A program made the translations under genes and the position numbers. Below, in pieces: positions 1-64,000 of a stretch of DNA of 64,000 bases. Each line of letters begins with the position of its first letter. The first letter of the stretch is position 1. Location of the stretch: the NCBI RefSeq assembly GCF_032999765.1, contig NZ_CP136051.1:6218501-6282500 (forward strand). The letters are read 5' to 3'. Below the pieces are notes generated by a model, which worked only from the letters and a program-made list of their open reading frames with translations, had not been told where the DNA came from and did not search any database. This DNA comes from Imperialibacter roseus. GTDB lineage: Bacteria; Bacteroidota; Bacteroidia; Cytophagales; Cyclobacteriaceae.

Positions 1-480
1 TCTCTGTACTCTTATTCTCACATCGGGGCTTGTAGCAACCTGCCCATCAGGCCCGTCTTGGAGCTTGGTGACGGTGGTTCCTTCCTGTCTATACAAGTCG
101 ATACCGTCTGCTGAGCCGTTTTCGCCAATTCTTATAAAATAGCCGTTCAAGCTGCCTAGGAGATCTTGTTGATCGCTGGCTATGTATACCCTGATGTTGT
201 TGCTGTTGGTGGGGTCGAAATTGAGCTTAACACTGAAATCCCAGGTCGTCCAATTCATAAACTCATTGATCGTGCTGATGTAGTATGACTCTGTTGCAGA
301 GGGCCCTTGGCTTTGGAGTTTATTCTCCGCAACGTTGAAAATAAAATAGCCCGTGCTCCCTTGCCATACAGGGTTTATACTCAAATCCCCATCCGAAAAA
401 TCATCAATTACCTGACAAAGAGAGTGAAATGAAAGACAAGAAGTGAGAATAATGGAGCAACAGATAGCTCTGAAAGTCAT
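1..480 (-). CDS. secreted protein, N-terminal part only (lamin-tail/gliding-type surface protein)
   Basis: A reading frame starts at the ATG whose complement is at 478-480 and stays open for 160 codons to the left edge, so the C-terminus is missing. The protein begins with a hydrophobic signal peptide (about residues 4-24, ending near SLCQ) followed by DDFSDGDLSINPVWQG, then WDFSVKLNFDP, NNIRVYIASDQ and GSLNGYFIRIGENG. From memory, this order resembles the N-terminal lectin-like region of large Bacteroidota exported proteins that often carry lamin-tail domains and a type IX secretion tail further on; those parts cannot be seen here. Family call is moderate, the existence of the gene is well supported. 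Confidence 0.75.
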   Translation of the reverse strand, partial: MTFRAICCSIILTSCLSFHSLCQVIDDFSDGDLSINPVWQGSTGYFIFNVAENKLQSQGPSATESYYISTINEFMNWTTWDFSVKLNFDPTNSNNIRVYIASDQQDLLGSLNGYFIRIGENGSADGIDLYRQEGTTVTKLQDGPDGQVATSPDVRIRVQR

Positions 481-689
481 AATTGAAAAAAGGTAGGTTG
501 GTATCTCAATATAGTCAATCTGATTATTTCAACTAATAATTAGCTGCTATAATTGATTTTTTCACTGTTATTATCGTGGGTAGCAGGTCTAATTCTCAAA
601 CTATTGCCTCATTGGGGCCATAGATTCGGTGTTTTTAAGTTGGCGTGAGGATGGTTTGCCGCAGAGAGAAGGAGAAGCGCAGTGAATGA

Positions 690-766
690 GTCCCGTAGGG
701 ACGGAACAGCGGTAAACCCCTGAACCCTATGCCAAACTCCTGCAAGTGCCGTAGGTACGGCATATA
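690..766. repeat. dispersed REP-like repeat, copy A
   Basis: Begins with the imperfect palindrome GTCCCGTAGGGAC followed by GGAACAGCGGTAAA, and ends with GTGCCGTAGGTACGGCATATA, which is itself palindromic at its core. A second copy lies at 4309-4385 with the same two ends and the same spacing; the middle (AACCCTATGCC against AACCATGCC) differs by a few changes. Two palindromes in a fixed 77-bp frame suggest a REP/BIME-like or RNA-folding element. Non-coding by appearance. Confidence 0.75.
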
Positions 767-799
767 AAATCCGGTTATGCGGCCCTCCCTCGAAACCCA

Positions 800-843
800 T
801 TAAAGAGGTTACTCTGTGCTCCAGGACAGAGTAACCTCTTTAA
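800..843. terminator. perfect 18-bp inverted repeat with 8-base loop (terminator-like)
   Basis: TTAAAGAGGTTACTCTGT at 800-817 is the exact reverse complement of 826-843; the loop is GCTCCAGG. The A/T ends of the stem (TTAAA and TTTAA) give it the form of a bidirectional intrinsic terminator. It sits between two divergent genes, where no transcript should end, so it may be a relic of a lost gene, end a small RNA, or insulate the two promoters. Confidence 0.65.
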
Positions 844-1021
844 TTTGGCACATTGTCAGTTTCCGAATCGGTCGAAGAACCTCTGGCCCCCAGCGCCACT
901 CTGCTGCAGCCCGTCGTTTTCAACTCGTCTGGGCTCTCGCTACTAGTTGTAAACTTGACAATCTCTTGCGCCGTCCGGTTCGCCAGCCAACCTAAATACT
1001 ATCTTTTCACTAATTTGCGCC

Positions 1022-2065
1022 ATGAGTGCAAGCGACATTCTTTTAGTCATCATTAGCGGTCTCGGCGTGACTCACGGATTGTTTATGGCCGTTATTTTAT
1101 GGCTGTACCCAAAAGGAAACCCCTTATCCAACAAACTTCTCAGCGGACTTTTAATTGTTTTGTCTTTCAGGGTGGGCAAATCAGTTTTTCTTGAGTTCAC
1201 TACCAGCACTGATATCAAAATCATATTTGTTGGTCTAAGTGCCATTATGGCTATTGGGCCACTGTACTATCTCTTTGCATTATCAAGCACGCAAAAATCG
1301 TTTCGATTGAAAGCCAAGCATGGTGTTCACTTTCTTCCTGCCGTTGTGGGGTTCATTGGCGGGTGGCAATTCGAGGAGCACCATGCGGAAACGTTGCCGA
1401 TGCTGCTGTTTATTTCGATCTTCCTGGCCTACTACCTCCATTTCCTGGTCTATTTATTAGTTACCTACCGGTATATTCTTCAACAAAGGAAAGCCGGATT
1501 GAATACCGATGTTTTTGATTTGCTGCGACTCCTCTTTTACGGGCTGCTGGCCATTTGGGTGGTGTATGTTTTGAACCTGCTGGATGAGTTTATCCCCTAC
1601 ATCATTGGCCCTATCCTCTATTCCATTGTGGCTTATGTTATCAGCTTTATTGTTTTCCGCAAAGGATATATCGAGCAGATTGATCAAACAAAATACAAGA
1701 CCACTCCGGTGACTGAGGAGCAGCGAGAGCAAATTTTTAAGAAGGTGCTAAAGCATATTGTTCATGAAAAGGAATACCAAAATCCAGGCCTTACCTTGAA
1801 GTCACTCAGCACCTCGCTGAACCTGAGTCCACAAATTGTGTCGCAGGTAATCAACCTCGAGAGTGGAAAGAACTTTAACCACTTTGTGAATACCTACCGC
1901 ATTGAGGAAGCCAGACACCTGCTCAAATTGGAGCACTTTAAAAACCAGACCATTGCCGCAGTGGCTTATGAAGTAGGCTTCAATAGTATCTCCAGCTTCA
2001 ATACTGCCTTCAAGAAGCTAACCGGAAAAACACCTGTGACCTTCCGCTCTGAGGTATCAAAATGA
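1022..2065 (+). CDS. AraC-family regulator with N-terminal multi-pass membrane domain
   Basis: 347 residues. The first about 215 residues are hydrophobic and hold roughly seven predicted membrane spans (for example DILLVIISGLGVTHGLFMAV and LLFYGLLAIWVVYVLNLL). The last about 110 residues form a double helix-turn-helix of AraC type: LTLKSLSTSLNLSPQIVSQVIN, then YRIEEARHLL, and the signature AVAYEVGFNSISSFNTAFKKLTGKTPVTFR. Proteins of this design are common in Bacteroidota and are thought to sense an envelope or membrane signal and bind DNA from the membrane. The DJ-1/PfpI gene starts about 80 bases downstream on the same strand and is the obvious candidate target. Ligand unknown. Confidence 0.9.
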   Translation: MSASDILLVIISGLGVTHGLFMAVILWLYPKGNPLSNKLLSGLLIVLSFRVGKSVFLEFTTSTDIKIIFVGLSAIMAIGPLYYLFALSSTQKSFRLKAKHGVHFLPAVVGFIGGWQFEEHHAETLPMLLFISIFLAYYLHFLVYLLVTYRYILQQRKAGLNTDVFDLLRLLFYGLLAIWVVYVLNLLDEFIPYIIGPILYSIVAYVISFIVFRKGYIEQIDQTKYKTTPVTEEQREQIFKKVLKHIVHEKEYQNPGLTLKSLSTSLNLSPQIVSQVINLESGKNFNHFVNTYRIEEARHLLKLEHFKNQTIAAVAYEVGFNSISSFNTAFKKLTGKTPVTFRSEVSK

Positions 2066-2144
2066 TCTTTTACTCTTTCGAAATGATCATTTGAGAAGCC
2101 TTTGACCCCGGACAGCTGCACATTTGTTTCAAAAACAAGTCGTT

Positions 2145-3242
2145 ATGTCTGGAAAAGGAAAACTGATCAAATGGTCACTCATTGTTGTTGGCGGGGTAAT
2201 TGTTTCTATTGTGCTTTTTGGAGTTTGGTTCATGAGTCTATTCCCTGACTTGCCCGAGTCGGCTGCAGCTATCAAAGCTACATCTCCCTCTGAGCTAACT
2301 TATCTCACCCAGGATGTAATACCACACCGTGGGAAAATACTGGCGGTGGTGACCAGCACCGCCGTGATGGGCAACAGCGACAAAGCCACAGGATACGAAC
2401 TCACAGAATTGGCGAGGGCCTATTACGTGTTTCAGGCAAATGGTTTTGAGGTGGACGTGGCTAGTCCTTTGGGCGGCACTCCCCCCGTGGTGATTGATGG
2501 CGATGATATGACAGCGCTCGATTATGCCTTTTTGAACGACCCATTGGCTCAGGCCAAAATGGCAGAAACCATCGCTATGAAGAATGTGGATGCCGACGCT
2601 TACGAGGCCATTTACTTCGTGGGTGGAAAAGGCGCCATGTTTGACTTCCCGGAAGATATTTACATTCAGTCTATTGTACAGGGATTTTACGAATCCGGAA
2701 AAGTAGTGGGTGCTGTTTGCCATGGGCCAGCCGCACTGGTTAATGTAACACTGACCAACGGAACCCCGCTTTTGGCCAACCAAACTGTTAGTGGATTTAC
2801 CAACCGGGAAGAATTGTTGCTCATTCCTGATGCGGCAGAGATATTTCCTTTTTTGCTCCAGGATAAGCTGACCGAGAAAGGCGCCGTTTTCAACGAGGGC
2901 TTTATATACCTCAATAGGGTGAGTAGAAACGGAAATCTTATCACGGGGCAAAACCCCTGGTCTACCTGGGCAGTAGCAGAGCAAATGATCGAACAAATGG
3001 GTTTTACGCCAAAAAGACGGGCCATTACCAGCGAAGAAAATACCATTGCGATACTGGAAGTGTATGAGACTGACGGTTACAGAAAGGCGAAAGCAGCTAT
3101 TGACGAGCGCTGCGCAGCCGACGTGACGTCCGTGGACAGGAAACTTCTTGCGATGCACAGCATTGTTGCTGCCATGCAGTTTGAGATGGTTAAGGCCATC
3201 AACTTAATCCGGTTGCTATCTTATAGTAACGGCTATTTGTAG
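2145..3242 (+). CDS. membrane-anchored DJ-1/PfpI family protein
   Basis: The start is placed at the ATG at 2145 (MSGKGKLIKWS); an in-frame TTG at 2124 would add seven residues. About 365 residues: a short cytoplasmic head, one N-terminal membrane span (SLIVVGGVIVSIVLFGVWF), then a class I glutamine-amidotransferase-like domain. The nucleophile elbow is GAVCHGPAAL with Cys192, and the conserved acidic residue of the family is in ATGYELTELARAYY. The family includes Hsp31-like glyoxalases/chaperones and cysteine hydrolases; which activity applies here cannot be read from sequence. The C-terminal about 70 residues beyond the domain are unusual and resemble nothing I recognise. Probably co-regulated with the upstream AraC gene. 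Confidence 0.85.
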   Translation: MSGKGKLIKWSLIVVGGVIVSIVLFGVWFMSLFPDLPESAAAIKATSPSELTYLTQDVIPHRGKILAVVTSTAVMGNSDKATGYELTELARAYYVFQANGFEVDVASPLGGTPPVVIDGDDMTALDYAFLNDPLAQAKMAETIAMKNVDADAYEAIYFVGGKGAMFDFPEDIYIQSIVQGFYESGKVVGAVCHGPAALVNVTLTNGTPLLANQTVSGFTNREELLLIPDAAEIFPFLLQDKLTEKGAVFNEGFIYLNRVSRNGNLITGQNPWSTWAVAEQMIEQMGFTPKRRAITSEENTIAILEVYETDGYRKAKAAIDERCAADVTSVDRKLLAMHSIVAAMQFEMVKAINLIRLLSYSNGYL

Positions 3243-3259
3243 GATGGAGGATTCAGATC

Positions 3260-3365
3260 ACCTCCACCCTCACCAAACCAACGTCATACCTGTCTGCCGA
3301 AACTAAGTGTAGGTGAGGCCGCTTCGCTATGATGACGTTGCTATGGAGGCTTCAGCAGATCGGCA
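3260..3365. repeat. dispersed intergenic repeat, CACCAAACCA family, copy 1
   Basis: Starts CCCTCACCAAACCAACGTCATACC and ends GATGACGTTGCTATGGAGGCTT, so the internal CGTCAT and ATGACG can pair and bring the ends together. Related copies are at about 4471-4560 and 4580-4690, and partly at 4118-4160 and 8124-8210. It fills the gap between the DJ-1 gene and hepT. Confidence 0.6.
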
Positions 3366-3420
3366 ACTTTGCCGGGAAGGCTGCCCAGGAAGCTTCGAAG
3401 TCATATATGCAAGCGAACGA

Positions 3421-3774
3421 TTACTCTGAGGAATACCCATCAAGAATCTCCTTCACTTTGTCCTTTAATTCAGGGATGTCATTCGTAAGGATCTCCCAAA
3501 CCAGGTTGGCGTCAATTCCGAAATATTCATGCACAAAAATGTTCCTCATACCAACAATTTGTGTCCATTCAACTGACGAAAAAATATTTTTTGTCTCGGC
3601 CGAGATATGATTGCTGGCCTCACCGACAATCTCTAGTTGCTTGATGCAAGCAAACCTCATCATTGAGTTGTCCATAAAGTCTGAAAAGCTTTTGCCAGCC
3701 ACGTACAATTCTATTTCAAGAATGGCATCATAGATATGCCGAAGCCTGACTTCGTCGCCCAGTCTACCTCGCAT
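3421..3774 (-). CDS. hepT: HepT-like HEPN ribonuclease toxin (DUF86)
   Basis: 117 residues from the ATG complementary to 3772-3774, which overlaps the end of the upstream antitoxin gene by 11 bases; a longer frame with 24 extra residues exists but lies inside mntA. The HEPN catalytic motif R-x4-H-x-Y is present as Arg77-NIFV-His82-E-Tyr84. In type VII (HEPN/MNT) systems the HEPN protein cuts RNA and the partner nucleotidyltransferase silences it by adding AMP to the motif tyrosine; Tyr84 fits that site. The overlap argues for translational coupling. It sits between dispersed repeats in the accessory pocket. Confidence 0.9.
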   Translation of the reverse strand: MRGRLGDEVRLRHIYDAILEIELYVAGKSFSDFMDNSMMRFACIKQLEIVGEASNHISAETKNIFSSVEWTQIVGMRNIFVHEYFGIDANLVWEILTNDIPELKDKVKEILDGYSSE

Positions 3775-4057
3775 AAATAAGCTGTTTTTCACTATCAACG
3801 ATCGGCTTAATGTAGTGCGAAAGTCCGTTGGAGGAAACCAGATCAACCGGAGAGCTCAGGAGCTTCTCCAGATCAATTTGCATCTGCACAAATTGAAGTC
3901 CTATTCTTTGTGAGTAATCAAGCTCAACTAATATATCTATATCACTTTCCTGATCTGCTTCATCTCTCACATAAGAGCCAAACAGATAGGCCTTTAAGAC
4001 AGGCCTTGTCTTAAAGTAGGTTTTGATGGTTTCTATTTTGTTGGCTTCCAATTTCAT
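3764..4057 (-). CDS. mntA: MntA-like minimal nucleotidyltransferase antitoxin
   Basis: 97 residues from the ATG complementary to 4055-4057. The frame is open much further upstream, but that extension reads through repeat sequence, so the internal Met is preferred. The nucleotidyltransferase signature GSx10DxD is complete (GSYVRDEADQESDID), followed by VELDYSQRIGLQF. In HEPN/MNT modules this protein neutralises HepT by AMPylation. The antitoxin gene comes first and overlaps hepT by 11 bases. Bases 4062-4085 upstream are AT-rich and probably hold the promoter. Confidence 0.9.
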   Translation of the reverse strand: MKLEANKIETIKTYFKTRPVLKAYLFGSYVRDEADQESDIDILVELDYSQRIGLQFVQMQIDLEKLLSSPVDLVSSNGLSHYIKPIVDSEKQLIYAR

Positions 4058-4308
4058 GGAGCTAAAATACAAAATTTGCGTCGCTAGTGGATCGTCATTG
4101 CATAAAATCATCCAACGAGGCAGCTCCGACCTCACCAAACCAGCATTGTGTCCAGCGGCTGGCAGGCAGGCCTGACCAACCGAAACGAAGGGCACACAAT
4201 TGGAGGGGGAGTTTACCGCAGAGGAAATCCTCCTACGCCAGAGACTTCGGTGGACAAAGACCACCTGCGCCAGAGGCTTCGGCGGGCAACGGAGGGATAC
4301 AAAGAAAA

Positions 4309-4385
4309 GTCCCGTAGGGACGGAACAGCGGTAAAACCCTGGAACCATGCCAATGTCCTGCGAGTGCCGTAGGTACGGCATATAG
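4309..4385. repeat. dispersed REP-like repeat, copy B
   Basis: Same structure as 690-766: GTCCCGTAGGGACGGAACAG at the left, GTGCCGTAGGTACGGCATATA at the right, 77 bp in total, with a handful of changes between. It stands in the same orientation as copy A, about 3.6 kb away. Confidence 0.75.
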
Positions 4386-4470
4386 AACCCGGGTAAGTGG
4401 GCCTGCCAGCCGAAATAGGGTTGTGAGCGGGGCCTACAATGATGTGCGGTAAGTCGATTGCGAAAGCCGG

Positions 4471-4560
4471 CCACATCCGCCCTCACCACACCGACGTTAT
4501 GCCGATTGCCCTTCGCTTCGAAATGGCGTTGCGATGGAGGCTTTAGCTGTTCCGCAGGTT
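4471..4560. repeat. dispersed intergenic repeat, CACCAAACCA family, copy 2
   Basis: Contains CACATCCGCCCTCACCACAC followed by CGACGTTATGCC, and ends with CGAAATGGCGTTGCGATGG then AGGCTTTAG, parallel to the copy at 3260-3365 (CTCACCAAACCA, then TTGCTATGGAGGCTT). Degenerate. Confidence 0.5.
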
Positions 4561-4579
4561 TCCATAAACGACATCCGAT

Positions 4580-4690
4580 CACATCCGCCCCCACCAAACC
4601 AGCGTCATACCGATTGCGAGTCATCCTGAGCTTGCCGAAACGAAGTGTAGGCATAGCCGAAGGGACGAGCGAGGTATCCCCAAGACCTGG
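4580..4690. repeat. dispersed intergenic repeat, CACCAAACCA family, copy 3
   Basis: Contains CCCCCACCAAACCAGCGTCA then TACCGATTGCG, followed by a different right half (TCATCCTGAGCTTGCCGAAA, CGAAGTGTAGG) that is shared with copy 1 (GCCGAAACTAAGTGTAGG). Its left end follows copy 2 almost directly, giving a tandem of related elements. Confidence 0.5.
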
Positions 4691-4891
4691 CACTAAAACG
4701 GGTAGGGCACTGTATCGGCGCTCGGCTGTAGGTCATGGAGATTTCTCTCCGCAGATTAGCGGCTTTGCTGGCGAGGCTCACTATGGAAGGTTCCTGGTGG
4801 TGTGTCAGTGGGGTGTGGCTCGATGAAATAACAGAAAATAAGCACGATTAGTAAATGAAGACAAAAGGCTAAGTTTTGCCAGCGTTTTGTG

Positions 4892-5143
4892 GGTTGCGCA
4901 ATACCCACCCCGTAGGTTGCGCAACCTCGCCTACATGGGTTGGGCAACCTGCACTACCTGTATTGCGCAACCCCGACCCCCGAGGTTGGGCAACCTGACC
5001 CCCGGGTATTGGGCAACCCCGGCGCCGCTCTTGCGCAATGGCGGCGCCACCCTTGGGCAACCGGCACCCCGAAGTTGCTCAGCACTGGTAGTTGGTATTG
5101 GGCGAGAGGGGTGGTGGAGGTTGGGCGTTCATTACTGGGCCGC
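4892..5143. repeat. tandem array of 11 units, 22-23 bp each, core TTGSGCAA
   Basis: The trinucleotide TTG opening each unit occurs at 4894, 4917, 4940, 4963, 4986, 5009, 5031, 5053, 5075, 5098 and 5121, that is, every 23 bp with three 22-bp steps. Units 1-8 keep TTG(C/G)GCAA, mostly followed by CC; units 9-11 are decayed to TTGCTCA or TTGGGCG. The remaining about 14 bases vary and are C-rich. In unit 2 the core is a perfect 14-bp palindrome, AGGTTGCGCAACCT. A period of 23 does not keep a reading frame, so the array is unlikely to be coding. It lies beyond the 3' end of the STAND gene. Confidence 0.8.
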
Positions 5144-5290
5144 AGTGAAATAGGATACAAGCTACAATTCCGTGACCGGCCTTGCATTGGGGTTTATTGC
5201 AATTGGCAAGTTTAGCCGCTTAGACTACTTCGGGAGTTTGATTAAAAGTCCTATGACGTGACTTCTAGTTTGCAAGTTTCGCACGCCGGA

Positions 5291-7672
5291 TTATGGTTCA
5301 AATAACTTATCAATTCTTTCGGATTCTGACTGGTGTTGATTCGTTCCTTGAGCCTTGCTTGTCCGAAAAAGATAACGACTATTTGGCAACTTATTGTCAG
5401 AAAAATATGAGGACGGAGGGTCGAATTCTTCCTGTTCGACATAAGCGCTTCTCATTATTTCTTCGACTATTTCATCCTCATTTATGTCAATGTTTTCAAA
5501 AATTTCCTCAAAATAATCGGCCATTTCAATTTCATCTAGAAAATCAGACAGCCTGTCGTTTAAGGAATCAGATACAATAGATCTCGCAAGACTTGAGAAA
5601 CCCTGACTTACTGTGTCTATTATTGTTTCTGCAGAATAGCGAGCGTTATCAATGAAGTCGTCAGTTACAGCGACTGCAACTGCTGCAAAGATTACTTCGC
5701 TATTATATTCATTTGACATAAAAACATTAAAATCCTGCTCGTAGCTTACAAACAAGCATTTAATCGCATGGAACTCTTCGCTGGCTCTAGCTACTTGATA
5801 GAGCGCAGATACTGTTTTGTCAAACCTAGGTAAGATAATTTTGCGTATCTTCTTATCAGAAGAGTACTTTTCCAGAATTGCCATCAAGTCATCTAACTGG
5901 CCATTTGAAACCTTCGTAGCATCAAATTTTGATAGATATGGAATTAACTCTTTCGTATCGAACTGGTCTTTGAGAAAGTGGCTATATAGTCTTAATATTT
6001 CTACCTCAAGAGAACAGTTAATATTGACTGTCTCGAAGTCAGGTGCCTTCGTTAATATATAGGTGTAAAGTTCTTTTGCCTCCTTTGGCGTGATGGGAAT
6101 GGAATCTTTTCTTGCCGGGCTGAAATAATTCGTTAATTGTTCTACATAATGGAAAGATTTCAGGATTCTCATTTTTTCAGCGCTTCTTTCCTTGATATAG
6201 CTGATTAAAAAATCACCTACAGACGGATTTAAAAAACTAAATGTGTTTGAATCGTGGTTGTTTTTTTCGGATACAATAAAACCGTCCAAGAGTTTTCTCA
6301 ATGAGGTGTTAAACGCATCATTATTAAGTTTGTGGCCATTTTCTTTAATTTCAAATCTCAACCTGTGCTCGAACGCCCTTTCGAGATGTTCTTGCTTGAT
6401 CTTATAACCTCCAAGGCTTAGAACAGTCGTTAATAGAAATCGATCATCATCAACTAATTGAGTTTCGAAGGCACCCTTCCAAATCTCGTTTGGGTAGTTC
6501 AAATTCTGAAAAATATGGTTGATATAATCAGTTTTGGTTTTAGGTAGGTGTCTACTGCTCGTTATAAACTCAATTAATCTGGGTGAATAATTTCGGTGCT
6601 CGATTATTTTAATGTAATTCCGATCCTGCCAGAACAGGTCATGGTATTCAGTTGGCAGGTCAGAGTGGTATAGATGATTATATAGGATTCTTGCTTTATC
6701 AAGCTTGGAATATTGTTTTAGTTCAACCTCGTATTGTGATATTCTTCCAAGCTTAGACTGACGTAGTTTCTCGAAATTGTGCTCTGCTTGGTTGAGAATT
6801 GTTGTTCTAGTAGTCAGTATGAGAAACTTGTTCTTTAGCGTTTTAATTCTTTCGATAAAACCGATGATTGCAGATTCTGAGTTTTTTGGATTTAAGATTT
6901 CGTAGATATTGGAACCTAGGAAATCATCAAAAAATATAACCTGTTTTTCTTCCGGGTCATCAGACAGAACGTCTTCTGCGTCTTTCAAGGAATCATCAAC
7001 ATACACTAAATTAAAATCTTGAGATAGCAACGAGCATATCAGTAAATAAGAAATAGTTGTTTTACCGACCCCAGGGTCTCCTGTGATAATTACGAACTTC
7101 TTTTCATTGAGAATTTTGACAGCCGCATCAAAATTCTGGGTTGGAACATAAAGGCTTAGTTTACTAAGAATTTTGCTTTCATGAAACTGTGACCTGCCTT
7201 TCACTGCATTGTTAAGAATTCGTTTAAGGATAACGGTACTTGCGAGCCATAATTTATTGTGTTTCTCAACGACATCAGGGTACTTACTTAAAAGGCTTTG
7301 TATTCTATCGAACGAGAAAATATCATTAGTTGACTTAATGAAGGGAGAAAAGAGACTCTTGATTTCATCCACCTGCATTGTGTTTAATGCTAGGGATGTA
7401 ACTAAAATATATCGAACTGGAACAGGCTGGAGTTTTTCTACCTTGGGCTTCTCATCATGCGCTAGGCTACGCTTTAGGTCAGAGTATTTGGAGTTAATGT
7501 AGTGTTTAACTTGAACTACTATCTTATTTTCCCTATCTGTTGAGTATCTCAGATCTATCCCTTTGTCTTTCCCTCGCTTGAAGTTTTGAAACGGTATGTT
7601 GAATTCTCTCTCAAGAAGATCTTTTGTCAGTTCCTCGAACTCTTTATCGTTTAGAATCTCCAGATGATACAC
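5291..7672 (-). CDS. restriction-endonuclease-like domain fused to STAND NTPase (nSTAND3-type), probable defence protein
   Basis: 793 residues. The start is a GTG complementary to 7670-7672; a stop lies 15 bases upstream in frame, so no longer start exists. Residues 1 to about 110 look like an Mrr-type PD-(D/E)xK nuclease: FEELTKDLLEREF helix, GKDKGID with Asp40, then QVKHY with Gln54 and Lys56. Next comes a P-loop GDPGVGKTT (Lys204), a Walker B VIFFDDFLG (Asp249, Asp250), and TTRTTIL as a likely sensor. The remaining about 450 residues are helical and acidic near the end, and should form the winged-helix and sensor part of a STAND protein. Such fusions are known or suspected anti-phage sensors that activate the nuclease when infection is detected. 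The gene is single, visibly AT-richer than asd beside it, and flanked by repeats, which suggests transfer. Much shorter than typical Avs proteins. Confidence 0.85.
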   Translation of the reverse strand: MYHLEILNDKEFEELTKDLLEREFNIPFQNFKRGKDKGIDLRYSTDRENKIVVQVKHYINSKYSDLKRSLAHDEKPKVEKLQPVPVRYILVTSLALNTMQVDEIKSLFSPFIKSTNDIFSFDRIQSLLSKYPDVVEKHNKLWLASTVILKRILNNAVKGRSQFHESKILSKLSLYVPTQNFDAAVKILNEKKFVIITGDPGVGKTTISYLLICSLLSQDFNLVYVDDSLKDAEDVLSDDPEEKQVIFFDDFLGSNIYEILNPKNSESAIIGFIERIKTLKNKFLILTTRTTILNQAEHNFEKLRQSKLGRISQYEVELKQYSKLDKARILYNHLYHSDLPTEYHDLFWQDRNYIKIIEHRNYSPRLIEFITSSRHLPKTKTDYINHIFQNLNYPNEIWKGAFETQLVDDDRFLLTTVLSLGGYKIKQEHLERAFEHRLRFEIKENGHKLNNDAFNTSLRKLLDGFIVSEKNNHDSNTFSFLNPSVGDFLISYIKERSAEKMRILKSFHYVEQLTNYFSPARKDSIPITPKEAKELYTYILTKAPDFETVNINCSLEVEILRLYSHFLKDQFDTKELIPYLSKFDATKVSNGQLDDLMAILEKYSSDKKIRKIILPRFDKTVSALYQVARASEEFHAIKCLFVSYEQDFNVFMSNEYNSEVIFAAVAVAVTDDFIDNARYSAETIIDTVSQGFSSLARSIVSDSLNDRLSDFLDEIEMADYFEEIFENIDINEDEIVEEIMRSAYVEQEEFDPPSSYFSDNKLPNSRYLFRTSKAQGTNQHQSESERIDKLFEP

Positions 7673-8123
7673 ATATAAAAGTATTTAAAAATATTGAAGA
7701 TACTTGCCCGTACAGTCATTGGTTTCTTCTCTCAACTGGAACTTGGTATCCAGAATTGAATATGAGCTTTTTGTTACAACTTGATCTGGTCTTCGTAATT
7801 TTCATTTCGAAGGCCTAACGTAGGCTCTGTGAGTCGCTGCGAAATGACTTGGTAATAAGGCTGTGGCGGGTTGGAAGTCTTCGTTTATCACCGGCATGCG
7901 CTCTGCGTGAGGGATAGCAGCGGAAAGCCCACAGGCCGAGGCACGAGGGTACGACGTACGAAGCGAGGACTTGGAGCGGATAGCCCGACCCCCGCCAAAC
8001 GGTTTTTGTTTCTTTCAGACGGAATATGGGTGGCGGGGGGCACGCCCAATGTACCCTCACCATCTTTATAAGGATTGTGTTGATGTGAAATGACATCCCC
8101 GAATAATTGTAGGAGCTACGATA

Positions 8124-8210
8124 GGCTCGGCTGTAGGTCAGGGGGATTTCTCCGTTCCGCTATCGCTCCACTGCGAAATGACGTGGGGGTGGAGGCTTCG
8201 GTGCATCAGC
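8124..8210. repeat. dispersed intergenic repeat, related to 4720-4750
   Basis: GCTCGGCTGTAGGTCA followed by GGGGGATTTCTCC is nearly the same as the piece starting at 4720 (GCTCGGCTGTAGGTCA, TGGAGATTTCTCT). Its right part, GCGAAATGACGTGGGGGTGG then AGGCTTCGG, matches the right end of the CACCAAACCA family. It links the repeats on both sides of the STAND gene. Confidence 0.55.
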
Positions 8211-8310
8211 AGCCTTTCAATAGAACTATCGGCACGCCCACATCAAAAAAATCACCCTACAATTTGCTCATTATCATAGGGGAAATCCGCTGGGCTTTAA
8301 TGATTTCTTT

Positions 8311-8318
8311 TACTTTTG
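8311..8318 (+). promoter_or_regulatory. candidate -7 box for asd
   Basis: TACTTTTG fits the Bacteroidota -7 consensus TAnnTTTG and lies 27 bases before the asd start codon. No clean TTTG box is seen at the expected -33 distance, so this is a weak call. Confidence 0.4.
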
Positions 8319-8345
8319 CACCTCAGTATTCAAAAATAAACGGAA

Positions 8346-9338
8346 ATGAAATTAGCGGTAGTAGGGGCCACAGGGCTTGTGGGCTCCGAGATGTTGAAAG
8401 TGCTGGAAGAAAGGAACTTCCACTTTGATGAGTTGTACCTGGTAGCGTCGGAACGCAGTGTCGGCACCCAAATAAAATACAAGGGTAAACAATACAGCGT
8501 GATTGGCATGCAAACGGCGGTGGACATAAAACCGGATATCGCTATTTTTTCGGCCGGTGGCAGCACGTCGCTGGAGTGGGCACCTAAGTTTGAGGCGGCA
8601 GGCAGCATTGTGATCGACAACTCGTCGGCCTGGAGGATGGATCCGACAAAAAAGCTGGTGGTGCCGGAGATCAATGGCAGCACGCTGCGCATCGACGACC
8701 GCATTATTGCCAACCCCAATTGCTCCACGATTCAGATGGTGATGGTGCTGGCACCGTTGCATAAGAAATATGGGATTAAAAGAGTGGTGGTGAGTACCTA
8801 CCAGTCGGTGACGGGCACGGGCAAAAAGGCCGTGGATCAGATGATGGCCGAGCGGGCTGGGCAATCGGAGCCGAAGGTATACCCTCACCCGATCGATATG
8901 AATGTGCTGCCGCACATTGACGTGTTCCTCGACAATGGCTACACAAAAGAGGAGATGAAGATGGTGAAGGAAACGACCAAGATTATGGGCGACGACAGTA
9001 TTAAGGTGACGGCGACTACGGTGCGTGTGCCTACCGTGGGCGGCCACAGCGAGGCGGTGAACGTGGAGTTTGTGAAGGACTTTGACCTGGCCGAGGTGCG
9101 TGACCTAATGAGCCACACGCCGGGCGTGGTGCTGCAGGACGAGCCATCGAAGAATATTTACCCGATGCCGATTTGGGCGCACAATAAAGATGAGGTGTTT
9201 GTAGGCCGGATCCGCCGGGATGAGTCGCAAGCGAACACGATCAATATGTGGATAGTGGCCGACAACCTGCGCAAGGGGGCTGCTACCAATGCGGTGCAAA
9301 TAGCGGAGTACCTGGTAGGAGCCAATCTGGTGTTTTGA
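8346..9338 (+). CDS. asd: aspartate-semialdehyde dehydrogenase
   Basis: 330 residues, normal length. It reduces aspartyl phosphate to aspartate semialdehyde with NADPH, the branch point to lysine/diaminopimelate, threonine and methionine; cytosolic. Seen: the nucleotide-binding start MKLAVVGATGLVGSEML, FSAGGSTS, VIDNSSAWRMD, and the active-site NPNCST with Cys126. The substrate region GGHSEAVNVEF holds the expected histidine. The next gene starts inside the asd stop codon, so the two are coupled. Confidence 0.97.
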   Translation: MKLAVVGATGLVGSEMLKVLEERNFHFDELYLVASERSVGTQIKYKGKQYSVIGMQTAVDIKPDIAIFSAGGSTSLEWAPKFEAAGSIVIDNSSAWRMDPTKKLVVPEINGSTLRIDDRIIANPNCSTIQMVMVLAPLHKKYGIKRVVVSTYQSVTGTGKKAVDQMMAERAGQSEPKVYPHPIDMNVLPHIDVFLDNGYTKEEMKMVKETTKIMGDDSIKVTATTVRVPTVGGHSEAVNVEFVKDFDLAEVRDLMSHTPGVVLQDEPSKNIYPMPIWAHNKDEVFVGRIRRDESQANTINMWIVADNLRKGAATNAVQIAEYLVGANLVF

Positions 9339-10522
9339 TTGAAGCGCTGAGCCAACCGGACGTTCAGGCCTTTTTGAAGGCCCATGCTACGGACAGTCCG
9401 GCGAAGCTTGCTTTGCAAAGGCACCTGCCGGGGGGCGTTAGTGCGTCCCTGCTGGCGTCACAACTGAAGGCCCGACAGAAGGCCAAAGACAAATTGCCAT
9501 CCTGGCTGAGCCGGGATGGCATTATTTTTCCCCATGGCGTAGCGCTGGAGCAGTGCTCGTCGGAAACAACGGCTGGTTTCAAAGCGGCCCGCTGGGCGGG
9601 CCAGTCCTTCGCCGACCTGACCGGGGGCACAGGCGTGGACACGTTTTTTTTCTCGCAGTCCTTTGAAAAAGGTGTGTATGTGGAGGCCGACGCCGAAAGG
9701 TGTGAGCTGGCCAGCCACAATTTTGGTGTGCTGGGCGTTGGGCATTTGCAGGTGGTGCTAAGCACGGCCGAGGCGTTTTTGGCTGACACTACCGACCACT
9801 ACGACTTCATCTATATCGACCCCGACCGCCGGGCGAACCACAAGCGGGCCATTGGCTTTAGCGACAGTACGCCCGACGTGGTGCAGCTGATGCCGGAGTT
9901 GCTGAAACGGGCGACCACCGTGCTGATAAAAGCCTCGCCCATGATCGACATCCAGCAGGGCCTCCGTGACCTGGGCACGGTGAGCAAGGTGCTGGTGCTG
10001 GCGGTGAACAACGAATGCAAGGAGGTGCTGTTTGAGTGTGGCAGCAGCGGCGGGCCGGTGGAGATAGAAGCCTGGCAGGTGCAGGGAGGGCAGGAGACTG
10101 TGCTGCGTTTTAGCCTGGAAGAGGAGGCGTCGGCTGGTGTGAGTTTCGGTGAACCGGAGGCCTTCATTTACGACCCCAACGTGGCCATTACCAAATCGGG
10201 CGCTTACAAAACGGTGGCCGTCCGCTATGGACTGAAGAAGCTGCACCCGAATACACATTTATATACGTCGGCCACGCTGGTCGAGGGCTTCCCCGGCCGG
10301 ACGTTCCGGGTGCTGGCCGTGCTGCCTTTTTCTTCGAAGGGGCTGAAGAGCTTGAAGCTGCCTTTTGCCAAAGCCCATGTGATGAGCAAAAACTTTCCCC
10401 TGGAAGCGGCAGAGCTTCAAAAGCGGCTGAAGCTGAAGGAGGGTGAGGAGGGTTTTGTGATGGGGGTCACTGTGGGGAGCGGGAAGGTGTTGGTGGTGGC
10501 GGAGCGGGTTGTGATAGCTTGA
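9335..10522 (+). CDS. class I SAM-dependent methyltransferase with THUMP-like C-terminal domain
   Basis: The preferred start is the TTG at 9335, whose last two bases overlap the asd stop (TTGA), giving about 395 residues; the frame is open further left only inside asd. SAM-binding motif I is FADLTGGTGVDTFFFS, then VYVEADAERCELA (motif II) and the catalytic-type FIYIDPDRRA. The C-terminal part (EAFIYDPNVAITKSGAYKTV onward, about 110 residues) fits the THUMP-like domain. By family this should be an RNA or related methyltransferase, but the substrate is not established. Very GC-rich, like asd; probably one transcript. It ends two bases short of the convergent barrel gene. Confidence 0.85.
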   Translation: MIEALSQPDVQAFLKAHATDSPAKLALQRHLPGGVSASLLASQLKARQKAKDKLPSWLSRDGIIFPHGVALEQCSSETTAGFKAARWAGQSFADLTGGTGVDTFFFSQSFEKGVYVEADAERCELASHNFGVLGVGHLQVVLSTAEAFLADTTDHYDFIYIDPDRRANHKRAIGFSDSTPDVVQLMPELLKRATTVLIKASPMIDIQQGLRDLGTVSKVLVLAVNNECKEVLFECGSSGGPVEIEAWQVQGGQETVLRFSLEEEASAGVSFGEPEAFIYDPNVAITKSGAYKTVAVRYGLKKLHPNTHLYTSATLVEGFPGRTFRVLAVLPFSSKGLKSLKLPFAKAHVMSKNFPLEAAELQKRLKLKEGEEGFVMGVTVGSGKVLVVAERVVIA

Positions 10523-10524
10523 GA

Positions 10525-11802
10525 CTAACGAACCCGAACACCAAAGCCTACCAAAAAGTCTTTCCTGTTCATTTTGAAACTGAGATTGCTCTTTATCTGG
10601 CTGTCATCAATATTATCGTAACGGCCAGCTTCACCAAATACATTCGCTTGCATCTGAGCAAAAATACCTATGTGCCTCCCAAGCTTTCCTTCCAGACCAG
10701 CAGCAGCCAGAAAACCAGGTTGAGGGCTTGCCGGCTCAAACTCGTAATAGTCTTCATCGTAGTAGCCTTCATATTGTACGTACCGTTTTCGTCCAACATC
10801 GCCCCCGTATTTCATTGATCTAAGGATCATGCCCGCCCGGACATATGGTGTGATTTTACTTTTTGAGAATAGCTCATAGTGGATTACCAGAGGGATTTTT
10901 GTCATTTTTCCGTCGATAACTACATCATTAACAGCCTCCGCAATGTTTCCATTAGGGAAAGCATATGGTACGTTATGCAAAAACGAATAGTCAAATTGCG
11001 AGAAGTTCATCCCTATCTCTACCATCAATCTCTCGCTAATTCTCGGAAGTAATATACCGATGGCAAAACCGGTTTGGCGAATCGAACTTTCTATAGGGCC
11101 ACTGCCTAGCAAGGTTTCGTCCCCGGTGGTGTTACCTGAATAATCGAATTTCATCTGCATCTGCCCAAAGTCGGTGTGCACAGAAGGCGCAAGCCTGAAA
11201 ATAGGTTTCTTTTTGAAAACTACCTCGTAGTCTGATCCTCGGCAGGTGTTGTATTGTTTAGTCAGAGCTATGAGTTTATCACGATTGACATTTGTAGATG
11301 AGGGAGATAGCTTAATTTCTGGACAATCTTGAAACAAATAGTTGAGAATACCATAGTGCACAAGGTTGGCTTTTGCATTGGTATATACACCATTCTGTTC
11401 CCGTATCATCGGAGTTGCCTCAAGCACTATGTAGGAGAGCGTGTCCTTTTTGAAAATGAAATGCTCTTTGTACATATATAAAGAGGTTTGCCCAACTACC
11501 AGCACCTCTATAAATTTCTTAGGCCGGTCAGGATCCACCTCGGAAATGGTCTCTGAAATAAAAAAGTTAAGCCCTTCAATACTAAAACCGCCAATCTCTC
11601 CAGGCGAGTACTTTACTATCTCACTACTGCCTTCTGCCTTGAATTGGCACTGAGAAAAATTAAGGTAAAAGTCTTTTTCGTTGATTTTCCCCCGTATGGT
11701 GTCGCCAGCGAGCGTGACAACAAACCCCTCTGTGAAGTTCTTTTGGCTGAACAGTGGAAATGACAGAATTGATAGAATCAGGAATAGTTGTAGCTTTTTC
11801 AT
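10525..11802 (-). CDS. exported outer-membrane beta-barrel protein (PorT-like)
   Basis: 425 residues from the ATG complementary to 11800-11802 (MKKLQLFLILSILSFPLFSQ, a typical signal peptide); the frame extends further upstream without plausible protein. The N-terminal half, with TLAGDTIRGKI and VKYSPGEIGGFSI, resembles a domain seen in many Bacteroidota barrel proteins. From about residue 220 alternating strands (FRLAPSVHTDFGQMQMKF, GFAIGILLPRISERLMVEIG, ITPYVRAGMIL) end in DFLVGFGVRVR, the expected barrel end. Function unknown; structural or adhesion roles are usual for this class. Confidence 0.8.
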   Translation of the reverse strand: MKKLQLFLILSILSFPLFSQKNFTEGFVVTLAGDTIRGKINEKDFYLNFSQCQFKAEGSSEIVKYSPGEIGGFSIEGLNFFISETISEVDPDRPKKFIEVLVVGQTSLYMYKEHFIFKKDTLSYIVLEATPMIREQNGVYTNAKANLVHYGILNYLFQDCPEIKLSPSSTNVNRDKLIALTKQYNTCRGSDYEVVFKKKPIFRLAPSVHTDFGQMQMKFDYSGNTTGDETLLGSGPIESSIRQTGFAIGILLPRISERLMVEIGMNFSQFDYSFLHNVPYAFPNGNIAEAVNDVVIDGKMTKIPLVIHYELFSKSKITPYVRAGMILRSMKYGGDVGRKRYVQYEGYYDEDYYEFEPASPQPGFLAAAGLEGKLGRHIGIFAQMQANVFGEAGRYDNIDDSQIKSNLSFKMNRKDFLVGFGVRVR

Positions 11803-12006
11803 GTAACATCGTATAGAAAGGCCAATAATACCTATTATATGATAATTTTTGCCTTTAGTAAGCTGCCTTTTTTTGGCTTTGTTATGCAATTTTTTTGACG
11901 GACACTTTCTGGTCGTGGGCAGTGATGCCGGGTGTGAGGGGGCAGTGGTCGTGAGTGAAGACACGCCCGGAAAACCATTAAATTGTTGACGACCTGGAAA
12001 ACTGTT

Positions 12007-12498
12007 ATGCCAATTATTCAGATAAAGATGGTAATTGAGGCTCCCATCGACAGATGCTTTGACCTTTCGAGAAGTATAGACCTGCATAAAATATCCACCA
12101 GTCAAACAGGAGAGGAAGCGATAGGAGGTGTGACGTCCGGTCTCATTGGGTTAAGTGAAACAGTGACCTGGAGGGCGAGGCACTTTGGCATCAGGCAAAC
12201 GCTGACAACAAAGATCACGGAATTTGAATCACCGAATTTCTTTGTGGACGAGATGCTGGAGGGTGCTTTCAAGAGATTTCGTCATGAACACCACTTCAGG
12301 GATGTTGATGGAAAAACTGAAATGCGGGACTGTTTTGATTATGATTCGCCACTTGGCATCCTTGGGAAAGTATTTGACTCGATTGTGCTTAAGAGGTATA
12401 TGCAGAACCTTTTGTTAAAACGTAATTTGGTTATCAAGGAATATGCGGAGTCAGATAGGTGGCAGGAAGTACTGAATACTAAAGAATCTGGCGGTTAA
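12007..12498 (+). CDS. SRPBCC-family protein
   Basis: 163 residues from the ATG at 12007 (MPIIQIKMVIEAPIDRCFDL); an upstream frame start at 11983 is less likely. The START-like fold shows in IEAPIDRCFDLSRSIDLH at the start, TVTWRARHFG in the middle, and the amphipathic C-terminal helix (LGKVFDSIVLKRYMQNLLLK). Members bind small hydrophobic ligands in a deep cavity; no catalytic residues can be named. Cytosolic. The next gene follows 13 bases later, so the pair is probably co-transcribed. Confidence 0.8.
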   Translation: MPIIQIKMVIEAPIDRCFDLSRSIDLHKISTSQTGEEAIGGVTSGLIGLSETVTWRARHFGIRQTLTTKITEFESPNFFVDEMLEGAFKRFRHEHHFRDVDGKTEMRDCFDYDSPLGILGKVFDSIVLKRYMQNLLLKRNLVIKEYAESDRWQEVLNTKESGG

Positions 12499-12511
12499 CA
12501 GGTAAGGAATA

Positions 12512-12901
12512 ATGTGGAAGCTCTATAAGTATCTATTTTTCAAGCTTTACCGCCTTGCAGTGAAAATGAACAAGGATACTACCCCCGAGTATACCGCATT
12601 CGTGTCCGTGGTAGCTTTGGTGTTTATGAATATACTTTCTATTGATGGTATATTAAAGCTTGCTGGAATGAGACCAGGGTTCTTAGATGGCCTCTCCACT
12701 CCCTCAGTTGTTGTCTTAATTATTGCACTTGGTGTACCTCAGTATTTTTTATTGATCCGTACTAGAAAATATGAAAAGATAGCCAAAGAATTTGACAACG
12801 AAAGTCTCACGAGGGCTCGAACTGGAGCAGCTTTGGTATTGTTCTACGTGATATTGTCGGTGTTTTCTATTTTCTTTTTTGGAGCCCAAGCCCACGTGTA
12901 G
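12512..12901 (+). CDS. small membrane protein, unknown function
   Basis: 129 residues with three hydrophobic spans: YTAFVSVVALVFMNILSI, PSVVVLIIALGVPQYFLLI and TGAALVLFYVILSVFSIFFF. Between spans two and three there is a charged stretch (RTRKYEKIAKEFDNES). I do not recognise a named family; similar small proteins are scattered in Bacteroidota genomes. Follows the SRPBCC gene closely. Confidence 0.7.
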   Translation: MWKLYKYLFFKLYRLAVKMNKDTTPEYTAFVSVVALVFMNILSIDGILKLAGMRPGFLDGLSTPSVVVLIIALGVPQYFLLIRTRKYEKIAKEFDNESLTRARTGAALVLFYVILSVFSIFFFGAQAHV

Positions 12902-12933
12902 GCTGAGGTTATAAAAAAGATTTGGAATCCATT

Positions 12934-14418
12934 TTAGGTAGTTTTTCTTTTTGAGAGGCTCACGAGCCCAAACCCCACACAAAATATCGCCGTCGTACTC
13001 AAAATGATGGTGAGGTTGGCATGGAAGGGGCTTTTGAAAGCAAGCCAACCGTCGGAGGTGAAGAATACGGGCGATAGGCTCAGCCACAGAATCACGAGCA
13101 CACCAACTACCACACCTATAGCTGCATGCACGCTTTTGGCTCTTTTGGAGATCACGCCCAAGAGGAAGAGGCCTAGCACACCACCGCTGAAGACGGACGA
13201 CAGTGCCCACCAGGCATCAAGAGCGCTGGTGACGCCGTTGAGGGCCAGGGCCACAAAAATACTGGTGCCGCCCATGGCAAAGGAGGCGGTAAGCAGCACC
13301 CGCATCGACTCTTTTTGGGTGGGTGCTCGGTTGAAGAACTTCTTATAGAAGTCGGATAGGATGACTGTGCCAGAACTATTGATACTGGTGGAGACTGTGC
13401 TCATGCCCGCCGCAAAAATAGAAGCGATCAGCAGTCCGGTGACGCCGGCAGGCAGACCGGTAACAATGAAGTAGGGGAATATTTTATCACCTGCACCTTG
13501 CAGTTCGGTGGGTAGCAGGCCGGGCTGGGCCTGGTAGTAGGCGAACAGGGCCGTGCCGATAAAAAAGAAAAGCAGGGACACTGGTACATACAATAAGCTG
13601 CCCAGCCATGTCGATTTCTCCGCTTCTTTTTGGGTGCGGGCGCTGAGGTAGCGCTGCACGTAGTTCTGGTCGATGCCGAAGTTTTGCAGGTTGATGAACA
13701 AGCCATAAATCAGCAGCAGCCAGAAGGTGGAGGTCGTAAAATCGAAGTCGAAGTTGCCCAGGCTGAACTTGTTGGCTTCGGAGGCAATGGTGAACACCTG
13801 GCCTGGTCCTTCGGGCATAGAAAACATGATGACGAGCAAGCTGGCCACCGCACCGCCAATGAGGATGATGCCCTGAATGGCGTCCGTCCAAACAACTGCT
13901 TCAAACCCACCAAGGCTTGCGTAAACAATCACACTGATACCTGTCACCACAATGATCAGGGGAATGCTCCAGCCCAGCAGGGCGCTCATGGGCAACGCCA
14001 GCAAATACATAATGGCACCCATACGGGCCAGCTGGGTCAAGAGGTAACAAATGGAAGCGTAGGTGCCAGCCCAGGGGCCAAAGCGTTGCTCCAGGTAAAA
14101 GTAAGCAGACTCGCTTTGCAACTTTCGATACAGAGGCACGAAATACTTCACAGCTACTATGGCTGCCAAAGGGATGGAAAGGCTGAAGACAAAGCCATTC
14201 CAGTTGCCCATATAGGCATTGCCCGGCAACGCCAGAAAGCTGATGCTGCTCACGAAGGTTGCAAAGATGGACATGCCAATGGCCCAGGCCGGCAGTCGGC
14301 CACCACCCAGGGTGTAGTCTTCGGCGGTTCGTTTCCGAAAGGAAAACGAGATGCCGAAGCCGATGATCAGCAGCATGTAAAAGAAGAAGATGGCCAGGTC
14401 AATAATTGGCAAGTCCAT
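12934..14418 (-). CDS. sodium:solute symporter (SSS family)
   Basis: 494 residues with about 13 membrane spans. The SSS signature is clear: RKRTAEDYTLGGGRLPAWAIGMSIFATFVSSISFLALPG near the start, LGGFEAVVWTDAIQGIILIGG, then NLQNFGIDQNYVQRYLSA and GLLIASIFAAGMSTVSTSINSSGTVILSDFYKK, which carry the sodium-site serines. It should bring an organic solute in with sodium. As last gene of a run with a sialidase-like protein, a YidR-like lipoprotein and a NanA/DapA-type aldolase, its cargo is likely a sugar acid, perhaps a sialic or keto-deoxy acid. E. coli yidK, near yidR, belongs to the same transporter family. Confidence 0.92.
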   Translation of the reverse strand: MDLPIIDLAIFFFYMLLIIGFGISFSFRKRTAEDYTLGGGRLPAWAIGMSIFATFVSSISFLALPGNAYMGNWNGFVFSLSIPLAAIVAVKYFVPLYRKLQSESAYFYLEQRFGPWAGTYASICYLLTQLARMGAIMYLLALPMSALLGWSIPLIIVVTGISVIVYASLGGFEAVVWTDAIQGIILIGGAVASLLVIMFSMPEGPGQVFTIASEANKFSLGNFDFDFTTSTFWLLLIYGLFINLQNFGIDQNYVQRYLSARTQKEAEKSTWLGSLLYVPVSLLFFFIGTALFAYYQAQPGLLPTELQGAGDKIFPYFIVTGLPAGVTGLLIASIFAAGMSTVSTSINSSGTVILSDFYKKFFNRAPTQKESMRVLLTASFAMGGTSIFVALALNGVTSALDAWWALSSVFSGGVLGLFLLGVISKRAKSVHAAIGVVVGVLVILWLSLSPVFFTSDGWLAFKSPFHANLTIILSTTAIFCVGFGLVSLSKRKTT

Positions 14419-14450
14419 GGTAAGTAGGTGTTAGTTGGGCGTTGGTATGG

Positions 14451-15395
14451 TTACAGTAAACCTCTTTTTTCAAGTGTTAATTTAAACTGTTCAATGATAG
14501 GCGTTACATGTTTTGTTTCAGCGGCGTCGAAGGCTGCCAGTGGCGGGGCCATGTGGCTTTGGCAAATGTTCATCAGCGACAAGGCAGCTTTGATGCTCTT
14601 CAGGTAGCTGGAGCTATACATGCCCACACCATAAAGGCTGTTGCTGATCTGCATCACTATGGCCTGCAGATCTGCGACGGTGGCAAAGTCTTTTTGTGCA
14701 GCGGCCTCATAAAGTTTTACAAACAGCTTCGGAAACATATTTGCTCCTCCGCTTACCCCGCCGTGGCCTCCCATCAATACCGACTCGGCCATGGCTTCCT
14801 CCGGCCCGACCAACAAGGTGAAGTCGGGTTTTCCCCGCAGCGACTGATATAGCGACTGAAAGTAAACCGAGTTCGCAGAGCTGTCTTTGAGTCCAATGAT
14901 ATTGGGGTGCTCGGAAAGCCGTATAGCCGTGCTTACCTCGATGTGCACTTTGCACAGCCCCGGCATATTGTAGAGGAACAGGGGCAGTGTCAGGCTTCCG
15001 GCCAGTTTTTCGTAGTAATTGAAGAGCTCCTTTTGGTTCAGGTTGAAATAATAGGGTGGTGCGGCTACTACTGCCGAGGCACCAGAAGCCTGGGCAGTTT
15101 CCGCCAAGCTAAGGCTTTCAGCAAGTGCTGTGTCGGTAATGCCCACCAGCACCGGTAGCCTGCCAGCCACTCGGCGACAAGTTTCTTTGATCAACTGATG
15201 ACGAATGGCATAGCTAAGGCTGGTGGATTCCCCAGAGCTACCCAGGATGAAAAGCCCGCTGACTCCGCCCGCAATCAGATGTTCCACCAGCTTGGTTAAC
15301 CCTTCTAAATCAAGACGCATGTCTTCCAGCAAAGGCGTTACCATGGGTGGAATGATGCCTGTGAGAGGTTGCTTTAGTTGTTCGTTGCGAGTCAT
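14451..15395 (-). CDS. dihydrodipicolinate synthase / N-acetylneuraminate lyase family aldolase
   Basis: 314 residues, the usual length of a single TIM barrel. Seen: GSSGESTSLSYAIR (phosphate or carboxylate loop), LYNMPG with the family tyrosine (Tyr142) and GLKDSS with the Schiff-base Lys170. The housekeeping DapA function is unlikely because the gene lies in a catabolic run with a symporter and a sialidase-like protein; cleavage of a 2-keto acid sugar into pyruvate and an aldehyde is more plausible. Substrate cannot be read from the sequence. 32 bases upstream of the symporter. Confidence 0.88.
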   Translation of the reverse strand: MTRNEQLKQPLTGIIPPMVTPLLEDMRLDLEGLTKLVEHLIAGGVSGLFILGSSGESTSLSYAIRHQLIKETCRRVAGRLPVLVGITDTALAESLSLAETAQASGASAVVAAPPYYFNLNQKELFNYYEKLAGSLTLPLFLYNMPGLCKVHIEVSTAIRLSEHPNIIGLKDSSANSVYFQSLYQSLRGKPDFTLLVGPEEAMAESVLMGGHGGVSGGANMFPKLFVKLYEAAAQKDFATVADLQAIVMQISNSLYGVGMYSSSYLKSIKAALSLMNICQSHMAPPLAAFDAAETKHVTPIIEQFKLTLEKRGLL

Positions 15396-15413
15396 ATAGT
15401 TGCGTTCAAAAAT

Positions 15414-16811
15414 TTATTTCAAAATGAATACCTGGTACCAGGCAACTTCAGGAGTTACCACCTTTCGGTTGTAAGCCAGCACATGCCCTTCGTTTGACCA
15501 GTTGATATTTTCGAGATCAGTGCTGTCGTAGCTCCTGTCAGGCGACACCTCCGATGTTTCCCCTGTTTGAATATTGGTCAGGTAAATGTCCTGGTTGTAG
15601 CCGTAAGCCAAATATTTTCCATCTGCACTTATGCTAAACGAGGTGTCAAGAGAAAAGCCATTGTGCGTGATTTGCCTGGTGTCGCCGCCGTTTGGTGAAA
15701 CAGCATGCACTTGCACGAAGCCGTCATCATCTTTCATAGGAAAGAAAATCAGTGAGCCATCGGGCAGGCTGCGCAGCCATTGACGGGGGCCTTGTACGCC
15801 TGGATTTTTCCGGTCGGTGGTGTAGGTGACCCTTCTTTGCCTGACACCTGCCGGGGGAAAAGGTCGTGAGGTGGTGGTGCCTTCCAAAGGTCTGTCGGGA
15901 TCGGCGATGGTCAAGTCTGTGTCCAGATCCACTACGAATACCTCTGTCACCAGCTTGCCAGTGGCTTCCCTGGTGTCACCCAAAAAAGCCAGCGCCTTGC
16001 TGACACGGCTACCGTTCGGCCTCAAATAGCCATCTGTTCCGATCCAGCCTTCTTCGTAAGCCTTTTCTATTTCGTCGCTGCCTGGCCGGGGGCTTTCTGT
16101 GGTTTCGCTGACGATCACCGAAAACATGGTACCACCAAAGCTTTCGGCTGTTTCATTTTCTACTGCCACCGGCCCCTTGTTGATCATGACGCCGATATTT
16201 CTCAGGTCTTTTTTAGTGGAGTCTTTTTTGGAAAGCTCCGCTATGACATTGTCGTTATACGTAAAGCTGATCCATCGGCCGTCGGCACTGTAAGAGTGAG
16301 CATGTGTCCCTCCTCTCAGCGCCCCAGGAGTGAAGGGCGGAACTACGTCACGGGCGTCCTTTCTTATTAGTTTGCTATTGACGTCAAGATCAACAGCCAA
16401 TCCTGTGCGCCGGGTAATGCCGTAAGGCCTTGTGGCGTCGTGGTTGCTTAGGCCATGGATGAAAAGGATTTCATTTTGCTTCGGATTGAAAGCAACAGCA
16501 CCCACTCCGGGGCCGAACGCATTGGCGTTCGGGGCACGATAGACTAGCTTCACTTCTCCATGGGCAATATTGACCATTTCAACTGAGGGGTTCAGCCCAA
16601 TTAGGGAACCGTCGTTTCTGTTATCGTACACCAGCCATTGGTCATCAGGCGAAAAGGCTTGTCTTTGATTCAGATAATGGCCTTTGGCGTCCGAAGTAAG
16701 TTGATATTCTTTCAGGTTCATGTTGGTTTCATGTGTTTTGGACGACCCGCAGGCGGCCAGTGCTAAAGCTACTCCCAGAAAATATAGCGGCCTGCACATC
16801 ATGGATCTCAT
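15414..16811 (-). CDS. YidR-like (DUF3748) beta-propeller lipoprotein
   Basis: 465 residues with a lipoprotein signal: YFLGVALALAACGSS, lipid Cys near residue 21; the start may be Met1 or Met4. The body repeats TolB-like blades (AFSPDDQWLVYDNR, SADGRWISFTYND, SADGKYLAYGYNQ). From memory, E. coli YidR has the same landmarks in the same order: FIHG, TPGALRGG then H, SFTYND, PGSDEI, AYEEGW, RRVTYT, so orthology is likely. YidR has no established function; E. coli yidR lies near the symporter gene yidK and the AraC-type yidL. Here too an SSS symporter and an AraC regulator are beside it. Confidence 0.85.
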   Translation of the reverse strand: MRSMMCRPLYFLGVALALAACGSSKTHETNMNLKEYQLTSDAKGHYLNQRQAFSPDDQWLVYDNRNDGSLIGLNPSVEMVNIAHGEVKLVYRAPNANAFGPGVGAVAFNPKQNEILFIHGLSNHDATRPYGITRRTGLAVDLDVNSKLIRKDARDVVPPFTPGALRGGTHAHSYSADGRWISFTYNDNVIAELSKKDSTKKDLRNIGVMINKGPVAVENETAESFGGTMFSVIVSETTESPRPGSDEIEKAYEEGWIGTDGYLRPNGSRVSKALAFLGDTREATGKLVTEVFVVDLDTDLTIADPDRPLEGTTTSRPFPPAGVRQRRVTYTTDRKNPGVQGPRQWLRSLPDGSLIFFPMKDDDGFVQVHAVSPNGGDTRQITHNGFSLDTSFSISADGKYLAYGYNQDIYLTNIQTGETSEVSPDRSYDSTDLENINWSNEGHVLAYNRKVVTPEVAWYQVFILK

Positions 16812-16822
16812 TTTTGCAAGGT

Positions 16823-18001
16823 TTACTTCTTCCTGAATTTTTTGATCCTGTGAAAGGTAAGGAAATTGGCGTCGTGGCTTCTGTGTGCTCCTCCCAGTCC
16901 ATCGTCATAAGCTGTTCTGGAGAGGAAGATGATGTCTTTACCGTCAAACTGCCAGTCCACATACTGGAAACCATGCTTCAACGGGTCTTCATGTTGAAGG
17001 AGAACTTTCCTCAGTGTCCAGTCGTGCAAATTTTCGGAACAGAAGAGTGCCTGAGTATTTCTCAGGCTGGCCGGGTTCTTTCCCTGGTTGGCAGCTTTTA
17101 CTTCATCAGGCACATCATTCGCAATTGTCCAGTATAATTGACTTTCTGAGTCAAACCGGATGGCGAACTTTTTGCTCCCTCCGGGAAAAGGAACAAAGCC
17201 GGTTGCTTCGTCAAATGTTGCCACTTTTCCGTCGCCGCTAATCGAAATAAAAGCAGCTTTTTCTTCCAGCGTAGAGCGGTCGTCGACCCGCAGAATGTCC
17301 AATATTTTTCCTTCGGGCGACACCACAGCGTTGCCTTCCAGCCAGCCTCCAAAGTTGCCTTCGAGGTAGGTAGAATCGTAGTAGAGCGTATTGCTAAAGA
17401 TCCAGTTCTTGGCTACCAGTGGGTCTTGTCCTACGGGGATTGACATCATAAAGGCGCCATAACGCTTGCCCCATTGCTTGATCGGACCCATAGCGCTTTC
17501 CATGCCTTTCCACAGCCGACCATTGTGTTCAATCACGGGAACGGGGGCATTGTGGTACTCGCCTTCCAGCAGCAGTCCGGTTTGGTTGTCGACTGGTTCG
17601 GTCCATGTGGTGCCGTTGTCAGCCGATGTCCTGATGATGGTGTGGCCGTGGTGCCTGTCGGTGCCGATGAAATACAGCTTTCCCTCGCTCACAAAAAGCT
17701 TCGACCAAAAGGCGCCATGAATTTCGGTTACAAACTTCCACGATTTCCCTTTGTTCGTTGACCGGTAAATCCGGGAGTCCGCTTTTACATGCTCATTGGA
17801 GTTGGGGCCAAAGAAGTCGTGCGACGCCAGGTAGTCACCATTAGGCAGCACTGCAAGGCTGGGGGAGCCGATGTATTTCCCAGATGAGGCGGGACTATGA
17901 GCGACAACAACGCCAGGCACCTTTGATAGATCAGGTGCCTGGGCTGTCGCCAAACTACATATGAAAACAAAGAGGATTACTGTGCTAATTCGATGCATCA
18001 T
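16823..18001 (-). CDS. exported sialidase-like BNR/Asp-box protein
   Basis: 392 residues with a signal peptide (ISTVILFVFICSLATAQA). The propeller shows Asp boxes STNKGKSWKF and SADNGTTWTE and blade starts such as SPSLAVLPNGDYLASHD. It resembles the sialidase fold (exo-alpha-sialidase-like glycosidases), but this fold also covers other enzymes, so true sialidase activity is not proven. It heads the leftward operon with the YidR-like lipoprotein 11 bases behind it and is divergent from the AraC regulator. Confidence 0.82.
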   Translation of the reverse strand: MMHRISTVILFVFICSLATAQAPDLSKVPGVVVAHSPASSGKYIGSPSLAVLPNGDYLASHDFFGPNSNEHVKADSRIYRSTNKGKSWKFVTEIHGAFWSKLFVSEGKLYFIGTDRHHGHTIIRTSADNGTTWTEPVDNQTGLLLEGEYHNAPVPVIEHNGRLWKGMESAMGPIKQWGKRYGAFMMSIPVGQDPLVAKNWIFSNTLYYDSTYLEGNFGGWLEGNAVVSPEGKILDILRVDDRSTLEEKAAFISISGDGKVATFDEATGFVPFPGGSKKFAIRFDSESQLYWTIANDVPDEVKAANQGKNPASLRNTQALFCSENLHDWTLRKVLLQHEDPLKHGFQYVDWQFDGKDIIFLSRTAYDDGLGGAHRSHDANFLTFHRIKKFRKK

Positions 18002-18201
18002 TCAGTGTTGTTGGTGGTCGCAAACAAAAGGACGGCTCGCTCTTACGAAGATCAGCCTTTAAAGAGATCAACCACTATCTACTTTTGCCAATAAATTGTA
18101 TGATTTTGACATATTGACGTTTTATGTCGGGCAAAAAGTGGCAACTTTATACTTAATAGTTTGCTTGCACCACTTCACAGGCGGCAATCAATACATTATT
18201 T
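18002..18201. promoter_or_regulatory. divergent control region of the catabolic operon and its AraC regulator
   Basis: 200 bases between two divergent start codons. It holds a short dyad GACATA (18108-18113) and TATGTC (18123-18128), nine bases apart, and a TACTTTTG box at 18080-18087. Neither is strong alone, but this is the natural place for the AraC protein to bind. Confidence 0.4.
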
Positions 18202-19077
18202 ATGAAGCCTCATTTTCACAAAGTACCCATAGGCGCTGAAGACTCATTCAGCATCAGGCACGATAGCCGACCCAACTTTGGTACGCTATGGCACTACCAT
18301 CCTGAGCTCGAACTACACTATATCGTGAAAGGGGAGGGCACGCAGTATATTGGCGACAATGTGAGCAACTTCGGTAGTGGCGACATGGTTTTTTTAGGGC
18401 AAAATCTGCCTCATACCTGGCGCTGCAAAGAAGAGTACTTCACGGGTAATGAAAAAGTGCAGGTAGAGGCATATGTGCTACATTTCCACCCCACTTGCTT
18501 CGGGAAAGACTTCCTTTCGTTGCCGGAAGCCTACCTTATTCCGAGGCTTTTTGAGAAGGCGAAGAAGGGGCTCAAGATTCATGGTGAAAGCAAGGCGAGA
18601 CTAATTGAGCTACTGGACGGTGCCGTTCATGCTGAAAGCCTTGACAGGGTGATCTACCTGTTGTCCATTCTCAAAGTACTATCAGAGACTGACGAATTCG
18701 AAACCATTGCACCAGCCTACGCCTTCAGCCACCTGTCCAGCGAGTCAGAAATGGTGCGGCTGGAAAAAATTTACTCTTACGTGCTGGCACACTACAAGGA
18801 GAAAATCACGCTGGAGGAGGTGGCTTCGCTTGCCAACCTGAGCCTCACCTCCTTTTGCAGGTATTTCAAAACGATGACCAAGAAGACTTTTTCTGATTTC
18901 CTGACAGAAATACGGATCTCCAATGTTTGCCGGGCGATTGTAGAGGACAAGCTGCCCACCGAGGTGATCTGCTTTGAGTGCGGCTTCAATAATGTCTCTA
19001 ATTTTTACCGGCATTTTAAGAAAGTGACAGGCATGACGCCTTTTGAGTACAGGAAAAAGTACCTATCTGAAGTGTGA
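18202..19077 (+). CDS. AraC-family regulator with N-terminal cupin sensor
   Basis: 291 residues. N-terminal cupin: FGTLWHYHPELELHYIVKGEG, GDMVFLGQNLPHTWRC, with several histidines suited to bind a sugar ligand. C-terminal AraC double helix-turn-helix: ITLEEVASLANLSLTSFCRYFK and ICFECGFNNVSNFYRHFKKVTGMTPFEYR. It is divergent from the sialidase/YidR/aldolase/symporter operon and most likely switches it on in response to the imported compound. Confidence 0.92.
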   Translation: MKPHFHKVPIGAEDSFSIRHDSRPNFGTLWHYHPELELHYIVKGEGTQYIGDNVSNFGSGDMVFLGQNLPHTWRCKEEYFTGNEKVQVEAYVLHFHPTCFGKDFLSLPEAYLIPRLFEKAKKGLKIHGESKARLIELLDGAVHAESLDRVIYLLSILKVLSETDEFETIAPAYAFSHLSSESEMVRLEKIYSYVLAHYKEKITLEEVASLANLSLTSFCRYFKTMTKKTFSDFLTEIRISNVCRAIVEDKLPTEVICFECGFNNVSNFYRHFKKVTGMTPFEYRKKYLSEV

Positions 19078-19305
19078 GCCATCAGCATTTTTGGCGGGAT
19101 AGAAAACGACATTTCGACTGCTGTGTTAGGGGTGAATCTTTCGTGCCAGCGAAACGCTAATTTTATAAAAATACTAGAGATAGTAACAGTTGATAGGCCA
19201 AAATATACCGTATTCATGGCTGCATGCTCCGGCCATACCTAATCGCTGTGGAGAATCACCTTCATTTCGTAGCTTTTAAAAGCACCCAATTGAAAGGTTA
19301 GCCTC

Positions 19306-20991
19306 ATGTCGATCCCAAAAAACATTCTTCTAGGATTTGTCCTGGCGTTCATTGTCGTAGTGGCGATTGGAATTTACTCCTATACCTATTTCAAAAACTC
19401 TGTTCGCCTGGGGAATCAAGGAGCGGTGCTGAACGAGATAACAATAATGGCAAAAGAAGGAAAAGCAATGGTTGTGGATCTTGACCGGAATGTGCTTTCT
19501 TTTACGCTTACAGGAGACTCAATATTTAAAAATCACTTTGAGGGCAGGGCGGTATTGCTTCTTAATCAGATCGAGGCAGTACGGAAAATTTCCAGTGAAT
19601 ATCCGTCGTTTATGACCACGATAGACGCACTAAAAGATACAGCCACTGCCTTCGTCGATATGAGGAAGAGGCTTCTGTTCAGTCATTCGAGCAGCACTGG
19701 CTATAGCACATTTGCTGCTGATATGGAGGGTTCACTCAACGGTGTAATGTTATTGCTGTCAAGATTAGAGGATCAGGCGTCCTCTTTTGAGAAATCGAGA
19801 ACGGAAACACTTACCAGACATTTCTATCAATTTGTTTTTGTATTTGCCGGGCTGCTTGTTCTGGCCGTCATTTTGATTTTTGGCTTGCTCTATACTTCCA
19901 ACACTACTATTAAGGCCAGAGAACTTTCTGAGCGACGGCTGCTGCAACGGAAAGAAGCCATTAAAGACCTGTACGAAAACGCTCCGTGCGGCTACCTTAC
20001 AGTCAACCATGAGGGAATGGTTATAGCCTGTAATAAGACGTTGCTGCAACTGTTAGGGTATAAAAGAAATGAAGTCATCGACTCAAAACATATTACAACC
20101 ATACTTCCATCATGGAACCAGTTGCTGGAAAATCATTTTAAAGAAGCAGAAGGTGAAGTGGATCCCAAAGAAGCTGAACCGGAGTTGGTTAAAAAGAATG
20201 GCGAGCGCCGTGTTGCCCTGGCTTCTATTGCTGCAAGTGCATCAGGCCTTGATGAGTACATGCTAACGCTGGTTGACTATACCGAAAGACAGAAATTCAG
20301 GGATCAACTCATTCAAAATAACCTTGACCTTGAAGCATTCAGCCATTCGGTGTCTCACGACCTCAAAGCACCTTTACGAGCAGTTAACAGCTACTCTGCC
20401 ATGCTTAAGGAAGATTTTGGGACAGCCCTTAGCGACGATGCCCAACATATGTTGGACACCATTGTGAGGAATGCAAAAAACATGACCCTGATGATCGAAG
20501 ATTTACTCAGGCTGTCGAGAATGGGGCAAAAAGAGGTGATTGAGTCGGAGATCAATATGGAATCGATGGTTCAAAACGTCATCAAGGGGCTGGAAGCACA
20601 GGCAGGAGAGAATAAGGTTACTATTAATGTACAGGAGCTTGGCTCCTCAAAAGGGGACATTGGGCTGATAAAGCAGGTGTGGGTAAACCTGATTTCCAAT
20701 GCGATTAAATATTCAGGTATGACGCAGCACCCTGAAGTAGAAATTGGTGTCTATAAAGAAAATAATGAAAGGGTATTTTATGTCAGAGACAATGGCTCTG
20801 GATTTGACATGCAGTACTACGATAAACTCTTTGGCGTATTTCAACGCCTGCATAGCAGAAAAGATTTCGAGGGAACTGGAGTTGGCCTGTCCATCGTAAA
20901 ACGCATTATCGACAGACACCACGGCAGGGTTTGGGCCACCTCGGAAGTCAATAAAGGGGCCACTTTTTATTTTACTTTTTTAGGTGCCTGA
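19306..20991 (+). CDS. membrane sensor histidine kinase (CHASE3-PAS-HisKA-HATPase)
   Basis: 561 residues. First membrane span at 8-28, a periplasmic domain of about 150 residues that looks like CHASE3, second span VFVFAGLLVLAVILIFGLLY (about 183-202), a PAS domain starting LYENAPCGYLTVNHEGMVIACN, then the phospho-acceptor box AFSHSVSHDLKAPL with His351 and the ATPase boxes NLISNAIKYS, VRDNGSGFD, GTGVGLSIVKRII. No response regulator lies beside it, so it must act on a partner elsewhere. Signal unknown. Confidence 0.93.
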   Translation: MSIPKNILLGFVLAFIVVVAIGIYSYTYFKNSVRLGNQGAVLNEITIMAKEGKAMVVDLDRNVLSFTLTGDSIFKNHFEGRAVLLLNQIEAVRKISSEYPSFMTTIDALKDTATAFVDMRKRLLFSHSSSTGYSTFAADMEGSLNGVMLLLSRLEDQASSFEKSRTETLTRHFYQFVFVFAGLLVLAVILIFGLLYTSNTTIKARELSERRLLQRKEAIKDLYENAPCGYLTVNHEGMVIACNKTLLQLLGYKRNEVIDSKHITTILPSWNQLLENHFKEAEGEVDPKEAEPELVKKNGERRVALASIAASASGLDEYMLTLVDYTERQKFRDQLIQNNLDLEAFSHSVSHDLKAPLRAVNSYSAMLKEDFGTALSDDAQHMLDTIVRNAKNMTLMIEDLLRLSRMGQKEVIESEINMESMVQNVIKGLEAQAGENKVTINVQELGSSKGDIGLIKQVWVNLISNAIKYSGMTQHPEVEIGVYKENNERVFYVRDNGSGFDMQYYDKLFGVFQRLHSRKDFEGTGVGLSIVKRIIDRHHGRVWATSEVNKGATFYFTFLGA

Positions 20992-21156
20992 CCAAGCGAG
21001 CCAGCGGCCCTCCCATTTTTTGCTTTATGAATGGACAATAGATATAACCTGTATTTCTTCAAGACATAATATAATTTTCACTATATTTTAGTATATTAAA
21101 ATTATATACGGGCACTTTTAAGACTGAATACGATCTCTCTAAACTCTTTTTTTGGT

Positions 21157-22047
21157 ATGCAGCTGGTAATAAAGGATTTAAGCAAGACTTATAGCGACAA
21201 CACTCAGGCGCTTAAGAACATTAACCTCACAGTATATCAGGGGATGTTCGGTTTACTCGGGCCAAATGGCGCAGGTAAGTCCACCTTGATGCGAATAATA
21301 GCCACGCTTCAGCATGCTGACTCCGGCACAATCACGTTGGGAGATATAGATGTGCTCCAGCAAAAGGAAACTGTGAGGCAAATACTTGGGTATCTGCCCC
21401 AGGAGTTTGGGCTCTATCCAAGAGTTTCTGCTGAGACACTACTTGACCATCTTGCCAGCCTTAAGGGCCTGGTCAATAGGGGTGAAAGGAAAGAAGTGGT
21501 GGACGCAATGTTGCAGAGGACTAACCTATGGGAGGCTCGCAAGAGAAATCTTGGCGCATATTCAGGCGGTATGAAGCAAAGGTTTGGTATTGCTCAGGCA
21601 CTCATTGCCAACCCGAAACTCATTATAGTTGATGAACCTACGGCAGGATTGGATCCTGCGGAGCGTAACCGAATTTTAAACTTATTGTCGGAAATAGGGG
21701 AAAGCACTATTGTGATACTATCAACACACATTGTTGACGACATCAACGAGTTGTGCACGCATGTAGGCATCATTAGCAATGGCACGTTGCTCTTTAAGGG
21801 CAGACCTATCGAAGCCATTGAAAGCATTCAAGGGAAAATTTGGAAAAAGAGAGTGTCGAAAGCAGAGCTGCTGGAGGCAAAGAATCATTTCAACGTGATT
21901 TCCGAAAGACTGCTTGCCGGCTCACCGCAGATCCATGTTTATAGTGACGAGAAACCGGATGAGCATTTTGAGGAAGTTGCGGTCGATCTGGAGGAGGTCT
22001 ATTTTTCAAAAATTTTTGAAGAAGGCACTGTAGCTCAATCCCATTAA
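21157..22047 (+). CDS. ABC transporter ATP-binding protein
   Basis: 296 residues. Walker A GPNGAGKST, a Q-loop at YLPQEFGLYP, signature AYSGGMKQRFGIAQAL, Walker B LIIVDEPTAGLDP, and switch His in STHIVDD. The last about 80 residues are the extra C-terminal domain of gliding/multidrug-type ATPases. It is 10 bases upstream of the permease-peptidase gene and is surely its energising partner. An AT-rich inverted repeat (TATAATTTT at 21070-21078 and AAAATTATA at 21098-21106) stands in the promoter region. Confidence 0.95.
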   Translation: MQLVIKDLSKTYSDNTQALKNINLTVYQGMFGLLGPNGAGKSTLMRIIATLQHADSGTITLGDIDVLQQKETVRQILGYLPQEFGLYPRVSAETLLDHLASLKGLVNRGERKEVVDAMLQRTNLWEARKRNLGAYSGGMKQRFGIAQALIANPKLIIVDEPTAGLDPAERNRILNLLSEIGESTIVILSTHIVDDINELCTHVGIISNGTLLFKGRPIEAIESIQGKIWKKRVSKAELLEAKNHFNVISERLLAGSPQIHVYSDEKPDEHFEEVAVDLEEVYFSKIFEEGTVAQSH

Positions 22048-22057
22048 AAGCAATTTC

Positions 22058-25000
22058 ATGAAACTGGAGATATTACTTTTCGAACTAAAATATCGAAGTA
22101 GAAGGCCGGCCACATACATCTATCTTTTGCTCAGCTTTGCCCTTTGCTTTCTGACTGTAGCCAGCCCCACCTTGTCAGTGCCGCCTTTGGTGGATCCAAA
22201 TTCACCTTATATGCTGACCCTGTTACTGGTTGTGATAGGCTATGTGTTCACACTTATTAATTCTGCGGTTATTGGCGTGTCTATTATCAGAGATTTTGAC
22301 CACCAGATGGAGCCACTTGTGTTTACCACGCCTGTTCGTAAGCTGGACTACCTGCTTGGCCGATTTGCGGGCTCGTTTGTTGTTCTGATACTCATAAGCC
22401 TGGCTGCTTTGCTGGGTGTAGCGTTAGCTTACTTTTTTGGGGAATTTATGCCCTGGGAGATCTCCTGGGTTGATAAAAGCCTGCAGCCTTTTCAACTTTG
22501 GCACTTCATCCAGCCGTATTTAGTATTTTATCTGCCCAACCTTTTTATTACTTCCGCCTTGTTTTTTCTCGGTGGGGCAATTGGCCGAAACACCATTTAT
22601 ATATACACACAAGGGATCATATTTATTGTACTCTATCAAATAAGCATCAGCTTTTTCAAGGACATGGAGTCCCGGCATATTGCTACTTTGATAGACCCAC
22701 TGGGAGTGCAGGCATTTATTTACCAAACGCAATACTGGACGCCGTCCGAACAGAATGCCAACCTCGTGCCCCTCGATGGTTGGTTTCTTGCCAACAGGAT
22801 TATGTGGTCGGTTGTGGCTTTGATTGCTCTGGCGGTAACCTACATGAAATTCTCTTTCACTACTTCTGAGGTCAAAAAAGCTAGAAAACCCATTTTCCAA
22901 CCCGAAACCATCACCATATTTAAAGAGTCGCCGTTCCGCCGCCTGCCTGTGCTTCAGCGCTCCACGGGCTTCGGTACGACCTTGAGACTGGTTGCGGACA
23001 GGTCAGTATTTTATTTCAATTTGATTCGAAAGGATACGGCGTTTTTGGCGATTGTGCTAAGTGGCCTTATGCTACTGGTTGTTAAGGCCATGACCATGAG
23101 TGAAATGTATGGATCCAGCTCTTATCCTACTACGGACTCGGTGCTTACTTTGCTAGGCTCATTCAATTTGTTTTTTCTGCTTATTGCCGTGGTGTACCCT
23201 GGAGACCTTATTTGGAAGGAGCGCCAGCTCAATATTGCAGGAATTACCGATTCACTGCCTGTGGCTGATTATCTGGATACCCTGTCCAAGTTTTTCGGGT
23301 TACTTCTTACTTATCTTGTTCTTCTGGCGGTGCTCAACCTGGGAGGTCTTGGGATTCAAGCTTCAAAGGGATACTTTGACTTTGAGTTTTCGGCATACAT
23401 CGGGAAGCTCTACGGAGAAAACTTTGCTAACCTGGCGCTTATTACTATGGTGGCATTTTTTATTCAGGTAGTCGTCAACAACAAGCTTCTGGGTTATGTC
23501 GTCTGTATCGTTTTCTTTTTGCTCAATGGGAACCTCAGCAAATTAGGGGTAGAAAGTGGCTTGTATCAGTTTGCAGCTGGTTCGTTGGGCCCCTTTTCTG
23601 ACATGAATAAATACGGCCACTTTGTTACTCTGTTTGCGTGGTTGAAGATTTACTGGCTAGGAATTGCAGGACTGTTTTTTATAATGGCTATTCTGTTCTC
23701 AATCAGGGGGAATGAAACCCATCCATGGGTGCGATACAAAGCTGGGTTAACAAAGATCTCAACACCCGTTCTGGTGACTTCAACGCTTTTGAGTATTTCT
23801 GTGGTTTTCAGCGCTGGCACCATCTACTACAATACCAACTTGATTAATGATTACGAAAGTGGCATTGAGCACAAGGAAATGCTGTCAGCTTATGTTAAGG
23901 AGTTGAAAAAGTATGAAAATGTGCCACAGCCAACCATTGTTGAAAATAGCCTTCACCTGGCACTATACCCGTCAACCAGAGAGTTTGTTGCCGAAGGATT
24001 CTATTACCTGAAGAACCTCCATATGGCACCGATTTCCGAGATTCATGTGTCACACCATCTGGCCAGGGATCTCCATGTATCCTATCTCCAGTTTGACCGT
24101 AAATCATACGCCGTCGACTCCATCGACGACCGCTTCAAATATGAAATCTACAGGCTGGAAGATGCGCTGCAGCCGGGAGACAGTTTAAAGATGTTGTTTA
24201 AGCTGAGCTACGTTACAGAAGGGTTTAGAGCCAATGACCAGAATACTGACCTGATCTTTAATGGAACTTTCATCGACAATGGATATTTCCCATCGCTGGG
24301 CTACCGGAGAGAGTTTGAAACTGCCGAAGCCCTCAAGGCCCTTCGTCAATCTGCCGGGAGCGACGATGATAACAGCAACAGCTACCACGGCAACAAGGCC
24401 CTTGTAGTGGAAAATCATCAGGTTAGGCTCAGTGTAATTGTTAGCACTGAGGCCGGGCAAACAGCTATCGCCCCAGGTGTGCTGGTGGATGCTTGGGAGG
24501 AGAACAATAGAAAGTATTATAAATACCAGCCCATCAGGCCAGTACCTGCTGCCTACTCTATTGCTTCTGCCAGGTACGAAACAGCCAGAGATAAGTGGAA
24601 CGATGTTAACCTTGAAATATACTATCATCCCAAGCACAGTTATAACCTCGAAAGAATGATGGAGGGGATGAAAGATGCGCTGTCTTTTTACAGTGAGATT
24701 TACGGCCCTTACCCCTTTGGCCAACTGAGAATCGTGGAATTTCCGAAATACTCCATGCACAAGGAGTCCTTTGCCGGCACCATTCCTTTTTCTGAAGGTC
24801 TGGGCTTTATACTTAAAATAGATGATCACACGGACGACCTTGACGTCTGTTACTATCAAACGGTGCATGAGGTAGCTCACCAGTGGTGGGATCCATTGAC
24901 GTTGGTAGCACAAGAGCCTGACCGGCCCTTTCAAAAAGAAGGATTCGCACAATTCAGTGCACTGATGGCCATCAGGAATGAGTTTTCTGAGGAAACCGTT

Positions 25001-25666
25001 CGAAGGTTTCTCAAATACGATGTTGATCAGTACCTGTCCGGAAGAACCAAAGAAGGGGTCAGGGAGAATTCGCTTGATAATGCCACCCAGGGCCAGAGCT
25101 ATATCTACTATAATAAGGCGGCGGTAGCATTCAACATACTGCAGGACTTCCTTGGGCCCGAAGCTGTTGCACAGTCTTTCGCTGCTTTGCTGGGGCGGTC
25201 AGCCGATAGCTCGGTACAGGTAAAGGACAATTTTGTGGATCAGATTAAGGAACTTACACCGGACTCGCTACAGTACGTTATTACCGACGTCTTTGAGAGA
25301 GTTACCCTTTTCGATAACAAGGCAACATATGCCTTCTTTAAACGGCTGCCAGACGACAGGTATGAAGTATCTCTCACGTTTTCTTCGAAGAAATATCAAA
25401 TGGACAGCCTTGGCAACGAAGTAAAGGTGCCATTGTACGACTGGGTGGATATTGGTGTTTATACAAAAAACAGCGATGGCAAAGTGGCACTTACCCATCT
25501 GGAAAAAGTACACATCAATTCTGAGGAAAATAAAATTAAAATAGTGGTCAACGAACTGCCGATAAAGGCAGGTGTCGACCCGCTTAACAAGTTCATCGAC
25601 AAGAACGGAGCTGACAATGTCATTGGCACGTCGGAGTCGCAGATCACTTCGGGATTTTTTTTCTAG
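22058..25666 (+). CDS. ABC permease fused to M1-family metallopeptidase
   Basis: 1202 residues. The first about 620 residues hold two sets of about six membrane spans (an ABC-2-type permease: LLSFALCFLTVASPTLSV, SAVIGVSIIRDFDHQMEPLV, and later LFFLLIAVVYPGDLIWKERQ). The C-terminal about 550 residues are an M1 aminopeptidase-like domain with the zinc motif HEVAHQWW (His937, Glu938, His941) and the third ligand in KEGFAQF. The usual GxMEN exopeptidase motif is not seen; AGTIPFSEG is in its place. This permease/M1 fusion is a known but uncharacterised Bacteroidota arrangement. Partner of the ATPase just upstream. Confidence 0.92.
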   Translation: MKLEILLFELKYRSRRPATYIYLLLSFALCFLTVASPTLSVPPLVDPNSPYMLTLLLVVIGYVFTLINSAVIGVSIIRDFDHQMEPLVFTTPVRKLDYLLGRFAGSFVVLILISLAALLGVALAYFFGEFMPWEISWVDKSLQPFQLWHFIQPYLVFYLPNLFITSALFFLGGAIGRNTIYIYTQGIIFIVLYQISISFFKDMESRHIATLIDPLGVQAFIYQTQYWTPSEQNANLVPLDGWFLANRIMWSVVALIALAVTYMKFSFTTSEVKKARKPIFQPETITIFKESPFRRLPVLQRSTGFGTTLRLVADRSVFYFNLIRKDTAFLAIVLSGLMLLVVKAMTMSEMYGSSSYPTTDSVLTLLGSFNLFFLLIAVVYPGDLIWKERQLNIAGITDSLPVADYLDTLSKFFGLLLTYLVLLAVLNLGGLGIQASKGYFDFEFSAYIGKLYGENFANLALITMVAFFIQVVVNNKLLGYVVCIVFFLLNGNLSKLGVESGLYQFAAGSLGPFSDMNKYGHFVTLFAWLKIYWLGIAGLFFIMAILFSIRGNETHPWVRYKAGLTKISTPVLVTSTLLSISVVFSAGTIYYNTNLINDYESGIEHKEMLSAYVKELKKYENVPQPTIVENSLHLALYPSTREFVAEGFYYLKNLHMAPISEIHVSHHLARDLHVSYLQFDRKSYAVDSIDDRFKYEIYRLEDALQPGDSLKMLFKLSYVTEGFRANDQNTDLIFNGTFIDNGYFPSLGYRREFETAEALKALRQSAGSDDDNSNSYHGNKALVVENHQVRLSVIVSTEAGQTAIAPGVLVDAWEENNRKYYKYQPIRPVPAAYSIASARYETARDKWNDVNLEIYYHPKHSYNLERMMEGMKDALSFYSEIYGPYPFGQLRIVEFPKYSMHKESFAGTIPFSEGLGFILKIDDHTDDLDVCYYQTVHEVAHQWWDPLTLVAQEPDRPFQKEGFAQFSALMAIRNEFSEETVRRFLKYDVDQYLSGRTKEGVRENSLDNATQGQSYIYYNKAAVAFNILQDFLGPEAVAQSFAALLGRSADSSVQVKDNFVDQIKELTPDSLQYVITDVFERVTLFDNKATYAFFKRLPDDRYEVSLTFSSKKYQMDSLGNEVKVPLYDWVDIGVYTKNSDGKVALTHLEKVHINSEENKIKIVVNELPIKAGVDPLNKFIDKNGADNVIGTSESQITSGFFF

Positions 25667-25696
25667 GGGATATAGGTTCGGGTAAGTGTTAAAAGA

Positions 25697-25730
25697 AAAA
25701 AAGTCACTCCCGAAAGAGAGTGACTTTTTT
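25697..25730. terminator. bidirectional intrinsic terminator
   Basis: AAAAAAGTCACTC (25697-25709) pairs with GAGTGACTTTTTT (25718-25730) around the loop CCGAAAGA. A-tract on one side and T-tract on the other serve both the permease-peptidase gene and the convergent DUF4097 gene. Confidence 0.9.
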
Positions 25731-25758
25731 GGACTGTGTTAAATTTGATTAATCCCTA

Positions 25759-26580
25759 CTACTTCTTCCTTATATACACGTCACCCTGCATGGTTTTGAA
25801 AAGGTATTCCTTTCCGCCGCCATTGATTTTGCCAAATACCCAGTCTTCGATAGATACTTTGTATACCCCATTGGACGAAGATTTGTCCACTTTTGGGGCC
25901 GATTTCTCAATCACCATGTCGAAGTCGCTGAAGATGTCGCCCCGGTCTGAGCGCATTTTGGCTGTCGCCTTCACGGCTGCTGGGAATGTCACATCCACGT
26001 CGCCGTTCAGGGTGGTAAAAGCCATTTGGGCTTCTGGGTTTACACTTTCAAGCGTTACTTTGATGTCACCATTCACAGTGTTGAGTACTGTTGAGCCGCC
26101 CACTTGCGTCATCGTAATTTCTCCATTCACATTGCTGATTTCGTGGGCACCGGTAACCCCTTTCACGTCGATGTCGCCGTCGTTCACTGTTGACAGTTTG
26201 AGGTCGAAGTTTTTCGGCACTTTGATGTTCAGCGTCATAGTAACTGCCCAGGAGTTGGTGGAAACTTTTACGGTGTTGCCTTTCTCGGTTGCCTCCAGCT
26301 CCATGGGGTTGCTGCTGATGCGTTTCATGCCGCTGGGTGTTACCACGCCCCGGTCGTCGTTTTTGCCACCGCCAGCTACTGCCTCTATGATCACGTCCTT
26401 GCCATCGTAAGCAGCCACATTGATAGACCCGTTGACCAGGCCCACTTCCAGTTTGCCCTTTTCACCGGGTGAAGAAAGTGGAATAGCAATGGTTTCTTTG
26501 TTTCCCTCTTGCGCTTTGGCTGGCAGGGAAATGGCCGCCACTAACAGCCCGATAAATGATAGTTTGATAAATGTTCTCAT
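25759..26580 (-). CDS. exported DUF4097-family beta-strand repeat protein
   Basis: 273 residues from the ATG complementary to 26578-26580 (MRTFIKLSFIGLLVAAISLPAKAQ, a signal peptide); a start nine codons upstream would overlap the preceding gene. The body is made of short beta repeats typical of DUF4097: KLEVGLVNGSINVAAYDGKD, FDLKLSTVNDGDIDVKGVTG, EISNVNGEITMTQVGGS, VLNTVNGDIKVTLES. Such proteins form a right-handed helix of strands and are often encoded with ECF sigma systems. Last gene of the sigma-factor run. Function unknown. Confidence 0.85.
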   Translation of the reverse strand: MRTFIKLSFIGLLVAAISLPAKAQEGNKETIAIPLSSPGEKGKLEVGLVNGSINVAAYDGKDVIIEAVAGGGKNDDRGVVTPSGMKRISSNPMELEATEKGNTVKVSTNSWAVTMTLNIKVPKNFDLKLSTVNDGDIDVKGVTGAHEISNVNGEITMTQVGGSTVLNTVNGDIKVTLESVNPEAQMAFTTLNGDVDVTFPAAVKATAKMRSDRGDIFSDFDMVIEKSAPKVDKSSSNGVYKVSIEDWVFGKINGGGKEYLFKTMQGDVYIRKK

Positions 26581-26587
26581 TGTCCAA

Positions 26588-27454
26588 TTATTTTGATTTT
26601 TTGACATAAATATCTCCGTTGAAGGTTTCGAAGGCCAGCAGATTGCCGCCCTTGCCCACCTTGATGTTGTTTTTCTGTGTTAGCTTGTATTTCGTGCTGC
26701 CATTTTTCTCAGTCACCTCTTTCGTCCATGCGGGTGGCATTACTTCCATCCTCTCCATATCCGTATAGAAAGAGCCATTGAAGCTTTTGAAGGTAATGTC
26801 GGCATCGGGCTCTCCTGGGTAGTACACGTTCACATCGCCATTGAGTGAATAATAGCTGTTTCCACCTGTTGGAGCCTTCGTATGCCGCACCAGCAGCTCA
26901 CCGTTAATTGTTTTGGCTTCGACACTCCCTCCCATTTGTGTGAGGGTAACATCTCCATTGACATGATGGGCAGACACATTACTGTTCATTCCGTCGACAG
27001 TAATAAAGCCGTCGTTTACTGTGCGAACATTCAGGTTCACACTCCTCGGCACCTTCACTTTGAAATCGAAGCTGAATTCATAGTTGACATCTTTGCCCCA
27101 ATTCCAATTGCAGTTGCAGGGCCCTTCCACCCGCTGGTTGTGAATGAAGGGAGCTTTGTTGTAGAGCACCAGGGCGGAATCATCTTCCCACACTCCAAGA
27201 CTCATTTCTCTTTTTCCTTTTTCCAACAATTCCTGCGTCTTTGCCGTCAGGGTGAGTTCCGCCGTGACCATAATTTCCTGCCCATCGTAGCCTTCAATTT
27301 GCAGGGAGCCGTTGATATTGTAAATCTCAAGCACATTGTCAGGCGAAGGCGTAGCAAACTTCAGCGTTTTCTCAATTTTGATTTTTTCTGTTTCAGTTGC
27401 CCGGGCATAGCCGAAGCAGCCAACCAGAAATATGATTAACAATAGATTCTTCAT
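26588..27454 (-). CDS. exported DUF4097-family protein, paralogue of the next gene
   Basis: 288 residues, signal peptide MKNLLLIIFLVGCFGYARA, possibly a lipoprotein (LVGC). Same repeat type as the gene downstream: VLEIYNINGSLQIEGYDGQE, VNLNVRTVNDGFITVDGMNS, VSAHHVNGDVTLTQMGGS, VEAKTINGELLVRH. The paired VNGD phrases show that the two genes came from a duplication. It has an extra Cys-containing insert (GPCNCNWNWG). Seven bases separate the two genes. Confidence 0.83.
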   Translation of the reverse strand: MKNLLLIIFLVGCFGYARATETEKIKIEKTLKFATPSPDNVLEIYNINGSLQIEGYDGQEIMVTAELTLTAKTQELLEKGKREMSLGVWEDDSALVLYNKAPFIHNQRVEGPCNCNWNWGKDVNYEFSFDFKVKVPRSVNLNVRTVNDGFITVDGMNSNVSAHHVNGDVTLTQMGGSVEAKTINGELLVRHTKAPTGGNSYYSLNGDVNVYYPGEPDADITFKSFNGSFYTDMERMEVMPPAWTKEVTEKNGSTKYKLTQKNNIKVGKGGNLLAFETFNGDIYVKKSK

Positions 27455-27465
27455 TTGATTAGCAT

Positions 27466-28254
27466 TTAAGTCAATACCTCAATGCTCTGTTGTACTTTTT
27501 GTCGCACAATGTCATTCAGGTCGTCTTTCTCTAAAAGCCCTTTGAGGGCCTCCACCGCTCCTTTTTCGTTGAGCGCTACCATGGCCTCCGCCAGGGCAAT
27601 CTGCACCATGGGCGACGATTGCCTGCTGATTGAGCTCACCAAAGCTTGCCGCACTTCGGGATATCGCCCGAACCTCGCCAAAGCCTCTACGGTGACCATT
27701 CGCACATTCACATTTTCATCGGTATTCAATGTTTGAACAAGAGCCTCGATAACCCTGCTGTCTGCCTCCGGCAGCTCCGAGGACAAGCTCACAGCCCTCA
27801 ACCGGTCCTGAACGGCTGGTTTCTCAAGCAATGTCAGCATCATCATTTCCTTCATGTCTTTCATTTCGCTGGAAAGAGAGCTGATTTCTTGCTTGTACTC
27901 ACCAGAAGGCGACAGCACGTATCCAAAACCGCCCCCGACAGCGAAAATGAGCATGCCAAGTGCCAGCCTTCGCCACGACAAGATTTCCAAAATACCGGCC
28001 CAGTTCACAGTCCCTCTTGGTGCCGTTGCCTCTTTACGGAACTCACTCAGGGTAGCGTAGAAACGCTCATCCATCGTGGCTTCCGGCTCTGGTGTGGCAG
28101 GGAGTTCATCCATGGCCAGCCAGATTTTCTCAAGGCCTTCCAGTTCCGACAGCTGTGCCGGGTCGGCCTGGCTCTTAAAGCTTTCCCACTCCTGCAAAGT
28201 GATGGACCCATTCATGTAGTCCATCCATTTCTCTTTTAGTTGTTCCTGGCTCAT
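27466..28254 (-). CDS. membrane-anchored HEAT-repeat protein, anti-sigma-like
   Basis: 262 residues. N-terminal about 80 acidic residues with WMDYMNGSITLQEWESF, one membrane span (LALGMLIFAVGGGFGYVL, about 110-127), then a coiled stretch and HEAT-like repeats (RVIEALVQTLNTDENVNVRMVTVEALARFG, VRQALVSSISRQSSPMVQIALAEAM). The layout (cytoplasmic head, one span, periplasmic or outer scaffold) and its place four bases after the ECF sigma gene make an anti-sigma role plausible; no zinc motif is seen. Confidence 0.75.
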   Translation of the reverse strand: MSQEQLKEKWMDYMNGSITLQEWESFKSQADPAQLSELEGLEKIWLAMDELPATPEPEATMDERFYATLSEFRKEATAPRGTVNWAGILEILSWRRLALGMLIFAVGGGFGYVLSPSGEYKQEISSLSSEMKDMKEMMMLTLLEKPAVQDRLRAVSLSSELPEADSRVIEALVQTLNTDENVNVRMVTVEALARFGRYPEVRQALVSSISRQSSPMVQIALAEAMVALNEKGAVEALKGLLEKDDLNDIVRQKVQQSIEVLT

Positions 28255-28258
28255 GATG

Positions 28259-28825
28259 TTATACCTTTTCCAGCTTTAAATAAACCTCTCTCAATTCCTG
28301 CAGCACCCTGTGCATCCGCACCTTTACTGCCCCTTCAGTGATTCCGAAGATGTCAGCCACCTGCTCGTACTTCATCCCCTGATATTTTGTGAGGATGAGC
28401 ATCTCCTGTTTTTCAGGTGCCAGGTGTTTGATCGCTTTTTGCAAAAGCTCGAGGTCTTGCGATTTGGCCATTTGAGAATGCGCATTCTCATCCACCTCGA
28501 GCTTTCTTTCCCAGGGCTCCATGTCGTCGGTGTAAGAAACCTTCTTTTGTTTTTTGTAATGGTCGGCGTTTACATTCCTTGCCAGGTGATACATCCAGGC
28601 AGTAAACCGATGACTGCCGGAGGTGTCCTCCGTAAAGGTGTAGCGGTACTTGAGCATTCGGTAGAAGACATTGTGCACAAGGTCTTCGCTCACCGATCCG
28701 CTGCCGGTTAGCTTATAAAAAAAGCCAAAAAGATTTCTGTTGTGTCGCTCATACAGCAAAGCCATCTTGTCAAGATCGCCGGCCTTGACTTTCAGCATGA
28801 GCGAGTTGTCGTCCAAAGCATTCAA
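28259..28825 (-). CDS. ECF-type RNA polymerase sigma factor
   Basis: 188 residues. Region 2: MALLYERHNRNLFGFFYKLTG, SEDLVHNVFYRMLKY, FTAWMYHLARNVNADHYKK. Region 4: HLAPEKQEMLILTKYQGMKYEQVADIFGITEGAVKVRMHRVLQELR. It directs RNA polymerase to a small set of promoters; the three genes behind it are its likely own operon and the HEAT-repeat protein its likely regulator. 82 bases separate it from the peptidase gene upstream. Confidence 0.95.
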   Translation of the reverse strand: MNALDDNSLMLKVKAGDLDKMALLYERHNRNLFGFFYKLTGSGSVSEDLVHNVFYRMLKYRYTFTEDTSGSHRFTAWMYHLARNVNADHYKKQKKVSYTDDMEPWERKLEVDENAHSQMAKSQDLELLQKAIKHLAPEKQEMLILTKYQGMKYEQVADIFGITEGAVKVRMHRVLQELREVYLKLEKV

Positions 28826-28907
28826 ACCACCTGGGGTTATCGATTCATGTTCGGCGGGAAAACCTTGGTCGGAGAGAAAGGTTACATAGAATTACCTAAA
28901 AAGTTTT

Positions 28908-30557
28908 TCAGCCTAAAATTCTTTTGTATTCAGCAGGGTTATTCAGCACCTGAATGGCCTTTTGAATATCCGGATCGTCGGGGAAGGTCACTTCGATAAG
29001 GCCTTTCTGCAGGTAGTAGCGGGTAATGATCTCCTGCTCCAACAACCCTTTGATGTCGTCTTTGAACTTGGTGAGGTCTTTTTCTTTCAGCGCATTGATT
29101 TTTTCTTCCAGGGATCCGAGTTGGTCTTCAAGGCTGGCATAGGTCTTGTCTCTCTTGGCTGCGGCAAGCAGGTGGCGATAAGCCCTGTCCACCGAAGTTT
29201 CGTAAGAAAGCTCCTTTTTACGAACCCAATTTAGGAAATCGTTGTAGTCGGCGTCGCTCAACTGAAACTCTCTGGCGGCCGAAATTTGTGGATGTTGGTA
29301 ATGATAAAGCGTGGCATACTGAAACAAATAGCCCTTGGAAGACAATACAAGTGCGATGCTTGGATAGTCTTCTACCTCAACCACCACGTCAGGATCCAGC
29401 CCGTCGCCATCATATACCACCCGGCCATTTCCGGTTTTGAATGCAACTTTCAAAGAATCAGGTAGCTTGTTGACCGTGCCATCGGCATTGCGGTGGGCAT
29501 AGTCCAACGCCTGAATACATCTGCCGCTTGGGATATAGTATTTGGCGGTAGTGACTTTGAGCTGGGCATTGTAGCTCAGCGGGCGTGTGGATTGTACGAG
29601 TCCTTTTCCAAAAGTCTTTTCGCCAATCAAAACGCCTCTGTCGAAGTCCTGAATAACGCCAGCCACAATTTCGGAAGCGGATGCACTGCCTCCGTTGGTA
29701 AGAATGGCCAAAGGAATTTGAGTATCTACCGGTTCATCCAGCGTTTTATAAGTCCTGTTGAGGTCGGTGATTTTACCTTTTGTGTCAACTACTTTTTTGC
29801 CCTTGGGAATAAAAATGTTGGAAATATTAACTGCCTCGTGCAGCAGCCCTCCCGGGTTGTCTCGTAAGTCAAGAATAATAGAAGTCGCACCTTCTTTCTT
29901 CAGTTTGATCACCGCCTTTTTTACTTCGTCCCCCGCATGTGTCGTAAACTCAGTTAACTTGATCAGGCCAATATTCTCATTTACCATGCCTGCGTAATAC
30001 ACATTATCAATGGTGATTTTCTCACGATCTACCTGAAACACCATTGGCTCCTTTTTGCCGTATCGGTTAACGGTGATGCCAAAGTTTGTTCTTGATTGCC
30101 CTTTGAGCAGCTTGCCCAAATCGAAGGCTTCTTTCTGCTCAACTTCAATGCCATTGATGCTCAGAATTTGGTCACCTATTTGCAAGCCCGCTTTGTGAGC
30201 AGGGTAACCTTCCTGCAGCATGATGATGGTGTGGTGTCCTTCAAGGAATTCTGTGCTTGCACCTATGCCCCCGTATTCACCGGTTGTCATGGTGCGGAAG
30301 TCTTCTATGTCGTCTTCTGGAATATATACTGTGTAGGGGTCGAGGCTTTCCAGCATCGCATCAATACCTGTTTTGATCAACCTGTTTGGGTTCACATCGT
30401 CCACATAGTAGGTGTTAATTTCCTTGTAGATGGAAGCAAACAAATCGAGGTTTTTGGCTATTTGAAAAAATTTGTCGCTGTAGCTGGAAAAACCAAACCA
30501 GCCGATGGCTAGGACTAGCAGCGTAGGTATAAAGAGGCGTCTTTGAAATTTACTCAT
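28908..30557 (-). CDS. S41-family C-terminal processing peptidase
   Basis: 549 residues with an N-terminal membrane anchor or signal (LFIPTLLVLAIGWFGFSSYS). A PDZ domain follows (YGGIGASTEFLEGH, AHKAGLQIGDQILSINGIEV). The catalytic core has ILDLRDNPGG, the serine motif GGSASASEIVAG and the lysine about 25 residues on in TFGKGLVQ. The about 190-residue C-terminal extension with a charged coil (EDQLGSLEEKINALKEKD) is usual for Bacteroidota members. It trims periplasmic proteins from the C-terminus. Divergent from the SDR gene. Confidence 0.94.
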   Translation of the reverse strand: MSKFQRRLFIPTLLVLAIGWFGFSSYSDKFFQIAKNLDLFASIYKEINTYYVDDVNPNRLIKTGIDAMLESLDPYTVYIPEDDIEDFRTMTTGEYGGIGASTEFLEGHHTIIMLQEGYPAHKAGLQIGDQILSINGIEVEQKEAFDLGKLLKGQSRTNFGITVNRYGKKEPMVFQVDREKITIDNVYYAGMVNENIGLIKLTEFTTHAGDEVKKAVIKLKKEGATSIILDLRDNPGGLLHEAVNISNIFIPKGKKVVDTKGKITDLNRTYKTLDEPVDTQIPLAILTNGGSASASEIVAGVIQDFDRGVLIGEKTFGKGLVQSTRPLSYNAQLKVTTAKYYIPSGRCIQALDYAHRNADGTVNKLPDSLKVAFKTGNGRVVYDGDGLDPDVVVEVEDYPSIALVLSSKGYLFQYATLYHYQHPQISAAREFQLSDADYNDFLNWVRKKELSYETSVDRAYRHLLAAAKRDKTYASLEDQLGSLEEKINALKEKDLTKFKDDIKGLLEQEIITRYYLQKGLIEVTFPDDPDIQKAIQVLNNPAEYKRILG

Positions 30558-30715
30558 TGTGCGGGCGTTTTGCGAGCGTCTACTTGAACGAATTATTTAT
30601 TGAAGCAACGTTGCGGAGTTATTCTATACAATCATTCTTAAATTATGAATAATTCCCTTAATTTAAACAATAACGTTACCCCTTTCTAAATGATGCAGAT
30701 CGAACCCATAAATAT

Positions 30716-31537
30716 ATGACATATTTTAAGAATAAAACAGTTTTTATCACCGGTGCCAGCAGAGGAATTGGCCTCGCCATAGGCAAAAAATTGGCCAGTG
30801 AAGGTGCCAATATTGTAATCGCAGCCAAAACAACCGAACCTCATCCGAAACTGCCAGGCACCATCTACACTGCAGCCGAGGAAATCGAACAGGCGGGAGG
30901 TAAGGCTTTGCCATTGATGGTGGACATTCGTTTTGAAGACCAGGTGCAAGCCGCTGTGGAGAAGGCAGTGGAGACGTTTGGCGGGATTGATATACTGATT
31001 AACAATGCCAGCGCCATTAGCCTTACACCAACGCTGGCTACCGAAATGAAGCGATACGACCTCATGCATCAGGTAAATACCAGGGGCACTTTTTTGATGT
31101 CGAAGACGTGCATTCCCTACCTCAAAAAGGCAGAGAACCCACACATCATGAATATGTCGCCGCCGCTGAACATGGAGGCTCGCTGGTTTGCGCCTCACGT
31201 GGCCTACACCATGGCCAAGTTTGGCATGAGCATGTGTGTGCTGGGCATGGCCAAGGAGTTTAAAAAAGATAATATTGCTGTTAACGCTTTGTGGCCCCGA
31301 ACAACCATCGCCACCGCTGCCGTGCAGAACTTGCTGGGAGGCGACCAAATGGTGAATCAATCGAGGAAACCGGAGATACTGGCCGACGCCGCTTATTATA
31401 TTTTAAGGAGAAAGTCATCAGAAGCCACTGGCAATTTCTATATTGACGATGAAGTACTGAAGGCGGAGGGGATTACTGACCTCACAGCTTATGCGGTTGA
31501 CCCTTCTGCCAATTTAATGCCTGATTTCTTCATTTAG
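30716..31537 (+). CDS. short-chain dehydrogenase/reductase (HSDL2-like)
   Basis: 273 residues. Nucleotide motif TGASRGIGLAIG, NNASAI, and the active-site pair YTMAKFG (Tyr-x3-Lys) with Ser in NMSPPLN. The phrases AAKTTEPHPKLPGTIYTAA and MAKEFKKDNIAVNALWPRT are typical of the SDR subgroup that contains human hydroxysteroid dehydrogenase-like 2. Substrate unknown, likely a hydroxyacyl or lipid alcohol. 17 bases upstream of the branching enzyme gene. Confidence 0.92.
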   Translation: MTYFKNKTVFITGASRGIGLAIGKKLASEGANIVIAAKTTEPHPKLPGTIYTAAEEIEQAGGKALPLMVDIRFEDQVQAAVEKAVETFGGIDILINNASAISLTPTLATEMKRYDLMHQVNTRGTFLMSKTCIPYLKKAENPHIMNMSPPLNMEARWFAPHVAYTMAKFGMSMCVLGMAKEFKKDNIAVNALWPRTTIATAAVQNLLGGDQMVNQSRKPEILADAAYYILRRKSSEATGNFYIDDEVLKAEGITDLTAYAVDPSANLMPDFFI

Positions 31538-31554
31538 ACAACAACCCTACAAAC

Positions 31555-33573
31555 ATGGCCAAAAAGCCCAACACTCCGATACTTGTTAAAAATGACCCCT
31601 GGCTGGAGCCATATGCCGAAGAGGTGAGTAATAGGATCGAAAGGTTCAATGCGGCCATGATCGACATCAAAAAAGCTGCCGGCTCGTTGGATCAATTTGC
31701 CTCAGCCTACGAGTATTTTGGCCTTACTTACGACGATAAAGCCAATGGCTGGTGGTACCGTGAGTGGGCGCCTGCGGCTCATGCGCTGTCAGTGGTAGGC
31801 GATTTCAACGGATGGGACAGAGAGGCACATAAGCTGAAGAAAAACAAGGAAGGCATTTGGGAGATTTTCATTGCTGAAGAAAAGAAGGGCGAGAAATTTC
31901 AGGACGGCACCAAGTTCAAAGTGCACGTGAAATCGGAGGCAGGCGAAATGGATCGGATTCCTGCCTATGCCACTTACGTGGTGCAAGACCCAACTACCTA
32001 TGACTTTTCTGCTTGCGTTTACAAGCCAGCAAAAAAATTCAAATGGTCGGACACCAAGTTTTCGTCAGTAGCGGCCAGCAAATGTCCCATCATTTACGAG
32101 TGCCATGTGGGCATGGCTCAGGAGAAGGAGGGAGTGGGTACGTACCGGGAGTTTGCTGAGCTTACTTTGCCGAGGATCAAAAAGCTGGGCTACAACACCA
32201 TACAAATGATGGCCGTGCAGGAGCATCCTTACTACGGCTCCTTTGGCTATCATGTGAGCAACTATTTTGCACCCACCAGCCGCTTCGGTACACCGGACGA
32301 CTTGCGCTATTTGGTGAACAAGGCGCACGAAATGGGCATAGCAGTGATCATGGACATTGTGCATTCTCATGCCGTGAAGAATATTGCCGAAGGACTCAAC
32401 AAGCTCGACGGCACGCAAAGCCAATATTTTCACGAAGGGAGCCGTGGCTTCCACGAACAGTGGGACTCGATGCTTTTCAATTATGGCAAATGGGAGGTAA
32501 AGCAATTTCTGCTTTCAAATGTCAAGTACTGGCTGGAGGAGTTTCATTTTGATGGGTACCGCTTTGATGGGATTACCTCGATGCTCTACTTCCATCATGG
32601 CAACGTAAGCTTCGACCACTACGACAAATATTTCGCTGCCGGGGTCGACTGGGATGTACTCACCTACCTGCAGTTGGCCAACGAAATTATCCATTCCAAA
32701 AAAGGTGCTATTTCCATCGCTGAAGACATGAGTGGCATGCCTGGGCTGTGCCGACCTACCAAAGAAGGCGGCCTTGGTTTCGACTATAGGCTGGCCATGG
32801 GCATTCCTGACTATTGGATCAAGTTGCTGAAGCACAAGACTGACGAGGAGTGGAATATTCACGAGATGTGGAGTACCCTGCAAAACCGACGATTTGGTGA
32901 AAAAAACATTGCCTATGCAGAGTCGCACGACCAGGCGCTGGTGGGTGATAAGTCGCTGGCTTTTTGGCTGATGGACAAGGAAATGTACACCCACATGCAC
33001 AAGGAGCTCCCCAGCCTGATCATTGACAGGGGCATTGCTTTGCACAAAATGCTTCGCCTGTTCACGCTGTCTTTGGGCGGCGAAGGCTACCTGACTTTTA
33101 TTGGCAATGAGTTTGGGCATCCTGAATGGGTCGACTTCCCGAGGGAGGGCAATGGCTGGAGCTACAAATATGCCCGCAGGCAGTGGAGCCTTGTGGATCA
33201 TGCCGATCTGCGTTACCAGTACCTCAACAATTTTGACGAAGCCATGGTGCACCTGGCTACCGCTGAAGCAATTCCCGACAGCCTACCGGCTCAGCAGCTC
33301 AATATGGATGATACCAATAAGGTCATCATTTTTGAACGTAAGAACCTGATTTTCCTTTTCAACTTTCATGGCCAGAACTCCGTGCCCGACTATCGGTTCA
33401 AAGTGCCACAGGGTGGTGATTATAAAATCGTGCTCAACAGTGACCACGCCAAGTTCGGAGGCTTCGGAAGAGTAGACGACAAAATGACCTACCCAACAGT
33501 GAACCTGTATGGAGAACACTTCCTGAGCGTGTATTTGCCAGCAAGGGTTTGTTTGGTGATGAAGAAGGTGTGA
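31555..33573 (+). CDS. glgB: 1,4-alpha-glucan branching enzyme, eukaryotic type (GH13)
   Basis: 672 residues. N-terminal CBM48-like part (YDDKANGWWYREWAPAA, SVVGDFNGWDREAH), then the GH13 barrel: MDIVHSHAVKN, GYRFDGITSML (nucleophile Asp), IAEDMSGMPG (acid Glu), ESHDQAL, and the C-terminal beta sheet (DNKxTYPT-type end). The length and order match the GBE1-like branching enzymes, which differ from classical bacterial GlgB in sequence. It makes alpha-1,6 branches in glycogen-like polymers. No glgA or glgC is in view; the neighbour is an SDR. The symbol follows function, not orthology to E. coli glgB. Confidence 0.9.
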   Translation: MAKKPNTPILVKNDPWLEPYAEEVSNRIERFNAAMIDIKKAAGSLDQFASAYEYFGLTYDDKANGWWYREWAPAAHALSVVGDFNGWDREAHKLKKNKEGIWEIFIAEEKKGEKFQDGTKFKVHVKSEAGEMDRIPAYATYVVQDPTTYDFSACVYKPAKKFKWSDTKFSSVAASKCPIIYECHVGMAQEKEGVGTYREFAELTLPRIKKLGYNTIQMMAVQEHPYYGSFGYHVSNYFAPTSRFGTPDDLRYLVNKAHEMGIAVIMDIVHSHAVKNIAEGLNKLDGTQSQYFHEGSRGFHEQWDSMLFNYGKWEVKQFLLSNVKYWLEEFHFDGYRFDGITSMLYFHHGNVSFDHYDKYFAAGVDWDVLTYLQLANEIIHSKKGAISIAEDMSGMPGLCRPTKEGGLGFDYRLAMGIPDYWIKLLKHKTDEEWNIHEMWSTLQNRRFGEKNIAYAESHDQALVGDKSLAFWLMDKEMYTHMHKELPSLIIDRGIALHKMLRLFTLSLGGEGYLTFIGNEFGHPEWVDFPREGNGWSYKYARRQWSLVDHADLRYQYLNNFDEAMVHLATAEAIPDSLPAQQLNMDDTNKVIIFERKNLIFLFNFHGQNSVPDYRFKVPQGGDYKIVLNSDHAKFGGFGRVDDKMTYPTVNLYGEHFLSVYLPARVCLVMKKV

Positions 33574-33668
33574 GGAGGTAAATGGTAAGCAGTGATCGCT
33601 AGGAAGTCAATACAGGAATCCCCAACCGATCACTCGCCTGTTGTCGAAGACGATAAAAATGATGGTGA

Positions 33669-34970
33669 CTATCTTTTCTGCAACACCACGCTCTCCTTTA
33701 CCCAACAGCTCAAGACTATTTTATCTCCTTCCTGCATTCCTTCTTCGAAAATTTCTCCAATAGAAGGGAACTGGCTTTTTGCATCTTCCATGCCTTTTGC
33801 ATTGCCCGCTTTGCGGTACATGTCGTAAGCCGCAATGAAAACAGCCCTGTCTTTCACCCGGCTCACACCTTCTTTGCAGTCTTCATAGCTATGGTAGTAA
33901 AGGTTACCTATCAGGTTGTAGGCTTCAGGCATTTCCTCCTGGTATCCGAGTGCCTTTCTCGCATGTGTTCGAGCCATCGCCTTTTGTTCCTGAGCTGCAT
34001 AAATCCGGGCAATGTCCAGCGACGTCTCAGCCTTTTTTTCATTTTCATCGGTGAGGCTTAGCGCCTCATTGTAGTATTTTAGCGCAGCTTCATGATCATC
34101 GTCAGCAGCTCTTTTTGCCGCCAGAATTCTGGCAAAACCATAGGAAGGAGCTTCGTCCTGGATGATTTTGGCGGATTCAAAGAAGAGAGGACTGTCAGTG
34201 CACTTGCCTGTGAGCAAAAGATGAAAAACCTTCTTTGCCATCTTCAGGTTCGAGGGATCTTCTTTCAGTTTACTTCCCAGGGTATTTTCCACAAAACTGC
34301 AATCCAGCGGAACAATTTCGATGAGAATCTGGTCAATCGTTTCCTGTATTTTTATCAACCACTCCGATGGTTCCTTGGCAATCTTTGCCTCAAGAATTTC
34401 GCTGATCCCGTCATAGTACTCCAGTACCTCCTCGTCGGAGATTGCCCCGCCAGTCAATTTCGACCTTTTTAGCACATCCATAAAGGCGATGAGGTTGTTG
34501 TCGAATGCTGCCACACCATTCAGGCTGTTTGCCTTGTCAAACAATTCAATCAGCTGCGGGTATTTTGCTTTGTCGTCCTTGTAGAATTTGTAGGCTGAAA
34601 ATGCCTTCCGGTTGAGCACGTCTCCCTCATGGTTGAAGTACTCAATGCGTTTGTCGTAGACGGCCAACACCTGTTCCTGATAAGATGCCTTAGCTGCTGC
34701 GTCCTCCGCTTTTTCTGCGAGGTCTTCGTAAGTTTTGGCAGCGCCAATGTAAAGACCTACATTCAGGTTCGCCACTTCCGCAAGCAGCCATTCAAGGTAG
34801 GGTAGAGCTTCCTCAGAATTGCCCAGCTTCGACAGGTCTGAGTAAAGCGCATAATACTCTTTTGCTTTGGCGGCTTTTATTGAATCTTCCGGCCAAATCC
34901 ATCCGGGTTGGGCACTTAATCGGGTACAGCAAAGAAAAAAGACGAGCAGCAGGAGGGCTTTGGTAGTCAT
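33669..34970 (-). CDS. exported tetratricopeptide-repeat protein
   Basis: 433 residues, signal peptide (ALLLLVFFLCCTRLSAQ). Several helical pairs of TPR type: YYALYSDLSKLGNSEEALPYLEWLL, HEAALKYYNEALSLTDENEKKAETSLDIARIY, KALGYQEEMPEAYNLIGNLYYHSYEDC. Bacteroidota have many such periplasmic scaffolds; no enzyme motif is seen. A single gene by spacing. Confidence 0.82.
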   Translation of the reverse strand: MTTKALLLLVFFLCCTRLSAQPGWIWPEDSIKAAKAKEYYALYSDLSKLGNSEEALPYLEWLLAEVANLNVGLYIGAAKTYEDLAEKAEDAAAKASYQEQVLAVYDKRIEYFNHEGDVLNRKAFSAYKFYKDDKAKYPQLIELFDKANSLNGVAAFDNNLIAFMDVLKRSKLTGGAISDEEVLEYYDGISEILEAKIAKEPSEWLIKIQETIDQILIEIVPLDCSFVENTLGSKLKEDPSNLKMAKKVFHLLLTGKCTDSPLFFESAKIIQDEAPSYGFARILAAKRAADDDHEAALKYYNEALSLTDENEKKAETSLDIARIYAAQEQKAMARTHARKALGYQEEMPEAYNLIGNLYYHSYEDCKEGVSRVKDRAVFIAAYDMYRKAGNAKGMEDAKSQFPSIGEIFEEGMQEGDKIVLSCWVKESVVLQKR

Positions 34971-35075
34971 AACAGGAAATGATTTGTAGGTGATGTGTAA
35001 TATAATTTAATCCTACAGGCGATCATTTCCAAACTTGTACGGTGATAGCCCTATTTAAGCGGAAATCGGGCGTAT

Positions 35076-37772
35076 TTACTCCCTCACCACCCTGAACCCA
35101 ACACTCCTCTTGTCTACAGCCATTGCCCCAGCCTTTTCGTCGGTAAAATCATAGGCACCAAAACCGTAGGTAGTTCCATCGGAAGCATATTCAGCCACGT
35201 TGCCGCCGAGGTCATAAATTTCGGCTTCTTTTACTTTCGAAGCTGGGAAGGAGCCTGCCTCTTTGACAAGTGAGCTCTTTACTTCGGCTAACTTTGCTTT
35301 GAAGTCGGTCAGGTCGTCGATGGTAATGTCGTAGCCAGCCCAGTAGTTGAGCGTATTTTCCTTTGCCGCCGACTTGAGCGCCAATTCATGCAACTTTTTG
35401 GCTTCCGCCGTTGAGGGCAGCCGGTAGGTTTGGCCAGTCTGCGTGCTTAGCCAGGAGACGTAGCCTTTCGCCTGCTCGAGACTCACTACTGCCGGGAAAT
35501 TGTCCCGCCCGGCCGGGTAGCTGAACTCGCTGCTATAGGCTTTGAACTGTGCGTTGGTCACTTCAAATTTGCCAATGGCTATTGAATCTTTTTTTGTCGC
35601 AGCAGTTTCGGGTGTCAGGCTGCCCTTCACCATTTCGCCGTAGGCTCCGTTTGTCGTTTTCGCTTTCTCCTTGCTGATCAGCTGTGCCAGCGGGCTGCCC
35701 TTTTTGAATGCCTCATTGGTTTTGTCTGGCTTGCCCCACATGTACTTGTCGAACCAGGCGATTTCTTCGGTCATTTTGCGCTGCTGATGGGTAATTTTCT
35801 GCAACCCATGCGGCTGCCCGGGGAACCAAAGGAAGCGTACGTCGGCCTGCCCGATTTGCTGGAGGGCCCGGTAGTATTCCCAGCTCTGGTCACGGGGTAC
35901 TGCCCTGTCTTCGCTGCCATGGAAAATAAGCGTGGGCGTTTTCACTTTCTCCATTTCAAATAGCGGCGACTTCAGGATATAGGCTTCGTTGTAGATTTTG
36001 CCATTGCGGTTGTCCCAGGGCGCACCACCAAAGTAGCTCTGGTCAAAGGTGACGCCAAACTGGCAGTTGCCATAATCAGAAGTCCAGTTCACATCGCCGG
36101 CGCCTACCGCAGCCACTTTGAAAAGGTGGGGGTGCTCAACAGTGAGCATAGTGGCGAGAATGGCACCATTCGACCAGCCCATTACTGCCATGGAATCTTC
36201 GTAGATATACCCCTTTTCGTTGAGCAGTTTAATGCCATTGATGATGTCTGGCAGCTCGTATTCGTAGTAGTGCCCCTTGATGGACTCCACAAATTTCTGC
36301 CCGTGATTGGAGGAGCCATGGTAGTTGGGCTTGAGGGTAAACACTCCTTTTTCGGCCATCAGGTGAGGGTAGTACCCCCAGCGATCGGCCCAGCGATCCA
36401 TGTCCACACCCGAGGGTCCACCATGAATGGCCACGATGAGTGGGTATTTCTTCCCGGCTTCGAAGTCGGTTGGGTAATAGAGAATGCCCGTGACTTCCTC
36501 GTCCAGGGCGCCTGTCCATGTAATCACTTCCGATTTTGTCATAGGTTTTTTCTCCAGATGCGTATTAAGTTTGACTAGTTCCTGACCAACTGCCAGCGAA
36601 TTTCCCTTCTTCCCTTTTACAACCTCCGCCACCCGAATTTGGGTGGGAAGGGACGCTGTTGAGTATCCAACGAGCAGCTTAGCACCGTTTTTGGCCGCTG
36701 CCACTACATTCAAGTGGTCAGTGTAATTTCCGGCACTGACGATTTCTTTGCTCCAGATGCTCCCGTTTTTGCTGTAAAAAGCCAGGCCATTGTAAGCGCC
36801 TTTTGCCAGTGAGCCAATCACCAGAGGCCCGGCCACATCGTAGCCAGCACCTAAACCCCAGTCGTGGCCGAGGTTGACTTGCGTAACGCTATTGGTCGAG
36901 AGCGTATAAAAATGCAACAGGTCAATGCCAGCGCCCTGCCACTCTGGGTTCGACGAAAGCACACTGGTGAAATAGAAGCCGCTGTTGCCGGCGGCAAACT
37001 GGAAGCTGCCGGGTGTTTGATAGCCAGAAGCAAGTATTTGCTGGCTTGTTTTGTCAGTGAGGTTCCAAAGGTGGTGTGTGGGCGATGGCTTGCCATCCAC
37101 CCCATAATGAGGCGACATGGTTTGCGAGGTTACCGCCCATTTGCCATCGGGTGAAATGGCGTAGCTGGTGATGGGGAACTGGTTGTCCGTTACCCTTTGT
37201 ACCTTTTTCTTGTCCGTATCGAACGTGAATAACCTGCTTGGTTTCACATGCAGAGAGTCTTCAATTACCTGCACATTGTCTTTTTTCTTTTCTATCTCTG
37301 TTTCATACAGCGTCTTGCCTTCTTCTGCCCTAAAAATCAGGGTTTTTGCGTCCAGCCTTTTTAGCTGAGAAATAGACACGTCAAAAGAGTCGACAACGTA
37401 GGCCTCTCCCCCAAGTAGCGACATCGCCCACAGGTTTTTGCCCTTGGCTTTAGAAGAAAGGAAGTAGATGGTTTCTCCATCGGCAGAAAATACAGGATTG
37501 CTTTCTGACTCGTCGCCTCTGGTAAGCTGCACTGTTTTGAAGTTGCCGTCTTTGTCTTTACTATTGAGCCGGGTAAGATAAATGTCGGACACGAAGCTGT
37601 CTTTGTCGGGAGCGGGTCTGCGTTTCACCCAAGCCACCAGGTTGTTGTCGTCAGAAAAAATTGCGTCGGAAAGAGACTCCTGATTGACCACATCATCTAC
37701 TGTCCACTTTTGGGCGTAAGAAAAATGTGCGGCAGACAATACGACAATTGCCAGGGCAAGTAGCTTTTTCAT
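35076..37772 (-). CDS. S9-family peptidase (acylaminoacyl/dipeptidyl type) fused to an FGE-like domain
   Basis: 898 residues with a signal peptide (LLALAIVVLSAAHFSYAQ). About residues 25-400 form a propeller (LSDAIFSDDNNLVAWVKR, AISPDGKWAVTSQT). The alpha/beta-hydrolase part has HGGPSGVDMDRW, the nucleophile MGWSNGA (Ser534), the Asp in HGSEDRAVP and the His in PGQPHGLQ. Behind it, about 710-898, is a degraded formylglycine-generating-enzyme fold: SIAIGKFEVTNAQFKAYSSE, YRLPSTAEAKKLHELAL, IYDLGGNVAEYASDG, RSVGFRVVRE. S9 peptidases normally end near 650-700 residues, so the tail is an extra domain. It cleaves short peptides in the periplasm; the role of the tail is unknown. Confidence 0.9.
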   Translation of the reverse strand: MKKLLALAIVVLSAAHFSYAQKWTVDDVVNQESLSDAIFSDDNNLVAWVKRRPAPDKDSFVSDIYLTRLNSKDKDGNFKTVQLTRGDESESNPVFSADGETIYFLSSKAKGKNLWAMSLLGGEAYVVDSFDVSISQLKRLDAKTLIFRAEEGKTLYETEIEKKKDNVQVIEDSLHVKPSRLFTFDTDKKKVQRVTDNQFPITSYAISPDGKWAVTSQTMSPHYGVDGKPSPTHHLWNLTDKTSQQILASGYQTPGSFQFAAGNSGFYFTSVLSSNPEWQGAGIDLLHFYTLSTNSVTQVNLGHDWGLGAGYDVAGPLVIGSLAKGAYNGLAFYSKNGSIWSKEIVSAGNYTDHLNVVAAAKNGAKLLVGYSTASLPTQIRVAEVVKGKKGNSLAVGQELVKLNTHLEKKPMTKSEVITWTGALDEEVTGILYYPTDFEAGKKYPLIVAIHGGPSGVDMDRWADRWGYYPHLMAEKGVFTLKPNYHGSSNHGQKFVESIKGHYYEYELPDIINGIKLLNEKGYIYEDSMAVMGWSNGAILATMLTVEHPHLFKVAAVGAGDVNWTSDYGNCQFGVTFDQSYFGGAPWDNRNGKIYNEAYILKSPLFEMEKVKTPTLIFHGSEDRAVPRDQSWEYYRALQQIGQADVRFLWFPGQPHGLQKITHQQRKMTEEIAWFDKYMWGKPDKTNEAFKKGSPLAQLISKEKAKTTNGAYGEMVKGSLTPETAATKKDSIAIGKFEVTNAQFKAYSSEFSYPAGRDNFPAVVSLEQAKGYVSWLSTQTGQTYRLPSTAEAKKLHELALKSAAKENTLNYWAGYDITIDDLTDFKAKLAEVKSSLVKEAGSFPASKVKEAEIYDLGGNVAEYASDGTTYGFGAYDFTDEKAGAMAVDKRSVGFRVVRE

Positions 37773-37838
37773 TTTCAGGTTGGGTTAATTAAAAGCGGAA
37801 ATTAACGAAAGCCGTTGATACTTTATAGTATAATTTCA

Positions 37839-39035
37839 TCAGGGAGTGTCAGGCCAGAAGCTTGGTCTTTCAAGTACTCCATGCACTCTGCAATCTGCAC
37901 ATTCCGGAGGAGCCCAAAGGGCCCCTTCTCCATCAACTATTAAATAGCCCCACAGAATGAACAGGTTGAATTCGTCTTTGAACACGTCTCCTTCCTCCCG
38001 GGGCGAGAAGGTTTTAAGTTGACTGATGCACGGTTCACCAGGATAGGTCAGGCCGTGCAGGTCTTTTTTTCGATCAATAAAAATTCGTTTTTGTGCAACA
38101 CTACTGGCATCAAAATAGCCAAGCACCGGCTCTTCGGGGTCGTCAACGTTATGCACGTTGCCAGTCAGCTGATAGGGTTGAGGGTCGAAGAGTGTTCCCA
38201 AGCTTTCGGACGTTTTTTTTACCTCGCTCCAATACCTGAAGCTCTTTTCACTTATTGTTTGTTGCCGGACAAGAATGCTATAACGTGATTTAAGCCGAAA
38301 CGAAACAGTGCTCACATAATTCACTTCGAATTCACTTACCCTGTCTGCTTTTAGGTTCGCCGTGCTGGTGATCAGCACTTGTCGGGAGGAGTCGGTTTTA
38401 AAACAAAGATTAATTTCTGGATTGCGGCGAACGAAGGCTGCTGGAGTTACCGAAAAATCCCATTCATAGAAGGAAGGATAGTGCGGTCGTATTTCGTACG
38501 TTTCTATCCATGAATATTTGTAATACACGGACGTTCCAAGTGGATCATGTGCATCTACCATAATTCTTACCCCGTCCAGGCTGTCTCCGGCGTCAGTTAA
38601 GCGTATCTCTCGTTCAAAATAAATACTGTCGATAGGAGGCGACGGCTTCAAAGTGACAATCTCGGACTTATACCTTTGATTGGATGATGTGATAACGCTT
38701 AAAAAGTAGGTTTTTCCGGCGCATCCAACAAAATTCAATGGGTTACTGAGGTACTTGCCAGGTGTAAACTCTGTAAGTGTAAAGGAGGCTCCTTCTCCGT
38801 CAATTACCCGGACGATAGCATTTCTTTCCGGCGTTGCTCCTTTGGCATCTAACGGGGCAGTTCGGCTGAGGGTGATCACGTAGGGCTCATTGGCGTCGGA
38901 AATGTTGCCTTCCACCACCAGCACACTTTGGAAGTCGGCGACTTCAGCCTCAAATGGTTCCACGCAGCCTAATAGAAGTAGGCCGAGTCCAAAGGATCTG
39001 ACAATGCGAGCGCTTAGGCCCTTCATATTCTTCAT
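37839..39035 (-). CDS. DUF4249 lipoprotein, copy 6 of 6 (last gene of the operon)
   Basis: 398 residues from the ATG complementary to 39033-39035, which shares an ATGA overlap with the stop of the gene before it; a longer start at 39077 is unlikely. Lipobox GLGLLLLGC followed by VEPFEAE. Landmarks of the family: LVVEGNISDANEPYVITLSR, PPIDSIYFEREIR, FRYWSEVKKTSESLGTLFDP, DPEEPVLGYFDAS, and the end CADCRVHGVLERPSFWP. DUF4249 proteins are usually coded beside TonB receptors and are thought to be outer-membrane partners of them; function not established. Confidence 0.9.
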   Translation of the reverse strand: MKNMKGLSARIVRSFGLGLLLLGCVEPFEAEVADFQSVLVVEGNISDANEPYVITLSRTAPLDAKGATPERNAIVRVIDGEGASFTLTEFTPGKYLSNPLNFVGCAGKTYFLSVITSSNQRYKSEIVTLKPSPPIDSIYFEREIRLTDAGDSLDGVRIMVDAHDPLGTSVYYKYSWIETYEIRPHYPSFYEWDFSVTPAAFVRRNPEINLCFKTDSSRQVLITSTANLKADRVSEFEVNYVSTVSFRLKSRYSILVRQQTISEKSFRYWSEVKKTSESLGTLFDPQPYQLTGNVHNVDDPEEPVLGYFDASSVAQKRIFIDRKKDLHGLTYPGEPCISQLKTFSPREEGDVFKDEFNLFILWGYLIVDGEGALWAPPECADCRVHGVLERPSFWPDTP

Positions 39036-40213
39036 GGCAGGTAATCCGGTTTTTCGAGCGATCCATGATAGGTGCAATCGGCGCAGTCTCTGGGAACCAT
39101 GTGTACAAATGATGCCAAAAAACCACCTACTCCATATATCAGGTATCCCTGGTCGAGATAGTCCTGAACACTCCAGTAGTTGACCGAGTCGATTTTTTCA
39201 TAGTAGCAGGTGTTGGTGGGGAAGTCCAATTCTTTCAGCTGTTCACGGCGTATAAATATTCTTTCTTCATCGACTGAAAGCGCCTCGAAGTAGCCGAGAA
39301 CAACTTCTTCGGGATCATTAAGGTTGCCCACGTTGCCTGGCAGTGCATATGGCTGCTTGTCAAATAATGTTCCCTGGCTTTCGCTGAGGCCTTTTAACTC
39401 TCGCCAGTATTTATAGGCGTTTTCGGTTATGGCGTACTGCTTCACCAGAATGCTGTAAAGTGAAGCAAGCTCTCCCCCAAGCGTATTAATGTATTTTATT
39501 TCAAACCTGCTTAGCACATCCTTTTCAAGCGTGTTGGTAGAAGCAATCAACACTTGCTTTGACGAATTGGTATTGTAACAGAAAACATTGGGTGATGGAT
39601 TGAAAACAGGGTGGCCAGGGTCTGTTATACGGTCACCTGGCACCCACCCATAAGAATTTGGGTAGGTTGCTTTGTATTCCCAGTCTTCTTTCCACTCCCA
39701 TTTGTAATACCTCGTTGAATTAGTGGGGTCATGGGTGTCTACCAGGATTTTTATTCCATCAACTAACTGATCTTCAACATCAGTGAACCTTACCTCTCTT
39801 TCAAAATACACACTGTCGATGGCAGGCGTTTTGATCATTCTTTCGGTGCTGGACTGATAGTGCACGCCGTCTGCCGTAACGATATCTAACGTGTATTTTG
39901 ACCCAACCTGGCCAACAAAATCACCTGCTTTGCTAACATAGGCCCCGTCTGCACTTTCAGTCAGCGGATGTTCAATGGCTTCCCCCTCAAGTATTTTGAC
40001 GGTTGCTCCTGTTTCTGGCAAACTTTTTTTAAGGTCAATTGCCCGTGAGCGACTTAGCCTGATGACGTAGTCTTCGGGTCGATCAGTAACGTATCCCTCC
40101 ACCACCAATTCGCCATCACTTTCGGGTATTTCGGGCACAAATTTTTCAATGCAGCTGCTAAGTAGTAGCAGTAGTAAGTAATTGATACGAATGAGGGATT
40201 TTTTGTCGCCCAT
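39032..40213 (-). CDS. DUF4249 lipoprotein, copy 5 of 6
   Basis: 393 residues, lipobox YLLLLLLSSC followed by IEKFVPE. Shares LVVEGYVTDRPEDYVIRLSR, TPAIDSVYFEREVRF, YKYWRELKGLSESQGTLFD, DPEEVVLGYFEAL and the end CADCTYHGSLEKPDYLP with its neighbours. This copy starts 19 bases behind the previous stop and its own stop overlaps the next start (ATGA). Confidence 0.9.
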   Translation of the reverse strand: MGDKKSLIRINYLLLLLLSSCIEKFVPEIPESDGELVVEGYVTDRPEDYVIRLSRSRAIDLKKSLPETGATVKILEGEAIEHPLTESADGAYVSKAGDFVGQVGSKYTLDIVTADGVHYQSSTERMIKTPAIDSVYFEREVRFTDVEDQLVDGIKILVDTHDPTNSTRYYKWEWKEDWEYKATYPNSYGWVPGDRITDPGHPVFNPSPNVFCYNTNSSKQVLIASTNTLEKDVLSRFEIKYINTLGGELASLYSILVKQYAITENAYKYWRELKGLSESQGTLFDKQPYALPGNVGNLNDPEEVVLGYFEALSVDEERIFIRREQLKELDFPTNTCYYEKIDSVNYWSVQDYLDQGYLIYGVGGFLASFVHMVPRDCADCTYHGSLEKPDYLP

Positions 40214-40232
40214 ACCTCAAGTGATTCATCTG

Positions 40233-41426
40233 TTACCAAAAATCCGGTTTCTCCAACGATCCGTAAACTCTGCAATCGGCGCATCGCCTTGGTGCCATAA
40301 GAACATATTCAACCGGGTATGGCCCTAATACGGAAATAAGGTAATTCCGTGTCAAATTGAGAGGGATGTCCTGAAGGGCCACCGTATCAAGTGAGTTTGG
40401 ACAGCCGGTGGACGGAAACGATAAATCTCTTAACTCAATTCCGTCAACAAACAGCCTCATTTGCGAAGACTGGGCCGCATCAAAATAACCAACTATGACC
40501 TCGTCAGGGTCATCCAGATTTCTAACGTTTCCACGGAGCTCATAGGGAAGTGGATCAAATAGCGTTCCGAGGTTCTCGGAATTTTTTTGGAGTTCGGACC
40601 AGTAGTGGAATGCATCCTCATCCAGTGCAAATTGCTCAACGAGTATGCTGTATCTTTTTCGCAGCTTATAGTCGGCCGTGCTCACATAGTTAATCTCGAA
40701 CTCACTTACCTTGTCTTCTGATAGCTGGTCGGTGCTCACCGTAAGAATGGAATTTCCGCGGCGGGAATTGTAGCAATTTGCGGCAAAAACCGCAATTGGT
40801 TTTATTGGGAACCTGGGGTCGGGCGCCATGGAGTCATAATCCCACGGTGCAGCGTACGCCAGCGAAATCTCGTATGTTTCCTTCCATTCGTAGCGGTAAT
40901 AGTTGGTACTCGCCGTGGGGTCATGGGCGTCAACCAATATTTTGATGCCGTCCATTTCGAGGCCGTCATCGTTGATGCGTCGCTCTGTTTTGAAATACAC
41001 GCTGTCGATAGGAGGTGTAACTTTTACCGTGACAGGATCAGACTGATAGTGATTTCCACTAGTTGTTACAATGTCAAGTGTGTAACTCTGCCCGGTCAAA
41101 GCCACAAACTCGTTGGGGTTACTCACATATCGGCCAGAGTCGCTTTCGACTAGTGGATAGGTTTCGCCCTCGCTGCCTATGATTGAAACACTGGCACCAA
41201 GCTCAGGAAGAAAGTCTTCGTTATTTAGGGCTCTCGACCGTGACAAAGTAATCCTGTAAGGCTCAGCTTTATCGGAGAGGTAACCATCTACTACCAATAC
41301 GCTTTGGTAGGCAATTACTTTTGGGTCGAACTGTTCAACGCAGCTACCTAAAAGCACAAGCAATAGCGCATTTCTTCCGGTAATAAATAGCTTTCTTTGA
41401 AAGGATATTGTATCAGTGATTTTCAA
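40233..41426 (-). CDS. DUF4249 lipoprotein, copy 4 of 6
   Basis: 397 residues, lipobox ALLLVLLGSC followed by VEQFDPK. Shares LVVDGYLSDKAEPYRITLSR, TPPIDSVYFKTERRI, FHYWSELQKNSENLGTLFDP, DPDEVIVGYFDAA and the end CADCRVYGSLEKPDFW. It has 18 bases to the gene before it and 19 to the one behind. Confidence 0.9.
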   Translation of the reverse strand: MKITDTISFQRKLFITGRNALLLVLLGSCVEQFDPKVIAYQSVLVVDGYLSDKAEPYRITLSRSRALNNEDFLPELGASVSIIGSEGETYPLVESDSGRYVSNPNEFVALTGQSYTLDIVTTSGNHYQSDPVTVKVTPPIDSVYFKTERRINDDGLEMDGIKILVDAHDPTASTNYYRYEWKETYEISLAYAAPWDYDSMAPDPRFPIKPIAVFAANCYNSRRGNSILTVSTDQLSEDKVSEFEINYVSTADYKLRKRYSILVEQFALDEDAFHYWSELQKNSENLGTLFDPLPYELRGNVRNLDDPDEVIVGYFDAAQSSQMRLFVDGIELRDLSFPSTGCPNSLDTVALQDIPLNLTRNYLISVLGPYPVEYVLMAPRRCADCRVYGSLEKPDFW

Positions 41427-41444
41427 TTTTTTTGTTTTAAGGTA

Positions 41445-42518
41445 TTAGTTAGGCCAAAAGTCAGGTTTCTTCAATGAGCCGCCATGGTAGGTGCAGTCTG
41501 TACAGCGCCTGGGTAAAAACCGTGGGTCAGGTGGCGGCCCATCCCACACACTATAGCACGAGGGCCCGGGAAAGTTGAGATCTTTGACATCTCTTCTTGA
41601 GATAAAGATTCGCTTATCCTGTATCGATAGCACCTCGAAATACCCTAAAACCACCTCCTCGGCGTCCGACGTATTGTAAATATTTCCTCGGATAGGGTAA
41701 TGCTGAATGTCAAACAAAGAGCCAGCCATTTCGTTGGATTGCTTGATCTCCGACCAGTAGCTATAGGCTTTTTGGTCGATGGCCGATTGTTGGACCAGCA
41801 GACTGTAATAGGAGCCAAGGCGAAACCCCTCGGTGCTCACATAATTGAGTTCATGCCTGCTTACTACATTTTTCGATAACCCACGGGTGGTGGCAATTTG
41901 AATAATTTTGGACGTGTCGGAGTCGTAGCATTTCCACAGGTTGAAATCGATGGGATATTCTATCTTTATTTCCCAGCTTTCAATGGATGTCCATTTATAG
42001 AACTTGGTCGAGTTGTTTTCGTCATGCGTGTCGACAAATAAGGCTATTCCCGACAACACTTCTTCAGCGTCAGTATATCTCTCCTCCAGCTCATAGTAGA
42101 CGCTATCTATGGCCGGCGTGCTTCGCAGGAGTTCCTCGGAGGACTCAAAATGAATGCCATTTACGTCAATTTCCAGCTTGTAAGTAGTGCCTGGCTGCCC
42201 TCGCCATTCTGCCGAGTCGCTAAGATATTTGCCCGGAGCCACTTCTTTAAATGGATAACATACGCCCTCAAGGGTAGTCACACAAACTGAGGCGCCAGTC
42301 TGAGGTAAAGAGTTTGCGGTGCCGAAAGGCCTGCTCCTAGAAAGGAGCACCTGATAGGGGCCTGGTTGGTCGGATATGGCGGCGTCTACTACCAGCGAGT
42401 TTTCATAGTCAGTCGACTTCCCGTCAAATGATTCAATGCACCCTTCAAAAATGAAAACGATGGGCAAAACCAGTGCTAGTTTTCTGGAGATATACGCTGA
42501 AACAATCGCTTCACTCAT
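41445..42518 (-). CDS. DUF4249 lipoprotein, copy 3 of 6 (shortest)
   Basis: 357 residues from the ATG complementary to 42516-42518 in an ATGA overlap with the previous stop; a start three codons earlier is possible. Lipobox VFIFEGC followed by IESFDGK. It lacks about 20-30 residues in the middle, after KWTSIESWEIKIEYPIDF, where the other copies carry a longer tyrosine- and proline-rich loop, and it is shortened before the end CTDCTYHGGSLKKPDFWP. Confidence 0.9.
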   Translation of the reverse strand: MSEAIVSAYISRKLALVLPIVFIFEGCIESFDGKSTDYENSLVVDAAISDQPGPYQVLLSRSRPFGTANSLPQTGASVCVTTLEGVCYPFKEVAPGKYLSDSAEWRGQPGTTYKLEIDVNGIHFESSEELLRSTPAIDSVYYELEERYTDAEEVLSGIALFVDTHDENNSTKFYKWTSIESWEIKIEYPIDFNLWKCYDSDTSKIIQIATTRGLSKNVVSRHELNYVSTEGFRLGSYYSLLVQQSAIDQKAYSYWSEIKQSNEMAGSLFDIQHYPIRGNIYNTSDAEEVVLGYFEVLSIQDKRIFISRRDVKDLNFPGPSCYSVWDGPPPDPRFLPRRCTDCTYHGGSLKKPDFWPN

Positions 42519-43738
42519 AATGGCCAAAAGTCAGGTTTCTCCAATACGCCATGAAATCTACAGTCGCAACAATCTTTCGGTGCCATATACAGGGAGATAG
42601 CCCCGTAGTCGCCGAGGTAAGCAATAACGTAGCCGGCTTCCAAATGGTCGTACACATACCTGTATTCAACCTCAAGCAGATCCTGTCCACAAGGGTTGGT
42701 TGGGTATTTGATGTCCTTGAGCTGCTCACGGGTAATGTAGAGGCGCTTCTCTTCTACCGTGCCAGCACCAAAATAGCCCAGAACGGTTTCGTCGGGGTCT
42801 TCGGTGTTAAAAACGTTTCCCCGCAATTCATAGGGCTGAGGATCAAACAAAGTACCCAGGGTTTCAGAGGTCTTTTCGAGCTCCGACCAATACAAGAAAG
42901 CTGCTTCATCAAGAGCATATTGCCGCACTAAAATGCTATAAAGAGACCTTAGCTTATAGCCATCTCTGGTTGTGACATAGTTGAGCTCCAACTTGCTTAC
43001 CTCGTCGCTTGACAGCTGATTGGTAGTGGCAATATGGATGTTTCTGCCTACTTCATGGTTGTAACAAAGGCCGATCTGATTTCCATTTTCTTTTGGAAAC
43101 CCAAATTTGCCGTCCTCGTAGGTGATCCAGTCGTATGTGTTGGGGTAGGGTACTCGTATCTCCCAATCTTCCTCCCATTCCCATCGGTAATATTTCGTGG
43201 AATTTGTGTCGTCATGTGTGTCAATAAATATGGCTGCTCCCGTAATTGTATCTCCGTCAATATCCGACAGCCTGACAGAGGGTTCAAAATAAACGCTGTC
43301 TATCGGTGGCGATTTTTTTAGTGTAACCGGCCCGGACTGGTAGTGATTGCCATTGTCAGTTAAAATGTCAAGCGAATAAACTTGTCCGACAACACCCTTA
43401 AAGCGTGCCGCTATGCACTGGTAAATGCCAGGTGAGGTTTCTTCAAACTCGAAACTTGTCCCCTGTTTATCTATTACCGATACAATGGCGTTTGATTCCG
43501 GGGTAGGAATGGCAACGTCGATAGGGGAGCTGCGTGTCAGTTTTATAGTTGACCGAGCTTCTGCGTCTGATACAAACCCGTCAACTACAAGAACACCTTT
43601 GTAAGCTTTTGATTCAGGAGTAAAAGGCTCGGTGCAACCAATGAAGTCGAACCCTATCAAAAGAGTGCACGTCACTCTAAAGAAGTTTTTACCTTTAACA
43701 ATGAAGTCTTTGGATGATATGTTAAATAATTCGGGCAA
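42515..43738 (-). CDS. DUF4249 lipoprotein, copy 2 of 6
   Basis: 407 residues, lipobox LLIGFDFIGC followed by TEPFTPE. Shares LVVDGFVSDAEARSTIKLTR, SPPIDSVYFEPSVRL, FLYWSELEKTSETLGTLFDP, DPDETVLGYFGAG and the end CCDCRFHGVLEKPDFWP; here the end motif has an extra Cys (DCCDC). Three bases separate it from the gene before. Confidence 0.9.
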   Translation of the reverse strand: MPELFNISSKDFIVKGKNFFRVTCTLLIGFDFIGCTEPFTPESKAYKGVLVVDGFVSDAEARSTIKLTRSSPIDVAIPTPESNAIVSVIDKQGTSFEFEETSPGIYQCIAARFKGVVGQVYSLDILTDNGNHYQSGPVTLKKSPPIDSVYFEPSVRLSDIDGDTITGAAIFIDTHDDTNSTKYYRWEWEEDWEIRVPYPNTYDWITYEDGKFGFPKENGNQIGLCYNHEVGRNIHIATTNQLSSDEVSKLELNYVTTRDGYKLRSLYSILVRQYALDEAAFLYWSELEKTSETLGTLFDPQPYELRGNVFNTEDPDETVLGYFGAGTVEEKRLYITREQLKDIKYPTNPCGQDLLEVEYRYVYDHLEAGYVIAYLGDYGAISLYMAPKDCCDCRFHGVLEKPDFWPL

Positions 43739-43741
43739 TTG

Positions 43742-44908
43742 TCAATCAGGTCTGAATTTTGGGCGTTCCAGCGACCCGTAGAGTCGGCAGTCACTACAAT
43801 CGACGGGAGCCATAATCACGTAAGTGCTGCCAAACAGACCTGTGGTGTCGATAAGGTAGCCAGCCTGCAGATAGTCTTGTACAAGCCTGTAGGGCACGGT
43901 ATCTCTCTCCTGGTCGCACTGTTCCAGCGGGTACACAAGGGAGTCGAGTTGGTCACGGATGACTACCAGCGAATTAACTGACACCGTGCTGGCATCAAAA
44001 TAGCCCAGTACCGGCTCGTTGCCATCACTTGTATTAAAAACATTCCCAGTAAGTTCATAAGGCTGTGGGTCAAATAAGGTGCCTACCCCTTCGCTGCTTG
44101 CCCTTAAGGCCTCCCAGTATTTGTAACCCGCTTCGTCAAGAGCATATTGTTTTACTATAATACCGTAGAGGCTCTTTAATTTGAATCCTTTGGTGCTGGT
44201 AAAATTGATCTCATACTTTTTTACACGGTCTTCTGAGAGGGTTTTGGTGCTGGCCACCATTATTCTGCTGGAGGTGTCGGAGTTGTAGCAAATATTCACC
44301 GGCAGAATTTTGGGTATGGGATAGCCCATTCCGACTGTGTCTTTGTCGACTTGAAAGTCGAATTTTGAGTTGACTGGCATTTGAATTTCCCAATTTTCTG
44401 TCCATTCCCAGCGGTAGTAGTTGGTGTTGTTATTCTCGTCGAACGCATCGAGGTAAATGGCAATGCCTGACAGCGCTCTCCCGTCGTCAGTCAGTCTGGT
44501 TTCACTGCTGTAATAGACTTTTTCAATTGGAGGAGTTTGCTTAAGCGTAACCGGGCTGGATTGATAGTGGCTGCCTCCGGCAGTTACAATATCGAGCACA
44601 TATTTTTCTCCCACCTTTGCTGTCAAATCTGCCGCCGGGTTGTAATATGTACCGGGTAGTGTTTCCTTAAAAAGGTAGTCATTTGAGTGGCCATCTGTCA
44701 CTTTCACTATGGCATTTTGCTCTGGTATCATGTCTTTCATGCCTATGGCCCGGGTTCTGGAGAGTTTGATTGTGTTGCCCTCCGCACCAGTTGTAAGCTG
44801 CCCTTCCACCACCAGTAGGTTGGTCAACTTCGTTCCTTGCGGCTCGAATCTTTCGAGGCAGCCAACACTCACGAAAAATATCAGTATGGCCAGGGTGATT
44901 ATCCTCAT
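43742..44908 (-). CDS. DUF4249 lipoprotein, copy 1 of 6
   Basis: 388 residues, lipobox ILIFFVSVGC followed by LERFEPQ. Start overlaps the stop of the MG2-like gene as ATGA. Shares LVVEGQLTTGAEGNTIKLSR, TPPIEKVYYSSETRL, YKYWEALRASSEGVGTLFDP, NEPVLGYFDAS and the end CSDCRLYGSLERPKFRP. The most diverged copy in its first third (no clear SDA-type turn). Confidence 0.9.
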   Translation of the reverse strand: MRIITLAILIFFVSVGCLERFEPQGTKLTNLLVVEGQLTTGAEGNTIKLSRTRAIGMKDMIPEQNAIVKVTDGHSNDYLFKETLPGTYYNPAADLTAKVGEKYVLDIVTAGGSHYQSSPVTLKQTPPIEKVYYSSETRLTDDGRALSGIAIYLDAFDENNNTNYYRWEWTENWEIQMPVNSKFDFQVDKDTVGMGYPIPKILPVNICYNSDTSSRIMVASTKTLSEDRVKKYEINFTSTKGFKLKSLYGIIVKQYALDEAGYKYWEALRASSEGVGTLFDPQPYELTGNVFNTSDGNEPVLGYFDASTVSVNSLVVIRDQLDSLVYPLEQCDQERDTVPYRLVQDYLQAGYLIDTTGLFGSTYVIMAPVDCSDCRLYGSLERPKFRPD

Positions 44909-46638
44909 TTCTCAACTTTGAAAAACTTTTTTTGAGAGATCAAATCGCCTGAGTCTGAGATTCCTTCAACGTCAATCAAATATGTCCCGGTATCGTCTCC
45001 GGCAAAAAACGCTACTACTCCAAGTCCGTTACTGATCTCTTTGCTATCAGCCCAATAGAGGGTGTTTCTGAAGTCTGGCAAGGTCGATGTTGAGTTAGCA
45101 TCGTCGTAGTCGGGGAACACATACTTCGCCCCTTTCTGCACCCCAATAAAAGAATAGTCCTGGCCAGCAATGAGTGCAGGGTCTAGCCCCGCCAGGTCGC
45201 CCTTATATGAATGAAAGCTTGTGATGCCGTCGAAAATGGCTCCACCCATCAAATATCTCTTCGTCACTACATCAATCCGCTTCACAAGGCGAGGATCCAG
45301 CTCCATAATAGTGTTCGCCTTTTTAATAGGAAGGCCATCATAGAGCATCAACGGTTCATTGTTCATGATCTCATTTTTTTCCACGTTGACCATCTTAAAA
45401 TAGAATTCGTCGTTTCTTTTTCTTGGGAAAATACCGGCTACGTATTCCCTCAGTACCTCTTCCATCAAAGGGAACCTTGTGTAGTCATCCAGGTAGTATT
45501 TCTGATCAGGAATGCCGTAAAAGGGTAATGAGTCACCCGACGGCTGGTGTTCATCAAATGGAATAATGCTGGAATACACATTTCTAACCTGCATGTTCTG
45601 GCTCGCCTGAGTCAGGTAACTCTCCCACTTTTCATCAATACTCAGTGACGGAACCTCAAGTGCAACAAAGGCCTCTGAAAACGACGGATCAATAATTATA
45701 TCTACATTGGCATCTGGATCGCCGCTTTGCAGGTGCGCTTCTCCCTGGCCATAAAAATCCACAATCTCAAACCGAATAACGCCCTCGCTGTCAGCTTTTG
45801 AAGTATAGAATTCAGGTTGAGTTCCAATGATAGACAAGTAGATCAATTCATTTGCCTTTGGCGTTGTGGTGCCCGATTCATACACTTTACCAGTGAGGAA
45901 TTGCCCCTTTGTTTCAGGCAAGTAGTGCCTGTCGGGTTTAAATGAAGCCTGGGAGGGTTTTTTTTTGACAACCACCGGAAGCTTCCCGGAATTTCCCTGG
46001 CCTGTCATGAAGAAATCTGGCACCTTACTTACAGAAACTGACACCAGCCCACTAGCAGGCCTACCTTCTACACCAGTTAATCCCAGGTCGATGGTTACCT
46101 TTTGCCTTGAGCGATATACTTCGCTGGCGGTTGATATCGTCAGACCTGCTGTGGGAGCAGAGACTTTTCTGGTGGCTGGCTTTTCACTGCTTTCTGACAG
46201 CCCAAGCGACTTAAATGGATTGATGATGGTAACAATTGAATAAGCATAGTCCTCGGGAGGAAAATTTCTCATCCACTTGGTGTAGGCTCTTAAGATGTAG
46301 TTGCCTGAAGTGGCGGTAAATGGTAAAAGAATGTCGCCCTTTCCTTTTCCATCATTCAAATCAATGATCGACTGCGCCAGTGGTGTGTTTTCGCTGTCGA
46401 GGAGTTCAACATAAGCCAGCCTGCTAAGTGGCGAAAGCAGGTGGTTTGACTGATCGAGACATGTTACTGAAAACCTTATCCGATCACCCGTTAAATACAC
46501 AGGGCCATCGTGGTGTATATGAATCTCTTCCCTGTAGGAAATGTCCTGAGCCTGAATCAAGTTGCTTGCGGGCAGCACCGATAAGAGTACCGATGCCGTT
46601 AGTAGCGTTCTTCCAAAAATGGCTTTAAGCTTTCTCAT
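44905..46638 (-). CDS. exported MG2-like / plug-like domain protein of the TonB operon
   Basis: 577 residues from the ATG complementary to 46636-46638 (MRKLKAIFGRTLLTASVLLS, a signal peptide ending at IQAQ); the frame extends 23 codons upstream into the receptor gene. The N-terminal domain with IHHDGPVYLTGDRIRFSVTCLD and SGNYILRAYTKWMRNF resembles macroglobulin MG2 folds. A later part (MLYDGLPIKKANTIMELDP, LVKRIDVVTKRY) resembles the plug region of TonB receptors. Such proteins are common beside receptors in Bacteroidota; they are thought to hand over or capture substrate. Exact role unknown. Confidence 0.8.
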   Translation of the reverse strand: MRKLKAIFGRTLLTASVLLSVLPASNLIQAQDISYREEIHIHHDGPVYLTGDRIRFSVTCLDQSNHLLSPLSRLAYVELLDSENTPLAQSIIDLNDGKGKGDILLPFTATSGNYILRAYTKWMRNFPPEDYAYSIVTIINPFKSLGLSESSEKPATRKVSAPTAGLTISTASEVYRSRQKVTIDLGLTGVEGRPASGLVSVSVSKVPDFFMTGQGNSGKLPVVVKKKPSQASFKPDRHYLPETKGQFLTGKVYESGTTTPKANELIYLSIIGTQPEFYTSKADSEGVIRFEIVDFYGQGEAHLQSGDPDANVDIIIDPSFSEAFVALEVPSLSIDEKWESYLTQASQNMQVRNVYSSIIPFDEHQPSGDSLPFYGIPDQKYYLDDYTRFPLMEEVLREYVAGIFPRKRNDEFYFKMVNVEKNEIMNNEPLMLYDGLPIKKANTIMELDPRLVKRIDVVTKRYLMGGAIFDGITSFHSYKGDLAGLDPALIAGQDYSFIGVQKGAKYVFPDYDDANSTSTLPDFRNTLYWADSKEISNGLGVVAFFAGDDTGTYLIDVEGISDSGDLISQKKFFKVEK

Positions 46639-46642
46639 GGAA

Positions 46643-49405
46643 TTAGAATCTGAAGTTGTAGGTGATGGTTGGAATGGGGCGGGCAAAGACAGAAAGCTTG
46701 TAGCCATTTATTTCTCCCTGCTCGGTCACGAAGTAGATGGAGTACACATTGTTGCGCCCCAGCACATTGAACAAAGCGAATGTCCATGAACTGTGGGCTA
46801 GCTTCTTGATTTTATGGTTGCCCTCGAAGTTGATAGACAGATCCATTCGGCTATAGTCAGGAATGCGGTAGGCGTTTCTGTCGGAATAGTGAACCCGGTT
46901 TGCTCCGCCTATGGTATAGACAGACAAGGGGTAGGTGATTGGCCGCCCTGTGCTGTACGTATAATTAACCGATATATTGATCCTTCTGGTGAATTTATAG
47001 TTTGAAACAATCGTAAGGTCATGCGGCTTGTCGTAGCTGGCGGGGAAATAAGTGCCTCTGTTTACCCTTTCTTCCGGAAACTGTCCTGCGATTTGTACGA
47101 ACGTTCTGGAGTATGTGTAGCTTACCCATCCGTTGAGTTTGCCGGTTTTCTTTTTCAGCATGATCTCGAGCCCGTATGCCTTGCCTTTGGCTTTTATCAC
47201 GTCAGTTTCCAGGTGCTCATTCATCACAAGCACTGCGCCGTTTTTATAGTCCAGCATATCGGTTAGCCACTTGTAGTAGGTTTCCACCGACAGTTCAAGG
47301 CTGTTGGATCTCATGTTGCGGTAGTATCCGATAGAGAACTGGTCTCCAATCTGCGGACTGATATAAGAATCGCTGAGCTTCCAGATATCAGTGGGGGAAA
47401 TGGCCTGAGTGTTGGACAGCTGATGAATATACTGTCGCATTCTATTGAAGCTCAACTTGGCGGAACTGATGGGGTTGAAGGCATACCTCATAGAAGCTCT
47501 GTATTCCGGCCCGTGATAGGTTTTGATGAAGTCGCCTGAAGGGTACTGCAAAGTGTCCTGCATGGTATTCACGTCCTTTGCTCGGGTGGGGTCATATTGA
47601 ATGACACTTTTTGGCCCAAGAAAAGAATACATGGAATAGCGCAGTCCCAGGTACAGAGAAAGCTTGTCGTTGATGTCAACCTTGTCGCCCACGTAAATAG
47701 CCGATTCAATCCCTTTTTCCTTTTCCAAAATCTTTTCCTGAAGGATGGATTGGTCACCAACAGGCTTGTTAAATCCAGGGTTCAGATCATAGTAAATACT
47801 GCTTAGCCCAAAATCGATTTTATGCATGGACTCAGGGAAGTAGCTGAAGTCGGCTTTGAAGTTGTGCTGGTTAATACCGTAACCAAGATTGAATGCGTTT
47901 ACTGGCACGTCATCGGATGACAGACTGTAGTCGTAGTGGCTGGAAACTCCTGTGAAAACCCCATAAAGTCTGCTGTTGAATATTTTTTTCCATTTGATGG
48001 AAGCGTTGGAGTTGGTGTATTGGTACAGCGAATCGGAGTTGAGACTGAACTTGTCATTACTCAAATAGCCAGTAATATATACGCTGTTTTTTTCATCAAT
48101 GTCGTAGGTCACCCTCGCATTCAGGTCGCTGAAACCGGCTGTGGAATTTTTAAAAGTAGCATTTGGCAGCCTTTTCAAAATCCAATCTGAGTAACTGCTT
48201 CGGCCAGCGATAAGGAACGAGGCCTTGTCTTCTATAATTGGGCCTTCAAGAGAAAGACGGCCAGTGACCAGCCCTATACCTCCGCTGCCAGCGAATTTTT
48301 TCTTGTTGCCATCTTTCATGTCTACCTCAAACACCGACGAGATTCTGCCTCCGTACTCCGCCGGAATGCCCGCTTTGTGCAGTTCTACATTCCTTACCAC
48401 ATCGGCATTGAAAGCCGTGAAGAAGCCAAAAAGGTGGGAAGGGTTGTAAATAACAGCGTCATTCAGCAAAATAAGATTCTGGCTGGTGCTGCCGCCCCGC
48501 ACGTTGAAGCCATTGGAACCTTCGCCAACACTTTGAACCCCTGGAAGCGTTAAGGCTACTTTCATAATATCGGCCTCGCCAAAAGCAGAAGGCATCTGCT
48601 TGATCGACTGAATGTCGAGCCTGTCGAGCCCCATTTGCATCCCTGTAACGTTTACATCTCGTTCTGCTTCGATTACCACTTCCTTCAAAGCCACCACATC
48701 CTCTTCCATTTCTATATTGAAAAGCCCATCGGAGTAGAGAATGATTTGCCGCCTCGTACTTTTCATTCCCACATTTTGAATTTTCAGCAGCTGCTTGCCG
48801 TTGGGAATGGTGAGAGAGTAGTAGCCAAACTGGTCGGTAATGGTGCCTATTTTTGGGTTTTCGATATAAACTAAGGCCCCAATGACAGGCTCACCAGAAG
48901 CCATGCTTTTCACATAGCCCGCAACCGTAGCTTTCCCGGAGGCTAGCACCGCAGTTTTTTTGCCTACTTCGAAAGTCTTATTTTCTATGGCATCTTCCAC
49001 AGGCCCCTGATTATTTCGTGTTTTTTCTAATTCCAGGGCAGCTATCTCCATTTTGTCTTCTACGGGCTCCCTTGTGAAAAAATCAGCAGGGAGGCTTTCC
49101 CGAATCACATAGCCTTTCGAGATAATTACTTTGCCTCCCGAATTGATGAAGAAACTTAAGTCGGAAGTGGACGGAATGATGGCTGTTAATGCTTCATTAA
49201 GAGAAGCTGAGTTAAGTGTGGCGTTTACCCGTATGGTGTCTGTCCATTGCGGATTGTAGAAGATCGCAGTTTTTGCCTGATCTTCAATGGTTTTTACCGC
49301 CTGATCAAAGGGTGTTTCGCTGAAAGTAGCGGTAATGGTTGGGTTTTGTGCCCGAGAATGGAACCCCAGCCCTATCATAAGTAATAAAACAGCTGCTTTT
49401 TTCAT
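46643..49405 (-). CDS. TonB-dependent receptor with STN and carboxypeptidase-like domains
   Basis: 920 residues. Signal peptide MKKAAVLLLMIGLGFHSRAQ; STN domain about 20-75 (TFSETPFDQAVKTIEDQAKT), a carboxypeptidase-regulatory-like domain (ATVAGYVKSMASGEPVIGALVYIENP, TITDQFGYYSLTIPNGK), plug (MPSAFGEADIMKVALTLPGVQ, FNVRGGSTSQNLILLNDAVIYN), then a 22-strand type barrel ending PIPTITYNFRF with terminal Phe. The STN domain suggests anti-sigma signalling, but no such pair is beside it. The cargo is unknown; six DUF4249 lipoproteins and one MG2-like protein are in the same operon. Confidence 0.93.
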   Translation of the reverse strand: MKKAAVLLLMIGLGFHSRAQNPTITATFSETPFDQAVKTIEDQAKTAIFYNPQWTDTIRVNATLNSASLNEALTAIIPSTSDLSFFINSGGKVIISKGYVIRESLPADFFTREPVEDKMEIAALELEKTRNNQGPVEDAIENKTFEVGKKTAVLASGKATVAGYVKSMASGEPVIGALVYIENPKIGTITDQFGYYSLTIPNGKQLLKIQNVGMKSTRRQIILYSDGLFNIEMEEDVVALKEVVIEAERDVNVTGMQMGLDRLDIQSIKQMPSAFGEADIMKVALTLPGVQSVGEGSNGFNVRGGSTSQNLILLNDAVIYNPSHLFGFFTAFNADVVRNVELHKAGIPAEYGGRISSVFEVDMKDGNKKKFAGSGGIGLVTGRLSLEGPIIEDKASFLIAGRSSYSDWILKRLPNATFKNSTAGFSDLNARVTYDIDEKNSVYITGYLSNDKFSLNSDSLYQYTNSNASIKWKKIFNSRLYGVFTGVSSHYDYSLSSDDVPVNAFNLGYGINQHNFKADFSYFPESMHKIDFGLSSIYYDLNPGFNKPVGDQSILQEKILEKEKGIESAIYVGDKVDINDKLSLYLGLRYSMYSFLGPKSVIQYDPTRAKDVNTMQDTLQYPSGDFIKTYHGPEYRASMRYAFNPISSAKLSFNRMRQYIHQLSNTQAISPTDIWKLSDSYISPQIGDQFSIGYYRNMRSNSLELSVETYYKWLTDMLDYKNGAVLVMNEHLETDVIKAKGKAYGLEIMLKKKTGKLNGWVSYTYSRTFVQIAGQFPEERVNRGTYFPASYDKPHDLTIVSNYKFTRRINISVNYTYSTGRPITYPLSVYTIGGANRVHYSDRNAYRIPDYSRMDLSINFEGNHKIKKLAHSSWTFALFNVLGRNNVYSIYFVTEQGEINGYKLSVFARPIPTITYNFRF

Positions 49406-49407
49406 TT

Positions 49408-50145
49408 TCAGTTCTCTCCTTTTAAATCAAAGTAATAGCCAACTAACATGGCGGCAGTTCTTTTTGGGTTTTCGTGCCAGTACAATCTTCTTGCTCTTGA
49501 GTAGTCAGCGAGTTCTTTCTTTTTGTCTTCGAGAACCTTCAATAGCGCTCGTTTGCTTCTGATGATGATGAATTCATTGTCTTTTTTGAGGTATAATTTA
49601 ACCTTGTGCTGAAATCCGACCACTGGCGCTCCTCTTGACTTGTCAATGAACTTTTCTTTTGTATGTCTTGCCACCAGTTTATATTCTTTGTCGACAATCA
49701 ACTCGTAAAAGCGAGATTTTTGCTCCCCGGTCACTTGGGGGGGCAAACGAACAAACTTTACTGATGAAAGCGTGAAAGAATTAATCTTTTCCTGAGCGGG
49801 CATAATAGAAATCGAAATGCCGTCATTAGGATTGTAGTGTTTCAGAACTACAAGGTCGTTTACAATGTCGTACCGTAATTCGAGCCCTTTGTATTCTCTG
49901 TCAAGAAAGTTGATGCTGCCAGGTTGCCATTCGGAAACTAAAAAAGCATGATCAACCACATCCGGATACTTGATTCCATATTCCGCGCCGTTGAATATTC
50001 TGCCACTATACCCGACTTCGGCGTCGTACTGATTGCTGAGAGCTTCAATGGAGGGATTTTGGCTGACGAGATTTTGTGCCGGAGCAGTATTGTACAGACA
50101 AGCACCAATGGCCAGCTGAAGCAAGGGTAGTAGTTTTCGCATCAA
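49408..50145 (-). CDS. exported protein of unknown function, first gene of the TonB operon
   Basis: 245 residues (Met1 or Met2), signal peptide LLPLLQLAIGACLYNTAPAQ. The rest is a mix of strands (FNGAEYGIKYPDVVDHAFLV, FLDREYKGLELRYDIVND) and a basic C-terminus (SRARRLYWHENPKRTAAML). I do not recognise the family. Two bases separate it from the receptor, so it belongs to the same transcript and heads the operon. Confidence 0.78.
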   Translation of the reverse strand: MMRKLLPLLQLAIGACLYNTAPAQNLVSQNPSIEALSNQYDAEVGYSGRIFNGAEYGIKYPDVVDHAFLVSEWQPGSINFLDREYKGLELRYDIVNDLVVLKHYNPNDGISISIMPAQEKINSFTLSSVKFVRLPPQVTGEQKSRFYELIVDKEYKLVARHTKEKFIDKSRGAPVVGFQHKVKLYLKKDNEFIIIRSKRALLKVLEDKKKELADYSRARRLYWHENPKRTAAMLVGYYFDLKGEN

Positions 50146-50172
50146 AGTAGGTAAAACAGATAAAAATCAATA

Positions 50173-50180
50173 CAAAGTTA
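50173..50180 (-). promoter_or_regulatory. candidate -7 box of the TonB/DUF4249 operon
   Basis: On the minus strand TAACTTTG fits TAnnTTTG and lies 28 bases before the first start codon. No clean -33 box is seen; the dyad at 50209-50241 covers that region. Confidence 0.4.
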
Positions 50181-50208
50181 AACCCGGCATTGAAGCCAGG
50201 AATGATCT

Positions 50209-50241
50209 GAATTGTACCAACTTCGAAAGTTGACACAATTC
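50209..50241. promoter_or_regulatory. 33-bp dyad, candidate operator of the TonB/DUF4249 operon
   Basis: GAATTGT and CAACTT on the left mirror AAGTTG and ACAATTC on the right around the centre CGA; only two positions in each 15-base arm do not match. Its near edge is 29 bases upstream of the candidate -7 box, a place suited to an activator or a repressor dimer. It could instead be a weak terminator for the gene ending at 50345, but it has no T-tract. Confidence 0.55.
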
Positions 50242-50344
50242 AGCATTCTATAACTATTTAAGTTCAAAAATCCCTCATTTTGCAGGGAGGATATTCCCTA
50301 AGTGGCGGTAATGAATGAATATCGGTAAACGGCTTATTTTTACG

Positions 50345-51265
50345 CTAAAAATTGTCAACTTCTCTATAGGCAGCCACAAGCGCCATTTCTCCTTCTTTTC
50401 CGGGTTTTGAAATGCCGTGTTCCATGCCCATTACGCCGCGGTATCCTTTGTCATAAATATGCTTGAAAACATTCTTGTAGTTGATCTCACCCGTAGTCGG
50501 CTCTTTTCTTCCCGGGTTGTCGCCAATTTGAAAGTAGGCGATTTCATCCCAGGTAAGGTTGATATTGGCGATGAGGTTTCCTTCGTTCCTTTGCATGTGA
50601 TAGATATCATAAAGGATTTTGCAGGAAGGGCTATCTACGGCCTTGCAAAGCTCATAGGTTTGGGCGGATGTTCGCATGAAAAGATCAGGTCTGTCACTTA
50701 ACGGTTCAAGCACCATGACCAGCCCATGGGGCTCCAATACTTCTGCACCAGCTCTCAGTGCGTCGATCACGTTAGCTGTTTGTATCCCTATGGGTAAGCT
50801 TGCATCGTAGAAGCCCGGAACAACTGTCATCCATTTGGCATTAGCTCTTTTGGCCAGCTCTACGGATTTTTTGCAGGTATCAACAAACTTATCTTTAAAT
50901 TCTTTTTTTCCTGTGGTCAACGAAATTTTCCAGTTGTCGCCGCCGTCAATTACGAACACCCCCATTCGCATGCCCAGCCTTTCGAGCGTGGCTGCGATCT
51001 TGTTTTGCATTTCAACGGGTCGGCCAAGCATACCATTGTCTTCAAGTGACCGGAAACCCTGATCAAACATAAATTTCAGCTCCTCAATTGGGTCATCGCC
51101 AACATGGTTTTTAAACATGCCAAAATGCGGCGCATAGTCCATTTTAAATGGCTTGCCAACAGCCTGGAGGGGATTCTTGTTTGCTTGCGCAAAGGCACTA
51201 CCTCCCATAAGCGACACTGCGCCACTTGCCAGGGCTGCTCTGCCAATGAAATCTCTTCTATTCAT
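50345..51265 (-). CDS. Tat-exported TIM-barrel enzyme, hydroxypyruvate isomerase-like
   Basis: 306 residues with a twin-arginine signal (MNRRDFIGRAALASGAVSLM). The barrel has the sugar-isomerase/AP-endonuclease-2 fold: WKISLTTG, VMVLEPLSDRPDLF (metal Glu), CKILYDIYHMQ (Asp/His), FQIGDNPGRKEP, and GMEHGISKPG. Hydroxypyruvate isomerase is the closest named type, but the substrate cannot be told. Often found with Gfo/Idh/MocA oxidoreductases, as here. Confidence 0.85.
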   Translation of the reverse strand: MNRRDFIGRAALASGAVSLMGGSAFAQANKNPLQAVGKPFKMDYAPHFGMFKNHVGDDPIEELKFMFDQGFRSLEDNGMLGRPVEMQNKIAATLERLGMRMGVFVIDGGDNWKISLTTGKKEFKDKFVDTCKKSVELAKRANAKWMTVVPGFYDASLPIGIQTANVIDALRAGAEVLEPHGLVMVLEPLSDRPDLFMRTSAQTYELCKAVDSPSCKILYDIYHMQRNEGNLIANINLTWDEIAYFQIGDNPGRKEPTTGEINYKNVFKHIYDKGYRGVMGMEHGISKPGKEGEMALVAAYREVDNF

Positions 51266-51305
51266 TTCGTTAATTATTTAGGTGTTCGAGTAGGTATATT
51301 TTGTG

Positions 51306-54300
51306 TTATCGGGCAGCAACTGGCGCTCCATTTTTCAACGAAGACAAATAAGCGACCAAATCGACCAGTTCCTGCTGTGTGAAAGCGTTATGCAGCCCGG
51401 TAGGCATCAGTGAGTTTTCAAGTGGCTCTTTTGATACGATATCCTTTTTGGTATACCTTGTTTTGGCACCGCCAATGACAGTTACCTCAAGGGCATCGTT
51501 GGTTTCGCTGGAAATATAACCGGCTATTTTTTCGCCAGCTGCTGTAGTAATCAAAAAGCCCTCATAGCCAAAGCTGATGCCTGCGTCAGGATACATAATT
51601 GCCTTATAAAGCCCCTCTTTCCCAAGCTTATCACCAATTTCCGACAGCTGTGGGCCAAACTGGGTTCCTTTGTTGTTGACGACATGACAGGTGGAGCAAA
51701 CCCTCTCAAACATGGCAGCGCCGTTTGTAGCACTTCCATCCAAAGCCACCAGCTCTTCAATGGAGCCAAATTTGGTGTCTCCGGCGGCCAGCATTTTGGC
51801 CGCCTCTTTTCTTACTGAGCTTTTAATGCCGTTGAGAAGTGTGTACATCGCAGTCTCTTTCAGCTCTTCGGGCACCTCGTTGGCCAATGCCATGTCCAAA
51901 AGGTTGTTTTCGGTCGACCAACCTGTTCCGTAGGCTTTGATGGCCGCTTTCCTTACCGCCAGGTCTCTGCTTTCATCAAGCGATATTTCCTTGAACGTAT
52001 TCCAAACCTCGGGCCCCCAAAGGTTGGTCATCGCATTCAGCGTTTCGATTACCTTTTCGTTGTCTTTTTGCTGAAGTTGTTTTTTGAAAAAGTCGATGCC
52101 CTCAAATTGGTGCACAAGTTTAATCGCCTCCGGGCCAAATTCACTCTTTGGTGACTGGGTGTAAATACTTACCAATGAAGGCACCTGGTCCCTTAGCTGA
52201 TACCTTTTTACCCAATCCATATACGTTGGAGTGCCCTTCATTTGTGCCAGCGACCCCCTCATGATTTTGTTGACTGCCGGATCCGAATTGATTTTTTCTG
52301 GCGAAATATGGCTCAGGGCCAGAATCTTTATGCTGTCTTGCTGTGGGTGTTTGATAGTCAGCATACCAGCAAGCAGATTGTCTTTTGATGGGTCTTTGTG
52401 AAAATCGAATGCACGGAAATAGCGGAGATTGTCATGCATGCTTCCCTCTGCATTTGTGGCTAATTTTGCAAGTATAGGCAAGGCCGATTTGGCCCTACTT
52501 CTCCACACAATATCGTTAGCTCCGGGCTTCTCCAGGCCACCTTTTTCTATCCAGTTGTTAAAGAATTCTTCGCCTCTGGGATCGGCACCTATACCCAATG
52601 CTTCCAAATACCACCTGTCCTTTCCGTCGTATTGCAGGGCAAGATCCGTCCAAATGTCGGCAGCTTTTGATGAATCAAGATATCGCACTGCAATGGCCAC
52701 CTCTCTTCTTACCTGAGGTGATTTGTCAGACGCTGCCTTTGCCAAGTAGTCATCCAGGTTTTTCACCTGCAGGCTCCTGGCAATTTTTAGCCCCGTGATC
52801 CTGATGTTTTCATCGGCATCGCTGGTGGCTAGCTGAATGTATTCATCTGTCTTCCCGTCAATCCTGGCCAACAGCCACAGGGCTCTTGCTTTCATTCTTG
52901 GATTGCTGCTATTCAAAAGGCCTTTCAGCGCTGCTTCCGCTTCGCTACCCATTGCCTCAAGGGCCGTCCAGGCGAGATAGCGAGTGCCCATATTGGGGCT
53001 TTGCAAAGACTTCACTGCCGCCTCAGCGCCGGTAACGTTTATTTTTTCTACTTCATAATCGACACCCTTGGGTGCCACACGGTAAATCCTTCCCTGGGCC
53101 TGATCCCCCATTTGGTGTCCACCAACTCCAGGGTCATACCAGTCGGCCACGAACAATGAGCCATCCGGCGCTACGCACACATCCGAAGGTCGGAACCATG
53201 GGTCGTCATTGCCCTTAAGAATATTAACAATGGAGGCAGTGTAGCCTGCTCCCTTCTTTTCCACCGGATACGCCCGCACCACATTAGGTCCTGCATCGGT
53301 ATGAATCATCTGGTTCCTGAATCTTTCGGGAAGCAAGTCCCCTTCGTAAACGATCATACCGGTAGGCGATCCGGCGCCGGTTTGTAAAAGGTTGGGAACC
53401 GAACCCGGATCGTTTTGGTGCCAATGGCGAAGTGGAATTTCTTTTTCCATGTTGGTGCGGCGGGTGCTCCAGCTCGCACCGGTGAACTCGTCGGTAAAGC
53501 CGTAGTTGCCATATTCTAAAATGAAGTTGATGCGAACGCCTCTGTTGCCATCGTCGTCGTTGTCAGATTGCCAGATGGAGCCATACGAGTCGACCGCCGG
53601 CTCGTAGTTGTTTCTGAAATTGAAGCCAAGCACTTCCATGTTGCTGCCGTCGGTGTCGCAGCGGAAGAGCATCCCCTGGCGGTAAGGGTTGCCGGAGCCG
53701 TTTACCTCGTTGCCCACCATGTCGACAATCGGGTTGCCATCTTTGTCCAGCAGCTGATCACCTGCATTACCAAAGTTAAAATAGAACTTGCCGTCAGGGC
53801 CGAAGGTGAAGGAGTGAATGGCATGGTCATGCTGCACTCCACCTAGACCTGTAAAAAGCACTTCCTTTTTGTCTGGCACATCATCACCATCTTCATCGGT
53901 GAAAATGAACACATTTGGGCTACAGGACACGATGACTTTGTTGCCAAAAACGCCTATGCCCAGAGCTGCATTGATATCGGTTCCCTGATAAAATATTTTT
54001 CGGCTGTCGGCCTTTCCATCGCCATCTGTGTCTTCCAGAATGACGATTTTATCTCCTTTCGCATCTACCTCATTGCCAGGGTTGAGCTCGCTGCGGTAGT
54101 TAAAAGCTTCACACACCCATACCCTGCCACGGGGGTCAACGTCGATGTTGGTAGGGTTCATGATCATGGGCTCGGCGGCAAAAAGTGTTGCTTCCAATCC
54201 ATCAGCCACCTCCAGCCCCGAAACGGCATACTCCGGCAGCCGCTTTTGGGCCTCGGTTAATGTGGAGCGATCCACAGGGGGAGCTTCTGTGGAGCAGTGT

Positions 54301-54365
54301 GTAAAAAATGCGGCGGCGATTGACAAGGCAATCGCCCTTTTAAACATGGAAATGTTCTTTGCCAT
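51306..54365 (-). CDS. PVC-type haem-binding protein: propeller, HEAT repeats and cytochrome c domain
   Basis: 1019 residues (Met1 or Met7), lipoprotein-like signal ending in FFTHC. The first about 400 residues are a propeller (FAAEPMIMNPTNIDVDPRGRVWVCEAFNYR, SDVCVAPDGSLFVADWYDPG). Then HEAT repeats (SSNPRMKARALWLLARIDG, KSPQVRREVAIAVRYLD) and a C-terminal cytochrome c with CSTCH (Cys890 to His894) and a likely axial Met in NSLMPTGL. Such proteins were first noted in planctomycetes and are predicted dehydrogenases passing electrons to the haem. Substrate unknown; the isomerase and Gfo/Idh enzymes nearby suggest sugars. Confidence 0.9.
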   Translation of the reverse strand: MAKNISMFKRAIALSIAAAFFTHCSTEAPPVDRSTLTEAQKRLPEYAVSGLEVADGLEATLFAAEPMIMNPTNIDVDPRGRVWVCEAFNYRSELNPGNEVDAKGDKIVILEDTDGDGKADSRKIFYQGTDINAALGIGVFGNKVIVSCSPNVFIFTDEDGDDVPDKKEVLFTGLGGVQHDHAIHSFTFGPDGKFYFNFGNAGDQLLDKDGNPIVDMVGNEVNGSGNPYRQGMLFRCDTDGSNMEVLGFNFRNNYEPAVDSYGSIWQSDNDDDGNRGVRINFILEYGNYGFTDEFTGASWSTRRTNMEKEIPLRHWHQNDPGSVPNLLQTGAGSPTGMIVYEGDLLPERFRNQMIHTDAGPNVVRAYPVEKKGAGYTASIVNILKGNDDPWFRPSDVCVAPDGSLFVADWYDPGVGGHQMGDQAQGRIYRVAPKGVDYEVEKINVTGAEAAVKSLQSPNMGTRYLAWTALEAMGSEAEAALKGLLNSSNPRMKARALWLLARIDGKTDEYIQLATSDADENIRITGLKIARSLQVKNLDDYLAKAASDKSPQVRREVAIAVRYLDSSKAADIWTDLALQYDGKDRWYLEALGIGADPRGEEFFNNWIEKGGLEKPGANDIVWRSRAKSALPILAKLATNAEGSMHDNLRYFRAFDFHKDPSKDNLLAGMLTIKHPQQDSIKILALSHISPEKINSDPAVNKIMRGSLAQMKGTPTYMDWVKRYQLRDQVPSLVSIYTQSPKSEFGPEAIKLVHQFEGIDFFKKQLQQKDNEKVIETLNAMTNLWGPEVWNTFKEISLDESRDLAVRKAAIKAYGTGWSTENNLLDMALANEVPEELKETAMYTLLNGIKSSVRKEAAKMLAAGDTKFGSIEELVALDGSATNGAAMFERVCSTCHVVNNKGTQFGPQLSEIGDKLGKEGLYKAIMYPDAGISFGYEGFLITTAAGEKIAGYISSETNDALEVTVIGGAKTRYTKKDIVSKEPLENSLMPTGLHNAFTQQELVDLVAYLSSLKNGAPVAAR

Positions 54366-54451
54366 AACGAGTTAAGTAGGTGTTTCTGTAAATCAACTTT
54401 CAAAATAGATAAAACCTGCGTTTATTCCACGCTTAGTTTGATGATTGAGCG

Positions 54452-55468
54452 TTGTATTATATAAAGTCACTTGTTTTGAAGCCAACGGTTTTACTTTTCT
54501 TGCTGCTACTATCTGTTTTGCCATCCCGGGCCCAGCAGTTCAGTTTCTCTGAGCCGAAAATGGGTACAATATTTAATATTACTATTGATGGCCCCGATAG
54601 CCTTACGGCTCGAAAGGCAGCATACAAGGCATTTGCCCGTATCGATCAGATAAACCTGGCGCTGAGTGACTATTCAGAACAAAGCGAAACCTGGCAGCTA
54701 AATGCTACATCGCCTGCCAACTGGGTAGCGGTGAGCGAGGACTTAGGGGAGGTGCTCAAAATGTCGAAAGCCATTTCTGAACAGACTTTTGGTGCATTTG
54801 ATCCTACCATTGGAGCGTTGGTACAGTTGTGGAGAAGGGCAAAACGCAAAAATGAGCTTCCCGGACAACGGCAGATTGAGGAAGCTTTGGCAGTCAATGG
54901 CTTTGATGCTATTGTGTTTGACACCACCAGGCTGCCGTTTAAAATAAAATATATAAAAAAGGGGATGAAACTCGACTTCGGAGGAATCGGGAAAGGCTAT
55001 GCTGTTGAAGAGGCACTGAAGGTACTAAAGGCAGAGGGTTTTGCACACTCGTTCGTGTCTGCCGGCAGCTCCATCGCAGCAGCGGATGCTCCAGCCAGCA
55101 AGCCTACGTGGGAGTTTCTTTTGGAGGACAAAAATAGCGGCGGCCCTGGCATTAATGAGCTGATCAAATGCACCAACTGTTTCATTGCCTCATCAGGCGA
55201 CATCTATCAATACCTTGAGTTCGGGGGCAGAAAATACTCGCACATCATTGATCCCGAAACCGGGGAGGCGTTGACCAACGGCGCTTTTGTTATTGTTACA
55301 GCACCGTCAGGTGCTCAGGCTGATGCGTATGCTACCGCCTTTTGTGTAATGGAAATGGAAGAGATAAGAAGGTTTCTGGAAAGGAACAGCGACGTATCAG
55401 CCATGGTGTGGAAAAAAAATGGTGAGGTAATGGAGCAACTCACCTTTGGCCAGTCATTTGTCAATTAA
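54452..55468 (+). CDS. apbE: FAD:protein FMN transferase (ApbE)
   Basis: No ATG start exists; the frame opens at TTG 54452 or TTG 54476, both giving a signal-type start (LKPTVLLFLLLLSVLPSRAQ). About 330-338 residues. Family marks: SEPKMGTIFNI, FDPTIGALVQLWR, LDFGGIGKGYAVEEAL, CFIASSGDIYQY, SHIIDPETGEAL. ApbE transfers FMN from FAD to Thr/Ser of target proteins, such as Nqr and Rnf subunits, in the periplasm. Divergent from the haem protein, so the two may be linked in a respiratory pathway. Confidence 0.9.
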   Translation: MYYIKSLVLKPTVLLFLLLLSVLPSRAQQFSFSEPKMGTIFNITIDGPDSLTARKAAYKAFARIDQINLALSDYSEQSETWQLNATSPANWVAVSEDLGEVLKMSKAISEQTFGAFDPTIGALVQLWRRAKRKNELPGQRQIEEALAVNGFDAIVFDTTRLPFKIKYIKKGMKLDFGGIGKGYAVEEALKVLKAEGFAHSFVSAGSSIAAADAPASKPTWEFLLEDKNSGGPGINELIKCTNCFIASSGDIYQYLEFGGRKYSHIIDPETGEALTNGAFVIVTAPSGAQADAYATAFCVMEMEEIRRFLERNSDVSAMVWKKNGEVMEQLTFGQSFVN

Positions 55469-55475
55469 ACAAAAA

Positions 55476-55503
55476 ACCCTGACGGGTTTGAAGCCGCCAG
55501 GGT
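55476..55503 (-). terminator. intrinsic terminator of the Gfo/Idh gene
   Basis: ACCCTGACGG (55476-55485) pairs with CCGCCAGGGT (55494-55503) with one mismatch, loop GTTTGAAG. The A-run at 55471-55476 becomes the T-tract on the minus strand. Also between the convergent apbE gene, so it may stop both. Confidence 0.75.
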
Positions 55504-55527
55504 CTATGTTAGTTACTCGATTTTATG

Positions 55528-56871
55528 TCAGATAACCTGAGTTACACCCGGTACCGCAATGGTATAAAAACCATTTTTGTCAGGCATTGACTTAGGGTTA
55601 GCATCCCATGCAAGCCTGTCTGGAAACAAGTTCACCTCAGAATTGATTGCTTCTTCCCAGGTGAGCTCTCTTCCGGAATAGGTGGCCATACGGCCCATGA
55701 TAGCCGTCATGGTTGCCTTGGCTCCATTTTCAAGGTCGTTGATGACTCCACCTTTTCGGATGGAGGCAAATAGTTCGACGTGCTCCTGCTCGTATGGGTT
55801 CGGATCGTCCTTGCCCCTGTGCTTGTAAATAATATTTCCTTTGAGGTCAACAATGTTGCCGCTGCCGTCGGCACGACCCTTGGTGCCTACAATTTCTTCG
55901 GTTACTTTGTCCATGCAGCCTTTGATATGGCGGCACTGGCTGTTCATGATAGCACCATCTTCATAGGTGTACTCCACATAGTGGTGATCGAAAATTTCGC
56001 CGAACTCCTTGCCAGTTCTCACCTGACGTCCACCCATGCCCTGTGCCTTCACCGGATAGCCTTGCTTGGCCCAGTTCATCACGTCGATGTTGTGGATGTG
56101 TTGTTCCACGATGTGGTCGCCGCATAGCCAGTTGAAATAATACCAGTTTCTCATTTGGTACTGCATCTCTGTCATGTCGGGTTGTCTTTCTCTCACCCAT
56201 ACACCAGCGCTGTTCCAGTAAACCTGGCCTGATGTAACGTCGCCTATTTCGCCACCGTGAACTCTCTTCATGACCTCACGATAAGAAGACTCGTAGTGAC
56301 GCTGAAGACCAACTACTATGTTGAGGTTCTTTTGCTTCGATTCTTCCAGAAGACCTAAAACTTTACGGATACCCACCGCATCTGTAGCCAGAGGTTTCTC
56401 GCAGAAGATGTGCTTACTCTGTTTGATGGCATACTCCAGGTGGTAGGGGCGGAATCCCGGAGGGGTAGCCAGTATGACAACGTCAGCCAGATCAATAGCG
56501 CTCTTATAGCCTTCAAATCCAACAAATTTATTCTTTTCCGGCACGTCGATTTTTGCTTTCAAACTGCCTTTGCCGTCTACATCGTCTTTGGTGATGTTGC
56601 TGTAGCAAGCATCAAGCCTGTCTCTGAAAGCGTCGGCCATCGCCACCAGCTTCACATTGGGGTCGGCAATTAGCGCTTGAACTACGGCGCCGGAACCACG
56701 GCCGCCACAGCCTACGAGGGCAAGCTTAAGCTCCTTTGGTTTTTGCAAGGTCATGGCGTTGGCATCCCATGCCAGCCCGCTAAGCATAATGCCCCCAGCA
56801 GCCATGGCAGAACCTTTTACGAAATCTCTGCGATTGAGCCCGGAGGTATTTTTTGAATCAGTATGAGTCAT
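55528..56871 (-). CDS. Tat-exported Gfo/Idh/MocA-family oxidoreductase
   Basis: 447 residues with a twin-arginine signal (GLNRRDFVKGSAMAAGGIML). Rossmann motif ALVGCGGRGSGAVVQAL, then VVILATPPGFRPYHLEYAIKQ and HIFCEKPLATDAVG, the EKP motif of the family. The C-terminal half carries DHIVEQHIHNIDVMNW, a likely active-site region. NAD-dependent sugar or inositol oxidoreductase; typical exported members handle glycosides in the periplasm. 49 bases upstream is the FGE-like gene. Confidence 0.9.
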   Translation of the reverse strand: MTHTDSKNTSGLNRRDFVKGSAMAAGGIMLSGLAWDANAMTLQKPKELKLALVGCGGRGSGAVVQALIADPNVKLVAMADAFRDRLDACYSNITKDDVDGKGSLKAKIDVPEKNKFVGFEGYKSAIDLADVVILATPPGFRPYHLEYAIKQSKHIFCEKPLATDAVGIRKVLGLLEESKQKNLNIVVGLQRHYESSYREVMKRVHGGEIGDVTSGQVYWNSAGVWVRERQPDMTEMQYQMRNWYYFNWLCGDHIVEQHIHNIDVMNWAKQGYPVKAQGMGGRQVRTGKEFGEIFDHHYVEYTYEDGAIMNSQCRHIKGCMDKVTEEIVGTKGRADGSGNIVDLKGNIIYKHRGKDDPNPYEQEHVELFASIRKGGVINDLENGAKATMTAIMGRMATYSGRELTWEEAINSEVNLFPDRLAWDANPKSMPDKNGFYTIAVPGVTQVI

Positions 56872-56919
56872 AACGGTATGTGTTAAGTGTGTGTAGGTAG
56901 TTTCAGGAAATCAATATAG

Positions 56920-57897
56920 TTAACCTTCGTCAAGAACGGAAGCCCAGAAGGCCGCTTGCTCTGCTTTTGTTGGTTGCTTGGCTGGCTTTACCAGTCTTAT
57001 GCCCACAAATGGAGCATCTGATGCCCACCAGAAGCTTTTAGGAATCTGTGGATCACGCTTTTGCCAGTTGGGGGTTGATGTTGTTCTATTGGCCGACCGT
57101 AGATCTTCCGGGTCGTCGTCCCATGAGCCTCCACGGGCCGTTCTCGGATGAAGGTTAGTAGGCTTTCTCCACGGGTTTGTTTGACCATCGGCAACAGTTG
57201 CATAGTAGTCTGCCTGGTATTGGTCGAGCGTCCATTCCATCACGTTGCCATGCATGTCGTGAAGCCCCCAGGCATTCGGCTTCTTGCCTTTTACCTCGTG
57301 GTATTTGTCGTTGCTGTTATCGTAAAACCAGGCATAACTTTTCAGTGAATCTGCATTGTCGCCAAATGAATAGGCTGTGGTTGAACCGGCTCGGCACGCA
57401 TATTCCCATTCCGCTTCCGTTGGCAGACGGTAGAACTCACCAGTGGTCTCGCTTAGCCATTTGCAAAAAGTAACGGCTGCATACTGTGTCATGCTGGTAG
57501 CGGGAAATCCATACTTACCCATGCCATAGCTGGGATCCAGATAAGGCGTGCTGGGCTTTACCATGGCATCGGCCTTCTTCTGGCTTGCCTCATCCACATA
57601 CACAAGAGTAGCTCTTTTGTCTTTGTCGGTGAATAGTTCATACAGTTCCCATGTCACCTCTGTTTCAGACATATAGAATGCCTCCAGGGCTACCTGATGA
57701 ACAGGGCCCTCGTCTTCCTCTCTGTTTTTTGCCCCTTCGGGGCTACCCATTGTAAAAGTACCTGCCGGAATGGGAACCATTTTGAACGAGACCTCACTTC
57801 CTTCTATCGTCTTGGTAATGGGCTCCAAGCCCTCTTGAGCGTAAGTGAAACCTGCCACCGAAACGCAACCAATAGTTAGCAATCTTTTCAACAACAT
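56920..57897 (-). CDS. exported SUMF1/FGE-fold protein, likely not a true FGE
   Basis: 325 residues, signal peptide LLTIGCVSVAGFTYAQ. FGE fold: MVPIPAGTFTMGSPEG, FYMSETEVTWELYELF, FYRLPTEAEWEYACRAGSTT, GLHDMHGNVMEWTLDQY, TARGGSWDDDPEDLRSANR, FVGIRLV. The two catalytic cysteines expected just after RGGSW are replaced (DDDPEDL), so formylglycine generation is unlikely; a binding or structural role is more plausible. Seven bases behind the YceI gene. Confidence 0.85.
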   Translation of the reverse strand: MLLKRLLTIGCVSVAGFTYAQEGLEPITKTIEGSEVSFKMVPIPAGTFTMGSPEGAKNREEDEGPVHQVALEAFYMSETEVTWELYELFTDKDKRATLVYVDEASQKKADAMVKPSTPYLDPSYGMGKYGFPATSMTQYAAVTFCKWLSETTGEFYRLPTEAEWEYACRAGSTTAYSFGDNADSLKSYAWFYDNSNDKYHEVKGKKPNAWGLHDMHGNVMEWTLDQYQADYYATVADGQTNPWRKPTNLHPRTARGGSWDDDPEDLRSANRTTSTPNWQKRDPQIPKSFWWASDAPFVGIRLVKPAKQPTKAEQAAFWASVLDEG

Positions 57898-57904
57898 AAT
57901 CTTA

Positions 57905-58507
57905 TCAGTCCTCTACAATTAGTTTAAATGATATTTCCACTTCTTCTCCGGTTACTATCTGCCCGAACATGGCCGTTGGTGGCTCCATGTCATAATCTTT
58001 CATATTTAGTTTGTAAGAACCTTCGAACGAATACTTTCCACTGGCATCCCGCTTTCCTGCTACAGGGAGAGCGATCCCTTTTGTTTTACCAGCGATGGTA
58101 AGGTTGCCTTTTGCTTCTACAGCAAAGGTTTCTTTACCGGGCGAAGTAATCTGATTGTCGGTCAGTGAAAATGTAATGTTCGGATTTTCTTCATACTTGA
58201 GCGCATTGTACATTTTCTGCTCCATGGTTTCACCACGTTCGCTTTTGATACTAAGCACGGGCACAGTAATAGACACCGCCGCTATTTTATCGCCTTTCTT
58301 GAATTCGCCTTTTTTGAGAATTTTCTCATCTACCTTAACAGTACCGCTTACGTCAGTGACATTGCAGGTCCAGCTATGGAGCGTGGAGGTGCCAGAAATT
58401 GACATTTCGGAAGATTTGCTGACTTTCAAATCTGAGTTTTGACCATAGCTATGGCTAAAAATTGCCAAAAAGGCAACCGCCAGTAAAATCGGGTGTGTTC
58501 TTTTCAT
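57905..58507 (-). CDS. YceI-family periplasmic lipid-binding protein
   Basis: 200 residues, signal peptide ILLAVAFLAIFSHSYGQ. YceI barrel marks: SEMSISGTSTLHSWTCNVTD, KYEENPNITFSLTDNQI, FAVEAKGNLTIAGKTKGIALP, KLNMKDYDMEPPTAMFG. The family binds isoprenoid-type lipids in a beta barrel. It is followed in the same direction by the FGE-like gene. Divergent from the small lipoprotein gene. Confidence 0.92.
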   Translation of the reverse strand: MKRTHPILLAVAFLAIFSHSYGQNSDLKVSKSSEMSISGTSTLHSWTCNVTDVSGTVKVDEKILKKGEFKKGDKIAAVSITVPVLSIKSERGETMEQKMYNALKYEENPNITFSLTDNQITSPGKETFAVEAKGNLTIAGKTKGIALPVAGKRDASGKYSFEGSYKLNMKDYDMEPPTAMFGQIVTGEEVEISFKLIVED

Positions 58508-58633
58508 TTCGTTTAAGTAATTCCTTTCGAATAATAAATTAAATGTAAAATGACGAGAACCAGAAGAATCATTTGACGAATCAGTGTAAAGGCCTGATTA
58601 ATTGTTTAAATTCATACAATAAAAAAGAAACGG

Positions 58634-59056
58634 ATGACGATGAAAGGTGTGTGGAGGCAATGGGCCTTACTATTTGTGGCAGTGGCAATGCTCGGATGCA
58701 GCAAAGATGAAGACCCCAAGCCGGTGGCTATCACAGCGGCGGACTTTGAAGGAGAATGGTCGATTACAACTTTCAAGCTGGCAGGAGCTGATGAAACGAC
58801 AACGCTTTCGGAGTTCACATTTGAAATATTTTCGAATGGCGATTTTCTTGTCAACAAGAATGGGCAGAACGATTCCTATGGCTCTTATGAGGTAGATGAG
58901 GCCACAAAGGTTTTGACCGTCGATCTTACCAATCCAAAGGAACCATCCAAAGTAATCAATGGTACCTGGCAGGTATATGAAAAAACCGATGACAGCATGA
59001 CACTTAAAAGCTTCGAGCAGGGTGAAAAGAAAGACTTTGTGCTCACGAAGATTTAG
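58634..59056 (+). CDS. small surface-type lipoprotein, lipocalin-like
   Basis: 140 residues (Met1 or Met3), lipobox VAVAMLGC followed by SKDEDPKP, which resembles the acidic signal for export of lipoproteins to the cell surface in Bacteroidota. The body (DFEGEWSITTFKLAG, FEIFSNGDFLVNKNG, GSYEVDEATKVLTVD, GTWQVYEKTDDSMTLKSF) is the small beta-barrel of lipocalin-like domains. Binding partner unknown. Confidence 0.8.
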   Translation: MTMKGVWRQWALLFVAVAMLGCSKDEDPKPVAITAADFEGEWSITTFKLAGADETTTLSEFTFEIFSNGDFLVNKNGQNDSYGSYEVDEATKVLTVDLTNPKEPSKVINGTWQVYEKTDDSMTLKSFEQGEKKDFVLTKI

Positions 59057-59084
59057 CCCTTTGAGGCAAAGAATATCCCCCTTA

Positions 59085-59117
59085 TTGTTCATTTGTTTGA
59101 TTCAAGTCATAAATTTG
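59085..59117 (+). promoter_or_regulatory. candidate promoter of the FAD/Fe-S dehydrogenase gene
   Basis: TTG at 59085-59087 and TAAATTTG at 59110-59117 with 22 bases between; the second matches TAnnTTTG and lies 18 bases before the start codon at 59136. The -33 part is short and the spacing slightly wide. Confidence 0.4.
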
Positions 59118-59135
59118 AATTCTTCTTTGTGACTT

Positions 59136-62063
59136 ATGCAAAACACCTTAAAATCCTTCGGCTCGACCCTGGAAGGAGAGTTCTTTATTGACGATGTGCT
59201 GCGGAGGTTATACGCTACGGATGCGTCCGCCTACAAGGAAATGCCGCTCGCTGTGGCTATGCCAAAGAGCATTTCCGACATCAAGAAACTTATTGAATTT
59301 GCTCGTCAGCATAAAACCTCTCTGATTCCACGTACTGCTGGTACCTCGCTGGCAGGCCAGGTGGTGGGCAGCGGCATTGTAGTAGACGTGTCCAAGCATT
59401 TTACCCGGATACTTGAGGTAAACAAGGAAGAAAAGTGGGTGCGGCTGCATCCGGGCGTTGTGCGTGATGATTTGAACAAACACCTGGCACCTTTCGGCCT
59501 GATGTTTGCTCCGGAGACGTCCACAGCCAATAGGGCGATGGTAGGTGGGATGGTCGGTAACAACTCCTGCGGCTCCAATTCTGTGGTGTACGGCAGCACC
59601 CGTGAGCACCTGCTGGAAGCAAAAGTAATCCTAAGTGATGGCTCCGATGCAGTCTTTCATTCACTGGACCCGGACGAGTTCATCAAGAAGATAGAAAATA
59701 ATTCCACCCTCGAAAATCAAATTTACAGGGAGCTATTCGATATTCTAAATGATGCCGAAAACCAGGCGGAAATTGAGCGGGAATTCCCCAAGGTAAGCAT
59801 CCCCAGGCGCAACACAGGGTATGCCATGGACATGCTCCTGAGGGAAAAGCCTTTCATCGAAACAGGCCCCGACTTCAATCTTTGCTCGCTGCTGGCTGGA
59901 TCCGAAGGCACGCTTGCTTTTATCACTGAATTGAAGCTTAATCTTGTACCACTTCCCCCAAAAGACAGGGCACTGGTTTGCGTTCACTATAATACCATCG
60001 AAGAAAGCTTGCGGGGCAACCTCATTGCGCTCAAATACAACCCAAGTGCCTGCGAGCTCATCGACAAGATCATTCTCGATTGTACCAAGAGCAACATCGA
60101 ACAGAACAAAAACAGGTTCTTTATTCAAGGAGACCCGGGAGCCATTTTGGTGGTTGAAATCGGAAGGGGAACAGCCGAAGAAAGAGACAGAGATGTTGCA
60201 GCAATGATTGCTGAGATGCAGTCAGTTGGCCTGGGCTATCATTTTCCAGTTCTCTTTGGCGACGATATGGGTAAGATATGGACCTTGAGAAAAGCAGGGC
60301 TCGGGTTGTTGGCCAACATGCCCGGAGATGCCAAAGCCGTTCCGGTGATTGAGGACACCGCTGTGGATGTAAACGAGCTGCCGGAGTATATCAGGGAGTT
60401 CAATGAGATTCTTCATAAATATGGACTGAGCAGCGTGCATTATGCACATGCCAGCACAGGAGAGCTGCACCTCCGTCCTATTCTTGACCTTAAGACCGCC
60501 GAGGGCCAGCAAATGTTCCGCACCATTGCCGAGGAAATAGCGACCCTGGTGAAAAAATACAAAGGTAGCTTAAGTGGAGAGCATGGCGACGGCAGACTGA
60601 GAGGGGAGTTCATCCCTCTGATGGTGGGCCAGAAAAACTATGAGTTGATGGAGAGGATCAAAGATGTCTTTGATCCGGAAAATATCCTGAACCCCGGCAA
60701 GATTGTCCGCACACCGCCGATGGATACGTCTCTTCGGTATACAATCGGGCAGGGGACCAAAGAAATTGACACGCTCTTTGATTTTTCCGATACCCTTGGC
60801 ATCGTTCGGGCAGCTGAGCAATGCAACGGCTCAGGCGACTGTAGAAAAACCCATTTGAGCGGAGGGACCATGTGCCCGAGCTTTATGGCTACCCGTAACG
60901 AGAAAGAAACCACCAGAGCAAGGGCGAACATGCTCAGGGAAATGCTGACCAGCAGCACAAAGAAAAACCCATTCGATCACAAAGAGATCAAAGAAGTGAT
61001 GGATTTGTGCCTGTCGTGCAAAGGCTGCAAATCAGAGTGCCCCAGCAATGTGGACATGGGTAAACTGAAAGCAGAGTTCACACAGCATTATCACGAAGCG
61101 AATGGCATCCCCTTCCGCAGCAGAATGGTGGCCGGTTTTGCCAAAGCCAGCAAGCTGGCATCCATAGCCCCTGGCTTGTACAATTTCAGCATCAGCAATC
61201 CGGTAACAGCACCTATTATTAAAGCATTCCTTGGCTTTGCTCAGGACAGGCCCATCCCGAGGTTAAGCACAACAACTTTTCGTGCCTGGTTTGAGAAGAA
61301 GTTTAAACCGACTGTAGATCCATCTGAAGCCAAAGGCAGCGTGCTCATGTTTTGCGACGAGTTTACCGACTATAACGACGCTGAAATTGGGGCGACGGCT
61401 GTCAAGCTGCTGGACAAGCTAGGCTATGTCGTGGAAATGCCTGCTCACGAAGAGTCAGGTCGGGCGCATCTGTCAAAAGGGCTGATCAAAGAAGCCAAAA
61501 AGTTGGCAGAAAAGAACATCAAGTTGCTGGCAGGTAAGGTATCAAATGAAAAGCCACTGCTGGGGATTGAACCAAGTACGATTTTCTCTTTCAGAGATGA
61601 ATACATTGACCTGACAAGGGGAGAACTGAAGGAGCAGGCCAAAGCCATAGCGGAAAACACTTTCCTGATTGACCAATTTTTGGCTTCCGAAATGGAAAAG
61701 GGCAATATCAAGGCAGAGCAGTTTACAGAAGAAAAGAAAAGAATCAGGCTACATGGTCACTGTCACCAAAAGGCCTTGAGCTCGGTAGTGCCTTCCAAGA
61801 AAATGCTTAGCCTCCCTAAAAATTATGAGGTGATGATGATACCAAGTGGTTGCTGTGGGATGGCAGGCTCTTTTGGCTATGAGAAAGAACACTATGAGGT
61901 TTCCATGCAAATTGGGGAGCTGGTGCTCTTCCCAACAGTAAGGAAAGAAGCTGACGACACCATCATTGCCGCACCAGGCACAAGCTGCCGTCATCAGATC
62001 AAAGATGGAACCGACAGAGTGGCGAAGCATCCTGTGGAGGTGCTTTGGGAGGCGTTGGTTTAG
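59136..62063 (+). CDS. FAD-binding and (Fe-S)-binding dehydrogenase (glycolate/D-2-hydroxyacid type, YdiJ-like)
   Basis: 975 residues. N-terminal FAD domain: SLIPRTAGTSLAGQVVGSGIVVD, NRAMVGGMVGNNSCGSNSVVYG; then VPVIEDTAVDVNELPEYI, GDGRLRGEF, FDPENILNPGKIV. The C-terminal iron-sulfur part has CNGSGDC, CLSCKGCKSECPSNVDMG and the cysteine-rich HGHCHQKAL, SGCCGMAGSFGYE. This fusion oxidises a 2-hydroxyacid (glycolate, D-lactate or 2-hydroxyglutarate) and passes electrons to quinone or a cytochrome. Substrate not decidable. Its transcript ends at the hairpin shared with higA. Confidence 0.94.
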   Translation: MQNTLKSFGSTLEGEFFIDDVLRRLYATDASAYKEMPLAVAMPKSISDIKKLIEFARQHKTSLIPRTAGTSLAGQVVGSGIVVDVSKHFTRILEVNKEEKWVRLHPGVVRDDLNKHLAPFGLMFAPETSTANRAMVGGMVGNNSCGSNSVVYGSTREHLLEAKVILSDGSDAVFHSLDPDEFIKKIENNSTLENQIYRELFDILNDAENQAEIEREFPKVSIPRRNTGYAMDMLLREKPFIETGPDFNLCSLLAGSEGTLAFITELKLNLVPLPPKDRALVCVHYNTIEESLRGNLIALKYNPSACELIDKIILDCTKSNIEQNKNRFFIQGDPGAILVVEIGRGTAEERDRDVAAMIAEMQSVGLGYHFPVLFGDDMGKIWTLRKAGLGLLANMPGDAKAVPVIEDTAVDVNELPEYIREFNEILHKYGLSSVHYAHASTGELHLRPILDLKTAEGQQMFRTIAEEIATLVKKYKGSLSGEHGDGRLRGEFIPLMVGQKNYELMERIKDVFDPENILNPGKIVRTPPMDTSLRYTIGQGTKEIDTLFDFSDTLGIVRAAEQCNGSGDCRKTHLSGGTMCPSFMATRNEKETTRARANMLREMLTSSTKKNPFDHKEIKEVMDLCLSCKGCKSECPSNVDMGKLKAEFTQHYHEANGIPFRSRMVAGFAKASKLASIAPGLYNFSISNPVTAPIIKAFLGFAQDRPIPRLSTTTFRAWFEKKFKPTVDPSEAKGSVLMFCDEFTDYNDAEIGATAVKLLDKLGYVVEMPAHEESGRAHLSKGLIKEAKKLAEKNIKLLAGKVSNEKPLLGIEPSTIFSFRDEYIDLTRGELKEQAKAIAENTFLIDQFLASEMEKGNIKAEQFTEEKKRIRLHGHCHQKALSSVVPSKKMLSLPKNYEVMMIPSGCCGMAGSFGYEKEHYEVSMQIGELVLFPTVRKEADDTIIAAPGTSCRHQIKDGTDRVAKHPVEVLWEALV

Positions 62064-62074
62064 AGACTTAAAAC

Positions 62075-62104
62075 AAGAAAACCCGGTCTAGGCCGGGTTT
62101 TCTT
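62075..62104. terminator. bidirectional terminator overlapping the higA stop codon
   Basis: AAGAAAACCCGG (62075-62086) pairs exactly with CCGGGTTTTCTT (62093-62104), loop TCTAGG. The higA stop codon complement (62088-62090) lies within the loop, so the last codons of higA form one arm. It also follows the dehydrogenase stop by 11 bases. Confidence 0.88.
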
Positions 62105-62426
62105 CGTGGTATAGCACAGGAAGGTCTTTTTCAATTTTTTCAAATTCCGTCCTCGCTTTGGCAAGATCATATTGTTGCTGAAGTCGAAGGAAAAACTCGG
62201 GGCTTGTCCCGAATACCTTTGCTAGTTTAAGAGACATCAGCGGACTGATGCCTGCTTTTTCATTCAAGATCAAGGAAAGTTGCTTCCTTGATATCATCAC
62301 CTTCTCTGCCATGGACGTTACATCTATATTTAGAGGCTCCATGTAATCTTCACGAAGGATTTCTCCTGGGTGGGAGGGGTCGTACATCATATATTCTTTC
62401 ATTATCATTGTTCGCTCTTTATTCAT
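62088..62426 (-). CDS. higA: HigA-family antitoxin
   Basis: Up to 112 residues; the start may be Met1 (62426), Met7 or Met9, the last two giving about 104-106. The XRE-type helix-turn-helix is HPGEILREDYMEPLNIDVTSMAEKVMISRKQLSLILNEKAGISPLMSLKLAKVFGTSPEFFLRLQ, with HPGEIL at the front typical of HigA. It binds the toxin and its own promoter. Second gene of the module, 54 bases behind the toxin gene. Confidence 0.93.
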   Translation of the reverse strand: MNKERTMIMKEYMMYDPSHPGEILREDYMEPLNIDVTSMAEKVMISRKQLSLILNEKAGISPLMSLKLAKVFGTSPEFFLRLQQQYDLAKARTEFEKIEKDLPVLYHEENPA

Positions 62427-62480
62427 TTTTATACAGAACCACTATAGTATAACCTTCTACTTCAGCAACAAATAATCCAA

Positions 62481-62747
62481 CTAGTGATAATCCAGATAGT
62501 CAAGGTCAATAACATCGCCCTTTTCGAAGCGAAAAACCAACCTCCAGTTACCACTTACACTTAAAGCATAATATCCTTTCAATGGATGAAAACCACTACC
62601 AGGAAAGGATAGGTCATTTAAATCAGATGCCACATTCAGCCTTGAAACTAATCTTCGGAGCTTCTTGACATGCATTTGATTCACGCCAGATACATCTCCT
62701 TTTATTAGGAAACGTTCTAGCGCTTTGCTTTTGATTGAAATAATCAC
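62481..62747 (-). CDS. higB: HigB-family RelE-type toxin
   Basis: 88 residues. The RelE/HigB fold shows in SKALERFLIKGD, VKKLRRLVSRLN, FPGSGFHPLKGYYALSVSGNWRLVFRFEKGDVIDLDYLDYH, which carries the usual basic and aromatic active-site residues. HigB toxins cut mRNA on the ribosome. The toxin-first order is the HigBA hallmark. Confidence 0.93.
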   Translation of the reverse strand: MIISIKSKALERFLIKGDVSGVNQMHVKKLRRLVSRLNVASDLNDLSFPGSGFHPLKGYYALSVSGNWRLVFRFEKGDVIDLDYLDYH

Positions 62748-62867
62748 TGATACAATAACGCATGTATCCCTATAACCACAGAAGAGCCCCGTAACTAACT
62801 GAAATACATGGCATTGTAGATAATAGTGCTATTTTACGTGAAATTTACCACCTAATAGTACTTTTTA

Positions 62868-63302
62868 ATGAATAATGCTATGAAATATTTTGTAAAATAT
62901 GCGAAGAGGTTTGAGCCAATAACTGGCTTACTTTCAGTAACGACTTGGTTTTTAGATCGTATTCTAAACTTATTTAATATGGAAAACATAACTATCGGAG
63001 TAGGCACAATTCAATCTATCTGTTTCCTTCTCATTGGATTATCTGTTTTGGTATATCTATTTCGATTAAGGAATAAAGTAGACCAGTTAGATGTTGCAAC
63101 TAAAGTACAGCAACTTATAATTGATTATAGGTCAAGGAAACTTGTTGAAATAGAGGAAAAAGAGACTGAAAAGGAACGTGTCATCATTACTAATGAAGAG
63201 CGTTCTTTTTTCAAGAGTAGAATAGAACTTATGTATCCTGATTTCACAGCAAATGAAATAAAAAAATTGCTAGATGTACATTTAAGTAATGGCCATGGGT
63301 AA
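62868..63302 (+). CDS. membrane protein of unknown function, overlapping the transposase start
   Basis: 144 residues, AT-rich. Two hydrophobic segments (ITGLLSVTTWFLDRILNLF and GTIQSICFLLIGLSVLVYLF) then a charged coil of about 75 residues (VDQLDVATKVQQLIIDYRSRK, EIEEKETEKERVIITNEER, FFKSRIELMYPDFTANEIKK). No family recognised. Its last 14 bases overlap the transposase start codon. It may be a passenger gene of the insertion sequence or a host gene interrupted by it. Confidence 0.7.
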   Translation: MNNAMKYFVKYAKRFEPITGLLSVTTWFLDRILNLFNMENITIGVGTIQSICFLLIGLSVLVYLFRLRNKVDQLDVATKVQQLIIDYRSRKLVEIEEKETEKERVIITNEERSFFKSRIELMYPDFTANEIKKLLDVHLSNGHG

Positions 63303-64000
63303 CAACATTTCAACCATATCCAAAACCTACTCCACCCGCACCCAGTGCATTGCATACCTGGAAAAGTTACGTTGGAACGGAAAGGTAATTTCTCCCTTCA
63401 CTGGCACTGACAACGTGACCAAACGGAAAGGAACCATCTATTACCATTGTAATGACACCAATAAGGACTTTAGCGTACTACATGGTACCATATTCGAAGG
63501 CTCAAAATACCCCCTTCCTAAATGGTTTTTGATGATTGGGTTAATTCTAAACGCCAAAAAGGGTATTGCTGCCAAAGAACTACAAAGAAACGTTGGAAGC
63601 ACCTACAAAACAGCGTGGTACGTGGCAATGAGAATACGTTGTGCAATGATCGACGATTGTATTGAACTCAATAATATCGTTGAAATGGATGAAGCCTACG
63701 TAGGAGGTAAAAAGCGAAAAGCGCCATCTAATCACCCATCCATTTCCAGTGTTAATACAAAGCGTGGCCGTGGTACTTCTAAGACGCCAATTGTCGGCAT
63801 AGTCGAGCGAAATGGAAACGTAGTGTTGAAGGTCATTGAAAAGCTCACAACCAACAACCTAATGAGCTTTCTAAAAGCCAATGTTAATACCAACACCTCT
63901 ATTGTAATGACTGACAAACTTCCTGCTTACAAGAAGTTTGAAGAGGTTGTTCAGCACCTAACTATCGACCACGGAAAAGGCTACGCCAAAGGTATTGTTC
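63289..64000 (+). mobile_element. IS1595-type transposase, 5' part (cut by the window edge)
   Basis: The frame starts at ATG 63289 or 63295 and is open to the edge (about 237 residues seen). It has the ISXO2-like DDE core: IVEMDEAYVGGKKRKAP with the first Asp, SKTPIVGIVERNGNVVLKV, TSIVMTDKLPAYKKF with the second, and HLTIDHGKGYAKG, where the motif should continue. The zinc-ribbon head usual for this family is reduced (TYSTRTQCIAYLEKLRWNG then YYHCNDTNKDFSVLHGTIFE). Terminal repeats cannot be checked because the right end is outside; a left end should lie between 62760 and 62868 or at the start of the overlapping gene. Confidence 0.88.

Follow-up and report, generated by a model that had tools for sequence, protein, structure and literature searches.

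The 793-residue protein described here, from Imperialibacter roseus, is best read as an NLR-like anti-phage sensor encoded by one gene, a member of the PDC-S73 family, in which self-assembly would license an Mrr-type nuclease, a reading to which we give a probability of about 0.72. Its gene lies in a window of 64,000 nucleotides, the whole stretch of contig NZ_CP136051.1 that was analysed. At the level of sequence, the case is built from the domains of the protein, the invariance of their active sites, the hypervariability of the sensor, the conservation of a short C-terminal tail, and a distribution that is both sparse and mobile. Against the NLR-like reading stand the lack of a recognised sensor fold, the low TM-scores of the structural matches and a window without a clear defence island.

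The limits of the open reading frame are exactly those given in the initial annotation, which named no strand; the minus strand is added here. An effector, a P-loop NTPase and a helical C-terminal sensor follow one another in the layout of STAND/NLR-like proteins, as judged by Pfam, motifs and Foldseek (Table 1). Asp40, Gln54-x-Lys56, Lys204 and Asp249-Asp250 occupy the positions first assigned to them, and the HMM searches proposed at that stage recovered both the Mrr-like N-terminus, with Mrr_cat at residues 8-60 (E 1.1e-6; 29.2 bits against a Pfam cut-off of 21), and the STAND core, with nSTAND3 (PF20720) above the Pfam curated cut-off. The SIR2 family is absent from the Pfam matches of the protein, its N-terminus being Mrr_cat. 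Both Mrr_cat and nSTAND3 are present in all 25 aligned sequences, the window protein included. Across a larger set of 46 sequences, in which these 25 are joined by 11 that viral contigs and 10 that plasmids contributed, residues D40, Q54, K56, K204, D249, D250, R289 and H359 are identical throughout (46/46) and E13 is kept in 45; active-site identity of this extent argues that the domain architecture is not a product of chance. The plasmid sequences were picked by eye for diversity from 50 matching records. Excluded from the set were duplicates (L001, L010 and L035 of the window protein, and L040 of L016), the short L043 (574 aa), L015 with its internal stops, the weak or short matches L018 to L031, the more distant or partial L112 to L115, and L054, which is full length and has the tail IERMF. 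L015, from genome G267, is a broken family copy with two TAA stops within the matching frame. A search of window positions 1-20000 with Rfam and a tRNA scan of the window returned no matches.

Table 1. Features of the gene, with positions in the window and the basis of each assignment.
Feature	Residues (key positions)	Window positions	Strand	Basis
Whole gene	793 aa, GTG start	5291..7672	minus	ORF and end-to-end PDC-S73 match
Mrr-type nuclease	1-110 (E13, D40, Q54, K56)	7343..7672	minus	Mrr_cat and conservation
Helical linker	111-173	7154..7342	minus	predicted model; with the nuclease, matches start of PADLOC PDLC02400
nSTAND3 NTPase	175-336 (K204, D249, D250, R289)	6665..7150	minus	Pfam PF20720, E 2.1e-51
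Helical/winged-helix-like region	341-495 (H359, P364-R365, P483-S484-D487)	6188..6652	minus	conservation, model
Hypervariable helical sensor	496-747	5432..6187	minus	low pairwise identity, no fold match
Disordered linker	748-782	5327..5431	minus	pLDDT <50 at 748-779; acidic in family
C-terminal tail	783-793 (IDKLF 787-791)	5294..5326	minus	motif in 44/46; model helix 783-790

The gene is, by profile, a member of a kind that is already catalogued. Residues 2-792 align with positions 4-750 of the 752 in the PADLOC candidate PDC-S73 (PDLC05079; E 3.1e-168), a full-length match with no difference that breaks membership. The description of the protein as a "probable new" sensor consequently does not stand, since PADLOC already holds PDC-S73 and Mrr_cat-STAND proteins are named in PMC9122126. 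Family members are about 740-800 residues long and span Bacteroidota, Pseudomonadota, Actinomycetota, Spirochaetota and Chlorobiota. By eye, no partner gene is constant across eight genome-contig loci, as befits a single-gene system, and the neighbours vary from locus to locus, with the exception of the near-identical L003 and L008. Anti-phage protection by PDC-S73 is a prediction that carries candidate status. The PDCs were derived by "guilt-by-embedding" and most still await validation, according to a paper on archaeal defence (PMC12988326), and two other PDCs are termed uncharacterised in PMC12482510. In the open literature, with preprints and most subscription papers outside the scope of the search, no tested PDC-S73 member appeared among the titles and abstracts listed, and the name itself was absent; the accessible parts of PMC9519451, PMC7159879, PMC12724215 and PMC13141931 report no tested family member.

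An AlphaFold2 model built from a 21-sequence alignment (mean pLDDT 81.4, pTM 0.55) places an alpha/beta N-terminus, a helical linker and the NTPase ahead of a helical region whose residues 466-480 form a beta hairpin, after which come further helices, the low-confidence stretch and the final helix listed in Table 1. The long helical C-terminus first described from the letters alone is borne out, residues 341-793 being mostly helical in the model, and the winged-helix-like character of residues 341-495 is our reading of the part that holds the hairpin. Compared with solved structures by Foldseek, the full model comes closest to human SAMD9 (E 2.8e-9), Avs4 (E 2.3e-8), two AVAST5 filament chains (E 4.7e-8 and 6.8e-8), Avs3, tomato NRC2, CED-4 and NRC4. 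TM-scores to the named solved STAND proteins are low (0.16-0.29), so that these matches support the identity of the domains but not their overall arrangement. In the suggested structural comparison with Avs sensors, the full model matches Avs4, Avs5 and Avs3, and the C-terminal 298-residue fragment matches nothing in the PDB at E<=0.001. These last 298 residues likewise have no Pfam match at E<=0.01, which agrees with the earlier view that they hold no named repeat. A single-sequence search of the PDB gave four weak matches (three McrB and one phosphatase) and a profile search gave 252, most of the best 60 of these 252 falling on the P-loop. In a viral structure library there were eight matches at E<=0.001, headed by an NLR-like phage protein and including several others named ATPases. 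By analogy with STAND/NLR-like proteins, nucleotide-driven assembly is predicted.

Avs4 carries an Mrr-like nuclease and is about 1500-1600 residues in length, with a portal-reading C-terminus. The window protein has the same order of nuclease, STAND NTPase and helical sensor, with an Mrr-like nuclease ahead of the NTPase, in addition to the fold match given above. Membership of Avs4 is nevertheless ruled out by profile and by size, the solved Avs4 chain having 1534 residues against 793, about twice the length, as had been said at the outset; PADLOC matches up to E 1 include no family named Avs. By NTPase family, the closer tested relative is Avs5 (AVAST type 5) rather than Avs4. Avs5 shares with the window protein the nSTAND3 domain (PF20720), an N-terminal effector and a helical C-terminus, and its solved chains are of 767-768 residues; it differs in having Walker A at 357-364 rather than 198-205, and its effector is SIR2 rather than an Mrr nuclease, which rules out membership. 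In PMC12931631, the Avs5 NTPase is identified as PF20720, Avs5 immunity requires the P-loop, and Avs5 C-termini are predicted to be TPR/Sel1/PPR, unlike the window C-terminus with its lack of Pfam matches; the same paper states that the nuclease effectors of Avs1-4 cut phage and host genomes. Mrr_cat nucleases on STAND NTPases with C-terminal repeats are named at a P4 satellite hotspot in PMC9122126, and these resemble the window protein, by description only, in placing a nuclease effector on a STAND NTPase.

The N-terminal part has a further likeness, to a nuclease-linker module of the same type. Residues 2-173 match (E 9.7e-39) the first 171 positions of PDLC02400 (Aga_TIR-PNTD1-PNTD2, Argonaute-associated), the remainder of which is a different protein, with TIR_2 and without nSTAND3. 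At E<=1e-45, PDLC02400 is matched in two of 395 phylum genomes, only over positions 181-623 and by TIR proteins without the nuclease part (L102 and L103, which carry TIR_2 and match positions 183-623 and 181-621, respectively). Nuclease and linker together may thus be a transferable cassette. nSTAND3 itself is found at E<=1e-14 in 13 of the 395 phylum genomes, and two of the proteins concerned, in frames about 1200 residues long, differ at the N-terminus.

Divergence is distributed very unevenly along the family. Mean pairwise identity over 1035 pairs is 34.2% in residues 1-495 and 12.5% in residues 496-781, and the three closest homologues are 55-56% identical to the window protein in the core as against 19-20% in the sensor; the lower identity of the sensor is as expected under arms-race pressure. 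This difference bears on the possibility that the protein acts in the manner of type IV restriction, the nuclease cutting modified or foreign DNA on contact and the other parts, NTPase and C-terminus, serving to recognise or clamp the DNA. The Mrr catalytic domain is indeed common to type IV (Mrr) enzymes and the window protein, Mrr_cat is a restriction-endonuclease family, and among the matches listed PLSDB labels most homologues "restriction endonuclease". The NTPase, however, belongs to nSTAND3 and its fold comparisons lead to Avs and NLR proteins; divergence is also much quicker in the C-terminus than in the core, which does not suit a part that reads DNA in a fixed way. We regard direct restriction of this kind as unlikely.

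At the end of this variable region is a conserved tail, a feature absent from the initial annotation. The motif [ILVY]xx[LIM]F, ending no more than 14 residues from the C-terminus, is present in 44 of 46 homologues, and when the last 45 residues were shuffled 500 times it appeared in a mean of 2.3 and a maximum of 8; a stricter form, [IVL][DENSHR]x[LIM]F, is present in 37 of the 46 against a shuffle mean of 0.8, although with related sequences such shuffles test composition and not independence. The columns flanking the motif, at mean pairwise identities of about 0.07 to 0.20, provide a fairer control, and F791 is the sole invariant column of the 298-residue C-terminal fragment in the 21-sequence alignment. 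The linker before the motif is acidic, the 40 residues ahead of the motif containing on average 27.3% D+E compared with 15.5% overall (n=44). The two sequences without the motif are L013, which has FENYF in its place (an aromatic variant, noted post hoc), and L086, which is 23% identical over the matching part. Outside the 46, a distant Mrr-like nSTAND3 protein (L113/L120) ends ...RSMFDDIDLH, which does not fit the motif, and the tail is absent from L118 and L119, longer nSTAND3 proteins that differ at the N-terminus. Block 781-790 has a pLDDT of 83 in the full model, against 56 for block 776-785 and 71 for block 786-793 when the C-terminus is modelled by itself; the comparison, between blocks that do not exactly coincide, leans weakly towards contact of the tail with N-terminal parts. 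Two known kinds of terminal motif were considered and dropped: a sliding-clamp motif, whose leading Gln is missing, and an SSB-tail motif, whose terminal Phe is missing. In literature that was searched without the founding publication of PDC-S73 itself, no prior description of the tail motif was found. What is new here, as read from the aligned sequences, is the combination of a hypervariable sensor with a strictly kept short C-terminal motif, which may act as a latch or docking element.

Homologues are carried by mobile elements, being matched in 50 of 72,556 plasmid records (29 typed conjugative), in 2 of 50,697 phage genomes and at 13 loci in viral contigs. On viral contigs, the homologue of L055 is flanked by P2-type terminase and portal genes on one side and a replication gene on the other, that of L051 directly follows a CI repressor gene, and that of L053 adjoins a type III restriction gene. 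Two further viral-contig homologues adjoin a phrog_1268 DNA polymerase gene, UmuC-like by eye (L046 4497-5774 and L050 3890-5221), and on a Prosthecochloris plasmid (L077 553-1925 and 4001-6304) the homologue is about 2 kb from the avd and reverse transcriptase genes of a diversity-generating retroelement. At E<=1e-10, 15 of 24 neighbours of relatives match PADLOC, compared with one of six window neighbours (the MNT gene) and, as a control, one of ten more distant window genes, the neighbours having been picked by eye so that the counts are not a random sample. Gabija, Lamassu and AbiE genes stand beside homologues, as do type III restriction genes and candidate systems. A defence-type neighbour at E<=1e-30 occurs at five of the eight genome-contig loci (L002, L003, L004, L008 and L009); at L005 the neighbour is a weak match (E 1e-11) and the family is present twice, and no PADLOC match was found among the two and one neighbours checked at L006 and L007, respectively. 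The two diverged PDC-S73 homologues of L005 (Pedobacter soli; 7992-10373 and 14570-16885) are on opposite strands within 9 kb, and by eye a recombinase-like gene adjoins one of them. Carriage on plasmids and phage-like contigs, as in L051, would suit a defence against plasmids or rival prophages, or a stress-triggered cell death, with the same NLR-like mechanics and a trigger other than an infecting lytic phage; the company of Gabija, Lamassu, AbiE and type III restriction genes instead speaks for a role that is at least partly phage defence, and leaves such a trigger rather improbable.

In the window itself, the gene has a HepT/MNT pair and asd closest to it; the surroundings are housekeeping-type genes. 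The pair (3421-4058, minus strand, about 1.2 kb from the gene; Pfam HepT-like and Polbeta) appears, from these matches, toxin-antitoxin-like; its MNT part matches PADLOC PDC-S09 (E 5.7e-20), and the MNT start near 4058 is our own reading. The site beside asd is a variable pocket when the window is compared with the same-genus genome G692, in which the asd block is 90% identical and yet no homologue is found at E<=1e-20. Upstream of asd, G692 has different genes (L076 8125-13187), among them a PIN_3/HTH_17 pair and two that by eye encode a sensor kinase and a response regulator. Of 196 genomes in the family, 3 have a homologue at E<=1e-20, own genome included. PDC-S73 is matched at E<=1e-40 in 9 of 395 phylum genomes, and in the order 22 of 291 genomes pass E 1e-3, 8 of them below 1e-40, both sets again including the own genome. 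The core tree places the window protein in one group (100/100) with sequences of Pedobacter cryoconitis and two Flavobacterium, apart from same-order homologues. The gene is AT-rich, as first reported, with GC of 36.6% and GC3 of 36.8% against 47.0% for the window, both the lowest among the 41 window ORFs of at least 150 aa. Horizontal gain is well supported by the sparse spread, the absence from G692, the tree and the low GC and GC3. The gene is also repeat-flanked, as had been pointed out, but the repeats have no bearing on gain: they belong to a dispersed intergenic family of the host, seen in the window at 4187-4510 and about 654-845, and the 4187-4510 sequence matches its own genome at 21 places, counting itself, with similar sequence in G692, which leaves a mobile element bounded by them unsupported. 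Just downstream of the gene end, an array of TTGNGCAACC with about 23-base, partly irregular spacing occupies 4894-5071. A housekeeping DNA-repair protein, which the pairing of nuclease and NTPase might suggest since it also occurs in repair, is ruled out for practical purposes, because G692 has no match at E<=1e-20, only 3 of 196 family genomes have a homologue where such a gene would need orthologues at one site in most relatives, and the nearest kin are in other families. The broader first impression, of a compact, horizontally gained nuclease-STAND protein with a predicted role in defence, is well supported by the domains, sparse spread, neighbours and tree.

For the NLR-like anti-phage sensor, we infer a defence function, trigger, mode of assembly, DNA target and tail partner along the following lines. 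At rest, the NTPase would be held closed by the helical C-terminus until a phage product met the fast-evolving helical sensor. The nSTAND3 module would then exchange nucleotide and self-assemble in an ATP-driven manner, and the Mrr nucleases gathered in this way would cut phage and/or host DNA and so end the infection. On this reading the protein would operate in the manner of Avs4 and Avs5 while being classed with neither. The tail on its acidic linker is probably an intramolecular latch or an assembly contact. A more specific and decidedly tentative form of this idea is that the acidic strap, held in place by the conserved I-x-x-L-F helix, covers the nuclease as a DNA mimic until the sensor meets a phage product or, alternatively, that the tail docks a conserved host protein guarded by the sensor.

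PDC-S73 is half the size of Avs4 and has a nuclease in place of the SIR2 of Avs5, and it offers a tractable case of how an NLR-like protein restrains a DNA-cutting effector while its sensor diverges. The tail, the part that specialists may not expect, provides a concrete handle on this question in the form of a single Phe that is invariant within a C-terminus of about 300 residues where nothing else is conserved. If the latch is real, a single fixed lock would let the sensor vary freely while the nuclease stays restrained.
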